From contig JANFOG010000007.1 in the NCBI GenBank assembly GCA_024336345.1, positions 1,240,001 to 1,304,000 on the forward strand: a stretch of DNA of 64,000 nt, written 5' to 3'. The first letter of the stretch is position 1; every line of letters starts with the position of its first letter. The stretch comes from Mariannaea sp. PMI_226. Lineage: Eukaryota > Ascomycota > Sordariomycetes > Hypocreales > Nectriaceae. Of the stretch, positions 1 to 64,000 are shown one piece after another. The notes below the pieces were generated by a model. The model saw nothing but the letters and a program-made list of their open reading frames with translations, was not told the DNA's origin and searched no databases. The translations under genes were made by a program, and so were the position numbers.

Positions 1-3000
1 TGATATCTTTATTTCAACAGATATTGCAAATCAGCCAGGGCGACAACTTGAAATTGTTTGCGATTTGAATAATACATTTGCCCGCTCTACAAATTTGAGT
101 ACTGCAGTTTTCCAGAGGAATGAAAATGGCGAGCCAAGATGTATCCTAACGTTGGAAAGAGGAGAGATCCGCGTGGTAGGAGAGTCACAAACCTCCACAA
201 AGAAGCCTGAGCATAACGATATTTTTAAATTGGAATGGGGCATCGATGTTTCGTCAGTTACGGCCCAGACCTTGGAATCTGCTGAGGTCCCATTGCAATC
301 AGACGAGGCCGGGATATCTCAAGCGGAAAAGGTTGAACTTGGCTCCGTTGCTTGCGCAAGGTACATCGACTGGGCAGTCAGGGAAATGCGTGATCGGGGA
401 CTGGCTGTGCAAGACGACCACCGGGTCCACTGGTGGAGACTGCTGGAGGAATTCTTTAGATCAGAATCAGGACAGGGTCTCATCCAACGGAGCCCAGAAA
501 CCAAAGAAGAGTTGGATCAGCTTACTTCGAGGCTGGGTGTCGAAGGGGAGGCTATAGCGCGGATTGGGCCCGAGCTCATCCCTCTTCTTACTGGTCAAAC
601 AGACCCTCTCGCCCATTTCCTCAAAGACGATCTGCTATTCCGTGTCTATCATTCCGATGAAGGTGCCCGACCCAATCGCTACATGGCTGACTATGCGAAA
701 ATTCTCACCTTTCAGCGGCGAGACTTGAAAATTCTGGAGATCGGAGCAGGAACCGGAGGTACCACCTTCCAATTACTCCAAGCATGTAGTCCCGACCGCA
801 AGGCCTTCTGTTCGGAATACATGTACACAGATATTTCGTCTGGGTTTTTCGAGGCTGTTCGCACAAGCAGGCTCAAAGATTGGGCACATCTACTGACGTT
901 CCAAACTCTTGATCTTGAGAAGGACGCCGCTGAGCAGGGATTTGAAGAGCACTCCTACGACCTAATCATTGCTGCAAATGTTGTTCATGCTACACGCTGT
1001 CTAGCCAAATCATTAGGCACTATTAATAAGCTGCTAAAACCTGGTGGCGTCCTTGGCCTCGTTGAGCTTACCAGGCCGACGCCATACATCACTATGACTT
1101 TCGGTTCCATCCCTGGTTGGTGGGCTGGAGTCGACGAAGGAAGGACGGACAGCCCATTGCAGTCTGCTGACCAATGGCACGAACACCTTCAGAAGGCTGG
1201 GTTCTCCGGCGTTGATCTGGCAGCATACGACCTTCCTGAACCCGAGAGACATTGCGCTCTGCTGCTATCAACTGCCCTCGCACCACAGCCGACGACAAAT
1301 GGACATCCAATAAATGCGATCAAGATATTAGACTCTAGATCTGAAGGAATTATTGAACAAACCTTTTCTAAGCACCTTGTTGATGGATTGACGACGAAAG
1401 GCCTCGCGGCCTCGGTAGCCGGGTGGACTGATGCGTCGGTCGATGCCGCCGGCTCGTACATTATCCTAGAATCGGCTCAACGGCCACTCCTCACGCATGC
1501 TTCTGCTGAAGAGTTCAGCCGAATTACATATTTGTTATCTAAAGCCTCTAAGGTGTACTGGATCAGCTTTGCAGAAGGCGGTAACAGCATTATCCCGGAA
1601 AATGCACTTACAGTTGGACTCTCTCGAACCGCTCGCAACGAGAACCCGCACCTCGACTGCTTTACAATTGATATACAAGACTCGTTAAGCCAAAACTACG
1701 ACTCAATCTGGGGAGCCATCATAGAATTTATCATTTCCGCAGAGTCCAAGCTTGCGAAGCACCAGCCTCGTGAGTTTGAGCTCATGTACAAGAATGGGAA
1801 GATGCAAATCCAACGCCTGGTACCTGACGATCGATTACAAAAGGCAGTGTCTGCTAGCTCAGAAGATACCAGCATTGATGAGGTTTTGATTCATCAAACT
1901 GACCGGCCTCTAAGAATCAACGTAGACAAACCTGGATTGTTAAGTAGCCTTGTATTCGTCGACGATGTGCGAGATGAACTTGCCCCTGACGAAATTGAAA
2001 TCAAGTCTTATGCATGGGGCCTCAACTTCTCAGATGTCTTCATAGCCCTCGGCCAGCTACCTCCCACACAACCCATGGTTGGCGAGAGTGCCGGAGTTGT
2101 TACTGCCGTGGGATCGAACTTTCTCTCTCAATACAAAGTTGGGGACCGTGTCACCGCCATGTTCGGCACACCGTATGCAAGTCGAACACGCACGAACGGG
2201 CATTTGGCCTATCGTATTCCCGATTCACTCTCATTCACCAACGCTGCTTCAATTCCTCTTACATTTTCAACCGCGTACTACTCCCTATTTGATTGTGCCA
2301 ACCTTCAGCCTGGGCAGACAATATTGATTCACTCCGCTTCAGGTGCACTCGGTCAAGTGGCTATCAAAATTGCACAGCGCCTCGGAGCAATTGTCTTTGC
2401 TACTGTAGGAAGTGCACCCAAAGGGCAGCTTTTGAAGGATCAGTACGGCATACCGGAGAGCCATATCTTCAGCAGTCGAACCACCGATTTTGCGACGGGG
2501 GTTAAGAGGCTTACAAATGGAGCTGGAGTGGATGTAGTTCTGAACTCTCTATCTGGCCCTATGCTCCACGCTTCTTGGGAGTGTGTTGCTATGTTCGGAA
2601 CGTTCGTCGAAGTGGGCAAGACAGACATTACTCGACAAAGCCCGCTGAGTATGAAGCCTTTTGAGCGAAACCTGAAGTTTATGAGTGTAGATCTTGTTAC
2701 ACTTTCGAGACAACGCCCGGCATCCTGCCAAAGGCTGTTACAGAAGATTTTTGCCGATTTGGAAGTTGGACTGCACACTCCGCTCCCATTGACTACGATG
2801 CCAATCGGTGAAATTGAGAAGGCATTCAGGTTGATGCAGAGCCGAAAGCATACCGGAAAAATTGTGCTAGAAGCCACAGATGAGTCTACTGTTTGTGCTA
2901 GAGCACAGCCTCTGCGACTTCGAACAGATGGGACTTACGTGGTGGTGGGTGGGCTTGGAGGATTGGGAAAACATCTCTGCCGACATCTCCAAGCCAAAGG

Positions 3001-6000
3001 CGCACGACATATCGCTCTGTTCTCAAGACAAAAGTTCGATGAAATGACGAAAGTTGAGATGGAAAGGAATTTAGCAGAGGTTTCTGGCGTCGTCGTCAGG
3101 ATTGTGACGTGCGATGTGGGAGATATAGACAACGTCCAACGTGTGGCTGACGCACTATCAGAGACCATGCCTCCAGTGAGGGGAATTTTCCACGGTGGTA
3201 TGGTTCTGTCGGTAAGTCAATCCCAACGTCCTAAAATTATAGAATCCGATATTGGGAAAAACTAATAGTAAAATAGGATCGAACCGTATCCCAGATCACG
3301 AGAAAGGATTTCGAGATCGCTCTTCATCCCAAGTATCATGGGACCGTCAACATTTATAAGGCTTTCTTTAGCGAGAATCTTGACTTTTTTATCAATCTCT
3401 CTTCGCTCTGCGGTATCGTCGGCACACTTGGGCAAGCCAACTACGCCGCAGGTGGCACTTACCAAGATATGTTTGCGCATGCTCAACTGTCAGCTGGCCG
3501 CAACAAGGTTGTAACACTGGACTTTCCTTTAATCAAGAGTACATATACTGTTACCAACGAACACACTCACTCTCTGGCCAGGCAGGGTGTCAAGCTTCTT
3601 CCCATAGAAGCCGCTCTGCCTGTCATCGACTACGCAATGAGCGGCAAAGCTTTCAAAGATGGTAATCACCAAATTGCTTTTGGCCTGGATCCTCAGTCCT
3701 TCATCGAACAAGCCAAGCATGGTGGAAGAATCCCTCCGCTTGTGTCTCATATTGCCCTTAATCGCCGACTAGATCCTGCACTTGGTGCCCCTGAGGGGCC
3801 CGAGCAGACGGTTGAGGAGAAAATAGCTCTCGCATCGACGATTGAAGATGCAGGCGATTTAGTGCTTGTCGCCATCTGGGAGAAGATCTCGTCACTCACT
3901 GCTATTGACCCGCAGGAGCTTGGTCTCGACGTGCCTATCGCGAACATGGCACTTGACTCACTCGTCGCAACCGAGATCAAAAACTGGATTACTAATACAC
4001 TACGCGCCCCAGTGCAAACCTCAGATATCATGGATGCGCCGAGTTTACGATCTCTGGCATCGTATGTGACAAAGAGCTCTGGTCTGGTCAAGGGATGGCC
4101 AGAAATCAATCAGAATCAGAACGATAAGGCTAGTGAGACGAATGGGGAGACTAATATCAACTCTGAGTCAGGGAACAGCAACGGGGAAGTTGCCCTCCCA
4201 AAGTATCCCTTGCAATCCTTGGAAACAACGCTGGAAGTCTTTCTTGATTCAGTTGGTCACATTGGAAATGCAGTGGAATTACAGCGTACCCAGGAGGCAA
4301 TTGACGCCTTTCAAAGCCCTGATGGGGTCGGGCAGCGACTCCAATCGCGACTTGCAAAGCTTTCTGGTAAACAAGATGAGAATGACGAAGTGGTTGACAT
4401 GTATGTCAGAAATAAATGGCTCCGAGGCCGAGATTGGCGGCCTAGACTTCGAAATTTCTTTGCTACTCTCCCCGGTCAGGATACAGCTCGTCAGTCCCAA
4501 GCGGAACAGGCTGCGTGGCTTTCTCTGGCAGCCTATCGATACAAGCTTGCAGTGGATACGGGCAGTATCAAACAAGACTACTATAATGGCCAAGCGCTGG
4601 ATAGTAAGTAATATCCGCCTTGTCTTCCAATTTTCTCCTTGTTTTCACAGATTACGCAGATAAGATTTATAGGAAGAGACTGACTTTATAAATTTTAGTG
4701 GCAACTGTACATTGGTTATTCAGCTCAAATCGTACGCCTGCCCTTGGTTGTGACCGCTACGATAGATTCCCAGATAGCGACTATCTTGTGGCCATGAAGA
4801 ATGGCCACGCCTTCAAAATCCCTATCAATGAGAAAAATGGGCACATCTTATCATTCGAAAAACTGGCATGCGTCTTCCGAAAGATATCAGAGGAAACTCC
4901 AGGCGACACAAACTGGGCGAGTATTCTCACCACTGCAAACAGGGATGACTGGGCGAAGGTGAGTCAAGCTAAGTCTCCTGATGGATTTTCCTATATATAC
5001 TCATATGTCTCAAGGTTCGTGAAGAGGTAATGGCATACAGTGAGAGCAACCAAGCTTTTGTGAAAACTATTGAAGAATCCCTTTTCATAGTGAACCTTGA
5101 GGATGCTGCTCCGGAAACAGCAGATGAGCGTGCAGATGTCTTTCTTCTAGACGAAAACTCAAACCGCTGGCTAGACAAGACACTTTCGTTCGTTGTTTGT
5201 GATAATGGCGTGTCAGCCATATGGGGTGAGCACACGATGGTCGACGGAACGACCTTTGGTGGCCTAATCAAAGCTCTCACGCATTCGGATGCTAAAGCTA
5301 CACAAACTGCAAACGGATTGCCCATTATGAATATTCAGGCCGACGTTGACTTCGCTTACCTTCCATTTACTATTCCTATTACTCTGGCTAAGTATATCAC
5401 TACACTGCAGGTTGAACACCGATCCGCCCACAATGGCTTCGCTCTAGCCAACCTCACACACACGAATTATGCGGCAGCCTACCTAAGGCAGCATAAGCTT
5501 CCACCAAAGACTGTAATTCAACTAGTGATCCAGATTGCAGTACGCCGTCTCTTTGGGTACAACCCCCTTGGGGCAGTTGACGTCATTTCTCAGCGTCCCT
5601 TCCGCGGCGGACGCACCGACATGATCTATATCATGACGCCCCCAGTTCAGGCATTTTGTGCTTCGGCAGATAACCCTGCTGTCACTCACTCACAAAAGAA
5701 GAAGTTGCTTGTGGAGGCGGTCAAGTCTCACGCCAGGCTTGTCGCTCTGTCAACGCGGGGTCGAGGCTTCAGATGGCACCTTATGGCGCTGCGGGAAATG
5801 TTGGAGCCAGGAGAGGAGCTTCCAAGTTTCTACCGAGATAGAATCTTTGAGCGAACGACCGAACGGCGAGTTTGTACAAGTTTCACAGAATTTGGCCTTC
5901 CCGAAATGGGAAGATGCCAACCTAATAAGACTGATGTTTGGGTTGGTGTACAGGTGTTCGAGGAAAGGTGAGCAGAGCTAGCCAAGTTACTGCTGAGAAA

Positions 6001-6127
6001 AGCCCGCTGACAGTTCATCAATAGGGTTCAATTTACAGTGATAAATGGAGAAGGAAAGTCGGGGCAGTTCGTTGACCATCTTAGGGATGCTGCCGAGGTC
6101 ATGAGGCAGATCATTGCAGCTGAGTAG
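1..6127 (+). CDS. Highly reducing polyketide synthase with C-terminal carnitine acyltransferase domain (5' end outside window)
   Basis: The reading frame is already open at the left edge, so KS, AT and most of DH lie outside. Exons are 1-3211, 3277-4603, 4699-4958, 5015-5967 and 6025-6127; all junctions are GT-AG and keep frame. Domain order: DH end (to about 230), C-methyltransferase with LEIGAGTGG (about 730-1200), ER with [10 protein letters not shown] (1980-2870), KR with [11 protein letters not shown] and catalytic Tyr in QANYAAG (2930-3500), ACP with the pantetheine serine in ALDSLVA (TCA 3958-3960), then a choline/carnitine acyltransferase domain (4195-6127) whose catalytic His is in GEHTMVDG (CAC 5231-5233). 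Known family: HR-PKSs with such a terminal domain, for example Tv6-931 of Trichoderma virens, release and recapture acyl chains with carnitine or other alcohols. All active-site motifs seen here are intact. The neighbouring BCKDH genes suggest branched acyl supply (inference). Confidence 0.96.
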
Positions 6128-7580
6128 CCGGATTCCTCGGTCTAATAGTAATTCCATCCACCGTTTGCCCTTAATTATTAGTCTAAGATTGCAGGTCTTC
6201 AAGATACTTCATTAGGTGTTTCACTATGAAGTATATTGTCATCCAGATGCTTCTCATTGAGTGCTATCTATTACCCCTTCGCCTTCAACGTGTTGCTGAA
6301 CTCTGTTCCTTAACTGTCACGAGTTCACAAGCCCGAAAATATAGAGTCCAGAAGCCGTAGTGGTCACTACCCGATCAGCGTATACATATTGATGCGGCCT
6401 TATTTCTAGTAGTTGCTGGACTTTGTGTGTTCCGCATATTGCGTGTCACTACATCCGGATGCTTGATACCACTCCACTTTGAAGAAAATGCCGAGAAGAT
6501 GCACCATTCACGCCCGCGCATAGGAGGATGCCTAGGTGCAAAAGCCGAGCCGTAAAGTTGACGGAATATCAGGCGGTAAAGAATAACGCTCAAAAAGGGT
6601 TAAGGGAGAAAAGGGGAGAGGGCGGGCTTGACGGACGGAAATTACAGTGTGTTATGTAAATAATCGGGCTTCCTCCTACCAACCTACCCTAGATCTGTTT
6701 GCTTGCTACCGAAACCCTCGCTATCGCCCAACCTGTGCTCTTGCCCCAATGGGGACTATATGTTGGCTCCACCCTCAGGACAGTAATAAAAATATCCATA
6801 TCCATATCTAGCCCGGCATGTCGTGTAATGAGTAAGTGAGACTATGTGGAGAACATGCTCAGCGATTGCCTTTAGCTAGAAATTCACATATGCATAAATA
6901 ATAGCTAAGACCATCCAATCCTGGCAATTCAAAACCCGATCTCTGGTCCTAGGGCACTGGTTGTAGTAACCCCACCTATCTTGATTTCTGGCTCCAGTCC
7001 ATCGCGTGAGTTTGTATTAGACTTGAGCTGTTTAATGCATTATGCTAAGCCTTTCAGCATAGAGGGTGTAATTCAATAAGTTTATTCGATTCGGTGATAT
7101 CAGGAAAGCATCCTTGAGGGTATTTTGCTAGCGTTGTCTGTCTGTCAGAAGGCATTAAAGTCTCCCTACTCAGGAGTGGGGTCCTACGATTGTCAAGAAT
7201 TCATCCTCTGGTTTATATGGTCTACGCCCGGTTTATGCAAGTCTATTGGGGCCCTGGGGCTAAACCCGAGGCGGGTGAAGATGAATGAAATCGATCACAA
7301 AATTACGGCGCTTCAGAAACGCCGACCAAGAAAGGATAGGATTGTCTATCACCGAAACCGGAGTACCCCCATGGTGTTGCTCGCATACGCTCGCTTATCC
7401 CCGGGAAACCAAGTGCAGCCTGTTCCGAGGCTACCAACCTTGGTATCATAGGATGCATCCATGGTTATGCCCATATCTTTAGTCCCTGATCATCTCACTG
7501 TTATTCATGACAAGGACGGGATTCTCCAAACTCGTTTCACTTGTTTCTTTTCAAGGGCCAGTTGGAAGATATCAATCCAG
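6128..7580. other. Intergenic region between PKS and BCKDH E1-alpha
   Basis: No convincing gene in 1.45 kb; the ORFs here lack family features. It should hold the PKS 3' UTR and the E1-alpha promoter. CCGGATTCCTCGG just after the PKS stop (about 6129-6141) resembles the CGGATTCCG in the E1-beta/E2 promoter, a weak hint of a shared Zn2Cys6-type site. Confidence 0.5.
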
Positions 7581-9247
7581 ATGAATTTTGCAGCTAAGCG
7601 GCGTGCCACTCGATGGCTCAAAGGAAACTCACGGGCATTCAATGGGGGTTATTATGTCCAAATTCATCATTTCGAGAGATTGAACTCCGTAGCGACAACC
7701 ATTTCAAATTCAGAACCGTAAGTTGTGACGGCCAACATGGCGTGTTTGTTTCGTGTGTTTCTTCAACTGGTTCCACCTCGATCTAGCTCTTGATACATGT
7801 TTGAAACAACATGACTGAAATTATTTAGGCCCAAATTCCCAGGCGCTATGAAGAGCCAACTGACCGATACCATGGAATTTGTGTCGCCAGCATCGCGGCC
7901 CGTCATTCCTACCTTCAATGTTATGGACTTTAACAGTATGATCAAGACAGAGCACGATGATCTCAAAGAGCTTGACAATGAGACGATTCTCACGTGGTAT
8001 AAAAACATGGTTACACGTCAGTGGCCACACAAACCCCTGAATATTAAACTGTCGCGGGTCCTGACGTCTTGATTGAATAGTAAACACGCTTGACACTATC
8101 ATGTCGGATGCTCAGCGGCAAGGTCGAATCAGTTTCTACATGGCAAGAAAAATCTGTAACCATAACATGTTTTCTAGGCTGACTGACGCGGCCATAGGCA
8201 TCCTCTGGAGAAGAAGCTGTAATGATTGGATCGGCTGCTGCCCTTGACGCTGGAGACGTGATCACATGCCAATACCGCGAAACTGGAGTCTTCATGCAGC
8301 GAGGGTTTACTTTGAAGGACTTCATGAGCCAGCTATTCCATAACAAGAACGATCCTGGTAAGGGAAGAAACATGCCCTGCCATTATAGCGGTAAGCTCAA
8401 AGTCAACGCGGTAGGCAATTTTTTTCTTCAATATCAAATCATAGTTCTCGGAGGCACTAACAACGTTGGCATCTTTCAGCATGCCGTTGCCTCCACCTTG
8501 GGCACACAAATTCCACACGCGACGGGAGCCGCATACGCTCTCAAATTGAACGCCATGGAAGATCCAGCAAGCAAACCACAAGTAGGCGTTGTTTACTTCG
8601 GCGATGGCGCTGCTAGCGAGGGTGACTTCCACGGTGCCCTCAACCTGGCCGCTACTAAAGATTGCCCTGTTATTTTTATTTGCCGCAACAACGGCTTCGC
8701 TATCTCGACTCCAACAACAGAGCAATACCGTGGAGATGGTATTGCGTGCCGCGGACCGAGTTACGGTATTGATTCGCTCCGAGTTGATGGAACGGATATT
8801 TTTGCCGTGTATGCTGCGACGAAGGAGGCGCGGCGGAGGGCGCTTGAAGGTGGTGGCCGCCCAATCCTGTTGGAGTTCATGAGTTACCGAATCTCCCACC
8901 ACAGCACAAGTGACGACAGTTTCGCTTACCGAAGCAGACAAGATGCTGAGCCATGGACACAACGTGACAACCCACTTAAACGCCTGCGTAAGTGGCTTGA
9001 AAATAAAGAGCTATGGGACGAGACGATGGAAGCCCAATTCCGCAAACAGGTCCGTAGGGACATTCTGAGAGAGCTGGAAGCAGGAGAGAAGGAGAAGAAG
9101 CCAAGAATCTCCTCGGTATTTGACGATGTTTACGCTCATCTTACTGAAGAGGCAATCGCACAAAAGGAAGAACTCAAGCGTCTGATCCTGAAGTATCCCG
9201 GAGAGTACGATGTCCACGAACATGAGGGAGGGATTGAGGGTCTGTAG
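7581..9247 (+). CDS. Branched-chain 2-oxoacid dehydrogenase E1 component, alpha subunit
   Basis: Five exons: 7581-7717, 7829-8016, 8081-8142, 8198-8410, 8480-9247 (455 residues). The thiamine-diphosphate-dependent E1 heterotetramer decarboxylates 2-oxoacids of Val, Leu and Ile in the mitochondrial matrix. Evidence: ThDP motif GDGAASEG at about residue 241 with the paired RNNGFAIST at about 269, and the E1-alpha phosphorylation-loop signature HHSTSDDS at about 339. That signature separates BCKDH from pyruvate dehydrogenase. I chose ATG 7581 because it opens a basic, acid-free presequence (MNFAAKRRATRWLKG). Oddities: intron 3 (8143-8197) fits only as GC-AG, and intron 4 (8411-8479) is 69 nt, in frame and stop-free, so retention would add 23 residues. 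It converges with E1-beta. Whether it is the only copy in the genome cannot be seen. Confidence 0.93.
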
Positions 9248-9521
9248 AGTGTAACAAAGGCTTTAGTCTCCATTGTCATTAGTACTATTATTATTATTAT
9301 AAACCTAGAACTAGTTGTGCAGTATAGTGTCCTCGTTGAGATATGCGACTATAGCACTTTTATTGCAATGTGTACTAATGCCAATAGTTTATCTTGAGGG
9401 TTACCGAACTATGAGCTCGGCTTTGGTTTCGTCTTCACAGAAGGCCACGCAAATGTTCTGGGATTGACGAGCACATTCGACCTAACATCTTGACTGCATA
9501 AAAAAGCTATATATTCCTATC
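9248..9521. other. Convergent 3' intergenic between E1-alpha and E1-beta
   Basis: 274 bp separating two convergent stop codons. It holds a TTATTATTATTATTAT-like AT stretch near 9287-9301, plausibly serving 3'-end formation. No gene is visible. Confidence 0.6.
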
Positions 9522-10855
9522 TTAGTAGTCTTCAAGGCTGCTACGAAGTGCATCGTATACTCCTGTTAAAATTTTATGTTAGCCCTTTGATTGATCTCTG
9601 TACATTGCAAGCACCGACGATATCCAGCAAAAGGCAAGAAAAGAACTTACTAGTCACGTCAGGCATAATCCACTTCTCGTAGGCTAAGCCGGTGTGTGTG
9701 GTCCATCCACCAATGCGCTTCACTGGCGATTTTAGGTGAAAAAAGGCTCGGTCCTGAATGGTAGCGGCGATTTCTGCACCGACGCCGTAGTTCACCATGC
9801 TCTCATGAACAACAATAGCCCGGCCCGTTTTAGATACGCTATCGATAATTGTTTGCCGATCCCATGGGTAAATTGTGCGTAGATCGATCAATTCGACACT
9901 GGCACCCGGCATGTCTTTTTCAAGAGCTTCGATTGCTGCGGCGCATGTGTACATCGGGCGTCCATATGAAATGACGGTCACATCGGTGCCTGATTTGACA
10001 ATCTCGGCCTGGCTCAGCGGAAGCGTGTATGCTTGTTCAGGGACTTCTTCAGCGGCCGCTCGGTAGAGAATCTTAGGCTCCATAAAAATGACGGGGTCTT
10101 CAGAATCGAGGATCGCGGACAGAAGCAGACCTTTTGCTTGAGTGGGAGATCGGGGGACAACGATACGGAATCCGGGGATATGGCAGAACAGCGACTCCGG
10201 AGATTGAGTATGATATCTGTAAGTGTGTTCATATTTTAGCAAACCAGTCCCAAAGTCAAGGGTGATTGTCATATAGAGATTTTACTTACAGTGCACCGTG
10301 TCCCACGCCACCACATGGCATTCGAATAACCATCCCACCTAGATTTCCACCAGTCTGGCCCTCTCTATATCTAAACTTTGCCGCTTCGTTGACAATCTGA
10401 TCAAAGGCAGGGAATACGTAGTCTGCAAACTGGATCTCCACGACAGGTTTGCGACCTTCGGCTGCCATGCCTACAGCGGCTCCAACGATCCCTTGCTCGG
10501 TGATGGGAGTGTTGAAAACGCGGTGTTCCCCGAAATCAGACTGAAGGCCTACGGTGCAACGAAATACACCACCAAAAGCCACGTCCTCGCCAAAACAAAG
10601 GACCTTGGGTGATGCGCTGAGCGCTGTGCGAAGTGCGTCATTCACAGACTGACACAGATTCATGCGTTTCGACGATCCATGCGTAGGTAAGCCAGCTGTG
10701 TTCGGAAACGTCTCTTTGCTGTGATGTAGAAGGGGGGTAGAGTTATAGTTGATTGGATTATTCAGTCGCCGCGTCGCTGGTGAGGATGCTAAGGAGTGAG
10801 CATAACGCCGCACTGCTAGCCCTGGATGCCCTCTAAAAAAGTTGGACGTCGCCAT
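9522..10855 (-). CDS. Branched-chain 2-oxoacid dehydrogenase E1 component, beta subunit
   Basis: Three exons on the minus strand: 10855-10290, 10216-9651 and 9562-9522 (390 residues); both introns are GT-AG and restore frame exactly. Evidence: the beta-subunit core [17 protein letters not shown], then [36 protein letters not shown], the splice-joined [15 protein letters not shown] and the C-terminal transketolase domain with [13 protein letters not shown]. The last exon is only 41 nt and completes a normal C-terminus (LRSSLEDY). The N-terminus ([17 protein letters not shown]) is a mitochondrial presequence. The product pairs with E1-alpha. It is divergent from E2 across 615 bp, which suggests shared control. 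Length matches the family. Confidence 0.94.
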
Positions 10856-11470
10856 CGCTCTGTGCAGACTTCAGCAACTTCCTTTCCTTGACAATGTATC
10901 CGAAATCCCTAGGAGAAGAGTGTCTTATGCCTAGGGTTTAGATTAGGTCTGATCCTCCGGCATTTTGCAAGGACTGCGGCGATGACATATCCCGAGGACG
11001 AGGTCGGCCCAACCCACGCTCTTTACACATCACGTCTAGTATACCGATGCTTACCGCAACCTGGCGTTTATGCACAGAGACCCCAAGCGATGATCGGAGG
11101 TGAGGTCTTCGGATTCCGCCCCATCGGGCTATTTCCAGATGGCGGGGTTAAATACCACCACCATGATAGTGCCGCCCGCATTTGATCATCCTTGGTACGC
11201 TTATTTCCAGATTAGTCCGGAGAACCTCTGTAAGCCCATTAGAGATCTATCGTAATTTTTAACCAATCCGCCGTTCAAGCCGTCCAAATGAACATAGCCA
11301 GGGTCTGGTTTGCATCGGCTTAATGAGGAAGTAAATACACGAAGGGCGAGAAGTTAGCCGATGCGACTGTTCTATCAAGAAGGCCAAGTGAGCCCAGTTC
11401 CGTTGCCTTCCTGGACTTTAGGTTGGGTTCGTATCGCTGGATTTCAAGACACCAATTTCTGAGCCCACAA
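10856..11470. promoter_or_regulatory. Bidirectional promoter region between E1-beta and E2
   Basis: 615 bp lie between divergent start codons, so it must contain both promoters. CGGATTCCG at 11110-11118 is a CGG-N3-CCG inverted half-site pair of the kind bound by Zn2Cys6 regulators. No TATA box is clear. Function is inferred from position and motif only. Confidence 0.45.
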
Positions 11471-13113
11471 ATGTATCGATTTCTGTCCAGAGGGTTTCGA
11501 GGCGCACTCACGTCCTCGAAGCGACTGCCATCACCGAGTACTTTCAACCAGAGCGTCAAATTGAGCAAAAGTCTGGGTGCATACGAGGCCTATGGGGTCT
11601 CTGTCATCAAGTCCAGCTCCAGACTTCTCCATTCCACAACGAGAAAACTCACAATCAGGCCGTTTATTCTGGCAGACATCGGAGAGGGTAAGTCCAACTT
11701 GAGGATAGGTCACAAGAATGCAGCAGACTAAACATAAAACATGACAGGGATTACCGAATGTCAAGTGATAGAGTGGTTCGTGAAGCCCGGTGACAAAGTT
11801 GAACAGTTTGACCCCGTATGTGAGGTTCAATCTGATAAGGCATCAGTTGAAGTAGGTGGGCAATCTAACATATCCATTCATTTACGCTAAGATAAAACAC
11901 CATTAGATCACTTCACGGTTTGATGGTACCATTACAAGGCTTCACTATAAAGTGGGCGATGTTGCCACAGTAGGGGAGGTGCGGCAATGATTCCTACTAT
12001 AAGATAAACTTTGAACGTCACTAATCAATTCAATAGCCCCTTGTAGATATTGATATGGGTGGCGCAGATGATGGCGAGGAGATTGCACCTAAATTATCGG
12101 CAGCGACTGAAAGAAACGCAAGTGAATCAAAAGTTATCAACGAACAACAACAGAGCCACAAGCCAAAGGAAACCACAACGGACACACGACCTGAAATCCC
12201 AGTGCAAAGGAATTCAACTTTGGCCGACTCGATTGATCAGCTGGTCGCTCCAGCCATCCGGTACCAGCTCAAGACGCTTGGAATTAATGCGTCGGATGTA
12301 ATTGGAACAGGTAAAAATGGACGAATCACAAAAGACGATGTCCAACGACATGTCGACACTCAGGCCTTGTCGAAGTCGGAGAGCAAGACAAGTGAAGACC
12401 ATGTGTTGCCTTTGACTGCCATCGAGAAACAAATGTTCCAAACAATGACGAAGTCCCTCGCCATTCCCCAGTTTCTCTACACACATTCAGTCGATACTTC
12501 GAGCTTATCACAGCTTCGTCAACGCGCCAACGACGCGTCTCAAGGTCAGCCAGAATCGGTCGCTAAGATCACAACGCTTCCATTCATCATGAAGGCTATT
12601 TCGAATGTCTTTGCACGGTTTCCAAAGATGAATGCCCACTTGGAGGCTGGGTCGGACGCCAATAAGGCCCAGCTTGTCCTCAAGTCCTCGCACAACTTTG
12701 GTATCGCTATCGATACGCCGCAAGGTTTACTTGTCCCCATCGTCAAAGGTGTAGAGCTTCACTCTGTCCGAAGCCTTACTGTGGAAATAGGTCGCCTAAG
12801 CGAACTGGCGAGGGCTGGTCGGCTCCACCCTGATGACTTCAAACATGGTACTTTCATTATTAGCAACATTGGTAGCATTGGAGGAAGCGTCGTTAGCCCT
12901 GTCATTGTGCCACCTATGGTGGGGATTGTGGGTATCGGTCGAGAACAGTCCGTACCAGCCTTTGACGAGGATGGCAACATTGTGCCACAGAGACAAACCA
13001 TGCTCAGCTGGAGCGCGGATCATAGAATATTAGACGGCGCGACTGTGGCAAGATGTGCGGAGGCAGTGAGCCAAGTTCTACAAGACTCAGGGCAATTAGA
13101 GGCTTTTATATAA
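11471..13113 (+). CDS. Branched-chain 2-oxoacid dehydrogenase E2, dihydrolipoyl acyltransferase
   Basis: Four exons: 11471-11687, 11748-11851, 11907-11978, 12037-13113 (489 residues). E2 carries the acyl group on a lipoyl-lysine and transfers it to CoA, giving isobutyryl-, isovaleryl- or 2-methylbutyryl-CoA. Domains in order: mitochondrial presequence ([18 protein letters not shown]); one lipoyl domain with the modified lysine in SDKASVE at about residue 103; peripheral subunit (E1/E3)-binding domain at about 203-236 ([26 protein letters not shown]); and the acyltransferase core ending in the catalytic SADHRILDG at about residue 459. The single lipoyl domain fits BCKDH E2. No E3 gene is present; E3 is usually shared with other dehydrogenases. 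Confidence 0.94.
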
Positions 13114-14531
13114 TGTACTAAAGGATATACCTTTTGGAACAAAAGGTCCTAGTACTATATAATACATCTCTATAGTGTTCCCTCTTTTACTTAAAAGAGG
13201 AAATTATAACAATCTAATTTATTCCTAAGAGATAAACTAGTTATAATTAGTTTATATTAGTAATTTTCTAACTTAAAGTATAAAAAGAGGATATAAAAAG
13301 TAATAAGTCTTACTTTAAGAATTATTTATATAATTATAAATAATAGGCTTTATACTTTAGCTGTATAATTATAGTAAGCTTAGAATGTTAGCTTATAAAC
13401 AATACAGTAACTAATATAATAAAATTAAAAGTAAGTATCAATTATGGTCTTAGCAATATGTTAATTTAGACTTAGCTGCTATATTATAGGGGAAGTTAAT
13501 GATATGGGAGGTTGCGACCTTAAGGATGTCCATCTTTCTGTTCCCAGGTCAATTAGGCGCAACATGGCAGCTCCTAATGCAACGCCAAGATAACCACCTT
13601 CACATTGGTCAACTGTTAAAGAAGCCATGCCATCTGATATGGGACTGCTTTCCCCTTGCCCTTCGACAACTGTTTTTGGCGAAAGATCTTGTATATGACC
13701 GGCTTCCTTTTCACACCAATGGAAAGATTCACTTTGCCTCCCTGAGAGAACAACGACCTCAACATTAATAAGTTGCCACCAAGTGCAGCCCCAATGATGG
13801 CTTGCTCTAACAGCTTGGTGGATCGGGTAGAAGGACATATGAGGTTGGGGAAAGACTAACCAAAGCGAACGGCTGTTAACAGCGTTTGTTCGAGAGGATC
13901 TTGCCCACCCTCCACTACACTTTCGTAATATACCTTAGCTTTAGAGTAACATTTTTGGGCCATAAGGGCAATTGCCACAGTTATTTTTTAAGTATTTAAA
14001 CCCTTAGAACCTATTCATACGACCAGTAAGGCATTGCCAGCATGGTAGCTCTAATCCCTGTCATCGAGATGATATATATTAAGACGGTTTTACACGTATA
14101 GTTGATGTTGCTACTTTATCCAACATGAGATACTATAATATACTATCCAGCGGGTATAACTTATCTACTGCTAGTATTTGGTCATTTATAGCTCCACTGG
14201 TACACTGATCACCAATTGAAAATTCTCTACCTTTATCTGAACCGGCATTTCCGATTACGGACTTAAAGTTGGGCCAACTGGATTTTATATAGTTGGGAAA
14301 TTTAACTACAATATAATATAATACCAATGTCCTCATTTCAGACTCTTGAGCGACTGTAAAAACAGCCATAGACCACTTATAATACCGTGCAGATCATTCC
14401 TAACGAACTGTGTAGAGGCTCCACAGGTACTTATTAGATTTTTATCCAATTCCTCCTTACAACATTATGTCCATAATCTCCCTTTCAGATAACACGATTG
14501 TCCTCTCGCTATTGCCCCCCAAATCGTCTGT
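13114..14531. other. AT-rich, transposon-relic-like intergenic region
   Basis: 13140-13480 is very AT rich (TATATA, AATTAT runs) and looks RIP-decayed. 13480-13840 is GC-normal, and its minus strand has coding-like stretches in changing frames (GAALGGNLLML, GGYLGVALGAAML), suggesting a broken gene I do not recognise. 13850-14530 shows nothing definite. Confidence 0.4.
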
Positions 14532-17500
14532 CTAAGATGATACACCACCAGCAGCGTCCAAAGTGCCTAGTTCAGACTCCCACTGAGCTAATATTTCAAC
14601 TTTATTACAGTATGCCGGATGCTGCACGCCGAGCACAGCCACCTCACCATGAATGCATCGTCTCATCAGGTTGACGGCTTCTGTAGGTCGATTCTGGGTC
14701 CAGTAGGTGTATGCGAGGTGTGCCATACTAGTAAGAGTGCTGGGATGGTGAGGGCCGAGTCTTACCATGTTGGTGTCTAACACTCGTACCTCCAACTCTT
14801 CAGCATCCTGCAGCCGGCCTTGATTCCGGTATGTTGATGCAAGATTAGCCATATTGGTAATTGTGTCAGGGTGATTGGCCCCAAGCTTTGTCTGAGAAAT
14901 CTCCATCACTTGTACCTGTAGCTTTTCTGCTTCTTCCCACCGGCCTTGCTTCCAATATGTTGATGCAAGATTGGTCATACTGCTTAGTGTATGTGGGTGG
15001 TCTTGCCCTAGCTTGCTCTTAAAAGTCTCCATTACTTGCTCCTGTAGCTTCTCTGCCTCCACCCACCGGCCTTGCTCCCAAAGTGTTAATGCTAAATTAG
15101 CCATATTGGTAATTGTGTCAGGGTGATCGGCCCCAAGCTTTATCTGAGAAGTCTCCATCACTTGTACCTGTAGCTTTTCTGCTTCTTCCCACCGGCCTTG
15201 CTTCCAATATGTTGATGCAAGATTGGCCATATTGCTTAGTATATCTGGGTGGTCTGGCCCTAGCTTGCTCTTGAAAGTCTCCAGCACTTGCACCTGTAGC
15301 TTTTCTGCTTCTTCCCATCGGCCTTGCTTCCAATATGTTGATGCAAGATTGGCCATATTGCTTAGTGTATCTGGGTGGTCTGGCCCTAGCTTGCTCTTGA
15401 AAGTCTCCAGCACTTGCACCTGTAGCTTTTCTGCTTCTTCCCACCGGCCTTGCTTCCAATATGTTGATGCAAGATTGGCCATATTGCTTAGTATATCTGG
15501 GTGGTCTGGCCCTAGCTTGCTCTTGAAAGTCTCCAGCACTTGCACCTGTAGCTTTTCTGCTTCTTCCCACCGGCCCTGGTTCCTATATATTGATGTTAAG
15601 TTGATTATGCTAGCAAGCATGCCGGGATGATCGACCTCAACCTTCATCTTATGAGCCTCTATCACCTGCACTAGCAGCATCTCAGCCTCCTTCCACTGGC
15701 CCTGATCCTTCATTACTGTTGCAAGTAGCGACATGCTTGCCAAAGTGGCCATATCCTCTCTTCCTAATACTTTCTCCCGAGTCTGTAGAGCCATATGCAA
15801 CATCTGTCCCGCCGTATCATACATTCCTTGTGACCATGCATACCATCCTCCGTTGTGTAACAGAGTCGCCCAATCTTTCTGTACGCTTGGACTAGGCTTA
15901 CAATCAAGTGCCGTTTGCATATGTGCAAATAAATTTTGACAAGTCGTCCAGTTCCCGTATTCCCCTGTAGGAAATGCTGCCGCCATCCGCTTGATATATT
16001 GTCGCTCAAACCCGTCCAGTTGCTCATTTACCCCCAGCCACTCTCTCACTGATAGCTGTACAGGCCTACCCATGACAAATTCGTCGCGTCGCTCATTCCC
16101 AGCAATAAGACAATAGCTTTCCAGGGTTGCGATGTCCTCCTCGAAGCCATCGCCTGAGTTGTCATCTGAATCGTCTTCTGAGTCATTGGCGTCCAAAACA
16201 AGTACTTCACCCTTCAATAACGATTTCGGAATCCCTTGTCGGTCAAAAAAGCTCATAAGAGATAGCAAGTCCGCTGCTGAATGACGAATGGAGCGGATGT
16301 GTTCAAACGAGATTTGCCATGTCCGTAGAATTGAGTTCGACGCGCCCACATCCCGCCGTAGGTCCCCAGAATCGTGCGATAAAAGCCTCGTCCGTCTGTG
16401 TTCGTTCTTCTGAAACTCTTCTATGTAACTTTCCATAGAATAATGCGGCGCCCTCGCTTGGATGTACGCGGCGGCCTGGCTGATAGTTAGCGGTAAAAGA
16501 TCGAGCATCCCTACGAGGGCGCGAGCCGAATCCATCTTCATATCCGTAACTAGACCAAGCTTCTTCGTCAGCAAAGACAGAGCCTCCGTTTCCATCATCG
16601 GTCCAACCTCGACCGTGGCTCGTATCCCTCCTGTCAACCTAGTTGCCAGGTCTCTATTTCGTGAAGTGATGAGGATCAACCCGTTCCTACTCTGCGGAAG
16701 GTTTGTTGCCAGTGGCGGCCACCCGTGCAAGCCTTCTCTGGTACTGAAAAAAACGTCGTCATCATCAGCGCTGTCTAGAACCATGATCCACCTACTGGAC
16801 TTTTCATTGGATAACCAATTGTATACGAGTTGCACTTTATCGGTATTGGGCTGGTTCCGGCCGGCTAGTTTGACGGCGTTGGCAATAGTCCTGAAGCTCT
16901 CCTCGTACCGCGAACGCGTCGCGGCATGCACCCAAAACACCCACGGTTTAGCTGGTCCCTCAGACATTCGGTACGCGAATTCGATAGCCAACTGCGATTT
17001 GCCGACACCGCCCAGGCCCACAAGGGCCACACGATGAGGGGGATAAGCGCATCTTTGATCGATCTGGTTGAGGGTATCTCCGCGGGGGATAAAATCGGGG
17101 TCCCGGTGAAAAGGGATCAATGCGAATGGTTTCGGCGGTGGAAGTAAGCCGGCTTTACCAGCGTACGATGATTGCCTCGCATCTTTAGGGTCAACGTTCT
17201 CAAAGTAGGCGAATTTACTGAGCGCAGCGAAGTCTGTCCGCAAATTTGGACCCGGCAAGAAGTGCCAGTACTGGTCATAGTCGAGCATCGGAGGGTCATC
17301 CTCGAAAGTCTCGACAGTCTCGTGGTAGCCGAGGCCGTTGACATGTGTGTGGACAACCGTTCTCGTACCGTTGTCCAGGATCAAAGTCTTGGGGATGTCC
17401 CAGTAGCCCTCCTCCGCTAGCGCGTCCTTCCGCCAGCCTTGCAATGCTTTGGTGCCTTCATCGCTATTGTCGAGTGTCTTATTTTTGGAATAATATGCAC

Positions 17501-19061
17501 TCTCCTCGTCTCTGCCATAGTCGATATCCAAATAAGAGAGGGAAAGAAAGGACAGGGACTTAAGGTGGCGCGCCACGTGCTGCGCGAGGCGCTTGTAGGG
17601 CTTCTCCGGCACGTACTCTAAGATCGAATCGGGGACGTGGTTGCAGAGGGGGCATGCAAAGGCATCTTCCCGCATTGCGATGCGTCGGTTGCGCCGTGTG
17701 CGGCCCTGAATTTGAGACAAGGTCAACTTATCGCCGTGCTTAGCTTGTAAGTGAGTCAGAAGCGCCGCCTTGTCGTCAAACTCAACCTCCGTGCACAGGT
17801 GGCAGTACCATCGCTCCGTGTGGATTCTTTTTGCCCAGTCCATAGTGTGTCGCGTCTGCATATGATCCATCCACTCGGCGGAGCTCGGAAAGAATTTTGG
17901 GGGGTCCAAGCACTCCTCCGATATGCAGAGGTAGGGTTCCAAGTCCTGGAGGACGTGAAGCCTAGTCAAGTGTCAGCCTGGGCGAAAATTTGCGATATCA
18001 GATCTCCCATTGCGCATACTTCCAACCACTTTCTGTCCATCCGGACAAGTTAGGATCTGCGCAGATGCTACACTTGGTATGTCCTTTAGGGATTGGTGGA
18101 TACTGATCCTCGTCAGTAGTGGTGCCTCCCCCGACTGCAGATCCTATGCTGATGATGGAACCGCTTCGCTTTTGGCGGGCCCTGTAGCTGTCGAGGTGAG
18201 TCTGTGAAAAGGCCGAATGCATCGTGTCCGGTGTGGAAACGTTGTCTCCGAGATGGCAGCCCGGCCTCATAGTTCGCAGAGGCACACCAAGCATGGCTGG
18301 GTCACTAGCTTGTGGATTGGAAGCTCTTGTGACACTTTGCAAGGCCTGCTCGGGCTCGGTCACACAGATGGTACTATTTCTGTCAAAGGCGAGCTTCTCG
18401 TTGTGGCGTTGTAGGTACCGCAGGGAAGCTCCTCTGGTATGAATCGAGGTCGCCAGCTGGCTGAGCAAACTCGGCCGAGCATAGGGATACCGGATCCGCA
18501 GCAGGGTAGTCAGAGACTGACTTTTATTTTTCCAGGCGCCTGGTCGAATCTGATGGGACTCTCGTGCGGAGCGGCGGATATCTACTGCGAGAACGAATAG
18601 ACGGTTTACCGCAGCTATTACTGCACCGAGCCCTGGCATATCAGGGCCCTCGTCATCAAGGCAATTCTGGACAATTACTAAGCCGGAGTTAGTCGTGTCT
18701 ATTCCGATTTCGAAGCCTAAAACATAGAGGGCATCTTGGACATACCCCACCGCATATTGAGTCGGATGAGGACGAGGAGCTCGAGCACCATGTCCCGCGT
18801 CGTCCCCTGGAGCGCCAGGCGAGCGTCAAGTGAGGCCCGAGCAGAAGCAAACGCTCCGATATAGGCTGCCCATTGCTTGAACCGGGAACGCAGCTCTTCG
18901 ACTTCTGAGCAGAGCTGCTCCGTGCCCTGTTTGTCCGGCTGCTCGGGAACCTTGCACTGTTGTAGATACTCGTCAAAGATAGCTAGACAGCCGACGGCTG
19001 CCTCGTATATCGGCTCAGTCGATCTGCTCTGGCCATCCTCTAAGCCAGAACGCGAATCCAT
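14532..19061 (-). CDS. NLR-like STAND protein: N-terminal fungal domain, C2H2-type region, NB-ARC, TPR repeats
   Basis: Three exons on the minus strand: 19061-18746, 18677-18020, 17961-14532 (1467 residues). Intron 1 has a perfect ACTAAC branch site. Residues 1-320 resemble the N-terminal region of fungal zinc-finger/STAND proteins. Residues 325-440 hold C2H2-like pairs (WYCHLCTEVEFDDKAALLTH; FACPLCNHV). The NB-ARC Walker A is VGLGGVGKSQLA at about residue 635, with Walker B WIMVLDSADDDD, ILITSRNRD (the RNBS-B-like strand) and LLPLTISQAAAYI. From about 1075 come nine 42-residue TPRs of kinesin-light-chain type. Known family: fungal NLRs act in non-self recognition. No obvious N-terminal effector is present; its divergent neighbour encodes a free effector-type domain. 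Confidence 0.92.
14570..15720 (-). repeat. Tandem 126-bp TPR-coding repeats
   Basis: About nine units of 126 nt, each encoding one 42-residue TPR with the core YWKQGRWEEAEKLQVQV. The three units around 15178-15555 are nearly identical at DNA level, including synonymous positions, while outer units diverge. This pattern is known for fungal NLR repeat domains that exchange units by recombination. Confidence 0.9.
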
Positions 19062-19354
19062 GCGGGTCGTCTAAGGTGTGATTCCAGGTGAGTCGAAGGG
19101 CTGCGAGTTACGCTAAGAAAGGTCAATGGCCTATCACGATCGGCTTTGACCAGTGTTTACATAAACATACGAAATGTGAACACAAAATAGCCTGATCATA
19201 GTTCTTTTCTTTTGTAAGTCAGTTGTCAGGAATGTGACCAACGCCTCAAGCCTCGAGGGTTGTGCCTCACATTTGTTGTGGTAGTCATGATACCGTTGGA
19301 TGTGGTCCAGATGGGAGCGGGGTAGAGGCCCCAAGCTGAGAAAATCAGGCATCT
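19062..19354. promoter_or_regulatory. Shared promoter between NLR-like gene and PNP_UDP gene
   Basis: 293 bp separate two divergent start codons (NLR at 19061, PNP gene at 19355), so the pair probably shares regulatory DNA. No specific binding site is recognisable. Confidence 0.55.
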
Positions 19355-22300
19355 ATGCATGACATTGCCGCCAGGTTCAATCGTTTGCTTGCTGCCGCAG
19401 AGCTTGCCGCTCACCCCCCCGAGCCCAGGACCTCTTGCTTCAAGTCGCAAAGGCAGGGTACGATCGATCAAGATCATGTCGAGCCGCCCGCTAGTCATCG
19501 CGCAGTGAGTGTTGATCGTTCGACTCCGACTGCCCCTTCCCCCCCCCCCTCCCCAGCACAGCACCTTCAACCGACATCTCAGAAAAGCATGATGCTTCTA
19601 GATGAAGCTGCCCCTCAACTCTTCTTCGCAGTGCTGCCAGCCTTCGTCGCATCTCTTCCACGACCCATCTTAATTTTGGAAGACCACATCCGAGGCTTAG
19701 GTACCGCGCCCGACAATATCCAAGCCCAACTAGCCGTGAATAATGCGACGGTACGACTCCGGCAAGCAATCCACGAGCTACCAAAGCGCTTCAACCCGGC
19801 CCGGGCGGCTCAAGACCTGCGCGCGAAAGCTTGCGCAGAAGCTGCTGAGGCGCTGGAAGACATGCTTTGTGAGATGGAGCGTCTTGTTGGTACTGGTATC
19901 CTCGAACATCGGGCTATTGACCAGGTAGCGGCAGTATCCCTTCTCTTTTCAACTACTTTGTGGTGCGTACGCTAAGTGACTTTTGTATGAAACCAGACAC
20001 AGAAGTTCAACAGGCTCAGTGTTTTGAAAGACCTCATGGGAAATGCACCTTGGCCGAATCCCGAGGAAGAGCCAGTCGTTCCACCTGATGCCTTGAGGTG
20101 GGTGACCTACCTGCAGCTGGAGAATCCAGCCACCGAGGCTGCGCAGTATCGATGCATTGCCAACCAAGCAGAGAGATTCAATATCGTAATGAGGCGCCTT
20201 TTCGACTTGGAATCAATAATTAGTGAACCAACAGCGGCCAGCCTTGTCGAGAGCTCGAGGATGTCGCCGGAGATAGATCAGAAGGAACGAGACTCCGAGG
20301 CACTCTTAGCAGCAAAAACAGTTAGCGGCATTACAAGAAACCTGTTCAACCTAATGCAAAAGCCCAACACTGAGCCATGCAATCCGCCCCATGGCGTAAT
20401 GATCCACCTGAACGGATTCGACCAACTCGAGATTGATAGCCTCGTAACACAATGCGGCCCTGGCAAACTTGGTAAGGAAAAAAAGACCAGGAAAGGTCAA
20501 GAAGAAAAGTGGCACGCAATCACGTGGGTGGCCGGGGCCTCAAAACAACAGACTGCCCAAAGTACCATCTGCGACAAAGTTCGGTCGTGTCGCAAGTTGA
20601 TGACGTGTTTGAGGGTGGAGGTTGGGGCAGACGGCTCGTGGTCTAGCACAACGTCGGAACGCATGAGAGCTTTTGCCAAGAAGCCTGCTTTGACGCTGAG
20701 CAGTGCCCTCAATCCGAAGCAAGGCCTCTCGCTTAGAAAAAAGGAGCGCCTCAACCTCGCGATCAAGATTGCAAAGTCTTTTCTCTGCCTTATCTGGAGC
20801 CCTTTGATTTGCACTTCATGGAACTCAGCCGCCATCCAAATTCTGGAGCAACGAGGCCAGACAGGAGAGAGTCCCGCTGTCAAGCCTTATATCGAGGGCC
20901 TGTTGCATATTCATGATCCAACTGTTGAGTGGAAGCCTGATTGTAAAAGCCAAATGTCTCTTATTCTCGACATCGGTGTCCTGTTGTGGGAGCTCCTATT
21001 CAATCGGAAGATTGTGGCAAATTCTGAAGATGGCCGAGTCGAGGAAGGGCACAGAGAGGACACTGACGAGAGTGACGATGAGAACCCCATCTTTTATGCC
21101 CTCAACCGCGAGGAGCAAGCGGCCCGTGATTCTTGTCTTGACGAGATCTGCCTTGATATCATTGCGAATTGCCTCGAGCTCTATGTCCTAGCCGATGACG
21201 AAGCAAACACTTCAACGCTGCAAATCGAGATATATCACAGGATCGTGCGACCCCTCATGGACTATGTTGAAACGTACAACAATAGCACCAGCGCAGCAGC
21301 CAGCTACACGCGCACACCTTCGCCACTTCCCACACAATGCCGCATCCAATTGACTGGGCGTTCTGTCTCCAGTAGTGGTCTACCGCAGGCTATACGACTC
21401 AGTCCATCTAGATCAATTCTTGAGATGACAATTCTTAATCCAGAGTTGTACAACGTGGCATGGATCGCTCCTCTGGAAATTGAGGCGCGCGCAGCCTTAC
21501 ACATACTAGACCACAGACATCCTGGACGCTTTCTCGTGAGTCGTGGTGACGATTATGTGTTCCATGCTGGTGAAGTGTGTGGGCACAACGTTATAATCGC
21601 TACCCTACCTGCAGGTCAGGAATATGGCACGGGATCTGCCGCCGCCCTTGCGAGTCAGGTTAAGAAATTCTTTCCTAATATTTGGTTCGGTTTGCTTGTC
21701 GGTGTGGCTGCTGGTCTACCGAGCCTCTCACGGTCGAAGCCGCGTGATATCCGCCTTGGCGACGTTTTGGTGGCTCTGCCCGAAGGTGAGAGTGCTGGCT
21801 TAATTGCGTACGACTTAGGCAAGGAGATGGGGAGAGACGGATTTCAAATCTTACGATTCGGACAGATTTTAGCTACCACGGAGACCGTTGTCAGATCAGC
21901 AATTGGAAGCATCAAACTCAATGCCCCAAACGACTCTGCAGTCTTTATTCCGTACTACGAAGGAATAAAGGAAAAGAAACATATCAATGGGACGTTTGTC
22001 GATCCGGGCCAAGACAAAGATGTTCTCTATGTAGCCACCGAGAATGGTGGCAAACGAGAAGTGAGACGAGAGCGACGAGCAGAAACGGAACGCACTCGCG
22101 TGTGGTATGGACCGATAGGCTCTGGAGAGAAGCTGATCAAGAATGCCGAAAAGAGGAATGAGCTGAGAGACAAGTATAATGTCATCGGTCTTGAAATGGA
22201 GGCGGCTGGGACCATGAACCGCATTCCGGTGGGCGTGATTCGAGGAGTGTGTGATTACGGAGACGAGCATAAAAATAAGGAGTGGCAACCATACGCTGCG

Positions 22301-22360
22301 GCCATGGCAGCCGCCTATGCAAAGGCCATTCTATTTGAAATTCGCCAGACCCAGCATTAA
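19355..22360 (+). CDS. DUF7580-like protein with C-terminal nucleoside phosphorylase (PNP_UDP) domain
   Basis: Two exons, 19355-19924 and 19997-22360 (977 residues). The N-terminal part has a Pro/Ser-rich stretch over a C-run near 19541, then a helical region. Residues about 190-640 resemble fungal DUF7580 proteins (KKERLNLAIKIAKSFLCLIW, LDIGVLLWELLF), a fold often compared with degenerate kinases. From about residue 671 comes a full PNP_UDP domain: NVAWIAPLEIEARAAL, GQEYGTGSAAALASQVKKFF, GLLVGVAAGLPS, and the closing VIGLEMEAAGTMNRIPVGVI with GVCDYGDEHKNKEW. In fungi this domain is the commonest N-terminal effector of NLRs; here it is C-terminal with no NB-ARC. Nucleoside cleavage or NLR-partner function is inference. 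Confidence 0.9.
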
Positions 22361-22723
22361 ACTGGGATTAATAGGAGTACCATAAGACCATGTACCGCGT
22401 CGGCAGGGCTGCTAACAATGCCTTTCGGAACGTAGTGATGGAAGGTCTATTAGGGTTTGGATTGGGGTTAGTATTACTATATAAAGCTTGTTTGCTCTAG
22501 TGTTTCTAGTTTTCTATCTTATATTATAATATTCTAGAAAATAGATAGAATTCAAAGGATAAAAAGGAAAATATAAAGGAAGAAATATAAAAGAGAAGAA
22601 TAGAGAAAGGAAAATATATAAAGAGAAAAGACATATAGGAAAGAAAGGTATATAATAAAGGAAGGTATATAGGAAAAGAGATATATAGGATTAGAAGACA
22701 TAGGGAATACCTAGCGAAAAGGT
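22361..22723. other. Purine-rich, AT-rich transposon flank
   Basis: 22550-22700 is a long purine-rich run built from AGGAAAATATA-like units, adjoining the decayed retroelement. Probably its 3' tail or neighbouring repeat. No gene is visible. Confidence 0.4.
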
Positions 22724-24410
22724 CTAGAAAGGGGAGCTATTCCGGGTAGGGGCCGGAATAATAGAGACAGCAGAGGAGGCACGAGTCTTAGTCAGAATAA
22801 GACCAATAGAGGTATCAAGCCAGCTAGCTATAGAGGGCTCCAGCAGCTCTTGGAGTTTCTTATAGGTCTTAGCTGTTTCCTTTTCCATAAGTCCTCCAGC
22901 AGAAAAGACTAAGGGATGAAAGTATCTGCCCAAGCAGGCATATTTCCTTCTTTTGTCTTCTGCTGCTTTAGAAAGGGTCTTGTGGGCTTCTTCTTTAGCT
23001 GAAATAGCTGAAATAGCCACGATCTTAACATTGTAGAAATACTGGCTATTCCCTAGCGAAGCGGCGAAGTCTGGTCGGCGGTCCGTTTCCCGGATATGGG
23101 GCTCCAATTCCACAGCTAGATTAATCTTGCAAGAGAGGGCATTTTTAAAGGCATAGACTATTTGGTTGTGGCGGGAGGTCCATTTCCTATTAGCTGCCTT
23201 ACACATATCTTCATGGTTGTAGCTAGCTAGGCTGCCGCATTTGCTATAGCTATTCCCTATAGAAATAGTAGGTAAAAGGAAGCGATTTCTTATAGCTTCG
23301 GTGGCTTCTGGGTCTGCAAGGGTATGTTGTTTTTGGGTAGGCAAGACCCCAAGCCACTTACGGCTTAGATAGCTACTGTTTTCTAGTAGGGCAGGCAGCT
23401 GGGCAGGTGGGAGGGTGGTTTCTAGTCTCTCGAGTTGTTCCTTATTGCTAGTTGCTAGGATTTCTTGGGCAGTTGGAATTGAGCCCGTTTTGGGACCGAA
23501 AGGGGAGCTATTCAGTAGGGAAAAGCTAGGGGTTATGTTGGCTATGACCTTCCTAGCTGATTCTTTGGCTGCTTGGTATAGCCCGTCAGCTAGGTCCTTG
23601 TGTATAGGGATTCCGAAGCCCCCGTTCCTAGCCGGCAGGGCTATTAGGTCCGGGTTTAAGACTGGAAGCTGATCTCCTGGGCCTCTAGAAGCTAGCTGCT
23701 GCAAGGCTCCTTCTATAGCCTTATCAGCTATTTCCCATAGGTCTTCCAAGCATAAGGGGTTTAGCTGTCTAAGGAGGTGTCTTAGAAGAAGGTGAATACT
23801 GCCTCTTAGTAATAGCAAGCTATACTATTTAGGCATTTCTAAAACAGTCTCTATAGTCTTCTTTAGAAGGGATATTCTATTGGATAGGAAATCTCTTCTA
23901 GAAGCAATAGGACCTATATAGGAGCCTAGGATAGCTGTTCCTTCTGACCTTAGCTGCTGGATGCTAGTTTCCTTACTTTTCCATAGGTTCAGTTGGAAGG
24001 GTGACTGTTGGAAGATTCATTCTGCTGTTTCTAGCGTTTTGCCTTCTTCCTTATCTAAGGAATAGACATCATTTAGATAGGCCACAAAGGTTGACCCTAG
24101 AAGAGCTGCCGCAAGGGCCTCTAATAGAGGGCGAAAAGCTAGTAAAAATAGCAAGGGGCCAAAGGGATCTCCCTGTCTGACTCCTTAGGCAGAAGCTATA
24201 GCTATTCCCCCAGCTATTAGTAAGAGGCTAGCTTGATTATATGCCTAATAAGCTGCTCTATATAATGCTGGAGCATATTTAGCTATAGTAGCTGCTATAG
24301 TAGCCTGATCTGTGTTATTAAAGGCATTATATATATCTAAGGAAGACATATAGGACCAGTTGCCGCTATATATAGCTTCTTCCATAAGGAAAATAGCAGG
24401 TTCCGCGCCT
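22724..24410 (-). mobile_element. Decayed non-LTR retrotransposon (reverse transcriptase relic)
   Basis: The minus strand reads a long open stretch (23818-22724) resembling the C-terminal part of LINE-type polyproteins, with a Cys/His cluster followed by SRHNQIVYAF. Upstream, 24410-24000 contains RT-like pieces: DPFGPLLFLLAF and FVAYLNDVYSL, where the catalytic YxDD Asp reads Asn, a G-to-A change typical of RIP. Several stop codons separate the pieces, so the element is dead. Confidence 0.7.
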
Positions 24411-24521
24411 CCTAGGGTATTGTAAGAAGATGCCGACTGCTTAGCGACCGTTCGCCGAGCGCCCGGCGAATCCTGGGGTAAGCCCCGGTTAAACTTTGGG
24501 TAATCCTAAATAATATAATAG

Positions 24522-24552
24522 CTTGCCGAACGGTGCCTGACCGCTCGGCAAG
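24522..24552. repeat. Imperfect inverted repeat
   Basis: Arms CTTGCCGAACGGT and ACCGCTCGGCAAG (one mismatch) flank a 5-nt centre, GC rich within AT-rich DNA. Possibly a transposon terminus or small non-autonomous element; the role is unknown. Confidence 0.55.
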
Positions 24553-24609
24553 TTGAAGTCTAATGACATAATATAACCTACCCTTGAGTCTTGATATTAC
24601 CCTGGCCAA

Positions 24610-25215
24610 TATCCCTTATAATTCTTCAATTTCTATACCCTTCCGGGTGGCTAGCGCGAAATCAGGATGAAAAGGATCACCCAATAAGCATTAGCTTAGG
24701 CCGAAAGCTCAGCGAATATTGCCCGATAGCTCGCCAAAAATGTAAAAACACCATACCCCCAGGAAGCTATATATAAGGATAGCTCAAAAGAGATTAGCTA
24801 GTTAATTACGGAAAAAGCGAAATGAGGCAGAAGATAAATACCATTATATACTATATCATACTCCTCCCAATTGTTATTAATACCACCATAAGAACATTAT
24901 TAAACATTTGATAAGGGCTTAGTAAATAATTACTAATAGGATAATAATATCTAAAAAAGAGGAATACTATAAGCAATCCTCAAGATAGTAGCTTAATAAT
25001 AGGCAATATAATCATAGATGCAGGCAATATAGACATAATTGCTATAATAATTATTAGAATAAACGCCTAATGATTATAAGAAAGGGCAGGATAAGCCTAG
25101 AGAATTAGAGCATTGGAATTATAATAAACCCCCATTCTATAATTATTAGGTCTTAAAAGATAGTGTCATAAGCATCCAAATAGATAATTGGATTAAGGCT
25201 ATAGAATTAGAAAAC
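24610..25215. other. AT-rich flank left of the gypsy element
   Basis: No intact gene. The minus strand at 25215-25060 weakly resembles the continuation of the Fot1-like transposase found right of the gypsy element (a LDAYDTI stretch where the family has an LDG-H-SH motif). This fits one old element split by the insertion; support is modest. Confidence 0.35.
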
Positions 25216-25407
25216 TGTTACAAGGAAAAAAGATCACAGGGTTATAAGCAGCTAGGTATAGAGAAATAAGGTGCCGGCGGCTATATTCCAAGACTGAAGC
25301 TTGCAGCTTCAAGGGTTTTGCTAGCACTGTGCAAATATGAAGGGTTGCCACGGTGAAACCGTGGCTAAACCTCGGCGAAGGGTCGGCGACCCGTTTGCCC
25401 TGTTACA
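25216..25407 (-). repeat. 3' LTR of gypsy element
   Basis: 192 bp, read on the minus strand from TGTAACAGGG to CTTGTAACA, matching the other LTR base for base by eye. It contains a perfect hairpin, GCCACGGT-GAA-ACCGTGGC, and a GAAGCTTGCAGCTTC inverted repeat. Confidence 0.95.
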
Positions 25408-25426
25408 ATTATCCTCCCCTCCTAGA
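25408..25426 (-). other. Polypurine tract
   Basis: Immediately before the 3' LTR the minus strand reads AGGAGGGGAGGATAAT. A purine run in this position is the usual primer for plus-strand DNA synthesis in LTR retroelements. Confidence 0.75.
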
Positions 25427-25723
25427 GCGGCGGTCCCCGCTGCGGCGTTTGTGGGTCGTTTCCGGAGCGAACGCCGGCATCGCCAACGCCGAAATGCCGT
25501 TGTGTCTTTGGCTTCAGTTGGCAGCTGTTCGTCAGCCGTTCGAATGTTAGCCCGCTACGCGGTTTGTTTACATTGGCGCTTAGACCACCTTTCGCGTGCA
25601 TATAGCCACAGTTTCGCCCGCTTGTTTTTCTTCTCCTTCTCTCAACCGCGCCTTTCACTATTTTTCTCTCGCTTGCGCTTTTGCTTCACCCCCGATTCCT
25701 CATTTTTTCGCCAGCATTTCGTC

Positions 25724-26630
25724 ATGTCTTCGTCTTTTGCCGCTGTCGTCCCAACCAAGTTGTGGTGCCTCCACTGCTTGCGAACCGCCGTGAAATCGGC
25801 GAAGAAACGGGAGGTTTTCGGTACCGCAGTCGTGGAGATTGGCTGCAAGTTCGACGGTGCCCGGAGCAAGCGTTGCATACAATGCAACAAGCGAAACGAT
25901 ACGTGTGACCCAGTGAGTCCCCTTCTATCCTGTCCCTTTTCGCCTGTGTTTCGCTAGGCTGACAGTAGTGCTGTAGGTCTCTGCGGGAATGGCTGGGGAT
26001 GCTCATGACCTTGGCGTTCTTCTGGCGTTTCTCGAGCGAATCGTCAACGAAGTCAACCCGAACATCGACAGTGACGATGAAGAGGATGACGAGGAGGAGA
26101 CCGGCTACCTTTTTTCCCGGGCGACTCGTGCGCGGGTCGCCGGTCTTTCGCTTCCGCTTCTGGAGGCGTTCGACCATGCCGAACTTGCCCATCGCTCGGG
26201 GCATGGGTTGACTGGGGCTGTCAAGGCCCGAAAGGTAAGAGGTCAAGGTCTTAGTGATGTTATCGCCACTGACTCGCCATGCTTTCAGGAGGCCGTCGCC
26301 GCCTACCAGCAATACATGCTGCAGCGTCAGCAGCTGCTGGCGCTGCAGACTCCTGGCCCGGCTTTCGGTTGTGTATGTCTGGTCCTTCTGCATGCTTTCG
26401 CCTTGCTTTCGCTAACTGTTCGCCAGGCGGGGTACGAGCAATTGCGGGCTCAATAGGAGAAGACGCAAATGCAGCGCCTCCAGGCGACTGACCCGGGTTT
26501 CGCCACCTGGGCGGTGGCTGTTCGTGGGCTCTTCCCGGCCCTCGAGCAGGCCCTTGCTGCCGACGAGTGGAACCCAGAAGCTGGGACAGAGCTTCTGGGG
26601 GCTTTCCCCATCCCTTTGCCCACCGTTTAG
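25724..26630 (+). pseudogene. Antisense accessory ORF of the gypsy element, cysteine-rich, spliced, with premature stop
   Basis: Lies between pol and the 3' LTR but on the opposite strand. Exons 25724-25912, 25977-26234, 26289-26372 and 26427-26630 join in frame with GT-AG introns and branch-like GCTGAC or CTAAC. Exon 1 encodes paired Cys motifs (CLHCL; RCIQCNKRNDTCDP), suggesting zinc binding. Exon 2 starts with a helical region (LLAFLERIVNEV) and a long acidic run (SDDEEDDEEE). A TAG at 26454-26456 interrupts exon 4, yet the frame continues protein-like to a second TAG at 26628-26630, so the stop looks secondary (CAG to TAG). Not part of the standard gag-pol set; function unknown. Confidence 0.65.
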
Positions 26631-26801
26631 GTGGTTTTTCGCTTGGCTTTCGGTGTCCCTTCGGGGCGTTTTGTGTGCGTGTGGTTGGGGCTGGCTGGTT
26701 GCCAGCAGATCGTTGGTCTTTCGTGGGCCCTTAGGGGCAGATTAGTTGTGTTGTTTCTGTTTTCTTGTGGCCTGCGGGCGGGGCGCTGTCCCCTTTCAAT
26801 T

Positions 26802-29800
26802 TCATGTGGTGACCTTTGCTCTTTGCCTCTTGCTGTGTCTTGTCTTTCCCTTCGTTGGGGTTTCGCTATCTCTTCGCTTGTGCTTCCTTTGTGACCTCAT
26901 CCTCTGGATGGCTTGTTGTGCGTTGGTCATGTCCTCTTCTGCAACCCATTGGTTATATTCCGTAGGCCAGCCTTTCCATTTGACCAAAAAGTGTATTTGG
27001 CCTTGGAAGGCTTTCTCCTCTTTCACTTCTTCTATTTCCCATTCGCCTTCATCTTCTTCTAGGTCTGGCATCGGTAGCTGTTCGCCGGCTCCTCGCCGTA
27101 GCTTCCATGGCTCCAGAAGGCTGATGTGGAACACATTGTGCAGCCGTCTATATTTTTCAGGGAGTGCCAGTCTGTACGCTTGTTTCCCTATGGTCTCTAG
27201 GATCTTGAAAGGCCCTATGAAGCGAGGTGCTAGCTTTCGTCTTCCTTCCTTCAGTCTTAGGTTCTTAGTTGATAGACCCACTAGGTCGCCCCTCTTGAGG
27301 GTCAGTTCTTCGTGACGTTTATTGTAGTGTTTCGCTTGCCTTTCGACAGCGTTTTGCCAGTGGTTCCTCATTGTCTCTCGTAGCTCTGCTAACTTAGCTA
27401 TTCTGGCCGTTGCTTCGGGGACCTTCCCCTCCGTGACATCGTCCTCGATGTCAACACGAAGCTCTGGGTGATACCCCATAAGTGCTTGAAAAGGCGATAT
27501 GCCTATAGTGGCATTCCTTGCGTTATTATATGCAAATTGAGCTGTCTGCAGCAATGCTGGCCATATGACCTGTGCCCCGTCAATAAAGCAACGTAAATAG
27601 TGTTCCAGGACCTGGTTAGTCCGTTCCGTTTGCCCATCGGTTTGGGGGTGAAACGCTGTCGAAAGCCTCTGTTTTATCTTGCTATGGAAACAGACTTCTG
27701 ACCAGAATTTGCTTGTGAATACAGGACCCCTATCGGAGACAATGCCCCTCGGCGTCCCATATTTTAGCTCAACCTCTGTATGGATAAGGTGGGCTAAGTC
27801 AACAGCATTCATCGTCATATTAACAGGGAAGAATAGTGCGAACTTCGTGAACCTATCCACAATGACGAGAATAGCATCAACTTCCTCTCCTTTCCACATT
27901 GCTAGAGGCAGTCCGGTTATGAAATCCATAGACAGTTCGTCCATGGGTCGCTGGGGTATCGGCAGGGATTCGAGGCGGCCATAGGGTCGATGCCTTCGCG
28001 CAACCACCCCTTGGCATGTGCCGCAGCCTTGGATATATTCTCTTACGTCTTGGTCAATGCGGTGCCAGTGGAATTTCCTATGGATGAGTTCAATTGTTCT
28101 TTCTATCCCGAAATGCCCAGCCAAAGGGTCATCATGAAACAGCTGTAAAAGCTCTGTCTTGAGGGCAGTTTCCTCTGGGATGAAAATACGGTTCTTATGC
28201 ATTAGAATGTCTTTTGGGTTTACTGACCAAACAGGGGACTTTCCCCGACTTTTCGGTTGCTTTTCGCTGGCAATTCGCCGCTTACACTCTGGGTCCCGTT
28301 CTTGCGCCTCCTTAATCTGGTCTATCAGGGGCTGGGATACACCAGGATCATACACAGCTTCTTGGCATAGGGCCTCTCTCGCCTCTTGCCTCGAGATAAA
28401 TCGTTCGCGACCGATTTTCTCACGGGTCCAGTCTACCCAACAGTCGCTATGCGAGGCATTTTCGCCACCATTTCGCCGACTACACGCCTGGGTCTCCTCG
28501 ACCCTTAAAGACATCTCGTCACACGTGCTGCAAGCCAGGGTATGTTCCTCCCTCAAAGACATCTCGTCACGCTTGGACTGGCTACGAGCCCAAGGCCTCT
28601 CGCCCTGTAAAGACATCTCGTCATGCTCGTCTTTCCCTCCGGCCTTATTGCAGCTCACCTGCTGCACAAGCCGTTGCTGTAGGGGAGATAATAGGTAGGT
28701 ATTCGCCACCTCTTCGGCCTCGTATTCCGGCTTTCTCGAAGGGGGATCCGCAGGGTTACTCTTGCCCGTACGGTGCTTAATCACAAAGTCAAATGGTGTC
28801 AGATACATGCACCATCTTGCTTGTCTGCCATTCAATTTTGGCTGCCTCATAAATGATTGTAGATTCTGATGGTCTGAGAGGACTTCCACGGGGTTCGCCG
28901 CCCCTTCGACGTAGTGTCGCCAGTGTTTAAATGACTCAACAATAGCTAGCATTTCTTGGTCCGGCGTGCCGTAATTTAATTCAGCCCCATTGAACTTCCG
29001 TGACCAGAAGGCAATAGGGTGGTATCTCCCTTCGCTATCAGGCTGTGAGATTATTCCTGCCATTGCAAACTTCGATGCATCCGTCTCGATTCGGATCGGT
29101 GCTCGTGGATCATAGTGTCGTAATAGTGGCGCCTTCTGAAAGGCGGCTTTTAGCTGGGTAAATGCCAGTCTTTCGGCATCTGTGAGGGTAACTGCCCCGG
29201 GCTTCTTGCCATTGTGGCTTCCTTTCAGGAGTGCATGCAGCGGCGCTGCAAGGTGTGAGTAGCTATAAATAAACCTTCGATAGAAGTTACAGAATCCTAG
29301 GAAGACCTGGATTTCTCGATAGGTTTCTGGCTCCTTCCATGAGGCAACCATTTCTACCCTCTTGGGGTCCATCGAAACGCCGGCGTTTGACAGGATATAG
29401 CCTAGGAATTCGACCTTGTCTTGGTAAAACTCGCATTTTGAGGGTTTGGCATAAAGCTCGGCTTCCCTTAACCGTTCTAGGACTTCCCGTATGTGCTGTG
29501 TGTGTGTCTCGCGGCCCTTGGAGAAGATGAGGATATCATCCAGATACGCCACACAAACGGTATCTAATAGCCCCTGTAACGCCTGGTGGATATAATGTTG
29601 GAAAGTGGCAGGAGCATTGGTCAACCCAAAAGGCATAACCAAATATTCAAAATGCCCATATCTAGTGCGAAAGGCTGTCTTCCATTCGTCTCCTTCCTTA
29701 ATACGAATGCGATAGTAAGCATCTTTGACGTCAATTTTTGTAAAATAGGTGGCTCCTGACACTCGGTCTAGGATTTCCGAAATCAAGGGTAAAGGGTAGC

Positions 29801-30683
29801 GATTCTTCTCCGTAACCTTGTTGAGCCCTCGATAGTCAATGCAGAGCCGCAAGCTTCCATCTTTCTTAGGGACAAATAGAATAGGAGCTCCAGCTGGGCT
29901 TTTGGAAGGGCGTATGCGACCGTTCGCCAGGCTTTCGTCGAGGTATCCCCGCAGTTCCGCTAATTCGGCAGGGGATAATGGATAGATAGGGCCATGCGGT
30001 GGCGTCTGGTCAGGTAGAAGGTCGATAGCATGGTCTGTGGCTTTGTGCCTAGGTAGGATGCTTGAGTTCTCACTTTCAAAGACATCGCTGAAGTCTTGTA
30101 GTTCTATAGGGATGGCATGTTTTCCCTGGGTATTCGCCTGCTCCTCGCCGGGCAATAGGAAGGGTTCCGGCATAGCTGATACATAGTAAACCACAGCAGC
30201 ATTCCGGCAACGTTTTATAAAGGTTGGGGCCTTAAGGATTTTAATCCTCTTAGGATCCTGCTCAAACCACCACTGTTGACTTGGGGATAGGTAAATGCGT
30301 TGGCATTTTAGGGTGGTCTGTGACAATAATACAGGGCTTCCCCAGGGATTCGGGTCCCTATCGATACCGACACAAAGTCGTGTAAAGGATCGGGTAGTGC
30401 CACGAGAGTCGGTCATCGCGAGGGGGACTTCCCACACGTTATAAGTAGGGATTTTGAGCCCTCCTGCAGCCTCTAAACTAGGCCCCTTAGCTTTACTTTG
30501 TCGGAGGCCCTGCTGTTGTGCAAAGGTCTCACTAATTAGGTCTACCTCGGCGCAGGTGTCGAGATCCGCATGTGTTTCGATAGGGTTTCGCCCCGTTATC
30601 ATCACATCAACGTGGAATCGGGTAGCCACCTCAACTTGGGTGTGTATAGCTGGCGGCGAGGTGGATACCCCAGCTACTTGTCG
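26802..30683 (-). CDS. Pol polyprotein of gypsy element (protease, RT, RNase H, integrase, chromodomain)
   Basis: Reached from gag by -1 frameshift at 30683; 1293 codons are open. In order: aspartic protease with DTCAEVD, where the family normally has D-S/T-G; reverse transcriptase with FGLTNAPATFQ and the catalytic YLDD; RNase H (RIETDASKFAMAGIISQ); integrase HHCC zinc region (H and H in DDPLAGHFGIERTIELIHRK, then C-x2-C in GCGTCQG) and DDE core (MDFITGLP, VSDRGPVFTSKFW, HPQTDGQTERTNQ); GPY/F module (RFIGPFKILE); and a C-terminal chromodomain (FLVKWKGWPTEYNQW) that marks chromoviruses. Chromodomains of this type direct integration to chromatin marks in related elements. Apart from the protease change, nothing suggests loss of function. 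Confidence 0.93.
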   Translation of the reverse strand, partial: RQVAGVSTSPPAIHTQVEVATRFHVDVMITGRNPIETHADLDTCAEVDLISETFAQQQGLRQSKAKGPSLEAAGGLKIPTYNVWEVPLAMTDSRGTTRSFTRLCVGIDRDPNPWGSPVLLSQTTLKCQRIYLSPSQQWWFEQDPKRIKILKAPTFIKRCRNAAVVYYVSAMPEPFLLPGEEQANTQGKHAIPIELQDFSDVFESENSSILPRHKATDHAIDLLPDQTPPHGPIYPLSPAELAELRGYLDESLANGRIRPSKSPAGAPILFVPKKDGSLRLCIDYRGLNKVTEKNRYPLPLISEILDRVSGATYFTKIDVKDAYYRIRIKEGDEWKTAFRTRYGHFEYLVMPFGLTNAPATFQHYIHQALQGLLDTVCVAYLDDILIFSKGRETHTQHIREVLERLREAELYAKPSKCEFYQDKVEFLGYILSNAGVSMDPKRVEMVASWKEPETYREIQVFLGFCNFYRRFIYSYSHLAAPLHALLKGSHNGKKPGAVTLTDAERLAFTQLKAAFQKAPLLRHYDPRAPIRIETDASKFAMAGIISQPDSEGRYHPIAFWSRKFNGAELNYGTPDQEMLAIVESFKHWRHYVEGAANPVEVLSDHQNLQSFMRQPKLNGRQARWCMYLTPFDFVIKHRTGKSNPADPPSRKPEYEAEEVANTYLLSPLQQRLVQQVSCNKAGGKDEHDEMSLQGERPWARSQSKRDEMSLREEHTLACSTCDEMSLRVEETQACSRRNGGENASHSDCWVDWTREKIGRERFISRQEAREALCQEAVYDPGVSQPLIDQIKEAQERDPECKRRIASEKQPKSRGKSPVWSVNPKDILMHKNRIFIPEETALKTELLQLFHDDPLAGHFGIERTIELIHRKFHWHRIDQDVREYIQGCGTCQGVVARRHRPYGRLESLPIPQRPMDELSMDFITGLPLAMWKGEEVDAILVIVDRFTKFALFFPVNMTMNAVDLAHLIHTEVELKYGTPRGIVSDRGPVFTSKFWSEVCFHSKIKQRLSTAFHPQTDGQTERTNQVLEHYLRCFIDGAQVIWPALLQTAQFAYNNARNATIGISPFQALMGYHPELRVDIEDDVTEGKVPEATARIAKLAELRETMRNHWQNAVERQAKHYNKRHEELTLKRGDLVGLSTKNLRLKEGRRKLAPRFIGPFKILETIGKQAYRLALPEKYRRLHNVFHISLLEPWKLRRGAGEQLPMPDLEEDEGEWEIEEVKEEKAFQGQIHFLVKWKGWPTEYNQWVAEEDMTNAQQAIQRMRSQRKHKRRDSETPTKGKTRHSKRQRAKVTT

Positions 30684-30689
30684 TTTCCC
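30647..30689 (-). promoter_or_regulatory. -1 programmed ribosomal frameshift signal (slippery heptamer plus hairpin)
   Basis: In gag frame the minus strand reads AAG GGA AAC, giving the canonical slippery heptamer G GGA AAC (30689-30683). A 6-nt spacer (GACAAG) is followed by a hairpin with stem TAGCTGG (30676-30670) and CCAGCTA (30653-30647) and a 16-nt loop; the stem begins with the gag stop codon TAG. After slipping back one base, translation continues exactly in the pol frame (RQVAGVST). All parts are directly visible. Confidence 0.9.
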
Positions 30690-31771
30690 TTCTTCTCTGT
30701 GGAGAGCTGTGGGCATTGATCTCGTAAGTGGTTTTCGCTATTGCAGTGAAAGCATCGCGGCCGCTGGAAGTTATTTCTAGCGTGCAGACCTCTCTGGGTC
30801 GTAGATGATGGTCTGCCGTTCCACTGACTATTCCTAGGCGAATCGGTGTAGTTCCGTCGTGGGTTCTTAGAAGAATTATATTGGTCTTCTCTTGGAAGGT
30901 GGCGTTTTCGCTTATAGGGCATGGAGTCCCAATATCTAGTAGCCAAGGCCACCATATCTTCGCGGGTTTCCGGCAGAGCCGGGCTATGGAGGTTGATGTG
31001 ATCTTGTAGTTGGTTTTGGAGCTTAGCATAGAAGGATAGTGCCCGTTGCTTTTCGGGGGGTCTTTCGAAGTGTTTCTCTAGCGAATCGAGGTAGATGTGG
31101 AAGTCAGAAGGTGACTGTCCATCGCGTTGTCGGGCATTTTCTAGTTGCCTCATCAATAGAGGTTCCCGGTTGCTAGAATCCTTAATGAGTACTAAGGTCC
31201 ATTGCTTAAAGGAATCCCAGTTATCTTCAAGGTCTCCCCGGTCTTGATCATCCTGTTCGTCAAGGTATCGGTCCCATCTCGCCCTGCATTCGCCATCCAT
31301 ATTGTCTAGCGCTAGAAGGATTTTCTTAAAGTCACGTCGGTATCGCTTCTTTGCTCCAGCAAATGCTCGCTGTAAATCGCTAAGCCAGTCATCACGTTTT
31401 CGCAAGGTTGTTAAGTGCGATAGGCGGGGAATGTTTCTGATTCGGATCTCTCCACCACTACTCGAGTTGGATGAATGAGAGGATCGCCGGGTTCTCGCCG
31501 CTGATTCGCCGGGTATAATACCACCGATCTCCTTTAATAGAGCCGCTTCTTGCTTGCGCAACTCCTTTAGTGTCTTGAGCTGCTGGATGCGACTGCGGAC
31601 AGCTTGTTGTTGCTGGATTAGGTCTATGCCTTCTTGGCTGGAGTTATCGGAGATGGCGGTGACTTCTTGGATAGTGCTTTGTTGAGCGATATCGTCGAGG
31701 ATTTCCGTCGCGATATCGGATGGTGCTTTCGGCGCCGGTTCGCCCACATTTCGTCGTCTGCTCGGCGCCAT
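30674..31771 (-). CDS. Gag capsid/nucleocapsid protein of gypsy element
   Basis: 365 residues. The body holds a retrotransposon capsid-like helical region with LSFYAKLQNQLQDHI, and the C-terminus has a CCHC zinc knuckle (CFHCNSENHLRDQC). The start is only 37 nt after the 5' LTR, an unusually short leader. The stop overlaps the frameshift hairpin, so a minority of ribosomes should make Gag-Pol (inference from the site). Intact. Confidence 0.92.
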   Translation of the reverse strand: MAPSRRRNVGEPAPKAPSDIATEILDDIAQQSTIQEVTAISDNSSQEGIDLIQQQQAVRSRIQQLKTLKELRKQEAALLKEIGGIIPGESAARTRRSSHSSNSSSGGEIRIRNIPRLSHLTTLRKRDDWLSDLQRAFAGAKKRYRRDFKKILLALDNMDGECRARWDRYLDEQDDQDRGDLEDNWDSFKQWTLVLIKDSSNREPLLMRQLENARQRDGQSPSDFHIYLDSLEKHFERPPEKQRALSFYAKLQNQLQDHINLHSPALPETREDMVALATRYWDSMPYKRKRHLPREDQYNSSKNPRRNYTDSPRNSQWNGRPSSTTQRGLHARNNFQRPRCFHCNSENHLRDQCPQLSTEKKGNDK

Positions 31772-31808
31772 TTCGTCTATAGGTAGCTGTAGGGAGAAGC
31801 TTCAGAAT
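31772..31808 (-). other. 5' leader / candidate primer-binding region
   Basis: The 37-nt leader directly after the 5' LTR begins ATTCTGAAGCTTC on the minus strand. It lacks the TGG expected for ordinary tRNA priming. The minus-strand LTR contains AAGCTTCAG, complementary to CTGAAGCTT here, which would allow Tf1-like self-priming. Part of that match is the palindrome AAGCTT, so support is weak. Confidence 0.4.
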
Positions 31809-32000
31809 TGTTACAAGGAAAAAAGATCACAGGGTTATAAGCAGCTAGGTATAGAGAAATAAGGTGCCGGCGGCTATATTCCAAGACTGAAGCTTGCAGC
31901 TTCAAGGGTTTTGCTAGCACTGTGCAAATATGAAGGGTTGCCACGGTGAAACCGTGGCTAAACCTCGGCGAAGGGTCGGCGACCCGTTTGCCCTGTTACA
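31809..32000 (-). repeat. 5' LTR of gypsy element
   Basis: 192-bp copy identical by eye to 25216-25407. It should contain the promoter and RNA start for gag-pol. TG and CA ends are present. Confidence 0.95.
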
Positions 32001-32001
32001 A

Positions 32002-32810
32002 TAGCAACCAATTGATTAATTGCTTATATGATGATTGAAGTGCTTTAGCCACTTAAGACCTATTGCATTATCTATCTAGCCATTTTGGGTGGTAACAATA
32101 GCCCAATCGCCTAAGAGGTTGCTTTCTTAATACCAATTGGTAAGATGATATTGGCCTGCGGCAATAAGAAATGGTGGGATCGCCCAGCCTCTTGTGTTAA
32201 TGGCTTGAATAGCTGTAATCCATTCTCGATTTCCAGACTGGACTAATTTTGGGTTTGAATGCCTTTCTGCACCTATTATAACCATTCTGCTAGCAATAAT
32301 GCCCATTATAAAGCTAATCTTATCAAAGTTATAGATATTATCTAATCAAATGCTATACTTCCTAATTATATTAGCCACAAGCCGAAACCAATTCCCAATT
32401 ATCTTTAGATCTTCGCATTTGGCCCTTTTATAATTATATTTACAAAAGAACCGCATTTTAAGCTCTGGGTGGCGCTTAATGAAGTTTGAAGCCCAGCGCT
32501 TGCCAATAGGTAATGTATTTCAGTTAGCAAGCAATTAATTGGCCATTTCTTTAACACCACGCAGTCGGGGAGGAAATCCTCATGAATTTAGGTCAAGGAT
32601 AAACTTAAGAATAATATCCTCTTCTAGATCGGATAGCTTGCGTGAGGGAGGGACCCAATCGCTTCGAGATTGAATCCCTTGTCGCCGGCGACCTATTCGC
32701 TGCCGAGTTATGCCATAGATTGTTGCAGCCTTTCGGATGCTTATTTTCTGGGGCCCTTTAAGGGCCTGAAGGGCAAGAATAGTTTTTGCCTCAGTATTTA
32801 GTTGGGACAT
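32002..32810 (-). pseudogene. Fot1/pogo-like transposase, decayed and truncated by the gypsy element
   Basis: The minus strand opens with a helix-turn-helix of the pogo type (SIRKAATIYGITRQRIGRR), stays open to 32580, then continues in frame through stops with family landmarks: KRWASNFIKRHPELK, YNFDKISFIMGIIAS (where the family has the catalytic NFDE), GNREWITAIQAINTRGWAIP, and GLKWLKHF. The DDE Asp/Glu context is altered and several codons are stops. Homology runs up to the gypsy LTR at 32000 and may resume left of 25216. Confidence 0.7.
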
Positions 32811-33569
32811 CTTTAGTTGTTGAGAAGCATTTGATCAAATGGTTTGTGATGTATATGAGGGATTTTTGGCCCGCATACTTGTCTGGCCCGCATGCTTATC
32901 ATGTACGTTAGTTAGGTATATTTAGAAAAGTGATCTTTAATATATAGTATTTATTTATATTGACCTAATGGTTTATAATATATATTAATTAGATTAGCTT
33001 GAATATATTCCTAAGCCTGACTCATAAGAATGGAAATTAGTGGAGCCTTTATCACAGCTAGTTAATTAAGTGTGCAATTCTTATAATATTTAATAATAAA
33101 TTTAACATCTATATATATTATACTATAAAACTTTTACTACACTACTTTACAAATCTTATTCTTTTTAATATAAAGTAGCTATAAATATTAATTGGCAATT
33201 ATATTAAAAGCTTTATTCTTAGGTATTATATATTGTGGCTTTGGGTGTTTGGAATCTGGCTTGTGATGTAGTTAATTGTTAATAAGTTTAAATTTAGAGA
33301 AATCCCCATATTTAAGTCAAGACTCAGCTGGGTTCCCCGGTTTTCGGTCGGGATTATTAAGTATAATGTGCAACTCCCGTCATTTGTCGTATTCAATGCG
33401 CTCTCTATTGTGTATGTTGGGCTTTTAATGTAAGCCTTAAATGCGCCGCGAATATCATTTGGAAATGGGTTAAGAGCAATTGCTGGTTCCATTTGACGTT
33501 TGGATGGGGGATTGGAAGTTGGTAATGATCATGTCAGTCAGTCGGTCAGAAAGATAATCTGGGCACACA
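32811..33569. other. AT-rich non-coding region
   Basis: 32850-33240 is strongly AT rich and RIP-like. GGCCCGCATACTTGTC and GGCCCGCATGCTTATC at about 32869-32902 are a short direct repeat. A minus-strand ORF at 33226-33492 (88 codons) has no recognisable feature. No gene supported. Confidence 0.4.
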
Positions 33570-33695
33570 CCGCTAGTTCGTATTCGCGGTTGGCCCGGGC
33601 CATTTGCGGATGTGGATATTCGTCAGTGGCCTGGGCCATTCGCGAATGGACCGGGCGATTCGCGAATTGGATCCGTTCGCGACTGGCCCGGAACA
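33570..33695. repeat. GC-rich cluster of repeated CGCGAAT/GGCCCGGGCC-like motifs
   Basis: About 125 bp with repeated TTCGCGAAT-like and GGCCCGGGCC/GGCCTGGGCC-like units in both orientations, sharply bounded by AT-rich DNA on the left. It may be the end of a mobile element; the role is unknown. Confidence 0.45.
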
Positions 33696-33916
33696 TATAC
33701 ATCTGAATCTAAATGGATGGGGGTGACATCTCGCTTATTCTCACGATGATGCCATTTGTGGCCCTGTGGCGTCTACAAAATTCCTACCACCCCAACTTGA
33801 AGCCGTTTGGGGCTGTTTGATACATCCCCCACGCTCTCCGTTACCTACGCATGAAGCTCTCTACGCCCCCCTCTCGTGATCGTGGAGCTTGGAGATCTAG
33901 ACTTGGGCCTACGAAG

Positions 33917-33932
33917 TACTATGTACATAGTA
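33917..33932. repeat. Perfect 16-bp palindrome TACTATGTACATAGTA
   Basis: The sequence equals its reverse complement, lies 337 bp before the FAD oxidoreductase start, and is followed closely by a GGTACGTAG stretch. It could be a dimeric regulator site; no family match. Confidence 0.5.
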
Positions 33933-34268
33933 ACTATGGTACGTAGTTTCAAAAGTACTATTGGCCCCTGGATTGGCCAATCACCTCCCGTTCACCCGCA
34001 CTCCAGGTCTCTCAAAGGTACACATTGTAACATCTGAGCATCTATCTATTCCTAGTGATACATTGGCGATTCTTATCGCTATTTGCAGCCTAGTTATTAA
34101 AGTTTATATTTAGTTTTAGGATGACGCGCGCTGCTGTAACATTACGCCAGCAAGACCATCAGACTCCCTGCCTGGCTGATTGAGCGAACTATAAGACACA
34201 CAAGACTCCGCGCAACTGGAGAAATGCATTCAATCAAACCACCTTAAAATTGCTTCGGTGTTTTCAAA

Positions 34269-35791
34269 ATGGAACAGTCAGAACTCTTTGATGTTGTAGT
34301 TGTTGGCGGTGGCCCAGTTGGATTGGCCGCCGCGTACGAAATCGCCAAGGCGGGTGGTAAAGTCATCACCCTGGAGGAGAACAACTTCTTCAACCATTCC
34401 GGAACCTCAGGTGGATTGGCACGCGTATTTCAAACTTTGTATGGTCATTGTAGCCACGTCTTTATAAACGCTTACAATTCCCAGGTACGGCGATGGCTTG
34501 ATGACCAAGCTTGCGAAAACATCGATGAAGCATTGGGATGATCTTGAACATGAGGCAGGGGTCTCGCTACGGTCCATGACAGGCATGCTTTGTTTTGGCG
34601 AGAAAGGTACTGAACAAGTTGCACCATTATTATTTGCATCATGAAGCAACTCGGCTTAACCTCCCTAGACGCCATGATTAGTCCACTTGAGAACCTTGAC
34701 AAGCTTGACATGAAATATACGAAGCGTAAGTTATCGATATATCGCCATTCCATTCTCTCATGCTAAGTTGAGTAGTCACTGCAGCGGAAATTGAACATGA
34801 CTATCCCTTCAAAAATCTGGATCCTCAATGGGTCGGCCTCTTTGCTCCCGACAACGGGATAATCAATGTACAGCTCCTGGTGCGGACTCTTTACTTACTG
34901 GCAAAGAATCTTGGAGCCCAAGCAGAGCAGCATACCCAGGTTAAAAAGATTCGCCCTTCACATAATAATAATTCTAACTGGGAGATCGACGTTACGACAT
35001 ACGGTCGAAGAGCAACTTACTTTACCAAGAAGATAATTATCACCAGCGGCGCTGGTATCAATTCTATTTTAAGACCAAGCTTTGGTATATCTCTCGACCT
35101 AGAGACTCGGCAAATTGTTACAACTTATTTCAACGCTGATAAAACTGCAGATGGCACCGTTTTCCCTAGTACGTTTTCAAAGTTTCATAACTACATTAGA
35201 TATATTGCTTTTTGTAACTCTAAATTCTTTCAATAGGCACTTGGCTCCATCCTAACCTTGTGGCCAACAAGCGACCTCTTGTGTTGTATGGAATGCCACC
35301 GCTTCCGTGGGGTCCACCAGATATTGAACGAGTCGTGGTAGAAGGAACCCAAACCATTGACAAACCGAACACAATTCAAGCACGCGGCCCTATCTCCAGG
35401 GAGATTGAAGATGCGAATAAATTTATTCGGGATCACATTACTGGCATCGACGATACAATCCCGCCTTCTACTATGAGCCGTAGCAAACCAAACCTTTTTG
35501 GTACATGTAATAAGCCCTTCACGAGCTTATCGGAAACTAACAACGATAGATGATGCGCTTGTGCTGGATTTCCTCCCAAAGCAATACCTTCACGAAGGGG
35601 CAGAAAAGAGCATTGTAATTTTCGCTGCCGGTTGGGCGATGAAGTTGGTCCCACTTCTGGGAAAATCCTTGGCGCAGATGATTTTGGAGGGAGAATCCGA
35701 GTTTGCTCACAACGCGTTCTCAATTACTCGAAAGAACCCGAGGACCGGGAAGGGGATCATCTCGGAGGAAGACAAGGTGCACGATGGTTAA
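34269..35791 (+). CDS. FAD-dependent oxidoreductase, sarcosine/fructosyl-amine oxidase family
   Basis: Six exons: 34269-34438, 34485-34606, 34669-34725, 34785-35168, 35237-35506, 35550-35791 (414 residues); all introns are GT-AG, 43-68 nt, and restore the frame, so the gene is intact although single-frame reading looks broken. The N-terminus has the dinucleotide-binding VVVVGGGPVGLAAAYE; then MKHWDDLEHEAG, YPFKNLDPQWVGLFAPDNG and QAEQHTQVKKIRP follow the DAO/monomeric sarcosine oxidase fold. Such enzymes oxidise secondary amines or Amadori products and make H2O2. In many relatives a Cys before LFGT anchors FAD covalently; here that position reads Asn (KPNLFGT). The C-terminus has no SKL peroxisome signal. 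Substrate unknown. Confidence 0.88.
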
Positions 35792-36087
35792 ATGCTTGAA
35801 GAAAAACTCAGACTTTCATTTAATCCGACGTTTAAAAAGGGCAGTCTCCTTTCATTGGACATTATGATGAGGGGTTTATTAGTTCCTGACACGCGGCAGC
35901 AACCGATGGCTGTTAACCACTTGGCATTGATAGCTTAATGCATGAGGCTGTTTGTATCAATAAATCCAAGTTACTGGGAAGACAGTTGGACTCCGATGAG
36001 TTAAGTGTTACATTATTGGTGGTAGTGAGTAATAGTGAGTAATAGTGATGTAAATGCTGAGGATCATGAAGCGTTGAAGTTTCGGCC

Positions 36088-36592
36088 TCAGAATGCATGG
36101 GTCACATTCGCGTGCGCCGCGTATGGGAGAAACTTTTCAGCATAGAAGCCAACTCTGGACGACTTTTGGTCGCTTTCATCACGTTCTGTGAGATATAGTG
36201 GACAGTGCTTACCTCTTGCCGCAAGGGGAAGTGCCCGTTGAAGTTGTGGCGTCCCCTTTGCTTTATGCACAAGTGCCTTAAGGTCGATGTACTCACGAAG
36301 ATGCGGCTGTGTCTTTGGATCTGCATAATCATACCCAGCTGAGCTTGTGAAACAGACATAGGGGATATTTGCATATTTCGCCGCGGCAACCAAATCTTCA
36401 CAAATATCGAATTGGGCGCTGGAGGGTCGGTGCAAATGGTGTCATATCCTGTTTCTTTAGTGTTTTGGTTATGTGCGAATGTGGCTCGGAATGTGAGGGC
36501 ACTATAGTCGCTCCTATTTTCTTGAGCTCCATTGCCTGCTTGAAGTCAGGATTCATCGTTAATCCCACCATCAAATCGACCTTTTGAGACAA
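36088..36592 (-). pseudogene. NmrA-like NAD(P)-binding protein relic
   Basis: Minus strand: KVDLMVGLTMNPDFKQAMEL then, after a frame change near 36430, FDICEDLVAAAKYANIPYVC and FTSSAGYDYADPKTQPHLRE, similar to NmrA/atypical SDR regulators. The N-terminal Rossmann glycine motif is missing and frames are broken, so a dead fragment is likely. Confidence 0.5.
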
Positions 36593-37144
36593 ATCTCGAT
36601 ACTAAAAAATGAGCTCAGCAAGTGAGACTTGCCCTGACGTATGTGTTAGTTACAAGTGACGGTAGAAATTAACTTATTTGCCCAAGACAAAATATCGAAG
36701 CGTCACTGACAAGACTTGTGTAGGTGATATGACGCCGTCGCTACACATTCTCACGCCATGAGCATCCAGGCGGACAATAATTCCCTGGCCAACATCAACG
36801 CATCTGTGGGCTCGTATTAATGACACCGTCGAACATGTTCACGACGCATTTCCCTTGCACAAGCCCTACGCTAAGCCGCCCTGTTTGGGCAGGCAATATT
36901 GCGCGGAAATCCCATTGCACCTTCCACCCAGTAGAGGATACTTAGAGACCACACCTGTCTCTCGCCTTCCCACATCAAATCCCTAGAATCTTCAATCCAG
37001 ACACTATTCGCAGACAAGCCACAGTCCCATATAGTCACGTATCAACACTCGGTCAGTAAATCATCTCACCCTAGTATAGCAACACCAGACTTACCTCCAA
37101 TAGCAAAGCTATAATTATATCTCCCGCAACCGCGCATCCCAAAC
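36593..37144. other. Intergenic region
   Basis: No gene recognised. AT-rich CTATAATTATATC near 37107-37120 could be a core promoter for the small ORF at 37145. Confidence 0.4.
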
Positions 37145-37321
37145 ATGAGACTATCAGTGACAACCATCACACTTAGCTGGATAGCCGCCTCTGTCCTAGC
37201 CTATGGATTAATTCAGCTCCGCTGGTTCGATGACCTCTGGTGCAATTCGCCCATCGGCTCAGTAATGGATGTAACGTTGGGGGGGCGGAACCAATGGCGC
37301 CGACAACTGCTTCGACTTTGA
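37145..37321 (+). other. Possible small secreted protein, probably frameshifted
   Basis: 58-codon ORF. The first 20 residues (MRLSVTTITLSWIAASVLAY) form a good signal peptide with n, h and c regions. The ORF crosses a run of seven G at about 37279-37285. In the next frame after that run a protein-like stretch (NCFDFEFGATIAHSGVE) continues about 30 codons to a GTATG splice-like site near 37380. A one-base change in the G-run, real or from sequencing, may have broken a longer secreted protein. Family unknown. Confidence 0.35.
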
Positions 37322-37389
37322 ATTCGGAGCCACAATTGCTCACTCAGGTGTGGAGCGCCATATACATAGAGGACGCGGTATGTTGCATT

Positions 37390-38019
37390 ATGGATTAATC
37401 TAGAGAGATAATCCTTTCTCTTCTGAGCTTAGAGATCTTTATCATAAACATCTTTATATCTTTTTATTTTTTCTTAGATATCTATATAAATTAGTTATAT
37501 TTTAGGGCTAGACTTAAATTTAGGAGTTTTAGACTCCGATAACGTTATATAGATTATATATATTGCTGGTTATAATTAGTTATTATAAAGAATTATAAAG
37601 GTAGCCTATTAGCAGCATAGGAACCGGATTTTATTGGTAAGCGCGTTTTCATAACTTCAACGTGATAGTGATACGTCAGCGGAAACAAGACTACATCATA
37701 TCTTGAGGTCATATTTCTGAATACTCAAAGACATTTTGGCTGCCTACAGCTCAGACCATTAAACTCAAGGCAACTTGGATAGGTAACGTAAAGGCAGTGC
37801 TGAATGATATACTTTTATCTTTTGCCACAGCCCTCACATATTAGGCATATATTTCAACGTGCCAAAACTACCAAGCCTACCGCAATAATATTTATCAACT
37901 CAAAACCAATAAGAAAACTTTCTTTTCTAATATTTTACTATAGCTATCTAAAAAAAAAAACCGTTCTCTAAACAAATGTGCTTCGAAGAAGATAGTAATC
38001 ATATCGGTGCTTAGTAGGC
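37390..38019. other. AT-rich intergenic region
   Basis: 37420-37640 is AT rich and decayed. The rest has no supported gene. Confidence 0.4.
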
Positions 38020-38570
38020 TTCCTATAGCTATAGGGGCATCTTTCGATTCTCGCGCAGAGGAAGAAACCCGACCTGCCTGCAATATACCCGAATCGACCT
38101 CCTACGAAAATACACGGATGGGCCAACGACCCCTGTGCGGAGCTTCTTTTCTGGCTCAATGGCATGGTTGGAACGGGGAAGTCCACCATATCTCGCACCG
38201 TTGCTCGTTCTTTGGCTGCGTCAGGTTATCTTGGGGGAGCTTCTTCTTCAAGAGAGGAGAGATCGATCGAGGAAGCATATCCAATTTCTTTTTGACTGTC
38301 GCTGCCCAGTTGGTCGAAAGAGAGCCCGCTATCGCGCCACACATCAAGGCTGCCATCGCGGCACGAGATCAATGTGACAAACTTTTGTTGATGCCTTGGA
38401 CAAGTGCAAGCGGGATGATGATGTCAAACTTATGATCTATCTTTTCTCTTGCACTAAGGACCTGCAGTTTCCAAGACTAAGGATCTTCGTCACGAGTAGG
38501 CCAGAGCTGCCAATTCGCCTGGGCTTCACTGCCGTAAAGGGGCACATATTAAGATCTTGTCCTTGATGAG
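38020..38570 (+). pseudogene. NACHT-domain NLR relic
   Basis: Pieces in different frames: LPIAIGASFDSRAEEE (typical segment before the NACHT), WLNGMVGTGKSTISRTVARS (complete Walker A), SFFFKRGEIDRG and FFLTVAAQLVEREPAIAPHI (NACHT core), then LRIFVTSRPELPIRLGF (sensor-like). At least two frameshifts break it, one near 38235-38250 within a CTTCTTCTTC run. It is a dead copy of a HET/NWD-type NACHT NLR gene. Confidence 0.75.
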
Positions 38571-39589
38571 ATACCTTCTGGTATTATTGAACATGATATC
38601 TTTGCTTTCTTGTACACGACTTGCGAGTAGCTACGACGAGCATTATACTAAACCCAACCTCTTTCACGATGCTTCGAACACTCTCGTCTGTGCCTTATCC
38701 ATAACCTTCTTCATTTAAACGGCCCATTATTTGCCAAATAGCATCCATCCGCCAGCCCAAACACATGCGCACCATATCGAGGCCAGGCTTTCCCGGCCTA
38801 TGGCGACGGAGATATTTCCCATCCCAAAGCTTCTCCGAGGTCGTAGTCCGACCTTTAGTGACGTGTCTGGATTCTCGGCGAAGGACGTTGCTGGTGAAGC
38901 TATCAAGACTGGTGTTAGCAATCTCCTCTTTATCTTCAGTCTGGCGTGATCAAGTTAGATTTTACCCCTAGCCGGCCCTGACGCTCGTCTGTGCCCGTCA
39001 TGGCGTGGATTGCTCGAAGTCGCTCTTCTTCATATCTGACACTCAATGCCTTCCCGTGGTATGTTAGGTCCTCATCCTTAATGAGGACAATGGGCATAGA
39101 GCAAAACCACAAATTTTGGTGTTTACGACGTCTTGGTGGTGATGTTACCCTGCGTTTGGTCATGCGAACAGTCGTGAAATAAAGCCGTCGCATCCGTTCA
39201 AATTGGTATTAAAAGGTGCAGCAACGTACGCGGTGTATAGACAAATCTCTGAGAAAACACGCAACACATTATACACAGACAACGATTGTAATGCTCGCCC
39301 TGGACACATCATCATTCATCGCTTGTCGCGTGACTATGAAAGGACCCCGGCCTCTCGAGGTATGATTATACCACCACTACGAAATGGTCTGAACCTGTGG
39401 CATTAACCAACAAGGCCTTACGGAGTTGTTCCGGAAGCCATGGTAACATCGCTGATTAAGTGGTGCCCGAGACAAAAACCTCATTGGTTTGAGCTATCTC
39501 AGAGGCACTTCGTCGAGGGGGTTGGGTTCCCGATCGCCTTTTGGCATCTGTTAATTGGATGGCAGCTACCTAACGGTTGGCCATTTCTG

Positions 39590-39621
<32 letters not shown>

Positions 39622-40566
39622 GGAGGGGGGGGGGGGGGGTGCACTAGATACAGGAAACTCTTTCCGTGAGAAGTCAAACTTACACGCCTGGCCACCAACT
39701 TGTATGACGTACTATAATCCGATGATGTAGCTGTATTGCGAGCTCACCCCGGATAAGGGCTTTTAAATCTAGTTTATGTAAGGTTACTTTGACACCCATC
39801 GCGACTTCGCTAATATCTGATTCATCATTGCGACGATATATGATCGTGTTGAACAAAGACGTCGGTTCCGAGGATCTCTGAGAAATAGGGGAAATTGAAA
39901 AAGGAAATTGTAGCAGACTGGAAGAAATAATCGCCCCAATTGCGCCACTTTGTGATCGATAAGAATCTGCTTGGACGAGACTCAAGTATCTTCACCCACC
40001 CCAACCCGATGTGTGCTAGTAAGGTTGAGGCTGCAGCAATAATAACGTGGATCGTGGTCAAACCCAATGGATCTCAATGCCCATGGGTGACGTAACCCAC
40101 AGACTCCTACCCTCGGTATGATTCTGATGAGTTAATGTTCCGTTTCGGCCATTCACGACTGAGGTATAGGATATCTGGCCAATCACAGCCAACGGAAGTC
40201 ACGGGTGTGCACCTCCGATAAATATAGCCAATTAGTGATGCCTCCTGGCTGTCATCATCAGGACCCGCAACCTTCACCTCCAGGTGGACGCTCCAGACTA
40301 GCCCGCCGTGTCTACGTTGTGGATGTGCCTGTTCTTCATATTTTAACTTTACTACTTTGGCAACAGCCAACAGGGAGTTGTGGCAAACCTGCGCGCTCCC
40401 CAGCCGCCCAGTCCTAACAATCTCATTTAAGGCGACTCTGATACAATATCATCTTGACTTTTAAGCAGCCAAAAATTTTAGCCTCAGCAGTCCATCATTA
40501 CATTCCTTACATCTTGATGAGAGGACACAACGTCCGAGGGTTCTCAAGCCGTATAATCTCCACCTC
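38571..40566. other. Intergenic region without a recognisable gene
   Basis: Several overlapping ORFs at 38700-39193 read protein-like on the minus strand (SVRYEEERLRAIHAM; KLWDGKYLRRHRPGKPG) but I recognise no family. 39590-39639 is a homopolymer block. 39700-40560 shows nothing definite. Confidence 0.35.
39590..39639. repeat. Poly-A then poly-G block
   Basis: A24 (39590-39613) directly followed by G10-A-G15 (39614-39639). It could be a genuine simple repeat or an assembly/sequencing artefact; coordinates around it may be unreliable. Confidence 0.9.
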
Positions 40567-41442
40567 ATGTTTACTGTCCAGTTTCCGTCCGGTTCGGCCA
40601 CGGCCCTGGATAAAGCCACCCATGGACAGGCAGTCCTCACAAATGAGAGAGCTGGGTTAACCTGGCACCCATGCGATGTAAACGTACGCTATATCTTCAA
40701 CAATCAGTGGACGGCTTTCGACTGGGCTCTATTTTTGAGCACCTCAGAATATGAAGACGGATTCTCTCAGTGGCACGACGCTAGAATACCGTCGTAATAT
40801 GCCTTGCATCCTGATGATGCTGGTTCCAACTCTCACAGCGACCAAACAAACTGCCAGATTGGCCAGAGTTTCCCGACCCTTACGACCAAATTACAAAGCT
40901 TAGAGCAAGAAAACGCAATAAAAGCCCTCCCGAACTCGCCATCGAGCTCATATAGCCAACAAAAACATGAGGAAACGACGATGGAGGGCCTCGGGGGGCA
41001 GTCCCGTCGAAGAAAAAGCCTGCCTTCAGACGAAATCCTGCCTACAAAGAGTTCCAGGCGAAAGTCTTCTCTCGACCAAGATACAAAACAGTTGGGGAAG
41101 AATCAAGTTAGCTTCAGTAATGTCCCTCCCGATGAGGTCGGCCGCGGTTCTAGAAGGAGCAAAGGTTGGAAGAATAAAAATCTCGAGAGAAATCGCCTAG
41201 CTGCTAACCGATGTCGCACCCGGAAGCGAGAGGATAACGAGAAACTCGAGGATGCGGAGAAGAAGATGGAACAGCAGCACATTAGACTGAGTAGCGAAGT
41301 GGCGGCCCTGACCACAGAGATCTACCAGCTCAAATGTGAACTCTTACTTCATTCGGGTTGCAGCTGCACTCTGATTCAAAGATATTTAGAGAGCGAATTC
41401 CAGCACTATATTCGTGGGATGCAAAGTGAGTCGCATCCATAA
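40567..41442 (+). pseudogene. bZIP transcription factor (ATF/CREB type) with in-frame stop
   Basis: One frame runs from ATG 40567 to TAA 41440-41442, broken only by TAA at 40795-40797 (a CAA-to-TAA change would explain it). The C-terminal half has a full bZIP: basic region NLERNRLAANRCRTRKRE, then a leucine zipper (LEDAEKKMEQQHIRLSSEV; LTTEIYQLKCELL) and the CSCTLIQRYLESEF tail common in fungal Atf1-like proteins. Basic patches SRRRKS and SRRKSS precede it. If translation starts at ATG 40981, a 153-residue protein keeping the bZIP could still be made. An intron removing the stop was not found. So either a recent pseudogene or a shortened regulator. Confidence 0.7.
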
Positions 41443-42064
41443 TATAGATGGGGTCGTTGTCGGGAAGGCGGTACTAGATACTTTACGATCAGCTCGAGGA
41501 ACATTTGTATCTAAAATCTAGGTAAAGGCACAAAGGGGCGACCCAAACAAAAAGATTCTAGAGTATATATAAATATATAATTAATCCCGAGTTAATACCT
41601 ATTTGAGTTGGGTTGCGTTAATCTTGAAAACAGGGATTGGTGGATATCTGCAGCGACTGACGATGATGAGCGAGGCAGGGAACAAATATAACAATTCCAA
41701 CTGGTACCCATTCATCTGATACATACAGCAAATCACTCCATGACGCCAACACCTTAGTGTCAATCATCCCAGCTACATTAATTAATTTGAAAGGGTCCTA
41801 GGGGTCTGAGGGTGCGATGCAGCATCATCATGCTGGCATGATGACCGCTTGGTTACCGCTCCTGATACCGGGCCCCTCCTCGTGCCAGCCTCTTAGGGCT
41901 TGGCAGATAGATAGAGGAACTACTCTCAGCCTCAGGTTGTCTTTTTTCACAAATATTAATATACGAAAAACCTCGGTTGGAAAAAGCAATAGAACATTCT
42001 AGTAACAGGTTTCACCCATATTCTTCCATAATCAATCAAGTCCGCGCCCCAATAATCCTTTTGG
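41443..42064. promoter_or_regulatory. Upstream region of the amidohydrolase gene
   Basis: No gene; contains TATATATAAATATATAA near 41560-41580. CATCATGCTGGCATGATG at 41826-41843 is a perfect 18-bp palindrome, a possible regulator site. Confidence 0.4.
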
Positions 42065-43234
42065 ATGACTCTTATTACTATCCGGTATGTCTCTATATTC
42101 GACGGCAAGGATGTGCTCAGGCCTGCTACTGTCGTTTTTAGTGCCAGTCCAGGCGAGATAATCAGCGCCGAGGTCGACGGCGATGCCAACCCTGAGGAAC
42201 ATGAGCCCGCCGACTTCGACACAGTCATTGAAGGGACTGGTTGTACACTTTTACCTGCCCTTATCGACTCATTCATCAACACTTCTGCTGCGGAAACAGA
42301 CTTACAAATATTCGCTTCGTTTGGCATCTCCACCGTCCTCGATATGTGCAGTACAACACCAGAGATCGAGGCCATGCGTGCAGCCTCCAAATCGGAGATA
42401 GGCCTGCCATCATACCTGGCATCAGGAACTGTGGCGGCTGCCCGGACCGACATGCCGAACCATCTTTATAATCTTCGCGAGACGGGTTTTGTCCACCTGC
42501 CCTCTGATGCGGAACCATTCGTCATCTCCCGCGTTACTGGGCCCAACCGGGCTGACTTTATTAAAGTTCTTGTCGACCTCCCTGGGTTTGATGAACCTAT
42601 ACTTGCCGCGCTCGTGGGGGCGGCACACCGGCACGGGAAGCTAGCTATTGCCCATGCAACCCAGACGGGAGCCTTTACTCGCGCCTTGGCGGCGGGTTTC
42701 GACGTTATTACACCAGTGCCGCTCAACGGCATCATTGACGATGAGGTAGTGAACGGCATGGCGACGCGGGGAGTAGCCTGTGTCCCGACTCTCTGTATGA
42801 GACAGAGCAAGGCACCCATGCTTCGTCAAGGGGTCCATGGCGGAGGTCCCTTTGCTATTTTATCTGGGAACCTCGACGATCCGGGTATATATGATTTCGA
42901 GTATGCTCTTGTCAATGTCAAGAAGCTCCATGATGCCGGGGTTCGCATCTGTGCCGGCACTGAGGCTAACCAGACTTCCTATTCCCCCGTTTCTATCGGC
43001 GGGAGCCTCCACAACGAGCTAGAACTGTTAGTTCGCGCTGGGCTCTCAAACCGTGAGGCTTTACGAGCTGCTACGGTGGTTCCCGCCGAAGTCTTTGGTT
43101 TGCAGGACCGCGGCGCATTGCAACCCGGCATGAGGGCTGATATGATTTTGTTAGAAGGCAATCCGTTGGCTGATATTAATGCTATAAGGAGGATACGCAA
43201 GGTTTGGATACAGGGAATTGAGGTAGGGGCGTAG
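42065..43234 (+). CDS. Amidohydrolase-like protein lacking expected metal ligands
   Basis: Single exon, 389 residues. The N-terminal beta-sandwich (ITIRYVSIFDGKDVL) and the C-terminal AALQPGMRADMILLEGNPL-type ending (GALQPGMRADMILLEGNPLA) are those of the imidazolonepropionase/prolidase-like amidohydrolase group. Family members normally carry HxH after LLPGLIDAH; here the segment reads LLPALIDSFIN. The later IEH is ITP, and the metal Asp in GTD is Glu (CAGTEAN). Only the His in AIAHATQTG remains. The fold looks whole and the frame is open, so this may be a non-catalytic or altered enzyme. It lies 440 bp before a Zn2Cys6 gene on the same strand. Confidence 0.85.
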   Translation: MTLITIRYVSIFDGKDVLRPATVVFSASPGEIISAEVDGDANPEEHEPADFDTVIEGTGCTLLPALIDSFINTSAAETDLQIFASFGISTVLDMCSTTPEIEAMRAASKSEIGLPSYLASGTVAAARTDMPNHLYNLRETGFVHLPSDAEPFVISRVTGPNRADFIKVLVDLPGFDEPILAALVGAAHRHGKLAIAHATQTGAFTRALAAGFDVITPVPLNGIIDDEVVNGMATRGVACVPTLCMRQSKAPMLRQGVHGGGPFAILSGNLDDPGIYDFEYALVNVKKLHDAGVRICAGTEANQTSYSPVSIGGSLHNELELLVRAGLSNREALRAATVVPAEVFGLQDRGALQPGMRADMILLEGNPLADINAIRRIRKVWIQGIEVGA

Positions 43235-43673
43235 CGAGTGCTTTCATTTATGCCATTGGCTTGCTATGATTGTCTACATGTAACGATGAATTAAAGATTG
43301 ATTAGCATAATGAACAGATGATTCAATTACCTAATGCCCAAATGAGCCCTAAATATCACCGGTTACTCATATGGGTAATTGAGATGAACTGAAAAGCGGG
43401 AGAAGATTGGAAAGTAAATGATGTTCTCTCATCGGTATCTTACTTTGATATCAATTTATCTCAACGTTGATTGAAGAGATATCAGAGATTTACAAGGCTG
43501 TCATGTCAGCAAGTCGCCCCAGGCCTGACCTCGAGTTTGCACGCTAGGCCCATTAAAGCACAGTGGAACTGGGGATAGATTTAGGCCTACAACTGCACAT
43601 CATGACGTAATACCCACCAAACCAGAACACCAACGCACGCTTCCATCCATGATGCGATGAATGGAGAAGCTCA
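43235..43673. other. Intergenic region between amidohydrolase and Zn2Cys6 gene
   Basis: 439 bp; no gene. It should contain the regulator's promoter. AGATATCAGAGATTT near 43480 and nearby AT-rich stretches show no clear known site. Confidence 0.4.
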
Positions 43674-46127
43674 ATGATCGTCAGCAAGACCAGTGAAAAT
43701 TCAGAAGGACCAGGAAGGCCAGCTCGCCCTTCTTTAACTCTTCCTTACCTATCCTCGATTCATTCAACCACCCCCGACACCCCCAAGAAGCATGCGAAAG
43801 CTGCTTCCAAAGTCGTCTTTAACAGATTACAGTCCGGAAGAGCCACCACCTGTCCTCGGTAGATGTAGACGCCAAAAGGTTCCAATCGCCTGTAATGGTG
43901 AGTGCTAGTCCTTAATCAAATCAGGGTCTTCAACTAAACCACATAATTAGCCTGTCGAAGACGCAAGACCAAGGTTCGGTCACTTACTGGTTGAGACGAA
44001 GCTCATCTCACTGACCACCCTAGTGTGACAATCGACGCCCAGAATGTGCACAGTGCATCCGACTCAGAACAGAGTGCCATTTCGCTGCGCCTGCAGATAA
44101 AGGTCAGCATGATGCTCTTGGAGGGCCGTCTCAAACCGAGGTCCATCTGAGATCCATTTTCGACCTCCTCCGTCGTAGCCCCGCCGACGAGTCTGTCGAA
44201 ATTCTCGATAAGATTCGACTGGCGCCATCTGTTGATGACTTTGTCGAGACATTTGTGGCCACAAGTTTGTTGCTACCTCACGTGCCACAGAGAGCCAGTT
44301 CGTTATTACCATCGCCCATATTTGATGCTAAGCTTAATGCTAACGGCTGGCTCCCTTGGCTTCCTTCAGGAGACCTTTCTAGCCTGCCTGCCGAGGTTTC
44401 TCACCAATTTCTTCAAGTTACAAATTTTCCTTTACTAAGGTATGTCTCATGCCGAAATGCTCGTGCTGATTGCTTACTGGCCCTAGCATAGAACCTTTGA
44501 GCATCTCTGACAACTTGGTTGCAAGGTTTGCTGACGGTCCCTTGCCTGTGGCTCATTGGACGGCTCTATCAGTTGACAACAGATATCTGACACATCTATT
44601 GAGTCTCTTCTTTTCCTGGGACAACACTCTTAGTCGCATTATCCACCGAACCATGTTTCTGAGAGATATAAAGTCTCAAGAAACCTCCGGACTGATGTTT
44701 TGCTCCAAGTTTCTAATCCATTCTATATTAGCAATATCTCATGTATGTTACCGATAGGAACCCTAAACTCCATCATACTGATTGCGCAGCTTTATATCTC
44801 ACAGGGAGCGTCACAACGCCAGTTGAGCGACTTTCGTTCACGAGGTCGCAGTTTCGCTGATGAGGCACTTCGGATGCTTGAACAAGAGCGATTTAATACG
44901 TCCATACCACTCGTTCAGGGCCTGGCTTTGCTCTGGATCTATGAAGCTAACTTTGGAGATGAAGGTCGAGGGGCGGTCCTCCTGAGTGACTTTTATCGGG
45001 TTCACGAGGCTATTGGGGCCAGTAACGTGGAGAGTCCAGAGAACCTTGATATGTTTGATTTTGGATCTAGAATGGAATGGCAAGCTATATCCTTTGTCAG
45101 CTGGGGTTTCTTCTGCCTAGAGGCGTAAGTGAGCGGCTTCTTCATGGTATTGTGGTGCTAATATGGTCACCGGCAAGACGAATCTCTTTGATCTTTTCAC
45201 GCGAGATGCGAATCAAACGGCCCAGAATATCCAAAAGCTTCATCAACGCATATTCGTCAATGTTTGCTGACCCTGAGGCACCGGAATGCTCCTGGTTCCC
45301 GTACCCTGGCCCCTACCAATGCCAGCCTTCGTATTTCAGGAATCTTATCACTTATGAATGTCAGCTTGCAGAACTGGTCTCGGAAGCTTCCTGGTTCTTT
45401 GGTATGTCAAAAGTCAATACGCCTCTCCCCGACTATAATGCAGCCAAGGCTATATATGACAAGCTCTTAGCATGGAATATGGGTGCCACGCAGCGTTTCC
45501 TGCTAAACAGTCATATGCTACCCTCAGTTCTCTTCCTTGAGTAAGTCTAGAGAACCCGCCAGCCGTCAGATGAATGCCATCGCTAACCCCAGTCTGAGTG
45601 CTACTTTTGAAATGACCCTCCTCGAGCTATTGAGTTGCCTCTCTCATTTCCCTTCGCATCACATCAACGGGCAGACGCCAGGTTCAACTAGAGCATCATA
45701 CGGAGCTTCCGTCATCTTTAATCTTTGGGTATATCGAGCAGCCTATGGGCTACGGCACGAGTACTGGCTCAAACAGGCATGTTTCTCAGCAGCGCTAGCG
45801 GTATTGCTCACGCTTGGCGACAACCTGAGTCTCAGCAAGCCTATCGTCATGGCTTCTCAATTACTGTACGCAATAGGGGAGTACTTGCCTGTGGCTAACA
45901 AATGTCTTTTGGCTATCAAAGAGCTTGCACAAACGCAAGGAATCGACCTTCCGATGCCTTGTCGGATCATATTTTCTGGCTTGGCTGTGAGAATGGGCAA
46001 GATCGTTGTGAGAAATGTTGCACTTGTTGACCTGGGGCAAAGCCAGAATGACCTTGGACCTTCAGCCGATGTTGCTTTTTCAAGTCGTATTGAAGGCATC
46101 TGGGGCCTTACAGCGGAGGAAACTTAA
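43674..46127 (+). CDS. Zn2Cys6 transcription factor with fungal-specific middle homology domain
   Basis: Eight exons: 43674-43692, 43826-43897, 43951-43973, 44024-44439, 44487-44742, 44790-45124, 45178-45540, 45593-46127 (672 residues). Exons 2-8 are secure; the 19-nt first exon is my best guess. The zinc cluster is assembled across three exons: CNACRRRKTK then CDNRRPECAQC and IRLRTEC, matching C-x2-C-x6-C-x6-C-x2-C-x6-C. The rest matches the fungal_trans region: LSVDNRYLTHLLSLFFSWDN, ILAISHLYISQGAS and LALLWIYEANFGDEGRG. No stops or frameshifts. Likely a nuclear regulator of nearby genes; the adjacent amidohydrolase is the simplest candidate (inference). Confidence 0.9.
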
Positions 46128-47302
46128 CAAGGCAGGACACATTCTAATTATCATATGTAATTCACTGGCTAATTATAAGCGGATGCTTGTCACAGCTGGC
46201 CAACGGAGTGGACGTTAATTAAAATGAAACTGCCACACTCATTTCAAACTGGCGCTAATTATTGGAGGGTTTCAATTGCGATCAAACTATTGACGTCAAT
46301 TCAATAAAACTTATAACACAAAATCCAAAAAATAATGGTATATATAGGAATCGAATACTATAGTTATATGATTTCAGAAGTATTAGCTTACTCAAGTAGT
46401 TATCATACTTATTATTGATATTTATAGTTTGAGGTTGTAGAATGATATTAATTTTAACAACTAGGATGTCTTCAGTATTATGAGGAAATATTTAATAAGT
46501 AGTACGGTACTAGAAGGAATCCAGATGCATTACTATTGGAACTCACAGCATAGAACATAAAGGTATCAGCAACCAAGTCCTCCGCGAGGTCGGAATAATC
46601 CAGGCGGAGAAGGATCGGAATAGACTAAGAAATTGCGAGTCTAAGCTTGCGTCGCATGAGAAGCTGTTCGCGCTCCAGAAGGAATTGGTGCACCTTCGCA
46701 GAGGGCTTTATTGGACCGACGTTTGGTAGTGATGATGAAATCTGGGTAATTAATGATTATTCCAGAGTTTGTTGTTTAATTTTATTTGTAGAGCATCTAT
46801 TATAGACCGAACAATTCTTTATTGAACTGTTGAAACAGCTACTGGCATATAGCGGACGTAAGCACTCTAAGCTAGGTGGGGCAGAGCTTCCTAAAACGCG
46901 TTCTAGACGGCTTGCCCATATTCGGAAGTTCTGCCTCTGCCTCAAAACCTCTACCCGCAGGAAATCATTTGAGCCAAGCTCTCTCTTCTCTGTCACCGTG
47001 CATTCCAGTAGCCAATAACTGCGCGAAGCCATGTTCAGCTTCAATTTAAGTGGAGCTGACCACATCTGCACCAGTACGTTGCAGCACGGGGGCCTCCAAG
47101 GATCGTCACCTCGAGGACTACCGTATTGCTGGGATACGGAGTAACTGCATTTCGATTCCATTGGCCCTTTCGAGAAAGTCTTATATCACGGCGAATTCAG
47201 GCCTTGATTAGGACTCTCTTGTACATACCATCGAGGTTATTGTTGCTGGGATGCCTGATGAAATTTATATGTCACCCAAATCAGATCCAAATTAGACAGA
47301 GA
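46128..47302. other. AT-rich region with gene relics
   Basis: 46240-46560 is AT rich. 46565-46730 encodes a coiled-coil-like remnant on the plus strand (QVLREVGIIQAEKDRNRLRN) without a start. ORFs at 46757-47161 show no family features. Confidence 0.4.
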
Positions 47303-50300
47303 CAGGGCTCCGATTAATTACATCAACGTACACCGAATGCCTTGGTTTAGTGTACGTGTATTTTAGTCAGCAGAAGGCCAGTTGAGTTTATCAACCCAAG
47401 GTTTCCATCGATTGATATACATCAAGTGGATTTGCATAGATAAGAGCAGAATTTCCTAATTAGGTAAGTATAAGGCTATTCCCACATTCTCTCTTCCTCT
47501 TGCAGCTCACCCGATTTCTCTAACAGCCAAGCGGACGCCCTCTCGGATATCTTGTCGTCATTAGGCCTCGGGATGTCTACTTCTTTTTCTATTTCCCGTA
47601 CTAAGGACACCAACTCTATTGCGCCCTTATTGCCAACGATGCCTACATGCAACCAGGAATGTAGCACCTGGCAAATTCCAATTATCTGAGCATCAAGGGA
47701 GGCCCGAATAGTTATCACCATAAGACCTGCAGCCGAAAATATTCTCTCACATTCTGCCGACATTGCATATACGGTAAGAAAGTCCAACGCCATATGAGAA
47801 AGTTGAGGGTATTTAAACCGCCTTTTATATCAATATTCTAGCGGATTGCAAACCTCATTATCTCCGTACTCTAACTGCGCCTACCACACCTTGTACTCGT
47901 CTTTGAATGGCTCCATAATGCCGTTATTTCCCATCGGTTTTCGTTGAGCTTGGAAGTAATGATCCTCAAAGGCATTGTAATAATGTTTCTGACGTTTCAC
48001 CACAGGCCCGTGGTTCTCCATACTCACCACAATATCAAGATCGCGATAGCTATTTATCCACACCTCTTGAATTATACATTTTGCCTCCTCGATCCACTCT
48101 GGCCGCTCTGCCCAGTGGTCTATAAACCAGTTCCACCGGTACGCCGGGTGAACAGCGAGGGCAGCATAGTAAATTGGCATCTTATTAAGTTTATAATAGT
48201 ACTTCTTGAGTTTCTCCCAGGCCATGTTTATCCCAATTTTAAAATGCTTAGGCTCTTGGAAGTTCTCTACCACTGATTTGTAGTACTCGAGAATCTAAAG
48301 AAAATACTCAAAACCATAAATCACATCCTATATATTACCATAGGATCCACAGTATCTCCTCTTGCGCTCCCTAATAATACCATCTCCCTCAAGTGTCTTA
48401 ACGGCATTTTCATAATGGCCTAAGATGGTGACCATATGCTCTAGAACATCCCAATCGCTGCTCGTGACCTCAAGTTCTGGACGGCAGATGTGTGGCATCG
48501 ACAGCGGCTTCCTGCCAGTAGTGGAACATTTCGGCTTTTCCCCCTATTCCCACTCCAATTTTCGCTTTATAAGTAATATCGCCAGATATGGGCGTAACTT
48601 AAGCGCACGGCAAATCATATACAATTACAAAAGCCAATGTATATCATTATCGACAATAATAAATAAAGGCTTCCTTGCTCGCATTTTTAGATTTAATGCC
48701 TTATTAATATTATCTAGCTGTATATCTTGAAGTATGTATGTTAACTGGTCCGAGCGATGGATCTTAGTCATAATTATGTGAATCTTTCCAACCGGACCAC
48801 GCTTTTGCCAGAGCTTATATTCAGTTTCAGTCAACATAGCCCCACCTCTTAGCTACTTTTTAAAGACATCCACACTCTTCCCAAGTAGTAGTGCTTTGGC
48901 GGAGAGATTCAGAATATAGCCGAAACAACAACCTTGCCTCCTTCTGCCATTAAAACCCAGATTCTTGCCAATATCATTCATAGCTATATCATTATTCTCA
49001 ACATTATCTAGGGTGAAGTAGCCAATCTTATCCCAAATGCCATACTTATTAATTACCTCAAGAACCTAAGCTACGATATTAATGCCAGAATGCCTAGCAG
49101 ACATCTTTGGTATACTTATGGCAATTTTGTAAAACTTATTATTCTCATCTCAAAAGAAGCATGCAATCCCATATAAAGCGAGGCAATTACCTAACCTCCA
49201 CCCATCAAAAGAGATATAGATAAGCCCCAGGCTGCGCTGAAGGACTTCAACTACCTTATTTTTATATTCCTTATATGCGAAAAGAACTTTCAACTGAATC
49301 ACATCGGCCATAAGATTGGCATAACAGATGAGAACTAATGGGTTCAAATACTCAAGGATTGCTCAAAGCTCTCTATATTCCACCGTCGCGAAAGCGAGAT
49401 TATTGCTAATAATCCAATTCATTATGAGGTTTTAAAAGTAAATTCGGTCGAAACTTTTAATAATGCGATTCGTAAGAGCTTGTTCTTTTGGTTGTATTAG
49501 GTCGAGTTTCATTATATCAGCAATCGATCGCAGGGAATACCTCCGTCCGTTACTCTCTACCTTCCTTTATTTAGTGGATTTTGTCTCCCCTAAGGGTGCC
49601 AAGATCACATACTTATCAAATAAATGATTTTTCACATTTTGAAGACCACTGGTATGAAAATGGGCCGCAATACAATAATTCTTATTAATGTAGATCTTGC
49701 ATACCCATCAACACTCACCTCCCTTCTGAATATCATATCCATAACCCCAAGCCCAAGATGGCGTGTCTTTTAACCTCTCTGACCAAAGCCAGCCAGGGAA
49801 AAGGTTCCAGAGCTTCACATCACACTCCTCTTTTGACTATATTTCCATGGAGTCTTCCGCCAATATATCCCGAGTTTATATAGCTAATGTAAATAAAATT
49901 CGCGAAGTTGGAGTGGGCGTTGGCATTACTTCCGACTATAACACACTCTCACTCTCAGCGGATGTAGAGATATACATGATCTTGGGCCTGGCCATTATAG
50001 CTACCATATTTTGGGATTTTTATTAGGAGCAGTCCCGGCGCGTGGAAAGAGAGTGGAAGTTCAGCACATCAAGGGAATAAACGCTTTTCCGCATTAGAAT
50101 TTGCCTTTTTAGCACATTAACCTACATTAAGAAATACATACTTAAGCATGAATGAACGCACTATATGGCATATAACTCTCAACAGATCTCAACATTACCG
50201 AGATTTCCGCTCAAAGTAGCTGGAAGTCCTCCAACTGTATCACGAAAATGGATTGATATATCACTAATAAGCTGCTATAAGGGTGCGAAAATTGCCGGGT

Positions 50301-50639
50301 TGGCATCGGCCCCATCAAATTACACGACAATAATTTCCAGTGGTCCATCCGTTACAAAGCTTAGTTTACATCACTACAATAGCTAATTCTTATTGCGCAA
50401 TACTTTCGATGTGGTCGTGAGGTGCGATGTAGGGTATTTCTTTACTCGGAATTCTGGCTTGAGACCTGATTGCTGGCAGCCCCACTTGTCATACACCAAA
50501 TCAACTACATCAACGTACACCAGAGGCAAAAGTTGATTGATGTATGACTAATTAGAGGCATGGTGTAATTGATGTACGTGGACGATTGATCAACCGGATT
50601 GACGAACGTGTATTTTTGGTGTAATTGATCGGAGCCCTG
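47303..50639 (-). mobile_element. Decayed hAT DNA transposon
   Basis: 3.3 kb bounded by terminal inverted repeats: CAGGGCTCCGATTAATTACA at the left end, and the complement of the right end reads CAGGGCTCCGATCAATTACA. The CAGGG start is typical of hAT elements. Flanking 8-bp sequences (GACAGAGA on the left, AGTGGGCT on the right) do not match, so no target duplication survives. Inside is a broken transposase on the minus strand. Confidence 0.8.
47476..49400 (-). pseudogene. hAT transposase, multiply interrupted
   Basis: The C-terminal dimerisation domain is clear (ALDFLTVYAMSAECERIFSA, 47793-47476). Further upstream on the minus strand: YYAALAVHPAYRWNWF, VDNDIHWLL, YFTLDNVENNDIAMNDIGKN and GLIYISFDGW, all hAT core landmarks, in frames separated by several stops, some of which fit C-to-T decay. 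The zinc-finger start is not recoverable. Not functional. Confidence 0.8.
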
Positions 50640-50649
50640 AGTGGGCTAC

Positions 50650-51600
50650 GACGTGGAAACGGCGCGCCCTCATTCGTTGATACGACTCGGCCCCCTCCAT
50701 TTCGAACGCCGTCCTGCCTGGCTATGTCATCGCGATGGCTACGGGACTCTAATACCGTGTCCCCCGGCTCGATACGTCCGACGAAAATGTCCGGAGTTCT
50801 GCGCCTCCTCTAGCTTTAGACCTTGCTTCTCCTCCAAGCGTTTCCGCAGAACCGAGCAGCTCTCTTCGCAGCCAACTTCTGTACAGGAGGCCGAGGCCGC
50901 CTTGCTGCAAAAGCCGTCACCGCAGGCGTCCCACATTTCCCGATGTCAGTGTATATATGCCGGCGTAAACAACTTGTCTTCGGCAGTGCATAGCAGTAGT
51001 GAGTCCGCTGCCTCTTGCCACGGGCAGCGTGCTGCAAGTCTTGCAGGTACTCAGCGGCCTTCACTTGTAGTCCCGTCCCAGTTCGGTCTCGAACACAGCC
51101 ACAAGGCCTCGTACAGCCAGACCGGCCTGCGTAGACTGTCCTCAATAGTGTCCTTGATTTTGAACTCTTCTAGGTATCGTCGGCCAAAGGTCGTACGCAG
51201 TAGTCTTGCTGATTACGACGTCCGAGAAGAACCTCGTTCTATCCCATACGAGGCACAACACCGCATATACCGACTAGCAAGACAAGCTCTAGTTGGGTGT
51301 AGCTCGACCAGAAGCTCGCAGCCGGCCCAGCGGCCGATGCCTTGCCCATCACGGAAAGAAGCACGAGCACGACGTTGCGCTTGCCGACGCGGCCCTTTGT
51401 GTACTGGTTGATATTCAGCTCGAGGGTCGCTGGTATTCGAAAATTCATGTTCGGAAACATCACAAGAAGGCGCTGAGCAACAGCCGATCATTGCCTTCTC
51501 GGTCCACGCGTACGAAAAGGCTTCCAAGTCCCCGCAGCGGTTTGGAGGAACTTGAAGACGAGTTCCTCACTTCTCGGCAGAAGGCGACTAAAATTTAACC
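50650..51600 (-). pseudogene. Nucleoside phosphorylase (PNP_UDP) NLR-effector relic
   Basis: The minus strand contains the domain in order but in shifting frames: YTKGRVGKRNVVLVLLS, LELVLLVGICGVVPRMG, NEVLLG, VKAAEYLQDLQHAA, then the linker Cys region, PDIFVGRIEPGDTVL and SHRDDIARQDGV, which precede the catalytic glutamate segment in intact relatives. Stops and frameshifts are present, and the reading ends next to the hAT terminus at 50639. It is related in domain, not closely in sequence, to the intact gene at 19355-22360. Confidence 0.7.
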
Positions 51601-54305
51601 CTGCAATATGAACTGCCCTTGGTAACAAACTGAGCAGCCGCCATGCTTCTGGAATCTCCGGGCCAGTCTCGCCAGCCTCCTGGCCAGTCAATGGCCCAAC
51701 CGTGGCTCTATTATAAATTCTTTAAGACCGACTCCAAGAACGAGGTGCCATGTTTGTGAGGAGCACCTACATTTCTCGGGCAATAGTGGATGGAAACCGA
51801 GATATCTGTGTGTTATAATAAACGTCGTCAGTCACGACCAACTCCAAGAGGACAAACAACCTACCAACTCACCACCATCACCATCTTCGTCTCCTCTGTC
51901 TTCCTTGCCCTTTGTCACTATGAACCCCCACTCGCAAGATGATTATCATTAGCGTCACAGTCACCATCTGGACCTCTCCCTCTCCTAGACGCCCGGGTCA
52001 GCCTCCGCGCCAGGTCGGCTCTCTCCTCCCTCGCATCATGACAAACGCCACCCTCGCTTTAAATCACCTTATCTGATATCTTCAATACGAACTTGCCACA
52101 CATGGTACAGCACGGCGTCATCCCCACGGGGTGCTGCTCGCCCACACGCCTCCCGCATCCTTGGAAAATGAGCGTGCCCAGGTTAGCAAAGCACGTACTG
52201 TCCTTTGGTTTATGTATGTGCGTATTTCAAATTTTCATGTCAGTCATAGTTTAGGTAGGATAAAGTCTGCCAGAGGGCCGTATATGGAGAAATGGACTTC
52301 AAGAGGGTAGTGGGGAAGGAGACTGTTAGATTGACACCTGTGTGCCGTTAAAGGGGCGCTAAAATGTGCGATTAATGAACCAACGCCCCCGCACGAACAG
52401 TGATCAAGCAACAGAAGAATAATCAAGGCTTCAATCAATAACATCATCAATTTTTCACTCGACTATCTAGTATATTCACCCCATCGTGTAATGATCATAC
52501 CCATCGCGTGTCGAACAGAGACACTAACGTCAAGTGCGAATGTCATGGCGAATGGGAACGAAGGGAGGCCATTACAACTGCACAGAGCTCAAGATCTGTT
52601 GTAGCGAGGCGGCTTGAGGGCCATCTTGGAGGATATTGTTTGGTACGTGATCCAGAGACGGGGCCTCTGCTGGACACGCGGTGACGGCACTGACAACGTT
52701 CTATTCACTATGTGGCAGCCAGAATTCTAACGTCTTTGGAGGAGGATGAGGAGGATGACATGGGTTGTGACGAGACGTAAAAGGAAGACGCAGTGCTTCC
52801 TACCTTTGAAGGGATAACAAAGCGGGGGCCTGAATATGCCGTTAGGATCATCAACGTTCAGTCAGCGGCTTGATGCGCAAGCTACTACAACTGCCAGACT
52901 ACGTCATGCATGCTGTAGCCACCGACCACCTTTGATATTACTTTCTACTTGCGAGTCTATAAATAAACCCTTCTCAAATCGCAACCGTCTCTCCTGCCAT
53001 GTCTACCTATTATGTCTCATTCTAGCAGCGCATTCCTGGTCCACAAGGGCGGTCCACCTGCCCGACTCTCGGTCTAATCATCTCGCTTTCGAGTGTCGTT
53101 CTCGAAGAGAGGCTCAGAATATGCCAAAGTAACCTTACGTGATTCTTGGCATACATTTACTCAGCTTTGTAGGATTAGGATTTAACAGCCGGGAAGGAGT
53201 AAAATTGTTAGGGGGCCTGTTGGGGCGGCGTGAAGAGAAATTTGCCCCAAAAAAAGTTATGTTCTACTATGTTGCATACTGATGATGCAGTGAAGCCGTC
53301 CACTCCCGCCTGTTACTAACAGTTGTCCCTACTATCTTACTCGCACAAGTAACTTCCTAGGAAGTCGAGACGGGGTGGAACGAGTCCCGTAGGCTGCTTT
53401 CCCCAATGTCCAAAATGCTTTGCGGACAGCGCCTGATTGGACTCAAGCGGGATCCTGAAAGCCCCCTTACGGCCCCAGAGCAGTGCCATTAGCTGTGAAA
53501 ACGGATGAGTGCTATAGGTTCTTGAATAAAACCTTCAGACTTGCGACTGATGATCGCTGGAGTATTCGACACACATCGAGGAGTGTGTTCACCTCAAGAA
53601 GAGTCTAACCAATAGTAGAATCCGAAATGGCTCACATATTGCCATCCCAGTGCTATTGCGAGCGTGGTCCAGACGGGAGTTGTCATCGAGAACGTTCCTG
53701 ATCCTTTGCCTTCTAAAGGAAAAATGCAATTAGCATACGTCCGTCTGCGAACATCTTGGGGCTGCAACTGCGGGGTTCTTTACATTCTGGTCTCAATCAG
53801 GTCTTTCACGCTGCATTTCGAAACATCCGCGCGTCGATTATCACCATTGCTGTCCTCACCTTTTTCTTTGCTACCTGCGGCATCCCAGTCCACGGTCAAA
53901 CACTCCATGATGACGTCTGTACGATATCACGGCCTGAGTTGGTAGCGTCATTCTACTGTAATAAAAACAGTAGAAGCTAGTCGAGTACAAATATCTGCTT
54001 CGTAGCGGTGTACACAACTTCTAAATGTTTTATTTCTAGTACAAAACCACATTTCGGCGTCCAATAAAGCATGGCCCTCTGACATTGAACAGCTCCGACA
54101 TCAAATTATCCGCGATGAATCGATGGACAAAGACGAGGTTCATATCGATAAGCCGCACCATTTCTTCAGTCCAAGCGAGGGGTTAATCTGCACATAGATA
54201 ATTCGCAATATCCTCAGCATTCCTGGTGTATCTTATGGAAATGAATCATCAGCTCCAAAATCTCGATGCACTTGTGAAGTTACAAAATTGATTTGCATCA
54301 ATTTA
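51601..54305. other. Gene-poor region
   Basis: 2.7 kb with only short ORFs. One at 53756-53980 carries a hydrophobic segment (IITIAVLTFFFATCGI) but lacks other support. No RNA gene or repeat recognised. Confidence 0.35.
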
Positions 54306-54680
54306 TTAAGGAATGTCCGGCGAGTCGGTACCAGTGCTGTCGTTGATGGCGTCCATCTGCCGCCGTGCATTTGCATGTAGTTGACGCCCCAGCTGAAAAA
54401 GGTCATACAAAGCTCGATCCATACATTCAGCATCTACCAAGAGCTTGTCCATGTACGAGCAACATTTGCGTTCTCTTTGCGCGCGAGGTTGTACGAGATG
54501 AGCAACTTGCCCCTCGCACGCCGTTTCAGCCATTACCGGCTCTTTTAGCAGCGCGCTTCTGCGCAACACTGCAGCGGTAATCGGCTCGTTTCCGAGCGCG
54601 GCGTGCAGTTCTGGATCTTCTGCTGTCTGTGCGGCATTTGACTCCCTTTTCTCTGTGAAGCCCATTGCAGGAATGATCAT
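54306..54680 (-). CDS. Small hypothetical protein
   Basis: 124-codon ORF with helix-favouring composition (LLKEPVMAETACEGQVAHLV; DRALYDLFQLGRQLHANARR) and a polar C-terminus. No signal peptide and no family recognised. Coding status rests on length and composition only. Confidence 0.3.
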   Translation of the reverse strand: MIIPAMGFTEKRESNAAQTAEDPELHAALGNEPITAAVLRRSALLKEPVMAETACEGQVAHLVQPRAQRERKCCSYMDKLLVDAECMDRALYDLFQLGRQLHANARRQMDAINDSTGTDSPDIP

Positions 54681-55104
54681 ATTATAACTACGGTCCTTTT
54701 TTGACTTCTTTCAACCTAGCGCCCCAGGTTGGCCAGCGACTATTCTATTGTGACCTGTGTACGGGATTTCCCAGATGGGAGAGGGCCTGGCAGCGCCTAT
54801 TCTACCAATGCGTATAGGTATGATACTCCTGATTTTGAGCAATGCCATATTTGGCAACGCCGAGTTAAATAAAGCTGATCAATATCATTTGGTCTTCAGT
54901 CCTTGGAACTCTATGAGTTCGGTGATTTATTTACCGCACCCTAATTTTACATGTGCTGCTGATGTCCATGGTCAAGATATGACGAGGAAAGTCGACTCAG
55001 CTGTGATCTCGTCGCCGCCTCATCGGTCCATCATATACGCTTCCATTAAGGTCGTTCCTCTACAAAATTTTGTCGCACATCAATCTTGGTCTTTATTACT
55101 GAAT

Positions 55105-55671
55105 ATGGAAGATGAAAACCCATATCATTGCGATCATCCAGGCTGCGATGCAAAATGTGCGACACCACTCATTCTAACCACACATCAACAAATACATACG
55201 GGAAAGAAGGCATTTAAATGCAGTCACCTAAACTGCGCGTGGGAATTTGAGACTCACGACAGGCTAATCGCACATATGCGCAGCCATACAGAAGAGAAAC
55301 CATTTTCGTGCGATCACCCAGGCTGTACGCGGACATTCACACGCCGGGATCACTTACAAAATCATAAGTTCATCCATACGAAAGAGTGGCCACATCAGTG
55401 CGATCATCTAAACTGCGACAAGGGATTCCCGACAAAAAACGCCCTAGACATACATAAACGAACCCATACAGGAGTGAAGCCATTCCAGTGCGATTTCCTA
55501 AACTGCGACGAGAAATTCAGTACAAGGCGTGTCCTAAAAATACATGAGCGAACTCATACAGGGGAGAAGCCATATCATTGCGAGCGTCCAAACTGCATCA
55601 AACAATTTTCACAGCAGGCCGGCCTAAATGCACATAGAATATCCCATACGCGAGGCAAACTATATCGGTGA
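55105..55671 (+). CDS. C2H2 zinc-finger protein, six fingers, apparently truncated
   Basis: From ATG 55105 the ORF encodes six TFIIIA-type fingers (C-x4-C-x12-H-x3-H), with HTGEKPY-like linkers: CDHPGCDAKCATPLILTTHQ first and CERPNCIKQFSQQAGLNAH last. A stop (TGA 55669-55671) falls where a seventh finger should begin; the following frame reads DHPSCDGEFRKK before breaking up, so one base change probably cut the array short. The frame is also open upstream to about 54757 with little family character, so a longer start is possible. Likely DNA binding in the nucleus. Confidence 0.75.
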   Translation: MEDENPYHCDHPGCDAKCATPLILTTHQQIHTGKKAFKCSHLNCAWEFETHDRLIAHMRSHTEEKPFSCDHPGCTRTFTRRDHLQNHKFIHTKEWPHQCDHLNCDKGFPTKNALDIHKRTHTGVKPFQCDFLNCDEKFSTRRVLKIHERTHTGEKPYHCERPNCIKQFSQQAGLNAHRISHTRGKLYR

Positions 55672-56227
55672 GATCATCCAAGCTGCGATGGGGAATTCCG
55701 GAAAAAAGCCAACTAACCATTTACCATCGGGCCAATATAGGAGAGATGTCACTCAGGCTATACATCATTGCTGATGGCAGTGACCAGTTTCACATCAGCT
55801 GGAATTGCAATAGCCATATCCGTGCAATTGTCAAAATTTGGAGATATTCAAGTAAAACAGCAAATTAATACGCCCTTGGGCGGAATGCTGCTCCAGAGAA
55901 ATGCACATGCAGAGGTGGCTGGTAACTGTCACAAGGAACAGAGAAAAATGTGGGCCGATATGTTGTGTCACATAGAATAGAGTCAACTTCAAGGCATAGA
56001 AGGTCTTGATTTTCAGCTATGGAAAAGTCCTATAGCAGGCTATTTATCTTCTATGGATAGGGCAGTCTATAGGGGCTTGACCCCTATAAGGTCTCACTGT
56101 TCCTGTTGTTATAGGTTGTGTTTTACTTACACAGTCATAGCTGCCGGCGATCTCTTCACCGCACAGCAGCTTTGGTGTTGACCGCTATTTGACATGTTGT
56201 ACAGTACATGTTATGAGGGTTGATATC
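55672..56227. other. Zinc-finger relic and intergenic DNA
   Basis: The first 100 bp carry a decayed seventh finger. Beyond that there is a short tract around 56040-56100 with two copies of a CTATAGG-type word, and no gene. Confidence 0.4.
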
Positions 56228-56338
56228 TGTCAGGGACCAAGGAAGTGTATATCTCGATAAAGATATTACGGAGCTCAAGAGATATGAGGGTGTAGGTAAA
56301 CCGAGATGAGGAATTTATCTTCACCTTCAATACACACA
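56228..56338 (+). repeat. LTR-like dispersed repeat, copy A
   Basis: About 111 bp starting TGTCAGGGACC and ending ATACACACA. Copy B lies 2.6 kb away in the same orientation at roughly 80% identity by eye. TG...CA ends suggest a solo LTR or LTR fragment. Confidence 0.6.
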
Positions 56339-57472
56339 TAACTTACCCTCCTTATACAACTAGAAGTCAATTCATAACAAAATCCATTATGGTAGCGACT
56401 GCGAAGTCCGAGCACAAAATGCCGTAGGCGACTGATAGGTGGGCGCCCGGGCACCCATTTATCCTTGGGCTTGATTAGGCCAAAGCTTACTTTGGCGACT
56501 GGCGCCCTTACTTGGGGAATGGTTTGGTAGCAACTCCCAAGGGCAATGTATTCCGGCGCGTCGCAGTAACGCTCTTCGCAACTAATGCAAATTTGGGTAT
56601 TGATAAGTATCTGAGTATCTGCCCTCTCAACTGGCCACAATCGTAATTCCACCACAAACCACAAACTTCTCGTCGAAGAAGGGAGCGGCTCTCATCTCTA
56701 TTTGGGACCCACTGAACTCTAAATTGATACCTCAGTTGTCTTCCAACTGGCTTTCCACTGGCCTTCCATGGGTGTCGGTGGGACCGTCGGAAAAGTCAAT
56801 CCAAGTAGCAAGCATCCTCTGTGTAACCTGCAGACTCTCCCATTTTTTTCAATTTTTCGATCAAGTTGCTGGAAATAACAGAAAGAGTTAGAGAGGATAA
56901 TTATGACCAAGGACAGAGTATAGCTGTAAGGGCTAGTTATGAGACCAAGTCGTATTTCTATTCAACTTTAGGAGTTCATAGCCATGACCCCGACTTCCCT
57001 TCATATCCCTCGACAATGCAATGAAGTTCTAGTCCTTCTGAGATGAGATGTGCTGGCTCGCCTCTAACTGCCTTCTGTTCTGCTCCTCCGTAGGCTTAAG
57101 GTGTTCTTGATAAAACTGGAGCCCCCAACGCCCGACCAGCCCTCAAGTACAATTGTGGCGGTGTTCAAGTGTGACTAGGCTCCGAAGCCATGCGAATACT
57201 GCAATTCTATTAGTCCTTCCCAACCAAAACAAGTTTTTCGTTGCCACTAGCAATGGAACTAGGAACCCCAAATTTCGCTGGACAATGGGCACTGGTGTAC
57301 AGTAAAATACCTCGGACTACTTCCCTTCCATGAAGCTCTCTTCCAGCCCCGCGACAACCAGATTGAACTCGAAACACTAACCTAGTTATGCTAGCTTCTG
57401 TGCAGTATGAAAAATGATGACATGTGAGATTCCTGACCGTCACGAGTCCCATTCAATCCTCACATGTTCCAG
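56339..57472. other. Region without a recognisable gene
   Basis: Short ORFs only. The 129-codon minus-strand ORF at 56275-56664 runs into repeat copy A and has Cys pairs (CISCEERYC), but no family is recognised. Confidence 0.35.
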
Positions 57473-58192
57473 TTACATCGTAGAGGAGATTGAAGGCCAC
57501 TATGTCGACAAAAATGTTAGCATATCATACCTCGTCGCACCGTAACTACATGGCACTGACGTTTCTTCCAGGAAACTATATTTTTGAAGGTCAAGTGGGA
57601 GGGTTATGAAGAGGAAGACGACCGGACATGGGAGCCAGAAGACAATCTTACGTATGTACTAAGCGCGCCTGCTAGATGCTGCATTTCCCAACAACTTATT
57701 TTTTTTAGTATATCAGGAAATCATATGCTTGAGCAGTATTATAGTGAGTTCGGAGGAAGAGCCGCAATCATCGAGCAATCGAAGAAAGCGGCACACCTTA
57801 GAAGGCAAACACCACTGTCCAGAACACTAACTGCGCAACCACCGAGCTGTTCCAAGGGGGAAAAGAAACATCTCACCGATGAAGTGTCGTCTGCGGCTCC
57901 GAAGCACTGGAACCCTCCTTCAGGGTCATGGGAGGATGAGATGGTGACAATTAATGCATGTGACGTCGGCGGCGATGGCAAGCTAGTCATTTATCTTGCT
58001 TGGGAAAATGGCGCAAAGACTAAGCATGACGCGCAAACTATTTACGGCAAGTGTCCCCAAAAATACAATGGTGAGCAAATCATAGTTGATTTGCTCTTTA
58101 TATGGATATTGATGGCAGAATTGGACTATGATATAAAGCTACCTACCATTCACTTGAGCTGTGCACATGCATACAGTATGCACCAATCATAA
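57473..58192 (+). pseudogene. HP1-like fragment with chromo and chromoshadow domains
   Basis: Exons about 57473-57515, 57572-57651 and from 57709 join in frame. The first two give a chromodomain (YIVEEIEGHYVDKN, then LKVKWEGYEEEDDRTWEPED) with the aromatic cage residues Tyr, Trp and Trp. After a basic hinge, a chromoshadow-like segment follows: WNPPSGSWEDEMVTINACD, LVIYLAWENGAKTKH, YGKCPQK. That order is specific to HP1 proteins rather than retroelement chromodomains. No start codon or N-terminal part is visible, and the chromoshadow end (the FYE-H helix) is not found, so probably a partial copy. Confidence 0.6.
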
Positions 58193-58795
58193 GCGAGGAC
58201 TGGTAGATGAATGTCACCTTTTGTCCCTAAGGCCCAATTGGATCTAAAAAGGGATCTCAATACTTCCAGCTTTGACTACTATTACAGTCAAATGCAAGCT
58301 CAGTGTCAGCATTATAATATGACCATATTGCCAAAGATGGACAAAATGTCTACTTTGGAGAGTATATTCGGTACAGTAGTTTGCCTCTTTCTTATCAAAT
58401 TACTTTAACCGAAAAACTAACGCTAGGCCTGGGCGTGACTGTATATAATAATAGCTATACCATCCGAGTTTAGCTCCCCCACAATCACATATTGTAAAGG
58501 AAAGCATAAGCCTGCATAGGATGAATAGACCCTCAATAGGTTCGGGCTCGCCTCAACACTGCGCCCTCCGGGTACAAGTCCAGTAGGCGTAACTACGAAC
58601 TGGTTCTTGCCCCTCACTCCTCACAACTCTATCTTCGTATTGACCCATGCCAGGTTTTCAGTTGTTCTAGTGAGAATCAAGGCCGCCTTGTTTCAATCAC
58701 TACCCAGAGCTCAATTACCCATGTTCTACACCATCTCCAGCCCGACCGTAGAGACGTCTTGCCATGCCGATAAATTTACCCTATAGATGTAAAGT
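58193..58795. other. Intergenic region
   Basis: No gene supported; short ORFs on both strands without family features. Confidence 0.4.
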
Positions 58796-61293
58796 TGTCA
58801 GGGGCGAAGGGAGTGTATTTTTGGATATAAAGATATTACGGAGCTCGAGGGATATAAGGATGTAAATAAACCTGGATGAGGGATTTTTATCTACCTTCAA
58901 TATACACACTGGGCCTTTTTGCAATATGTATTGTTTGCCCATTTGTTTCCAATCAAGACACCACTTGTAACTTACTTTATCATACCGTTGAGGCAAACCC
59001 ATTGCCTTCCGATACTGTTGGTTCGTTTTAATACTGCCACGAGGCTGCACATTGTACCAAGCTTGTCTTGCTTCAACATATCTCTGGTGGATGGCCCGCG
59101 GGTCATCGTATCTGAGCATGGGTGCTGGCGTCGTCCCTGCTGTTGCTTTTTGGTCTGCCACTATCTGGACGACCACTATGCAGTCTGCAACTTCCTCAAC
59201 TGTAGATGTCTGGCTTGCCGGCGCGTGGTCTACCAATCCTTCCAATTCCAGGATTGCCCCTATCTGGCCCGCTTCTGCGTGGCTCGCCAGTGGTTCAACT
59301 TCTGTCGTCAAACTTGCATCTATCTGACCTACAGCTGCCTGAACTGAAGTTTTCTCTGTGGCTGCTGGTGCCACTATTACAGCTGCTATCGTCTGGGCTA
59401 TCTGTGCCGCTACTTCTGTAGTTGATCCTGATAACTGGAAGAGCTCTTCATATCGCATGGGGCATGCCTTGGAAGTCATGATGTGACCCACTGTATGACA
59501 TCTGCTGCATTTAGGCTGTGTCCTTGGCTGCATTGTTGTTTGAATCACTTCGAATGCGCTAGGCTCTCGCCTTGTGCTTGCCATTGACCAATTGCGCCTC
59601 CGATTTAACTGACTTGACACTGCTCTAGGCTCTAGCATTGGCTGTGGTTGAGATATATCTCGCTTTAAGTGCCAGTGGGGATGAAAGTGCTCTAGCAATA
59701 GGGTTCGCCCTTCTTCTTCAAGCCTTTTTAGGGTATGAACACACAGCAGTCCATATAAGGACGTGAAGGTCCTAGTACAGGAAGCTTTGAGTGGCCTTAA
59801 GAGCAATTGCCGTTGTTCTAGTACTTTACGCAAGGCCTTATGCGACACCTAGACCTTTATTGCTTCGAACAATACCCCGGAGACGTCTAATGGCCTTGAT
59901 ACCTGCTGAGAAGCCCGCATATACTTCAGCTCCTTCAGCTGGTTTGTTACAGCAGGTCTCATGGCTTGCCAAACATCAAAGAGATCCAAGGTAGATATCT
60001 TGATATAAGCTTTGATTAATGAATGAATTCCTTCGCCCTGGAAGATGTATTAGTCTCTCTATCTTCTATCATGCCATAAGCCACCTGCCTTGAGGTAGCC
60101 ACATTGCCAAAATGTAAGTGCGCATCCACCCATGCTCTAACGATCCTCTCTTTGAATGGGTCAAGCCAGGTTGTCCAGATATATCCAACCGCTTCTGTAT
60201 ATTTCTCGGCATATTTACGCTCAAAGGAAGTCAGATACTCTTGAAATATCGTTTCATTTGGTGAGGCGACAATTGAGTGCCAGAATGCGTAGAACTCATC
60301 CCATCTCCGTTCTCCCTGGCTCTTGTCGGTTAGAAAGGCCGGCCGGCAATGTTGTAGCACCGCCTTATTGACGTGCCAAGTGCAAAGCAGCCCCTTCGAT
60401 AAAGGGAACCAGGTTGCTGCAGCATTGATCGCAGCTAGGCATCGGTCTGTCAAGACAACAGAAGGAAGGTCGCGCTCATAGAGGGATCTAAGATGTTGCA
60501 AAGCCCAAGAGTAGTCCTCTTCTGTCTCTCCAGAGAGAAATGCAAAAGCAACACAGAAAGAGCGCTCGCAAGCGTCGACGCCAACCATATCAAGAAGTGG
60601 CATACTGTGCTTATTTGTCTTGTAGGTGCAGTCTAGTAGCAGGACATCGGGATTGCATTGGAGGTATGCAATAGACTCCGGATGGGCAAAGAAGATTGCC
60701 GTAAGTCGATTATCTGAATCCAACCGGACCTGGCACCGGAACCCCTCCTCATGCAATTGGTTGACCAGTGCTTGTATGCTGCTTTGGCCCTCGCGCAGAT
60801 CTCTCCTTGTAGCTCCAATCTGGTTATAGATATCTTTCTGGGGTGCAAGAGTATTGGAATTGTTATAGAGATAGGTCCTGATTTCGCGGGGCGCAGCTCC
60901 AGAGGCGGTAAGTCTTGAGATAACTTGATTATCATTCTCGCTAAGCTGGCGATGTGCTGGGTGCGCAGATGGGTCCTCGCTTGGTGGGTGGTTGTGTAGG
61001 GCAAATTGCTGGCCTGGTCGATGGCTCAGGACCCAAGAAGCCCCATCTAGGGATTCTTTTGCGAGCACTGAGAATTTGCACCCTGTTCCGCGGCTACATG
61101 TACGGCGTTTTCTTTGGATTGATGTGCTTGGTGGAAGCTTATTTCGATCACATGCAAATACAACTTTAACCCGGCCATTTGGAGTCTTGGAAAATTTCCC
61201 TGTAGTGAATGCATAGCCTCTGGTCTTTGCCCAGGAATTTATAGCAGCAAGGAGCGATTCACGTGAATCGTATACACCCTCCGACGGGAGCAC
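58781..61293 (-). pseudogene. MULE (Mutator-like) transposase with FAR1-type domain
   Basis: The minus strand starts at 61293 with a FAR1/WRKY-GCM1-like DNA-binding region (RGYAFTTGKFSKTPNGRVK; CSRGTGCKFSVLA; LHNHPPSEDP), followed by the MULE catalytic core (LLDCTYKTNKHSMPLLDMVG; VVLTDRCLAAINA; LLCTWHVNKAVL). Near 60016-60025 a repeated ATTC shifts the frame; the next frame (KISTLDLFDVWQAM) runs to a TAG at about 59849 and then continues in the ORF 59848-58781 with the zinc knuckle CSRCHTVGHIMTSKACP. The element is therefore broken at two places and probably inactive. Terminal inverted repeats were not found. Confidence 0.8.
58796..58908 (+). repeat. LTR-like dispersed repeat, copy B
   Basis: Starts TGTCAGGGGCG and ends TATACACA; similar to copy A at 56228. 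It coincides with the 3' end of the MULE transposase reading frame. Confidence 0.6.
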
Positions 61294-61474
61294 GTCGTCA
61301 GGGAATACAGAAGTGGTGGGATTTGCGGAAAGGGGGCGCGCAAAAGTTAGTCAGCAGGGCGCGCAATTCTAAATGCGCGCCCGGGCGCCTCTGTAGGGGC
61401 CGCCCCTTCCTTGTCAGCGGTTGAAAAAACCAAAAAAAAAATTAAATAATAAAAGAGACAACAGAAACTTACCA
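61294..61474. other. MULE upstream flank, GC-rich
   Basis: GCGCGCAATT-CTAAAT-GCGCGCCCGGGCGCC around 61359-61388 is rich in GCGCGC and partly palindromic, followed by an A-rich run at 61424-61445. Possibly the transposon 5' end. Confidence 0.35.
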
Positions 61475-62305
61475 GACATTTCTAAGAGCTCGCGGACCAT
61501 CTTGGGACACCCTTCAATCACCTGACCCCGCAGATCGCGTATGGGTATCAAGGTGTTGTTCTAAAGCCAGGCAGTTCGGTGGCATCATAGTTGTAATCCT
61601 TAAAGATCTGACAATAGATTTAGCCCGCAGCTCGATAGTCAAGCTCCTTCATGATATTGTAATAAAGGGGGGTGGGTTGGATCTAAGAACACTTACGGGA
61701 TAGGACTCCTGTTGGCCCTGAACTTCTGCTCTATGTGAAAGAGGGTATCCAGCAGCTTGCTCATCCTGTCCGTGGTGTCGAAGGACGGCTTGCTGATGTG
61801 GAAGTAGGGCCAGGGGAGTTTGTTGCTCGTCTCGATCTGTCGGATGGTTTTGTGGTACTTGTTGGCGACTAGGGCCTGCGCCTCCTCGTCGGAGGTGGGA
61901 AGGAAACTTACCTGTGCAAGGCCTGCGAGGATCAACCAGGTGCGCCTTTTCAGCGACGCCTTCACAGAACAGCGGCAGACTATTCAGGAAGAGGTAAAAC
62001 TTCATGTTCAATCTGTGTTATTAATAACAGTCTCGAAACCCTTCTCAGCCATATTCGGGCCAGACTGGAAGGAAGGCCATGATATACTCGATCGCGATGG
62101 ACCTGCTGAGTTATTACTGCCTGAAGACAATGCTGCTGCGTTGAAAATTATCTGTTCCATTATTCAACATTAGAATAGAGAAGTACCTCAAACCCTCACT
62201 GTAGGCGATGTCCTTGTAGTTGCCGTCACCGCAGACAAGTATGATTGAGAGCATCCAGACACCCTCAGAAGCGTTCATAACCTCGCGTATCTGTTCCATA
62301 GGCAA
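61475..62305 (-). pseudogene. Unrecognised protein-coding relic
   Basis: Three separate minus-strand stretches look like exons of one gene: MEQIREVMNASEGVWMLSII (62305-62180), SFLPTSDEEAQALVANKYHK with LPWPYFHISKPSFDTTDRM (61910-61690), and KELDYRAAG, IFKDYNYDATELPGF, QVIEGCPKMVRELLEMS (61650-61475). Frames change and a stop interrupts the last. I do not recognise the family. A plus-strand BTB fragment overlaps the middle. Confidence 0.4.
61985..62173 (+). pseudogene. BTB/POZ domain fragment
   Basis: The plus frame reads SKPFSAIFGPDWKEGHDI then LLLPEDNAAALKIICSIIQH, the typical middle of fungal BTB proteins (hydrophobic SxxF-x-M-F, then the LPEDD-AM motif). It ends in a stop at 62173 soon after, with no N-terminal start, so a fragment. 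Confidence 0.55.
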
Positions 62306-64000
62306 GCCCTCTTCTTAGGCCCAGCAGGCTGAGTGAAATATTCGCCCATTCTGCGACGTAGGGGAGCACTTACCCACTCAAGTCACGTTCCGTTATTTCT
62401 AATATCGGGGTTGCTGTGATTCATTCCGCAATCATGAATCCTCTTGGTTTGAAATTCTTGGGAATCTATACTTGTGCCGTAGGGTGGAGGGATGGTGAGG
62501 CACCCAGAAAACAACGTGAATGTAGCAGAATCTAGCAGAATCTAGCAGAATCAGAGCCTACTGACAATGGAGTTTCTCCAATGGGGGGTAACTTCGAACA
62601 AAGGGTGCCATCAAAATTCGATTGCACTTGCTGATATAGACACATATATAGTATAATTGTCCTTACGGTGATACCTTCCGTGAAGCGTAAACGGAAAGTC
62701 GGAAGGAACTTGTTTATGCGGGCGAGGTTGTTGAAACTGATACGGTATACAATCTCTAAAGCTCTTCCGACGAGATTCTTCTCTTGTTCTGACGTAGAAC
62801 AGAGAGAAAAGGGTCAGACACTATTAGCTTAATCGAGCTGAGCTGGAAGACAGTCGGTGGTATCGCGAGGATTGCAGCATGGAGGGGTCGTCTCCTAAAA
62901 CGAGGGAGAAAGAAACTAAAATCACGGACGAAATGTTATTGGGATAGCTGTGAGGAATAGAGGAATCTAAGATTGTGTAAATGGAATAGATGTGGACTAT
63001 CAAATATAAATGGAAGTTCCGAACGACGTCAGGATAACGCGCCAAGTCGGGCACACTCTCATGAGAACAGGATGGACATATTGAGCGAGAACATTGAGCG
63101 AGGACATCCAGCATTCTCATGTCCATGTTTGATCTCTGCAAGATGACGAGTGTGTTTGTATGTTCCTCACGGGTAGCTTGAGCTTGGGGAAATCATAAGC
63201 ACTAAATAGCGTGAGAGTGCGGCACAGGGAGGGGCTAGACCTTATGCAGCTCTTCCCAAGACGCGGGGGAGCTTATGTTATTCGATGTGGAACAGGTTTC
63301 CAATTCAAACTTTATTGTCAGCCACTTGCCGTATAGTGGGTCGCAGACTGCTCAGATTTGCGTCTAGACATCTTTAGAACAGACCAAGCGGTATGGCCTA
63401 GGAGCTAGCATAGAATGCAATGACTACAAGCTGGCTGGCTTGATGAATGGATTACTGACTCCCTCTAGCACAAAAATCCATACGTAGATAATATCTTGCA
63501 AGCTGCTTGGCCCGCAAAAAGGATTGATAATGTCAAGATGATGTCACATATGCGGGATCTCAAGTACTAACAAACTAGATCATAACTGTGGGTGTAATGC
63601 CGGCGATGACGGGCATCTGAAACCTTAGTACCTGAGACTAGCAGCACTTGCATGTTTCACATGTTTGTTTTTGTCAACTAGCTGAGGGGTTGGGCATAAA
63701 AGTTCAGTCAACACTTGCTAAGGACGACTAAAATGACCTGTTGACTAATCTCTGTGTATACCACAATGGCTGCATATGTAAGAATTTGTGTGGATTGAAC
63801 TGCCGCTAAGTGTAGTATCGTACATGTTGGCCAAATATTGCTTTATCCCGAGTAGTATGCCGCTGGGAGAATGTTTATGTCAACTGGATCAGTGTTGGTT
63901 GTGGCGAGTCCGTGCTTTAATCTGCTTGGGGAATTGTCGTTACTGTTTTGGGTTAAGTTAGTACGAATGAATGGTTCCAACGGCACCGGATAGCAACTCA
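62306..64000. other. Gene-poor right end of window
   Basis: 1.7 kb without a supported gene. TAGCAGAATC is tandemly repeated three times at about 62523-62552. A 105-codon minus-strand ORF at 62824-63141 has no family features. Confidence 0.4.

Follow-up and report, generated by a model that had tools for sequence, protein, structure and literature searches.

Organization of the Locus

The window analysed here, a 64,000-nucleotide stretch of the genome of Mariannaea sp. PMI_226, holds the genes for the E1-alpha, E1-beta and E2 subunits of a branched-chain 2-oxoacid dehydrogenase (BCKDH), adjacent and intact at 7581–13113, and the trio adjoins a complete HR-PKS gene of 3135 aa that starts to the left of the window (Table 1). 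Of the PKS, the window covers the end of DH and everything from there to the C-terminal cAT, with KS and AT lying further left. The trio gene models are predictions spliced by hand from the sequence alone, and all are open from ATG to stop. Those of E1-beta and E2 are each identical to a public Mariannaea sp. PMI_226 protein (100% over the full length), unlike E1-alpha, for which no public gene model was seen. A sequence-only reading had described three intact, correctly spliced BCKDH genes side by side near the PKS; the open models and the complete Pfam domains of all three proteins bear this out, with the qualification that E1-alpha requires a GC-AG intron. A GT donor at 8156 was rejected since it loses the frame, which the GC donor keeps open.

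Table 1. Features of the PKS-BCKDH locus, in window positions
Feature	Position	Strand	Details
HR-PKS gene, 3' part	1..6124	+	start codon L032:6219 = C23:1236219, 3.8 kb left of window
HR-PKS exons within window	1-3211 (extends left), 3277-4603, 4699-4958, 5015-5967, 6025-6124	+	
cAT (carnitine-acyltransferase-like) domain, PKS C-terminus	4189..6124	+	residues about 2560-3135; PF00755, 344 bits
cAT catalytic His2857 of PKS	5231-5233	+	aligned to carnitine octanoyltransferase (COT)
BCKDH E1-alpha, 455 aa	7581..9247	+	exons 7581-7717, 7829-8016, 8081-8142, 8198-8410, 8480-9247
GC-AG intron of E1-alpha	8143..8197	+	needed by the reading frame
BCKDH E1-beta, 390 aa	9522..10855	-	exons 10855-10290, 10216-9651, 9562-9522
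Intergenic stretch, divergent E1-beta / E2	10856..11470		from the gene models; possible shared promoter
BCKDH E2, 489 aa	11471..13113	+	exons 11471-11687, 11748-11851, 11907-11978, 12037-13113

The PKS and E1-alpha lie on the same strand, separated by 1.46 kb in which no gene was recognised. No frame of more than 125 aa occurs in the 6 kb to the left of the PKS, and this flank is nearly unique: the genome matches it at a single other site, over about 84 bases. The flank to the right of E2 has stretches of 54–138 bases that recur at 13 other places in the genome. Judged by the gap without a gene and the near-unique sequence at left, the PKS and the three BCKDH genes are a small four-gene island. 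A glycosyltransferase gene (PF04488) and a flavin-reductase-like gene lie 8–12 kb left of the PKS.

GC3 fails to set the trio and the PKS apart from their neighbourhood (PKS, 0.49; trio, 0.50–0.52; exons of the other BCKDH copies, 0.55–0.61; neighbouring genes, 0.42–0.56). The three upstream regions have three 8-mers in common, against a shuffle mean of 1.05, and no 9- to 11-mer common to all three. Those of the PKS and E1-alpha share slightly more 9-, 10- and 11-mers than shuffled sequences do, counts that 6, 7 and 9 of 100 shuffles reach. As only 8-mers occur in all three and the PKS/E1-alpha excess is not convincing, these regions give no clear sign of a promoter motif shared by the PKS and the trio.

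An Additional, Clustered BCKDH

In a search of the PDB, E1-alpha scores 405.6 bits against human BCKDH E1-alpha and at most about 165 bits against PDH E1-alpha chains, which clearly places it in the BCKDH type. The assignment of the other two subunits to BCKDH rests on the names of their relatives and on identities within the genome. E1-beta is 61–62% identical to one other copy (contig C19) and 37–43% to another; E2 is 42–45% identical to the copy on C12 and 27–30% to that on C6. The top PDB row for E2 is a bacterial PDH E2, a full-length chain (197 bits); the core of a mammalian BCKDH E2, a shorter chain, scores 168 bits. Like the human complex of BCKDHA, BCKDHB and DBT, the trio comprises three catalytic subunits with a TPP motif, lipoyl and E3-binding domains, and the loop HHSTSDDS, which we take to be the phosphorylation loop. 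E2 contains PF00364, PF02817 and PF00198 (lipoyl, E3-binding and catalytic domains), with the lipoyl Lys in SDKAS and the catalytic motif DHRILDG. Judged by eye, a predicted targeting peptide suggests a mitochondrial location.

The sequence-only reading had taken these genes for dedicated copies, which raises the question of whether they are the only ones. An ordinary-looking set of all three subunits is present on three other contigs, where E1-alpha (C25) is 51–60% identical to its counterpart in the trio and E1-beta and E2 are the C19 and C12 copies above. The extra-set part of that premise thus stands: since its paralogues are scattered over three other contigs, the trio counts as a further set, and a clustered one, distinguished from ordinary mitochondrial BCKDH by its clustering and by identities of 42–62% to the genome's own other copies.

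The Adjoining PKS

The PKS gene model is open throughout and has the domain order KS-AT-DH-MT-ER-KR-ACP-cAT, that of PKSs of the Tv6-931 and LtbA kind. Its Pfam domains, read on a database model of this gene with 3102 aa, confirm the MT, ER, KR, ACP and carnitine acyltransferase motifs noted before and add KS, AT and DH; no SAT domain is among the Pfam rows. The catalytic His2857 of the cAT is retained, as it is in 46 of the 48 listed cAT-PKS matches (this one included), the other two being unreadable there. The positions aligned to Tyr439, Thr452 and Arg505 of COT, which we take to be the residues that bind the carboxylate of carnitine, are Val, Thr and Trp, so that two of the three are changed; 22 of the other 45 readable matches likewise have Val and Trp at the Tyr439 and Arg505 positions. 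By these residues the cAT does not look like a true carnitine acyltransferase. A partial PF00755 match also occurs on contig C5 of the same genome.

Among the matches listed, the nearest relatives of the PKS are Trichoderma and Pseudogymnoascus homologues with KS domains 84–88% identical, a Pseudogymnoascus protein being the closest. Excerpts of PMC10901484 and PMC12142736 describe Tv6-931 of Trichoderma virens as a gem-dimethylating HR-PKS whose cAT releases the product to polyols; like the Mariannaea PKS it has MT and a C-terminal cAT. The homologue P0251 of T. virens FT-333, which we do not equate with Tv6-931, is 84% (KS), 86% (MT) and 72% (cAT) identical to the Mariannaea PKS. LtbA of Aspergillus luteorubrus, compared by description, has an equal domain order with a C-terminal cAT and makes luteodienoside A, and is thought to use acetyl-CoA as primer, malonyl-CoA, and SAM as the source of methyls (PMC10901484, excerpts). 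Its cluster is described there with a family-2 glycosyltransferase, a methyltransferase, a flavin monooxygenase-like protein and an MFS transporter, whereas Mariannaea has a different glycosyltransferase and the flavin-reductase-like gene at 8–12 kb. Open-licence literature on cAT domains, Tv6-931, A. unguis depsidones, branched starters and sordarin yielded cAT chemistry at best.

Apparently Linked E1-beta/E2 Pairs in Other Fungi

We compared the best 56 E1-beta matches, 120 listed E2 matches and 48 listed cAT-PKS matches, in lists that show one contig per 90% cluster; linkage outside the window was deduced from equal-size contigs and locus tags, not read from DNA. On this basis E1-beta and E2 are linked in at least 19 places in 18 fungi, the window included. 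Eighteen contigs are common by size to the E1-beta and E2 matches, and a 19th pair, in Exophiala xenobiotica, has adjacent locus tags; the eight strains with readable tags for both genes have one pair each that differs by 1 or 2. For 38 of the 56 best E1-beta matches no E2 lies on an equal-size contig among the 120 listed, the E1-beta and E2 representatives of P. pancosmium and Exophiala oligosperma are on different contigs, and a second E2 of E. xenobiotica LTR72 is remote from its linked pair. Over the 19 pairs, E1-beta and E2 identities rise and fall together (r 0.95), as they do over 15 pairs when four of five near-identical Fusarium ones are dropped (r 0.81), values reached by none of 5000 permutations in either case, in a control that leaves species relatedness in. 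E1-alpha was searched in the Mariannaea sp. PMI_226 genome only, and would by extension be a member of the cassette in other fungi.

None of the 47 other listed cAT-PKS matches lies on a contig equal in size to those of listed E1-beta or E2 matches, and the nearest PKS relatives have no listed E1-beta or E2 on their contigs. In T. virens FT-333, accessory E1-beta and PKS homologue are on contigs of unequal length, whereas in Mariannaea the trio adjoins the PKS. The linkage of PKS and trio, for which conserved synteny had been suggested as a check, is thus not kept in relatives among the matches listed, and these comparisons indirectly support the existence elsewhere of linked E1-beta/E2 pairs without the PKS.

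Fungi have accessory metabolic gene clusters that move horizontally, and the trio resembles them in its patchy spread, apparent linkage and incongruent E1-beta tree, with the difference that it encodes a multi-subunit mitochondrial complex. The accessory E1-beta proteins form a clade of 37 of 45 rows (support 100/99), and A. nanangensis and P. tannophilum each hold an accessory and an ordinary copy. For E2, 38 of 62 rows form a clade (support 99) with the C12 copy outside. A single clade of 12 Eurotiales accessory E1-beta rows was rejected (p-AU 0.0016), the groups in both clade tests having been named after inspection of the first tree. The E1-beta tree shows a conflict with species groups that points to horizontal transfer, for E1-beta only. 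Of the linked pairs in the matches listed, none is closer for E2 than that of Pseudogymnoascus, which shares first place for E1-beta; but Ilyonectria robusta is closer for E1-beta and Cladophialophora for E2. The path to Pseudogymnoascus is shorter for the PKS (0.36) than for E1-beta (1.45) or E2 (2.34), in favour of an independent PKS, though this is a weak clock because the two units need not share one evolutionary rate.

Does the Trio Serve the PKS?

The sequence-only reading had proposed that isobutyryl-, isovaleryl- or 2-methylbutyryl-CoA from the trio is the starter of the PKS, a role that would have been recruited in the Mariannaea lineage only. The extra, clustered copy does adjoin the PKS with no recognised gene between, and Pseudogymnoascus has both the closest PKS and the closest, or joint closest, linked pair among the matches listed. 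The second BCKDH cluster of Streptomyces avermitilis, reportedly bkdFGH, is a bacterial parallel, likewise clustered and linked to a polyketide by a title, whereas the fungal trio would at most be a candidate for such a link. That title, which concerns avermectin biosynthesis, is cited in PMC2939540, excerpts of which also propose branched acyl-CoA starters for unknown Aspergillus polyketides. Against such a supply stand the 47 cAT-PKS matches apart from linked pairs, the PKS homologues with no listed trio alongside, the Pfam rows without SAT, and upstream regions without a common 9-mer. Moreover, HR-PKSs are held to be cytosolic and BCKDH mitochondrial, and none of the frames examined could be recognised as an exporter. 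The chemistry proposed for LtbA, in the excerpts of PMC10901484, uses no branched acyl-CoA. Taken together, the data do not support the trio as a source of acyl units for this PKS, and we consider it unlikely. Doubtful by a shade more is that a three-gene cassette bringing in an entire second mitochondrial dehydrogenase complex passes between fungal classes and has been recruited anew by various secondary-metabolite pathways for branched acyl-CoA, in Mariannaea feeding a branched starter to a cAT-type, perhaps gem-dimethylating HR-PKS.

The compartment problem would be solved if branched acyl groups left the mitochondrion as acyl-carnitines and the cAT, in reverse, loaded them onto ACP; recapture of polyol esters has been reported for the cAT of Tv6-931 (PMC10901484, excerpts). 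The changed carnitine-binding positions, Val and Trp here as in some other cAT-PKSs, disfavour this loading, which is highly improbable even with Thr and the catalytic His kept. The trio, or its E2, might instead compensate for a weakened ordinary BCKDH: the C12 E2 has DHRVIAG at a motif that is DHRxxDG in each of the 61 other rows compared, and only two BCKDH-type E2 genes were found in the genome. The rows were drawn from matches of the window E2, however, with ordinary Hypocreales E2 hardly represented, so that Ala may be normal there, and the C12 frame is otherwise open; such a replacement is very unlikely. Least probable of all is self-resistance, in which the trio would be a BCKDH insensitive to inhibition by the PKS product: although the duplicate of a primary enzyme adjoins a PKS, the duplication takes in all three subunits, and the trio lineage occurs on contigs with no listed PKS of the cAT kind.

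We therefore favour, at a probability of roughly 0.6 for the reading as a whole, a mobile accessory BCKDH cassette that now lies beside an independent PKS and is not its dedicated supply. The trio would encode an accessory, catalytically complete mitochondrial enzyme of E1-alpha2beta2 and lipoylated E2, working with the cell's common E3, and we infer that it converts the branched 2-oxoacids of Val, Leu and Ile to isobutyryl-, isovaleryl- and 2-methylbutyryl-CoA. It would belong to a patchy, horizontally moving cassette of the Pezizomycotina, kept alongside the ordinary scattered BCKDH, that in Mariannaea landed beside a Tv6-931-like HR-PKS, a neighbourhood probably without function. The PKS itself would most likely be primed by acetyl-CoA and methylated from SAM, and its chain released through acyl transfer by the cAT to an alcohol.

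Among the open-licence PMC papers listed, mostly by title and abstract opening, there was no example of a gene cluster with a BCKDH trio in a fungus, or of a mobile cluster encoding a multi-subunit mitochondrial complex; excerpts of PMC4901931 concern a bacterial bkd operon. If true, it would be unusual for a multi-subunit mitochondrial complex to travel as a cluster of genes, because its subunits must co-assemble and yet use the E3 of the host. One can then ask, and test, why various moulds retain two BCKDHs, and the species concerned are places to seek branched-starter metabolites or a special catabolism of branched acids. It would also mean that a precursor gene adjoining a PKS need not serve that PKS.

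An additional set of BCKDH genes beside a cAT-type PKS

In this 42.2-Mb genome (25 contigs), of which the window is C23:1240001-1304000, the three BCKDH subunit genes that the sequence-only reading had described as intact and side by side were spliced by hand, and all three models are open from start to stop, the E1-alpha frame requiring one GC-AG intron. E1-alpha and E1-beta converge, E1-beta and E2 diverge across a 615-bp gap, and the translated E1-beta and E2 are identical to public Mariannaea sp. PMI_226 proteins. E1-alpha contains the TPP motif and phosphorylation loop, and its top solved relative in the PDB is human BCKDH E1-alpha (405.6 bits), with PDH E1-alpha chains at no more than about 165 bits. 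E2 has lipoyl, E3-binding and catalytic domains (Pfam) and the motif DHRILDG. In the PDB a full-length bacterial PDH E2 (197 bits) outscores the mammalian BCKDH E2 core, a shorter chain (168 bits), so the assignment of the window E2 to BCKDH relies on how its relatives are named and on identities within its own genome, 42-45% to the copy on contig C12 and 27-30% to that on C6.

Second copies of all three subunits turned up when the genome was searched by protein family and the window proteins were run by tblastn against the loci, a search that the earlier reading had suggested. They are scattered over three different contigs: E1-alpha on C25 (51-60% identity to the window protein), E1-beta on C19 (61%) and E2 on C12 (42%, tblastn). 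Protein searches found no third close E1-beta or E2 in this genome, the next matches (E1-beta 37-43%, E2 at most 30%) fitting other 2-oxoacid dehydrogenases, and the window set is thus an addition to the scattered one. The C12 E2 carries DHRVIAG, with Ala replacing the Asp of the catalytic H..DG, and DHRxxDG is found in all 61 of the 61 other E2 tree rows compared with it; because these rows were collected as matches to the window protein, hardly any ordinary E2 of Hypocreales is among them, and Ala could be usual in that group.

Joined to 10 kb leftward (locus L032), the PKS gene, of which approximately the first 38% lies outside the window, has nine exons and encodes 3135 aa, stop-free. A Pfam search with the 3102-aa database model of this gene (P0241) detected KS, AT, DH, MT, ER, KR, ACP and carnitine-acyltransferase-like domains, bearing out the MT, ER, KR, ACP and cAT previously noted beside the trio. 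Judged from sequence, both the accessory trio and the cAT-type HR-PKS are real and intact.

Tyr439, a Thr and Arg505 are presumably the carnitine-binding residues of carnitine octanoyltransferase. The PKS cAT retains the catalytic His and has Val and Trp at the positions aligned to Tyr439 and Arg505, as do 22 of the 45 other readable matches, so the name of the domain is not to be taken as carnitine chemistry. Four more distant cAT-PKS matches (P0268-P0271) have the Tyr and Arg without the Thr, and their domains might therefore still use carnitine. For Tv6-931, PMC10901484 describes release to short polyols and recapture for gem-dimethylation, and PMC12142736 new tetraketides only with an offloading substrate added; the window PKS may work in a similar way to Tv6-931 and to LtbA, a PKS of the same domain order.

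In the 6.2 kb left of the PKS start the longest frame is 125 aa, a gene of short exons still being possible, and 6 kb of this flank has a single other genome match, of ~84 bases. The glycosyltransferase and flavin-reductase-like genes beyond it are possible cluster members. The inspection took in frames of 120 aa or longer as far as 22 kb and, farther on, frames of 170 aa or longer, so smaller genes may have been overlooked.

Features of the BCKDH-PKS region and the second E2 (window positions unless a contig or an outside locus, L033, is named)
Feature	Position	Strand	Remarks
DXD-type glycosyltransferase (PF04488)	L033:5298-5981		8-12 kb left of PKS start
Flavin-reductase-like gene	L033:7264-8007		8-12 kb left of PKS start
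PKS, 3' part	1-6124	+	start codon 3.8 kb left of window
E1-alpha	7581-9247	+	
E1-beta	9522-10855	-	
E2	11471-13113	+	
AT-rich stretch	13202-13343		right of E2; 54-138 bases recur at 13 other genome places, 74-92% identical
NB-ARC/TPR (NLR-like) gene	14532-17972	-	internal repeats nearly identical
DUF7580 gene	19991-22360		next to NB-ARC/TPR gene
Retroelement	26802-31801	-	1311-aa open frame and separate 375-aa frame
MULE-type transposase frame	60016-61350	-	
Zinc-finger frame and amidohydrolase			right of E2
Second E2 (L026)	C12:3965753-3966472	-	

Relatives, linkage and transfer in other fungi

Relatives were drawn from the best 120 matches to each of E1-beta and E2. The E2 tree (62 rows) puts the window E2 in a 38-row clade (99% SH-aLRT), with the C12 E2 outside; the clade's copies are scattered over Aspergillus, Penicillium, Fusarium, Exophiala, Cladophialophora and other fungi, the placement of single long-branched rows, the window's included, being uncertain. 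The E1-beta tree (45 rows) has an accessory clade of 37 rows (support 100/99). Aspergillus nanangensis and Penicillium tannophilum each have one E1-beta inside it and one outside. Among the matches listed, Ilyonectria robusta (83% over 325 columns) has the closest E1-beta.

Linkage was read from contigs of equal size and from locus tags, comparing 56 E1-beta matches (P0121-P0176, of 120 listed) with the best 120 E2 matches. Eighteen contig sizes are common to both, the window's included, and species names agree where printed; 38 of the 56 have no E2 partner among the best 120 E2. The E2 of one of the 18, Dendryphion, is barely nearer the accessory than the ordinary references (435 versus 430 bits). 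Exophiala xenobiotica has a further pair with adjacent tags, and also a second, distant E2. Sizes and tags together point to 19 pairs in 18 fungi among the matches listed, which we take to span four classes. The tags of a pair differ by 1 or 2 in all eight strains with both readable (Fusarium duplospermum, F. oligoseptatum, F. ambrosium, A. nanangensis, Zalerion maritima, Penicillium angulare, Pseudogymnoascus sp. 03VT05 and E. xenobiotica); a difference of 2 implies one gene in between, for which E1-alpha is the obvious candidate. A counter-case is given by P. pancosmium and Exophiala oligosperma, whose E1-beta and E2 representatives sit on separate contigs. A. unguis has two linked pairs, each of its own lineage and on its own contig (P0138/P0070, P0156/P0020).

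Across the 19 pairs the identities of E1-beta and E2 rise and fall together (r 0.95), as they do across the 15 left after removal of four near-identical Fusarium pairs (r 0.81); 0 of 5000 permutations reach either value, a control that leaves species relatedness in place. The accessory E1-beta proteins of P. tannophilum and P. lividum (P0157, P0162) are nested in an otherwise Sordariomycete group (seven rows, 100/99), a sign of horizontal transfer. Forcing the 12 Eurotiales accessory rows into one group was rejected (p-AU 0.0016), as was forcing the 16 Sordariomycete rows (p-AU printed as 4.7e-90), these p-values being optimistic because the groups were chosen after viewing a first tree. The transfer tests concern E1-beta, neither P. 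tannophilum nor P. lividum having an E2 among the best 120 E2 matches.

Starter supply or separate histories

The trio had been proposed to supply a branched acyl-CoA starter to the PKS. A second Streptomyces avermitilis BCKDH gene cluster is reportedly linked to avermectin, to go by the title of a cited work. That title is cited in PMC2939540, which proposes that Aspergillus species build polyketides on branched acyl-CoA formed in mitochondria. The idea therefore has a parallel in bacteria and, for fungi, a proposal behind it, and an extra clustered set does stand beside the scattered one; searches of open-licence PMC literature found no fungal gene cluster precedent for BCKDH supply. The comparative evidence, though indirect, points the other way. 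A search with the cAT region gave 48 proteins among the matches listed, window PKS included, and 0 of the other 47 share a contig size with the compared E1-beta or E2 matches, so that the anticipated PKS/trio synteny did not emerge among them. In Trichoderma virens FT-333 the contig that carries an accessory E1-beta and the one that carries a PKS homologue differ in size. The window KS is 88% identical to that of Pseudogymnoascus australis and 84-87% to those of the eight Trichoderma proteins with readable KS, the AT identity being lower (62-71%). A PKS tree built on 26 of the 48 matches puts the window row closest to P. australis (path 0.36), and the paths to Pseudogymnoascus sp. 03VT05 are 1.45 for E1-beta and 2.34 for E2; joint arrival would imply similar ages, an argument that rate differences weaken. 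These comparisons favour the PKS and the trio being two units with separate histories, and dedicated supply from one to the other, in this one lineage, appears unlikely.

Searches of open-licence PMC, mainly of titles and abstract starts, found no description of the trio as a mobile cassette. We consider a mobile accessory BCKDH cassette beside a PKS of separate history the probable arrangement (about 0.6), a figure kept from being higher by the weakness of both the E2 assignment and the linkage evidence. A mobile BCKDH cassette would be the more general finding.
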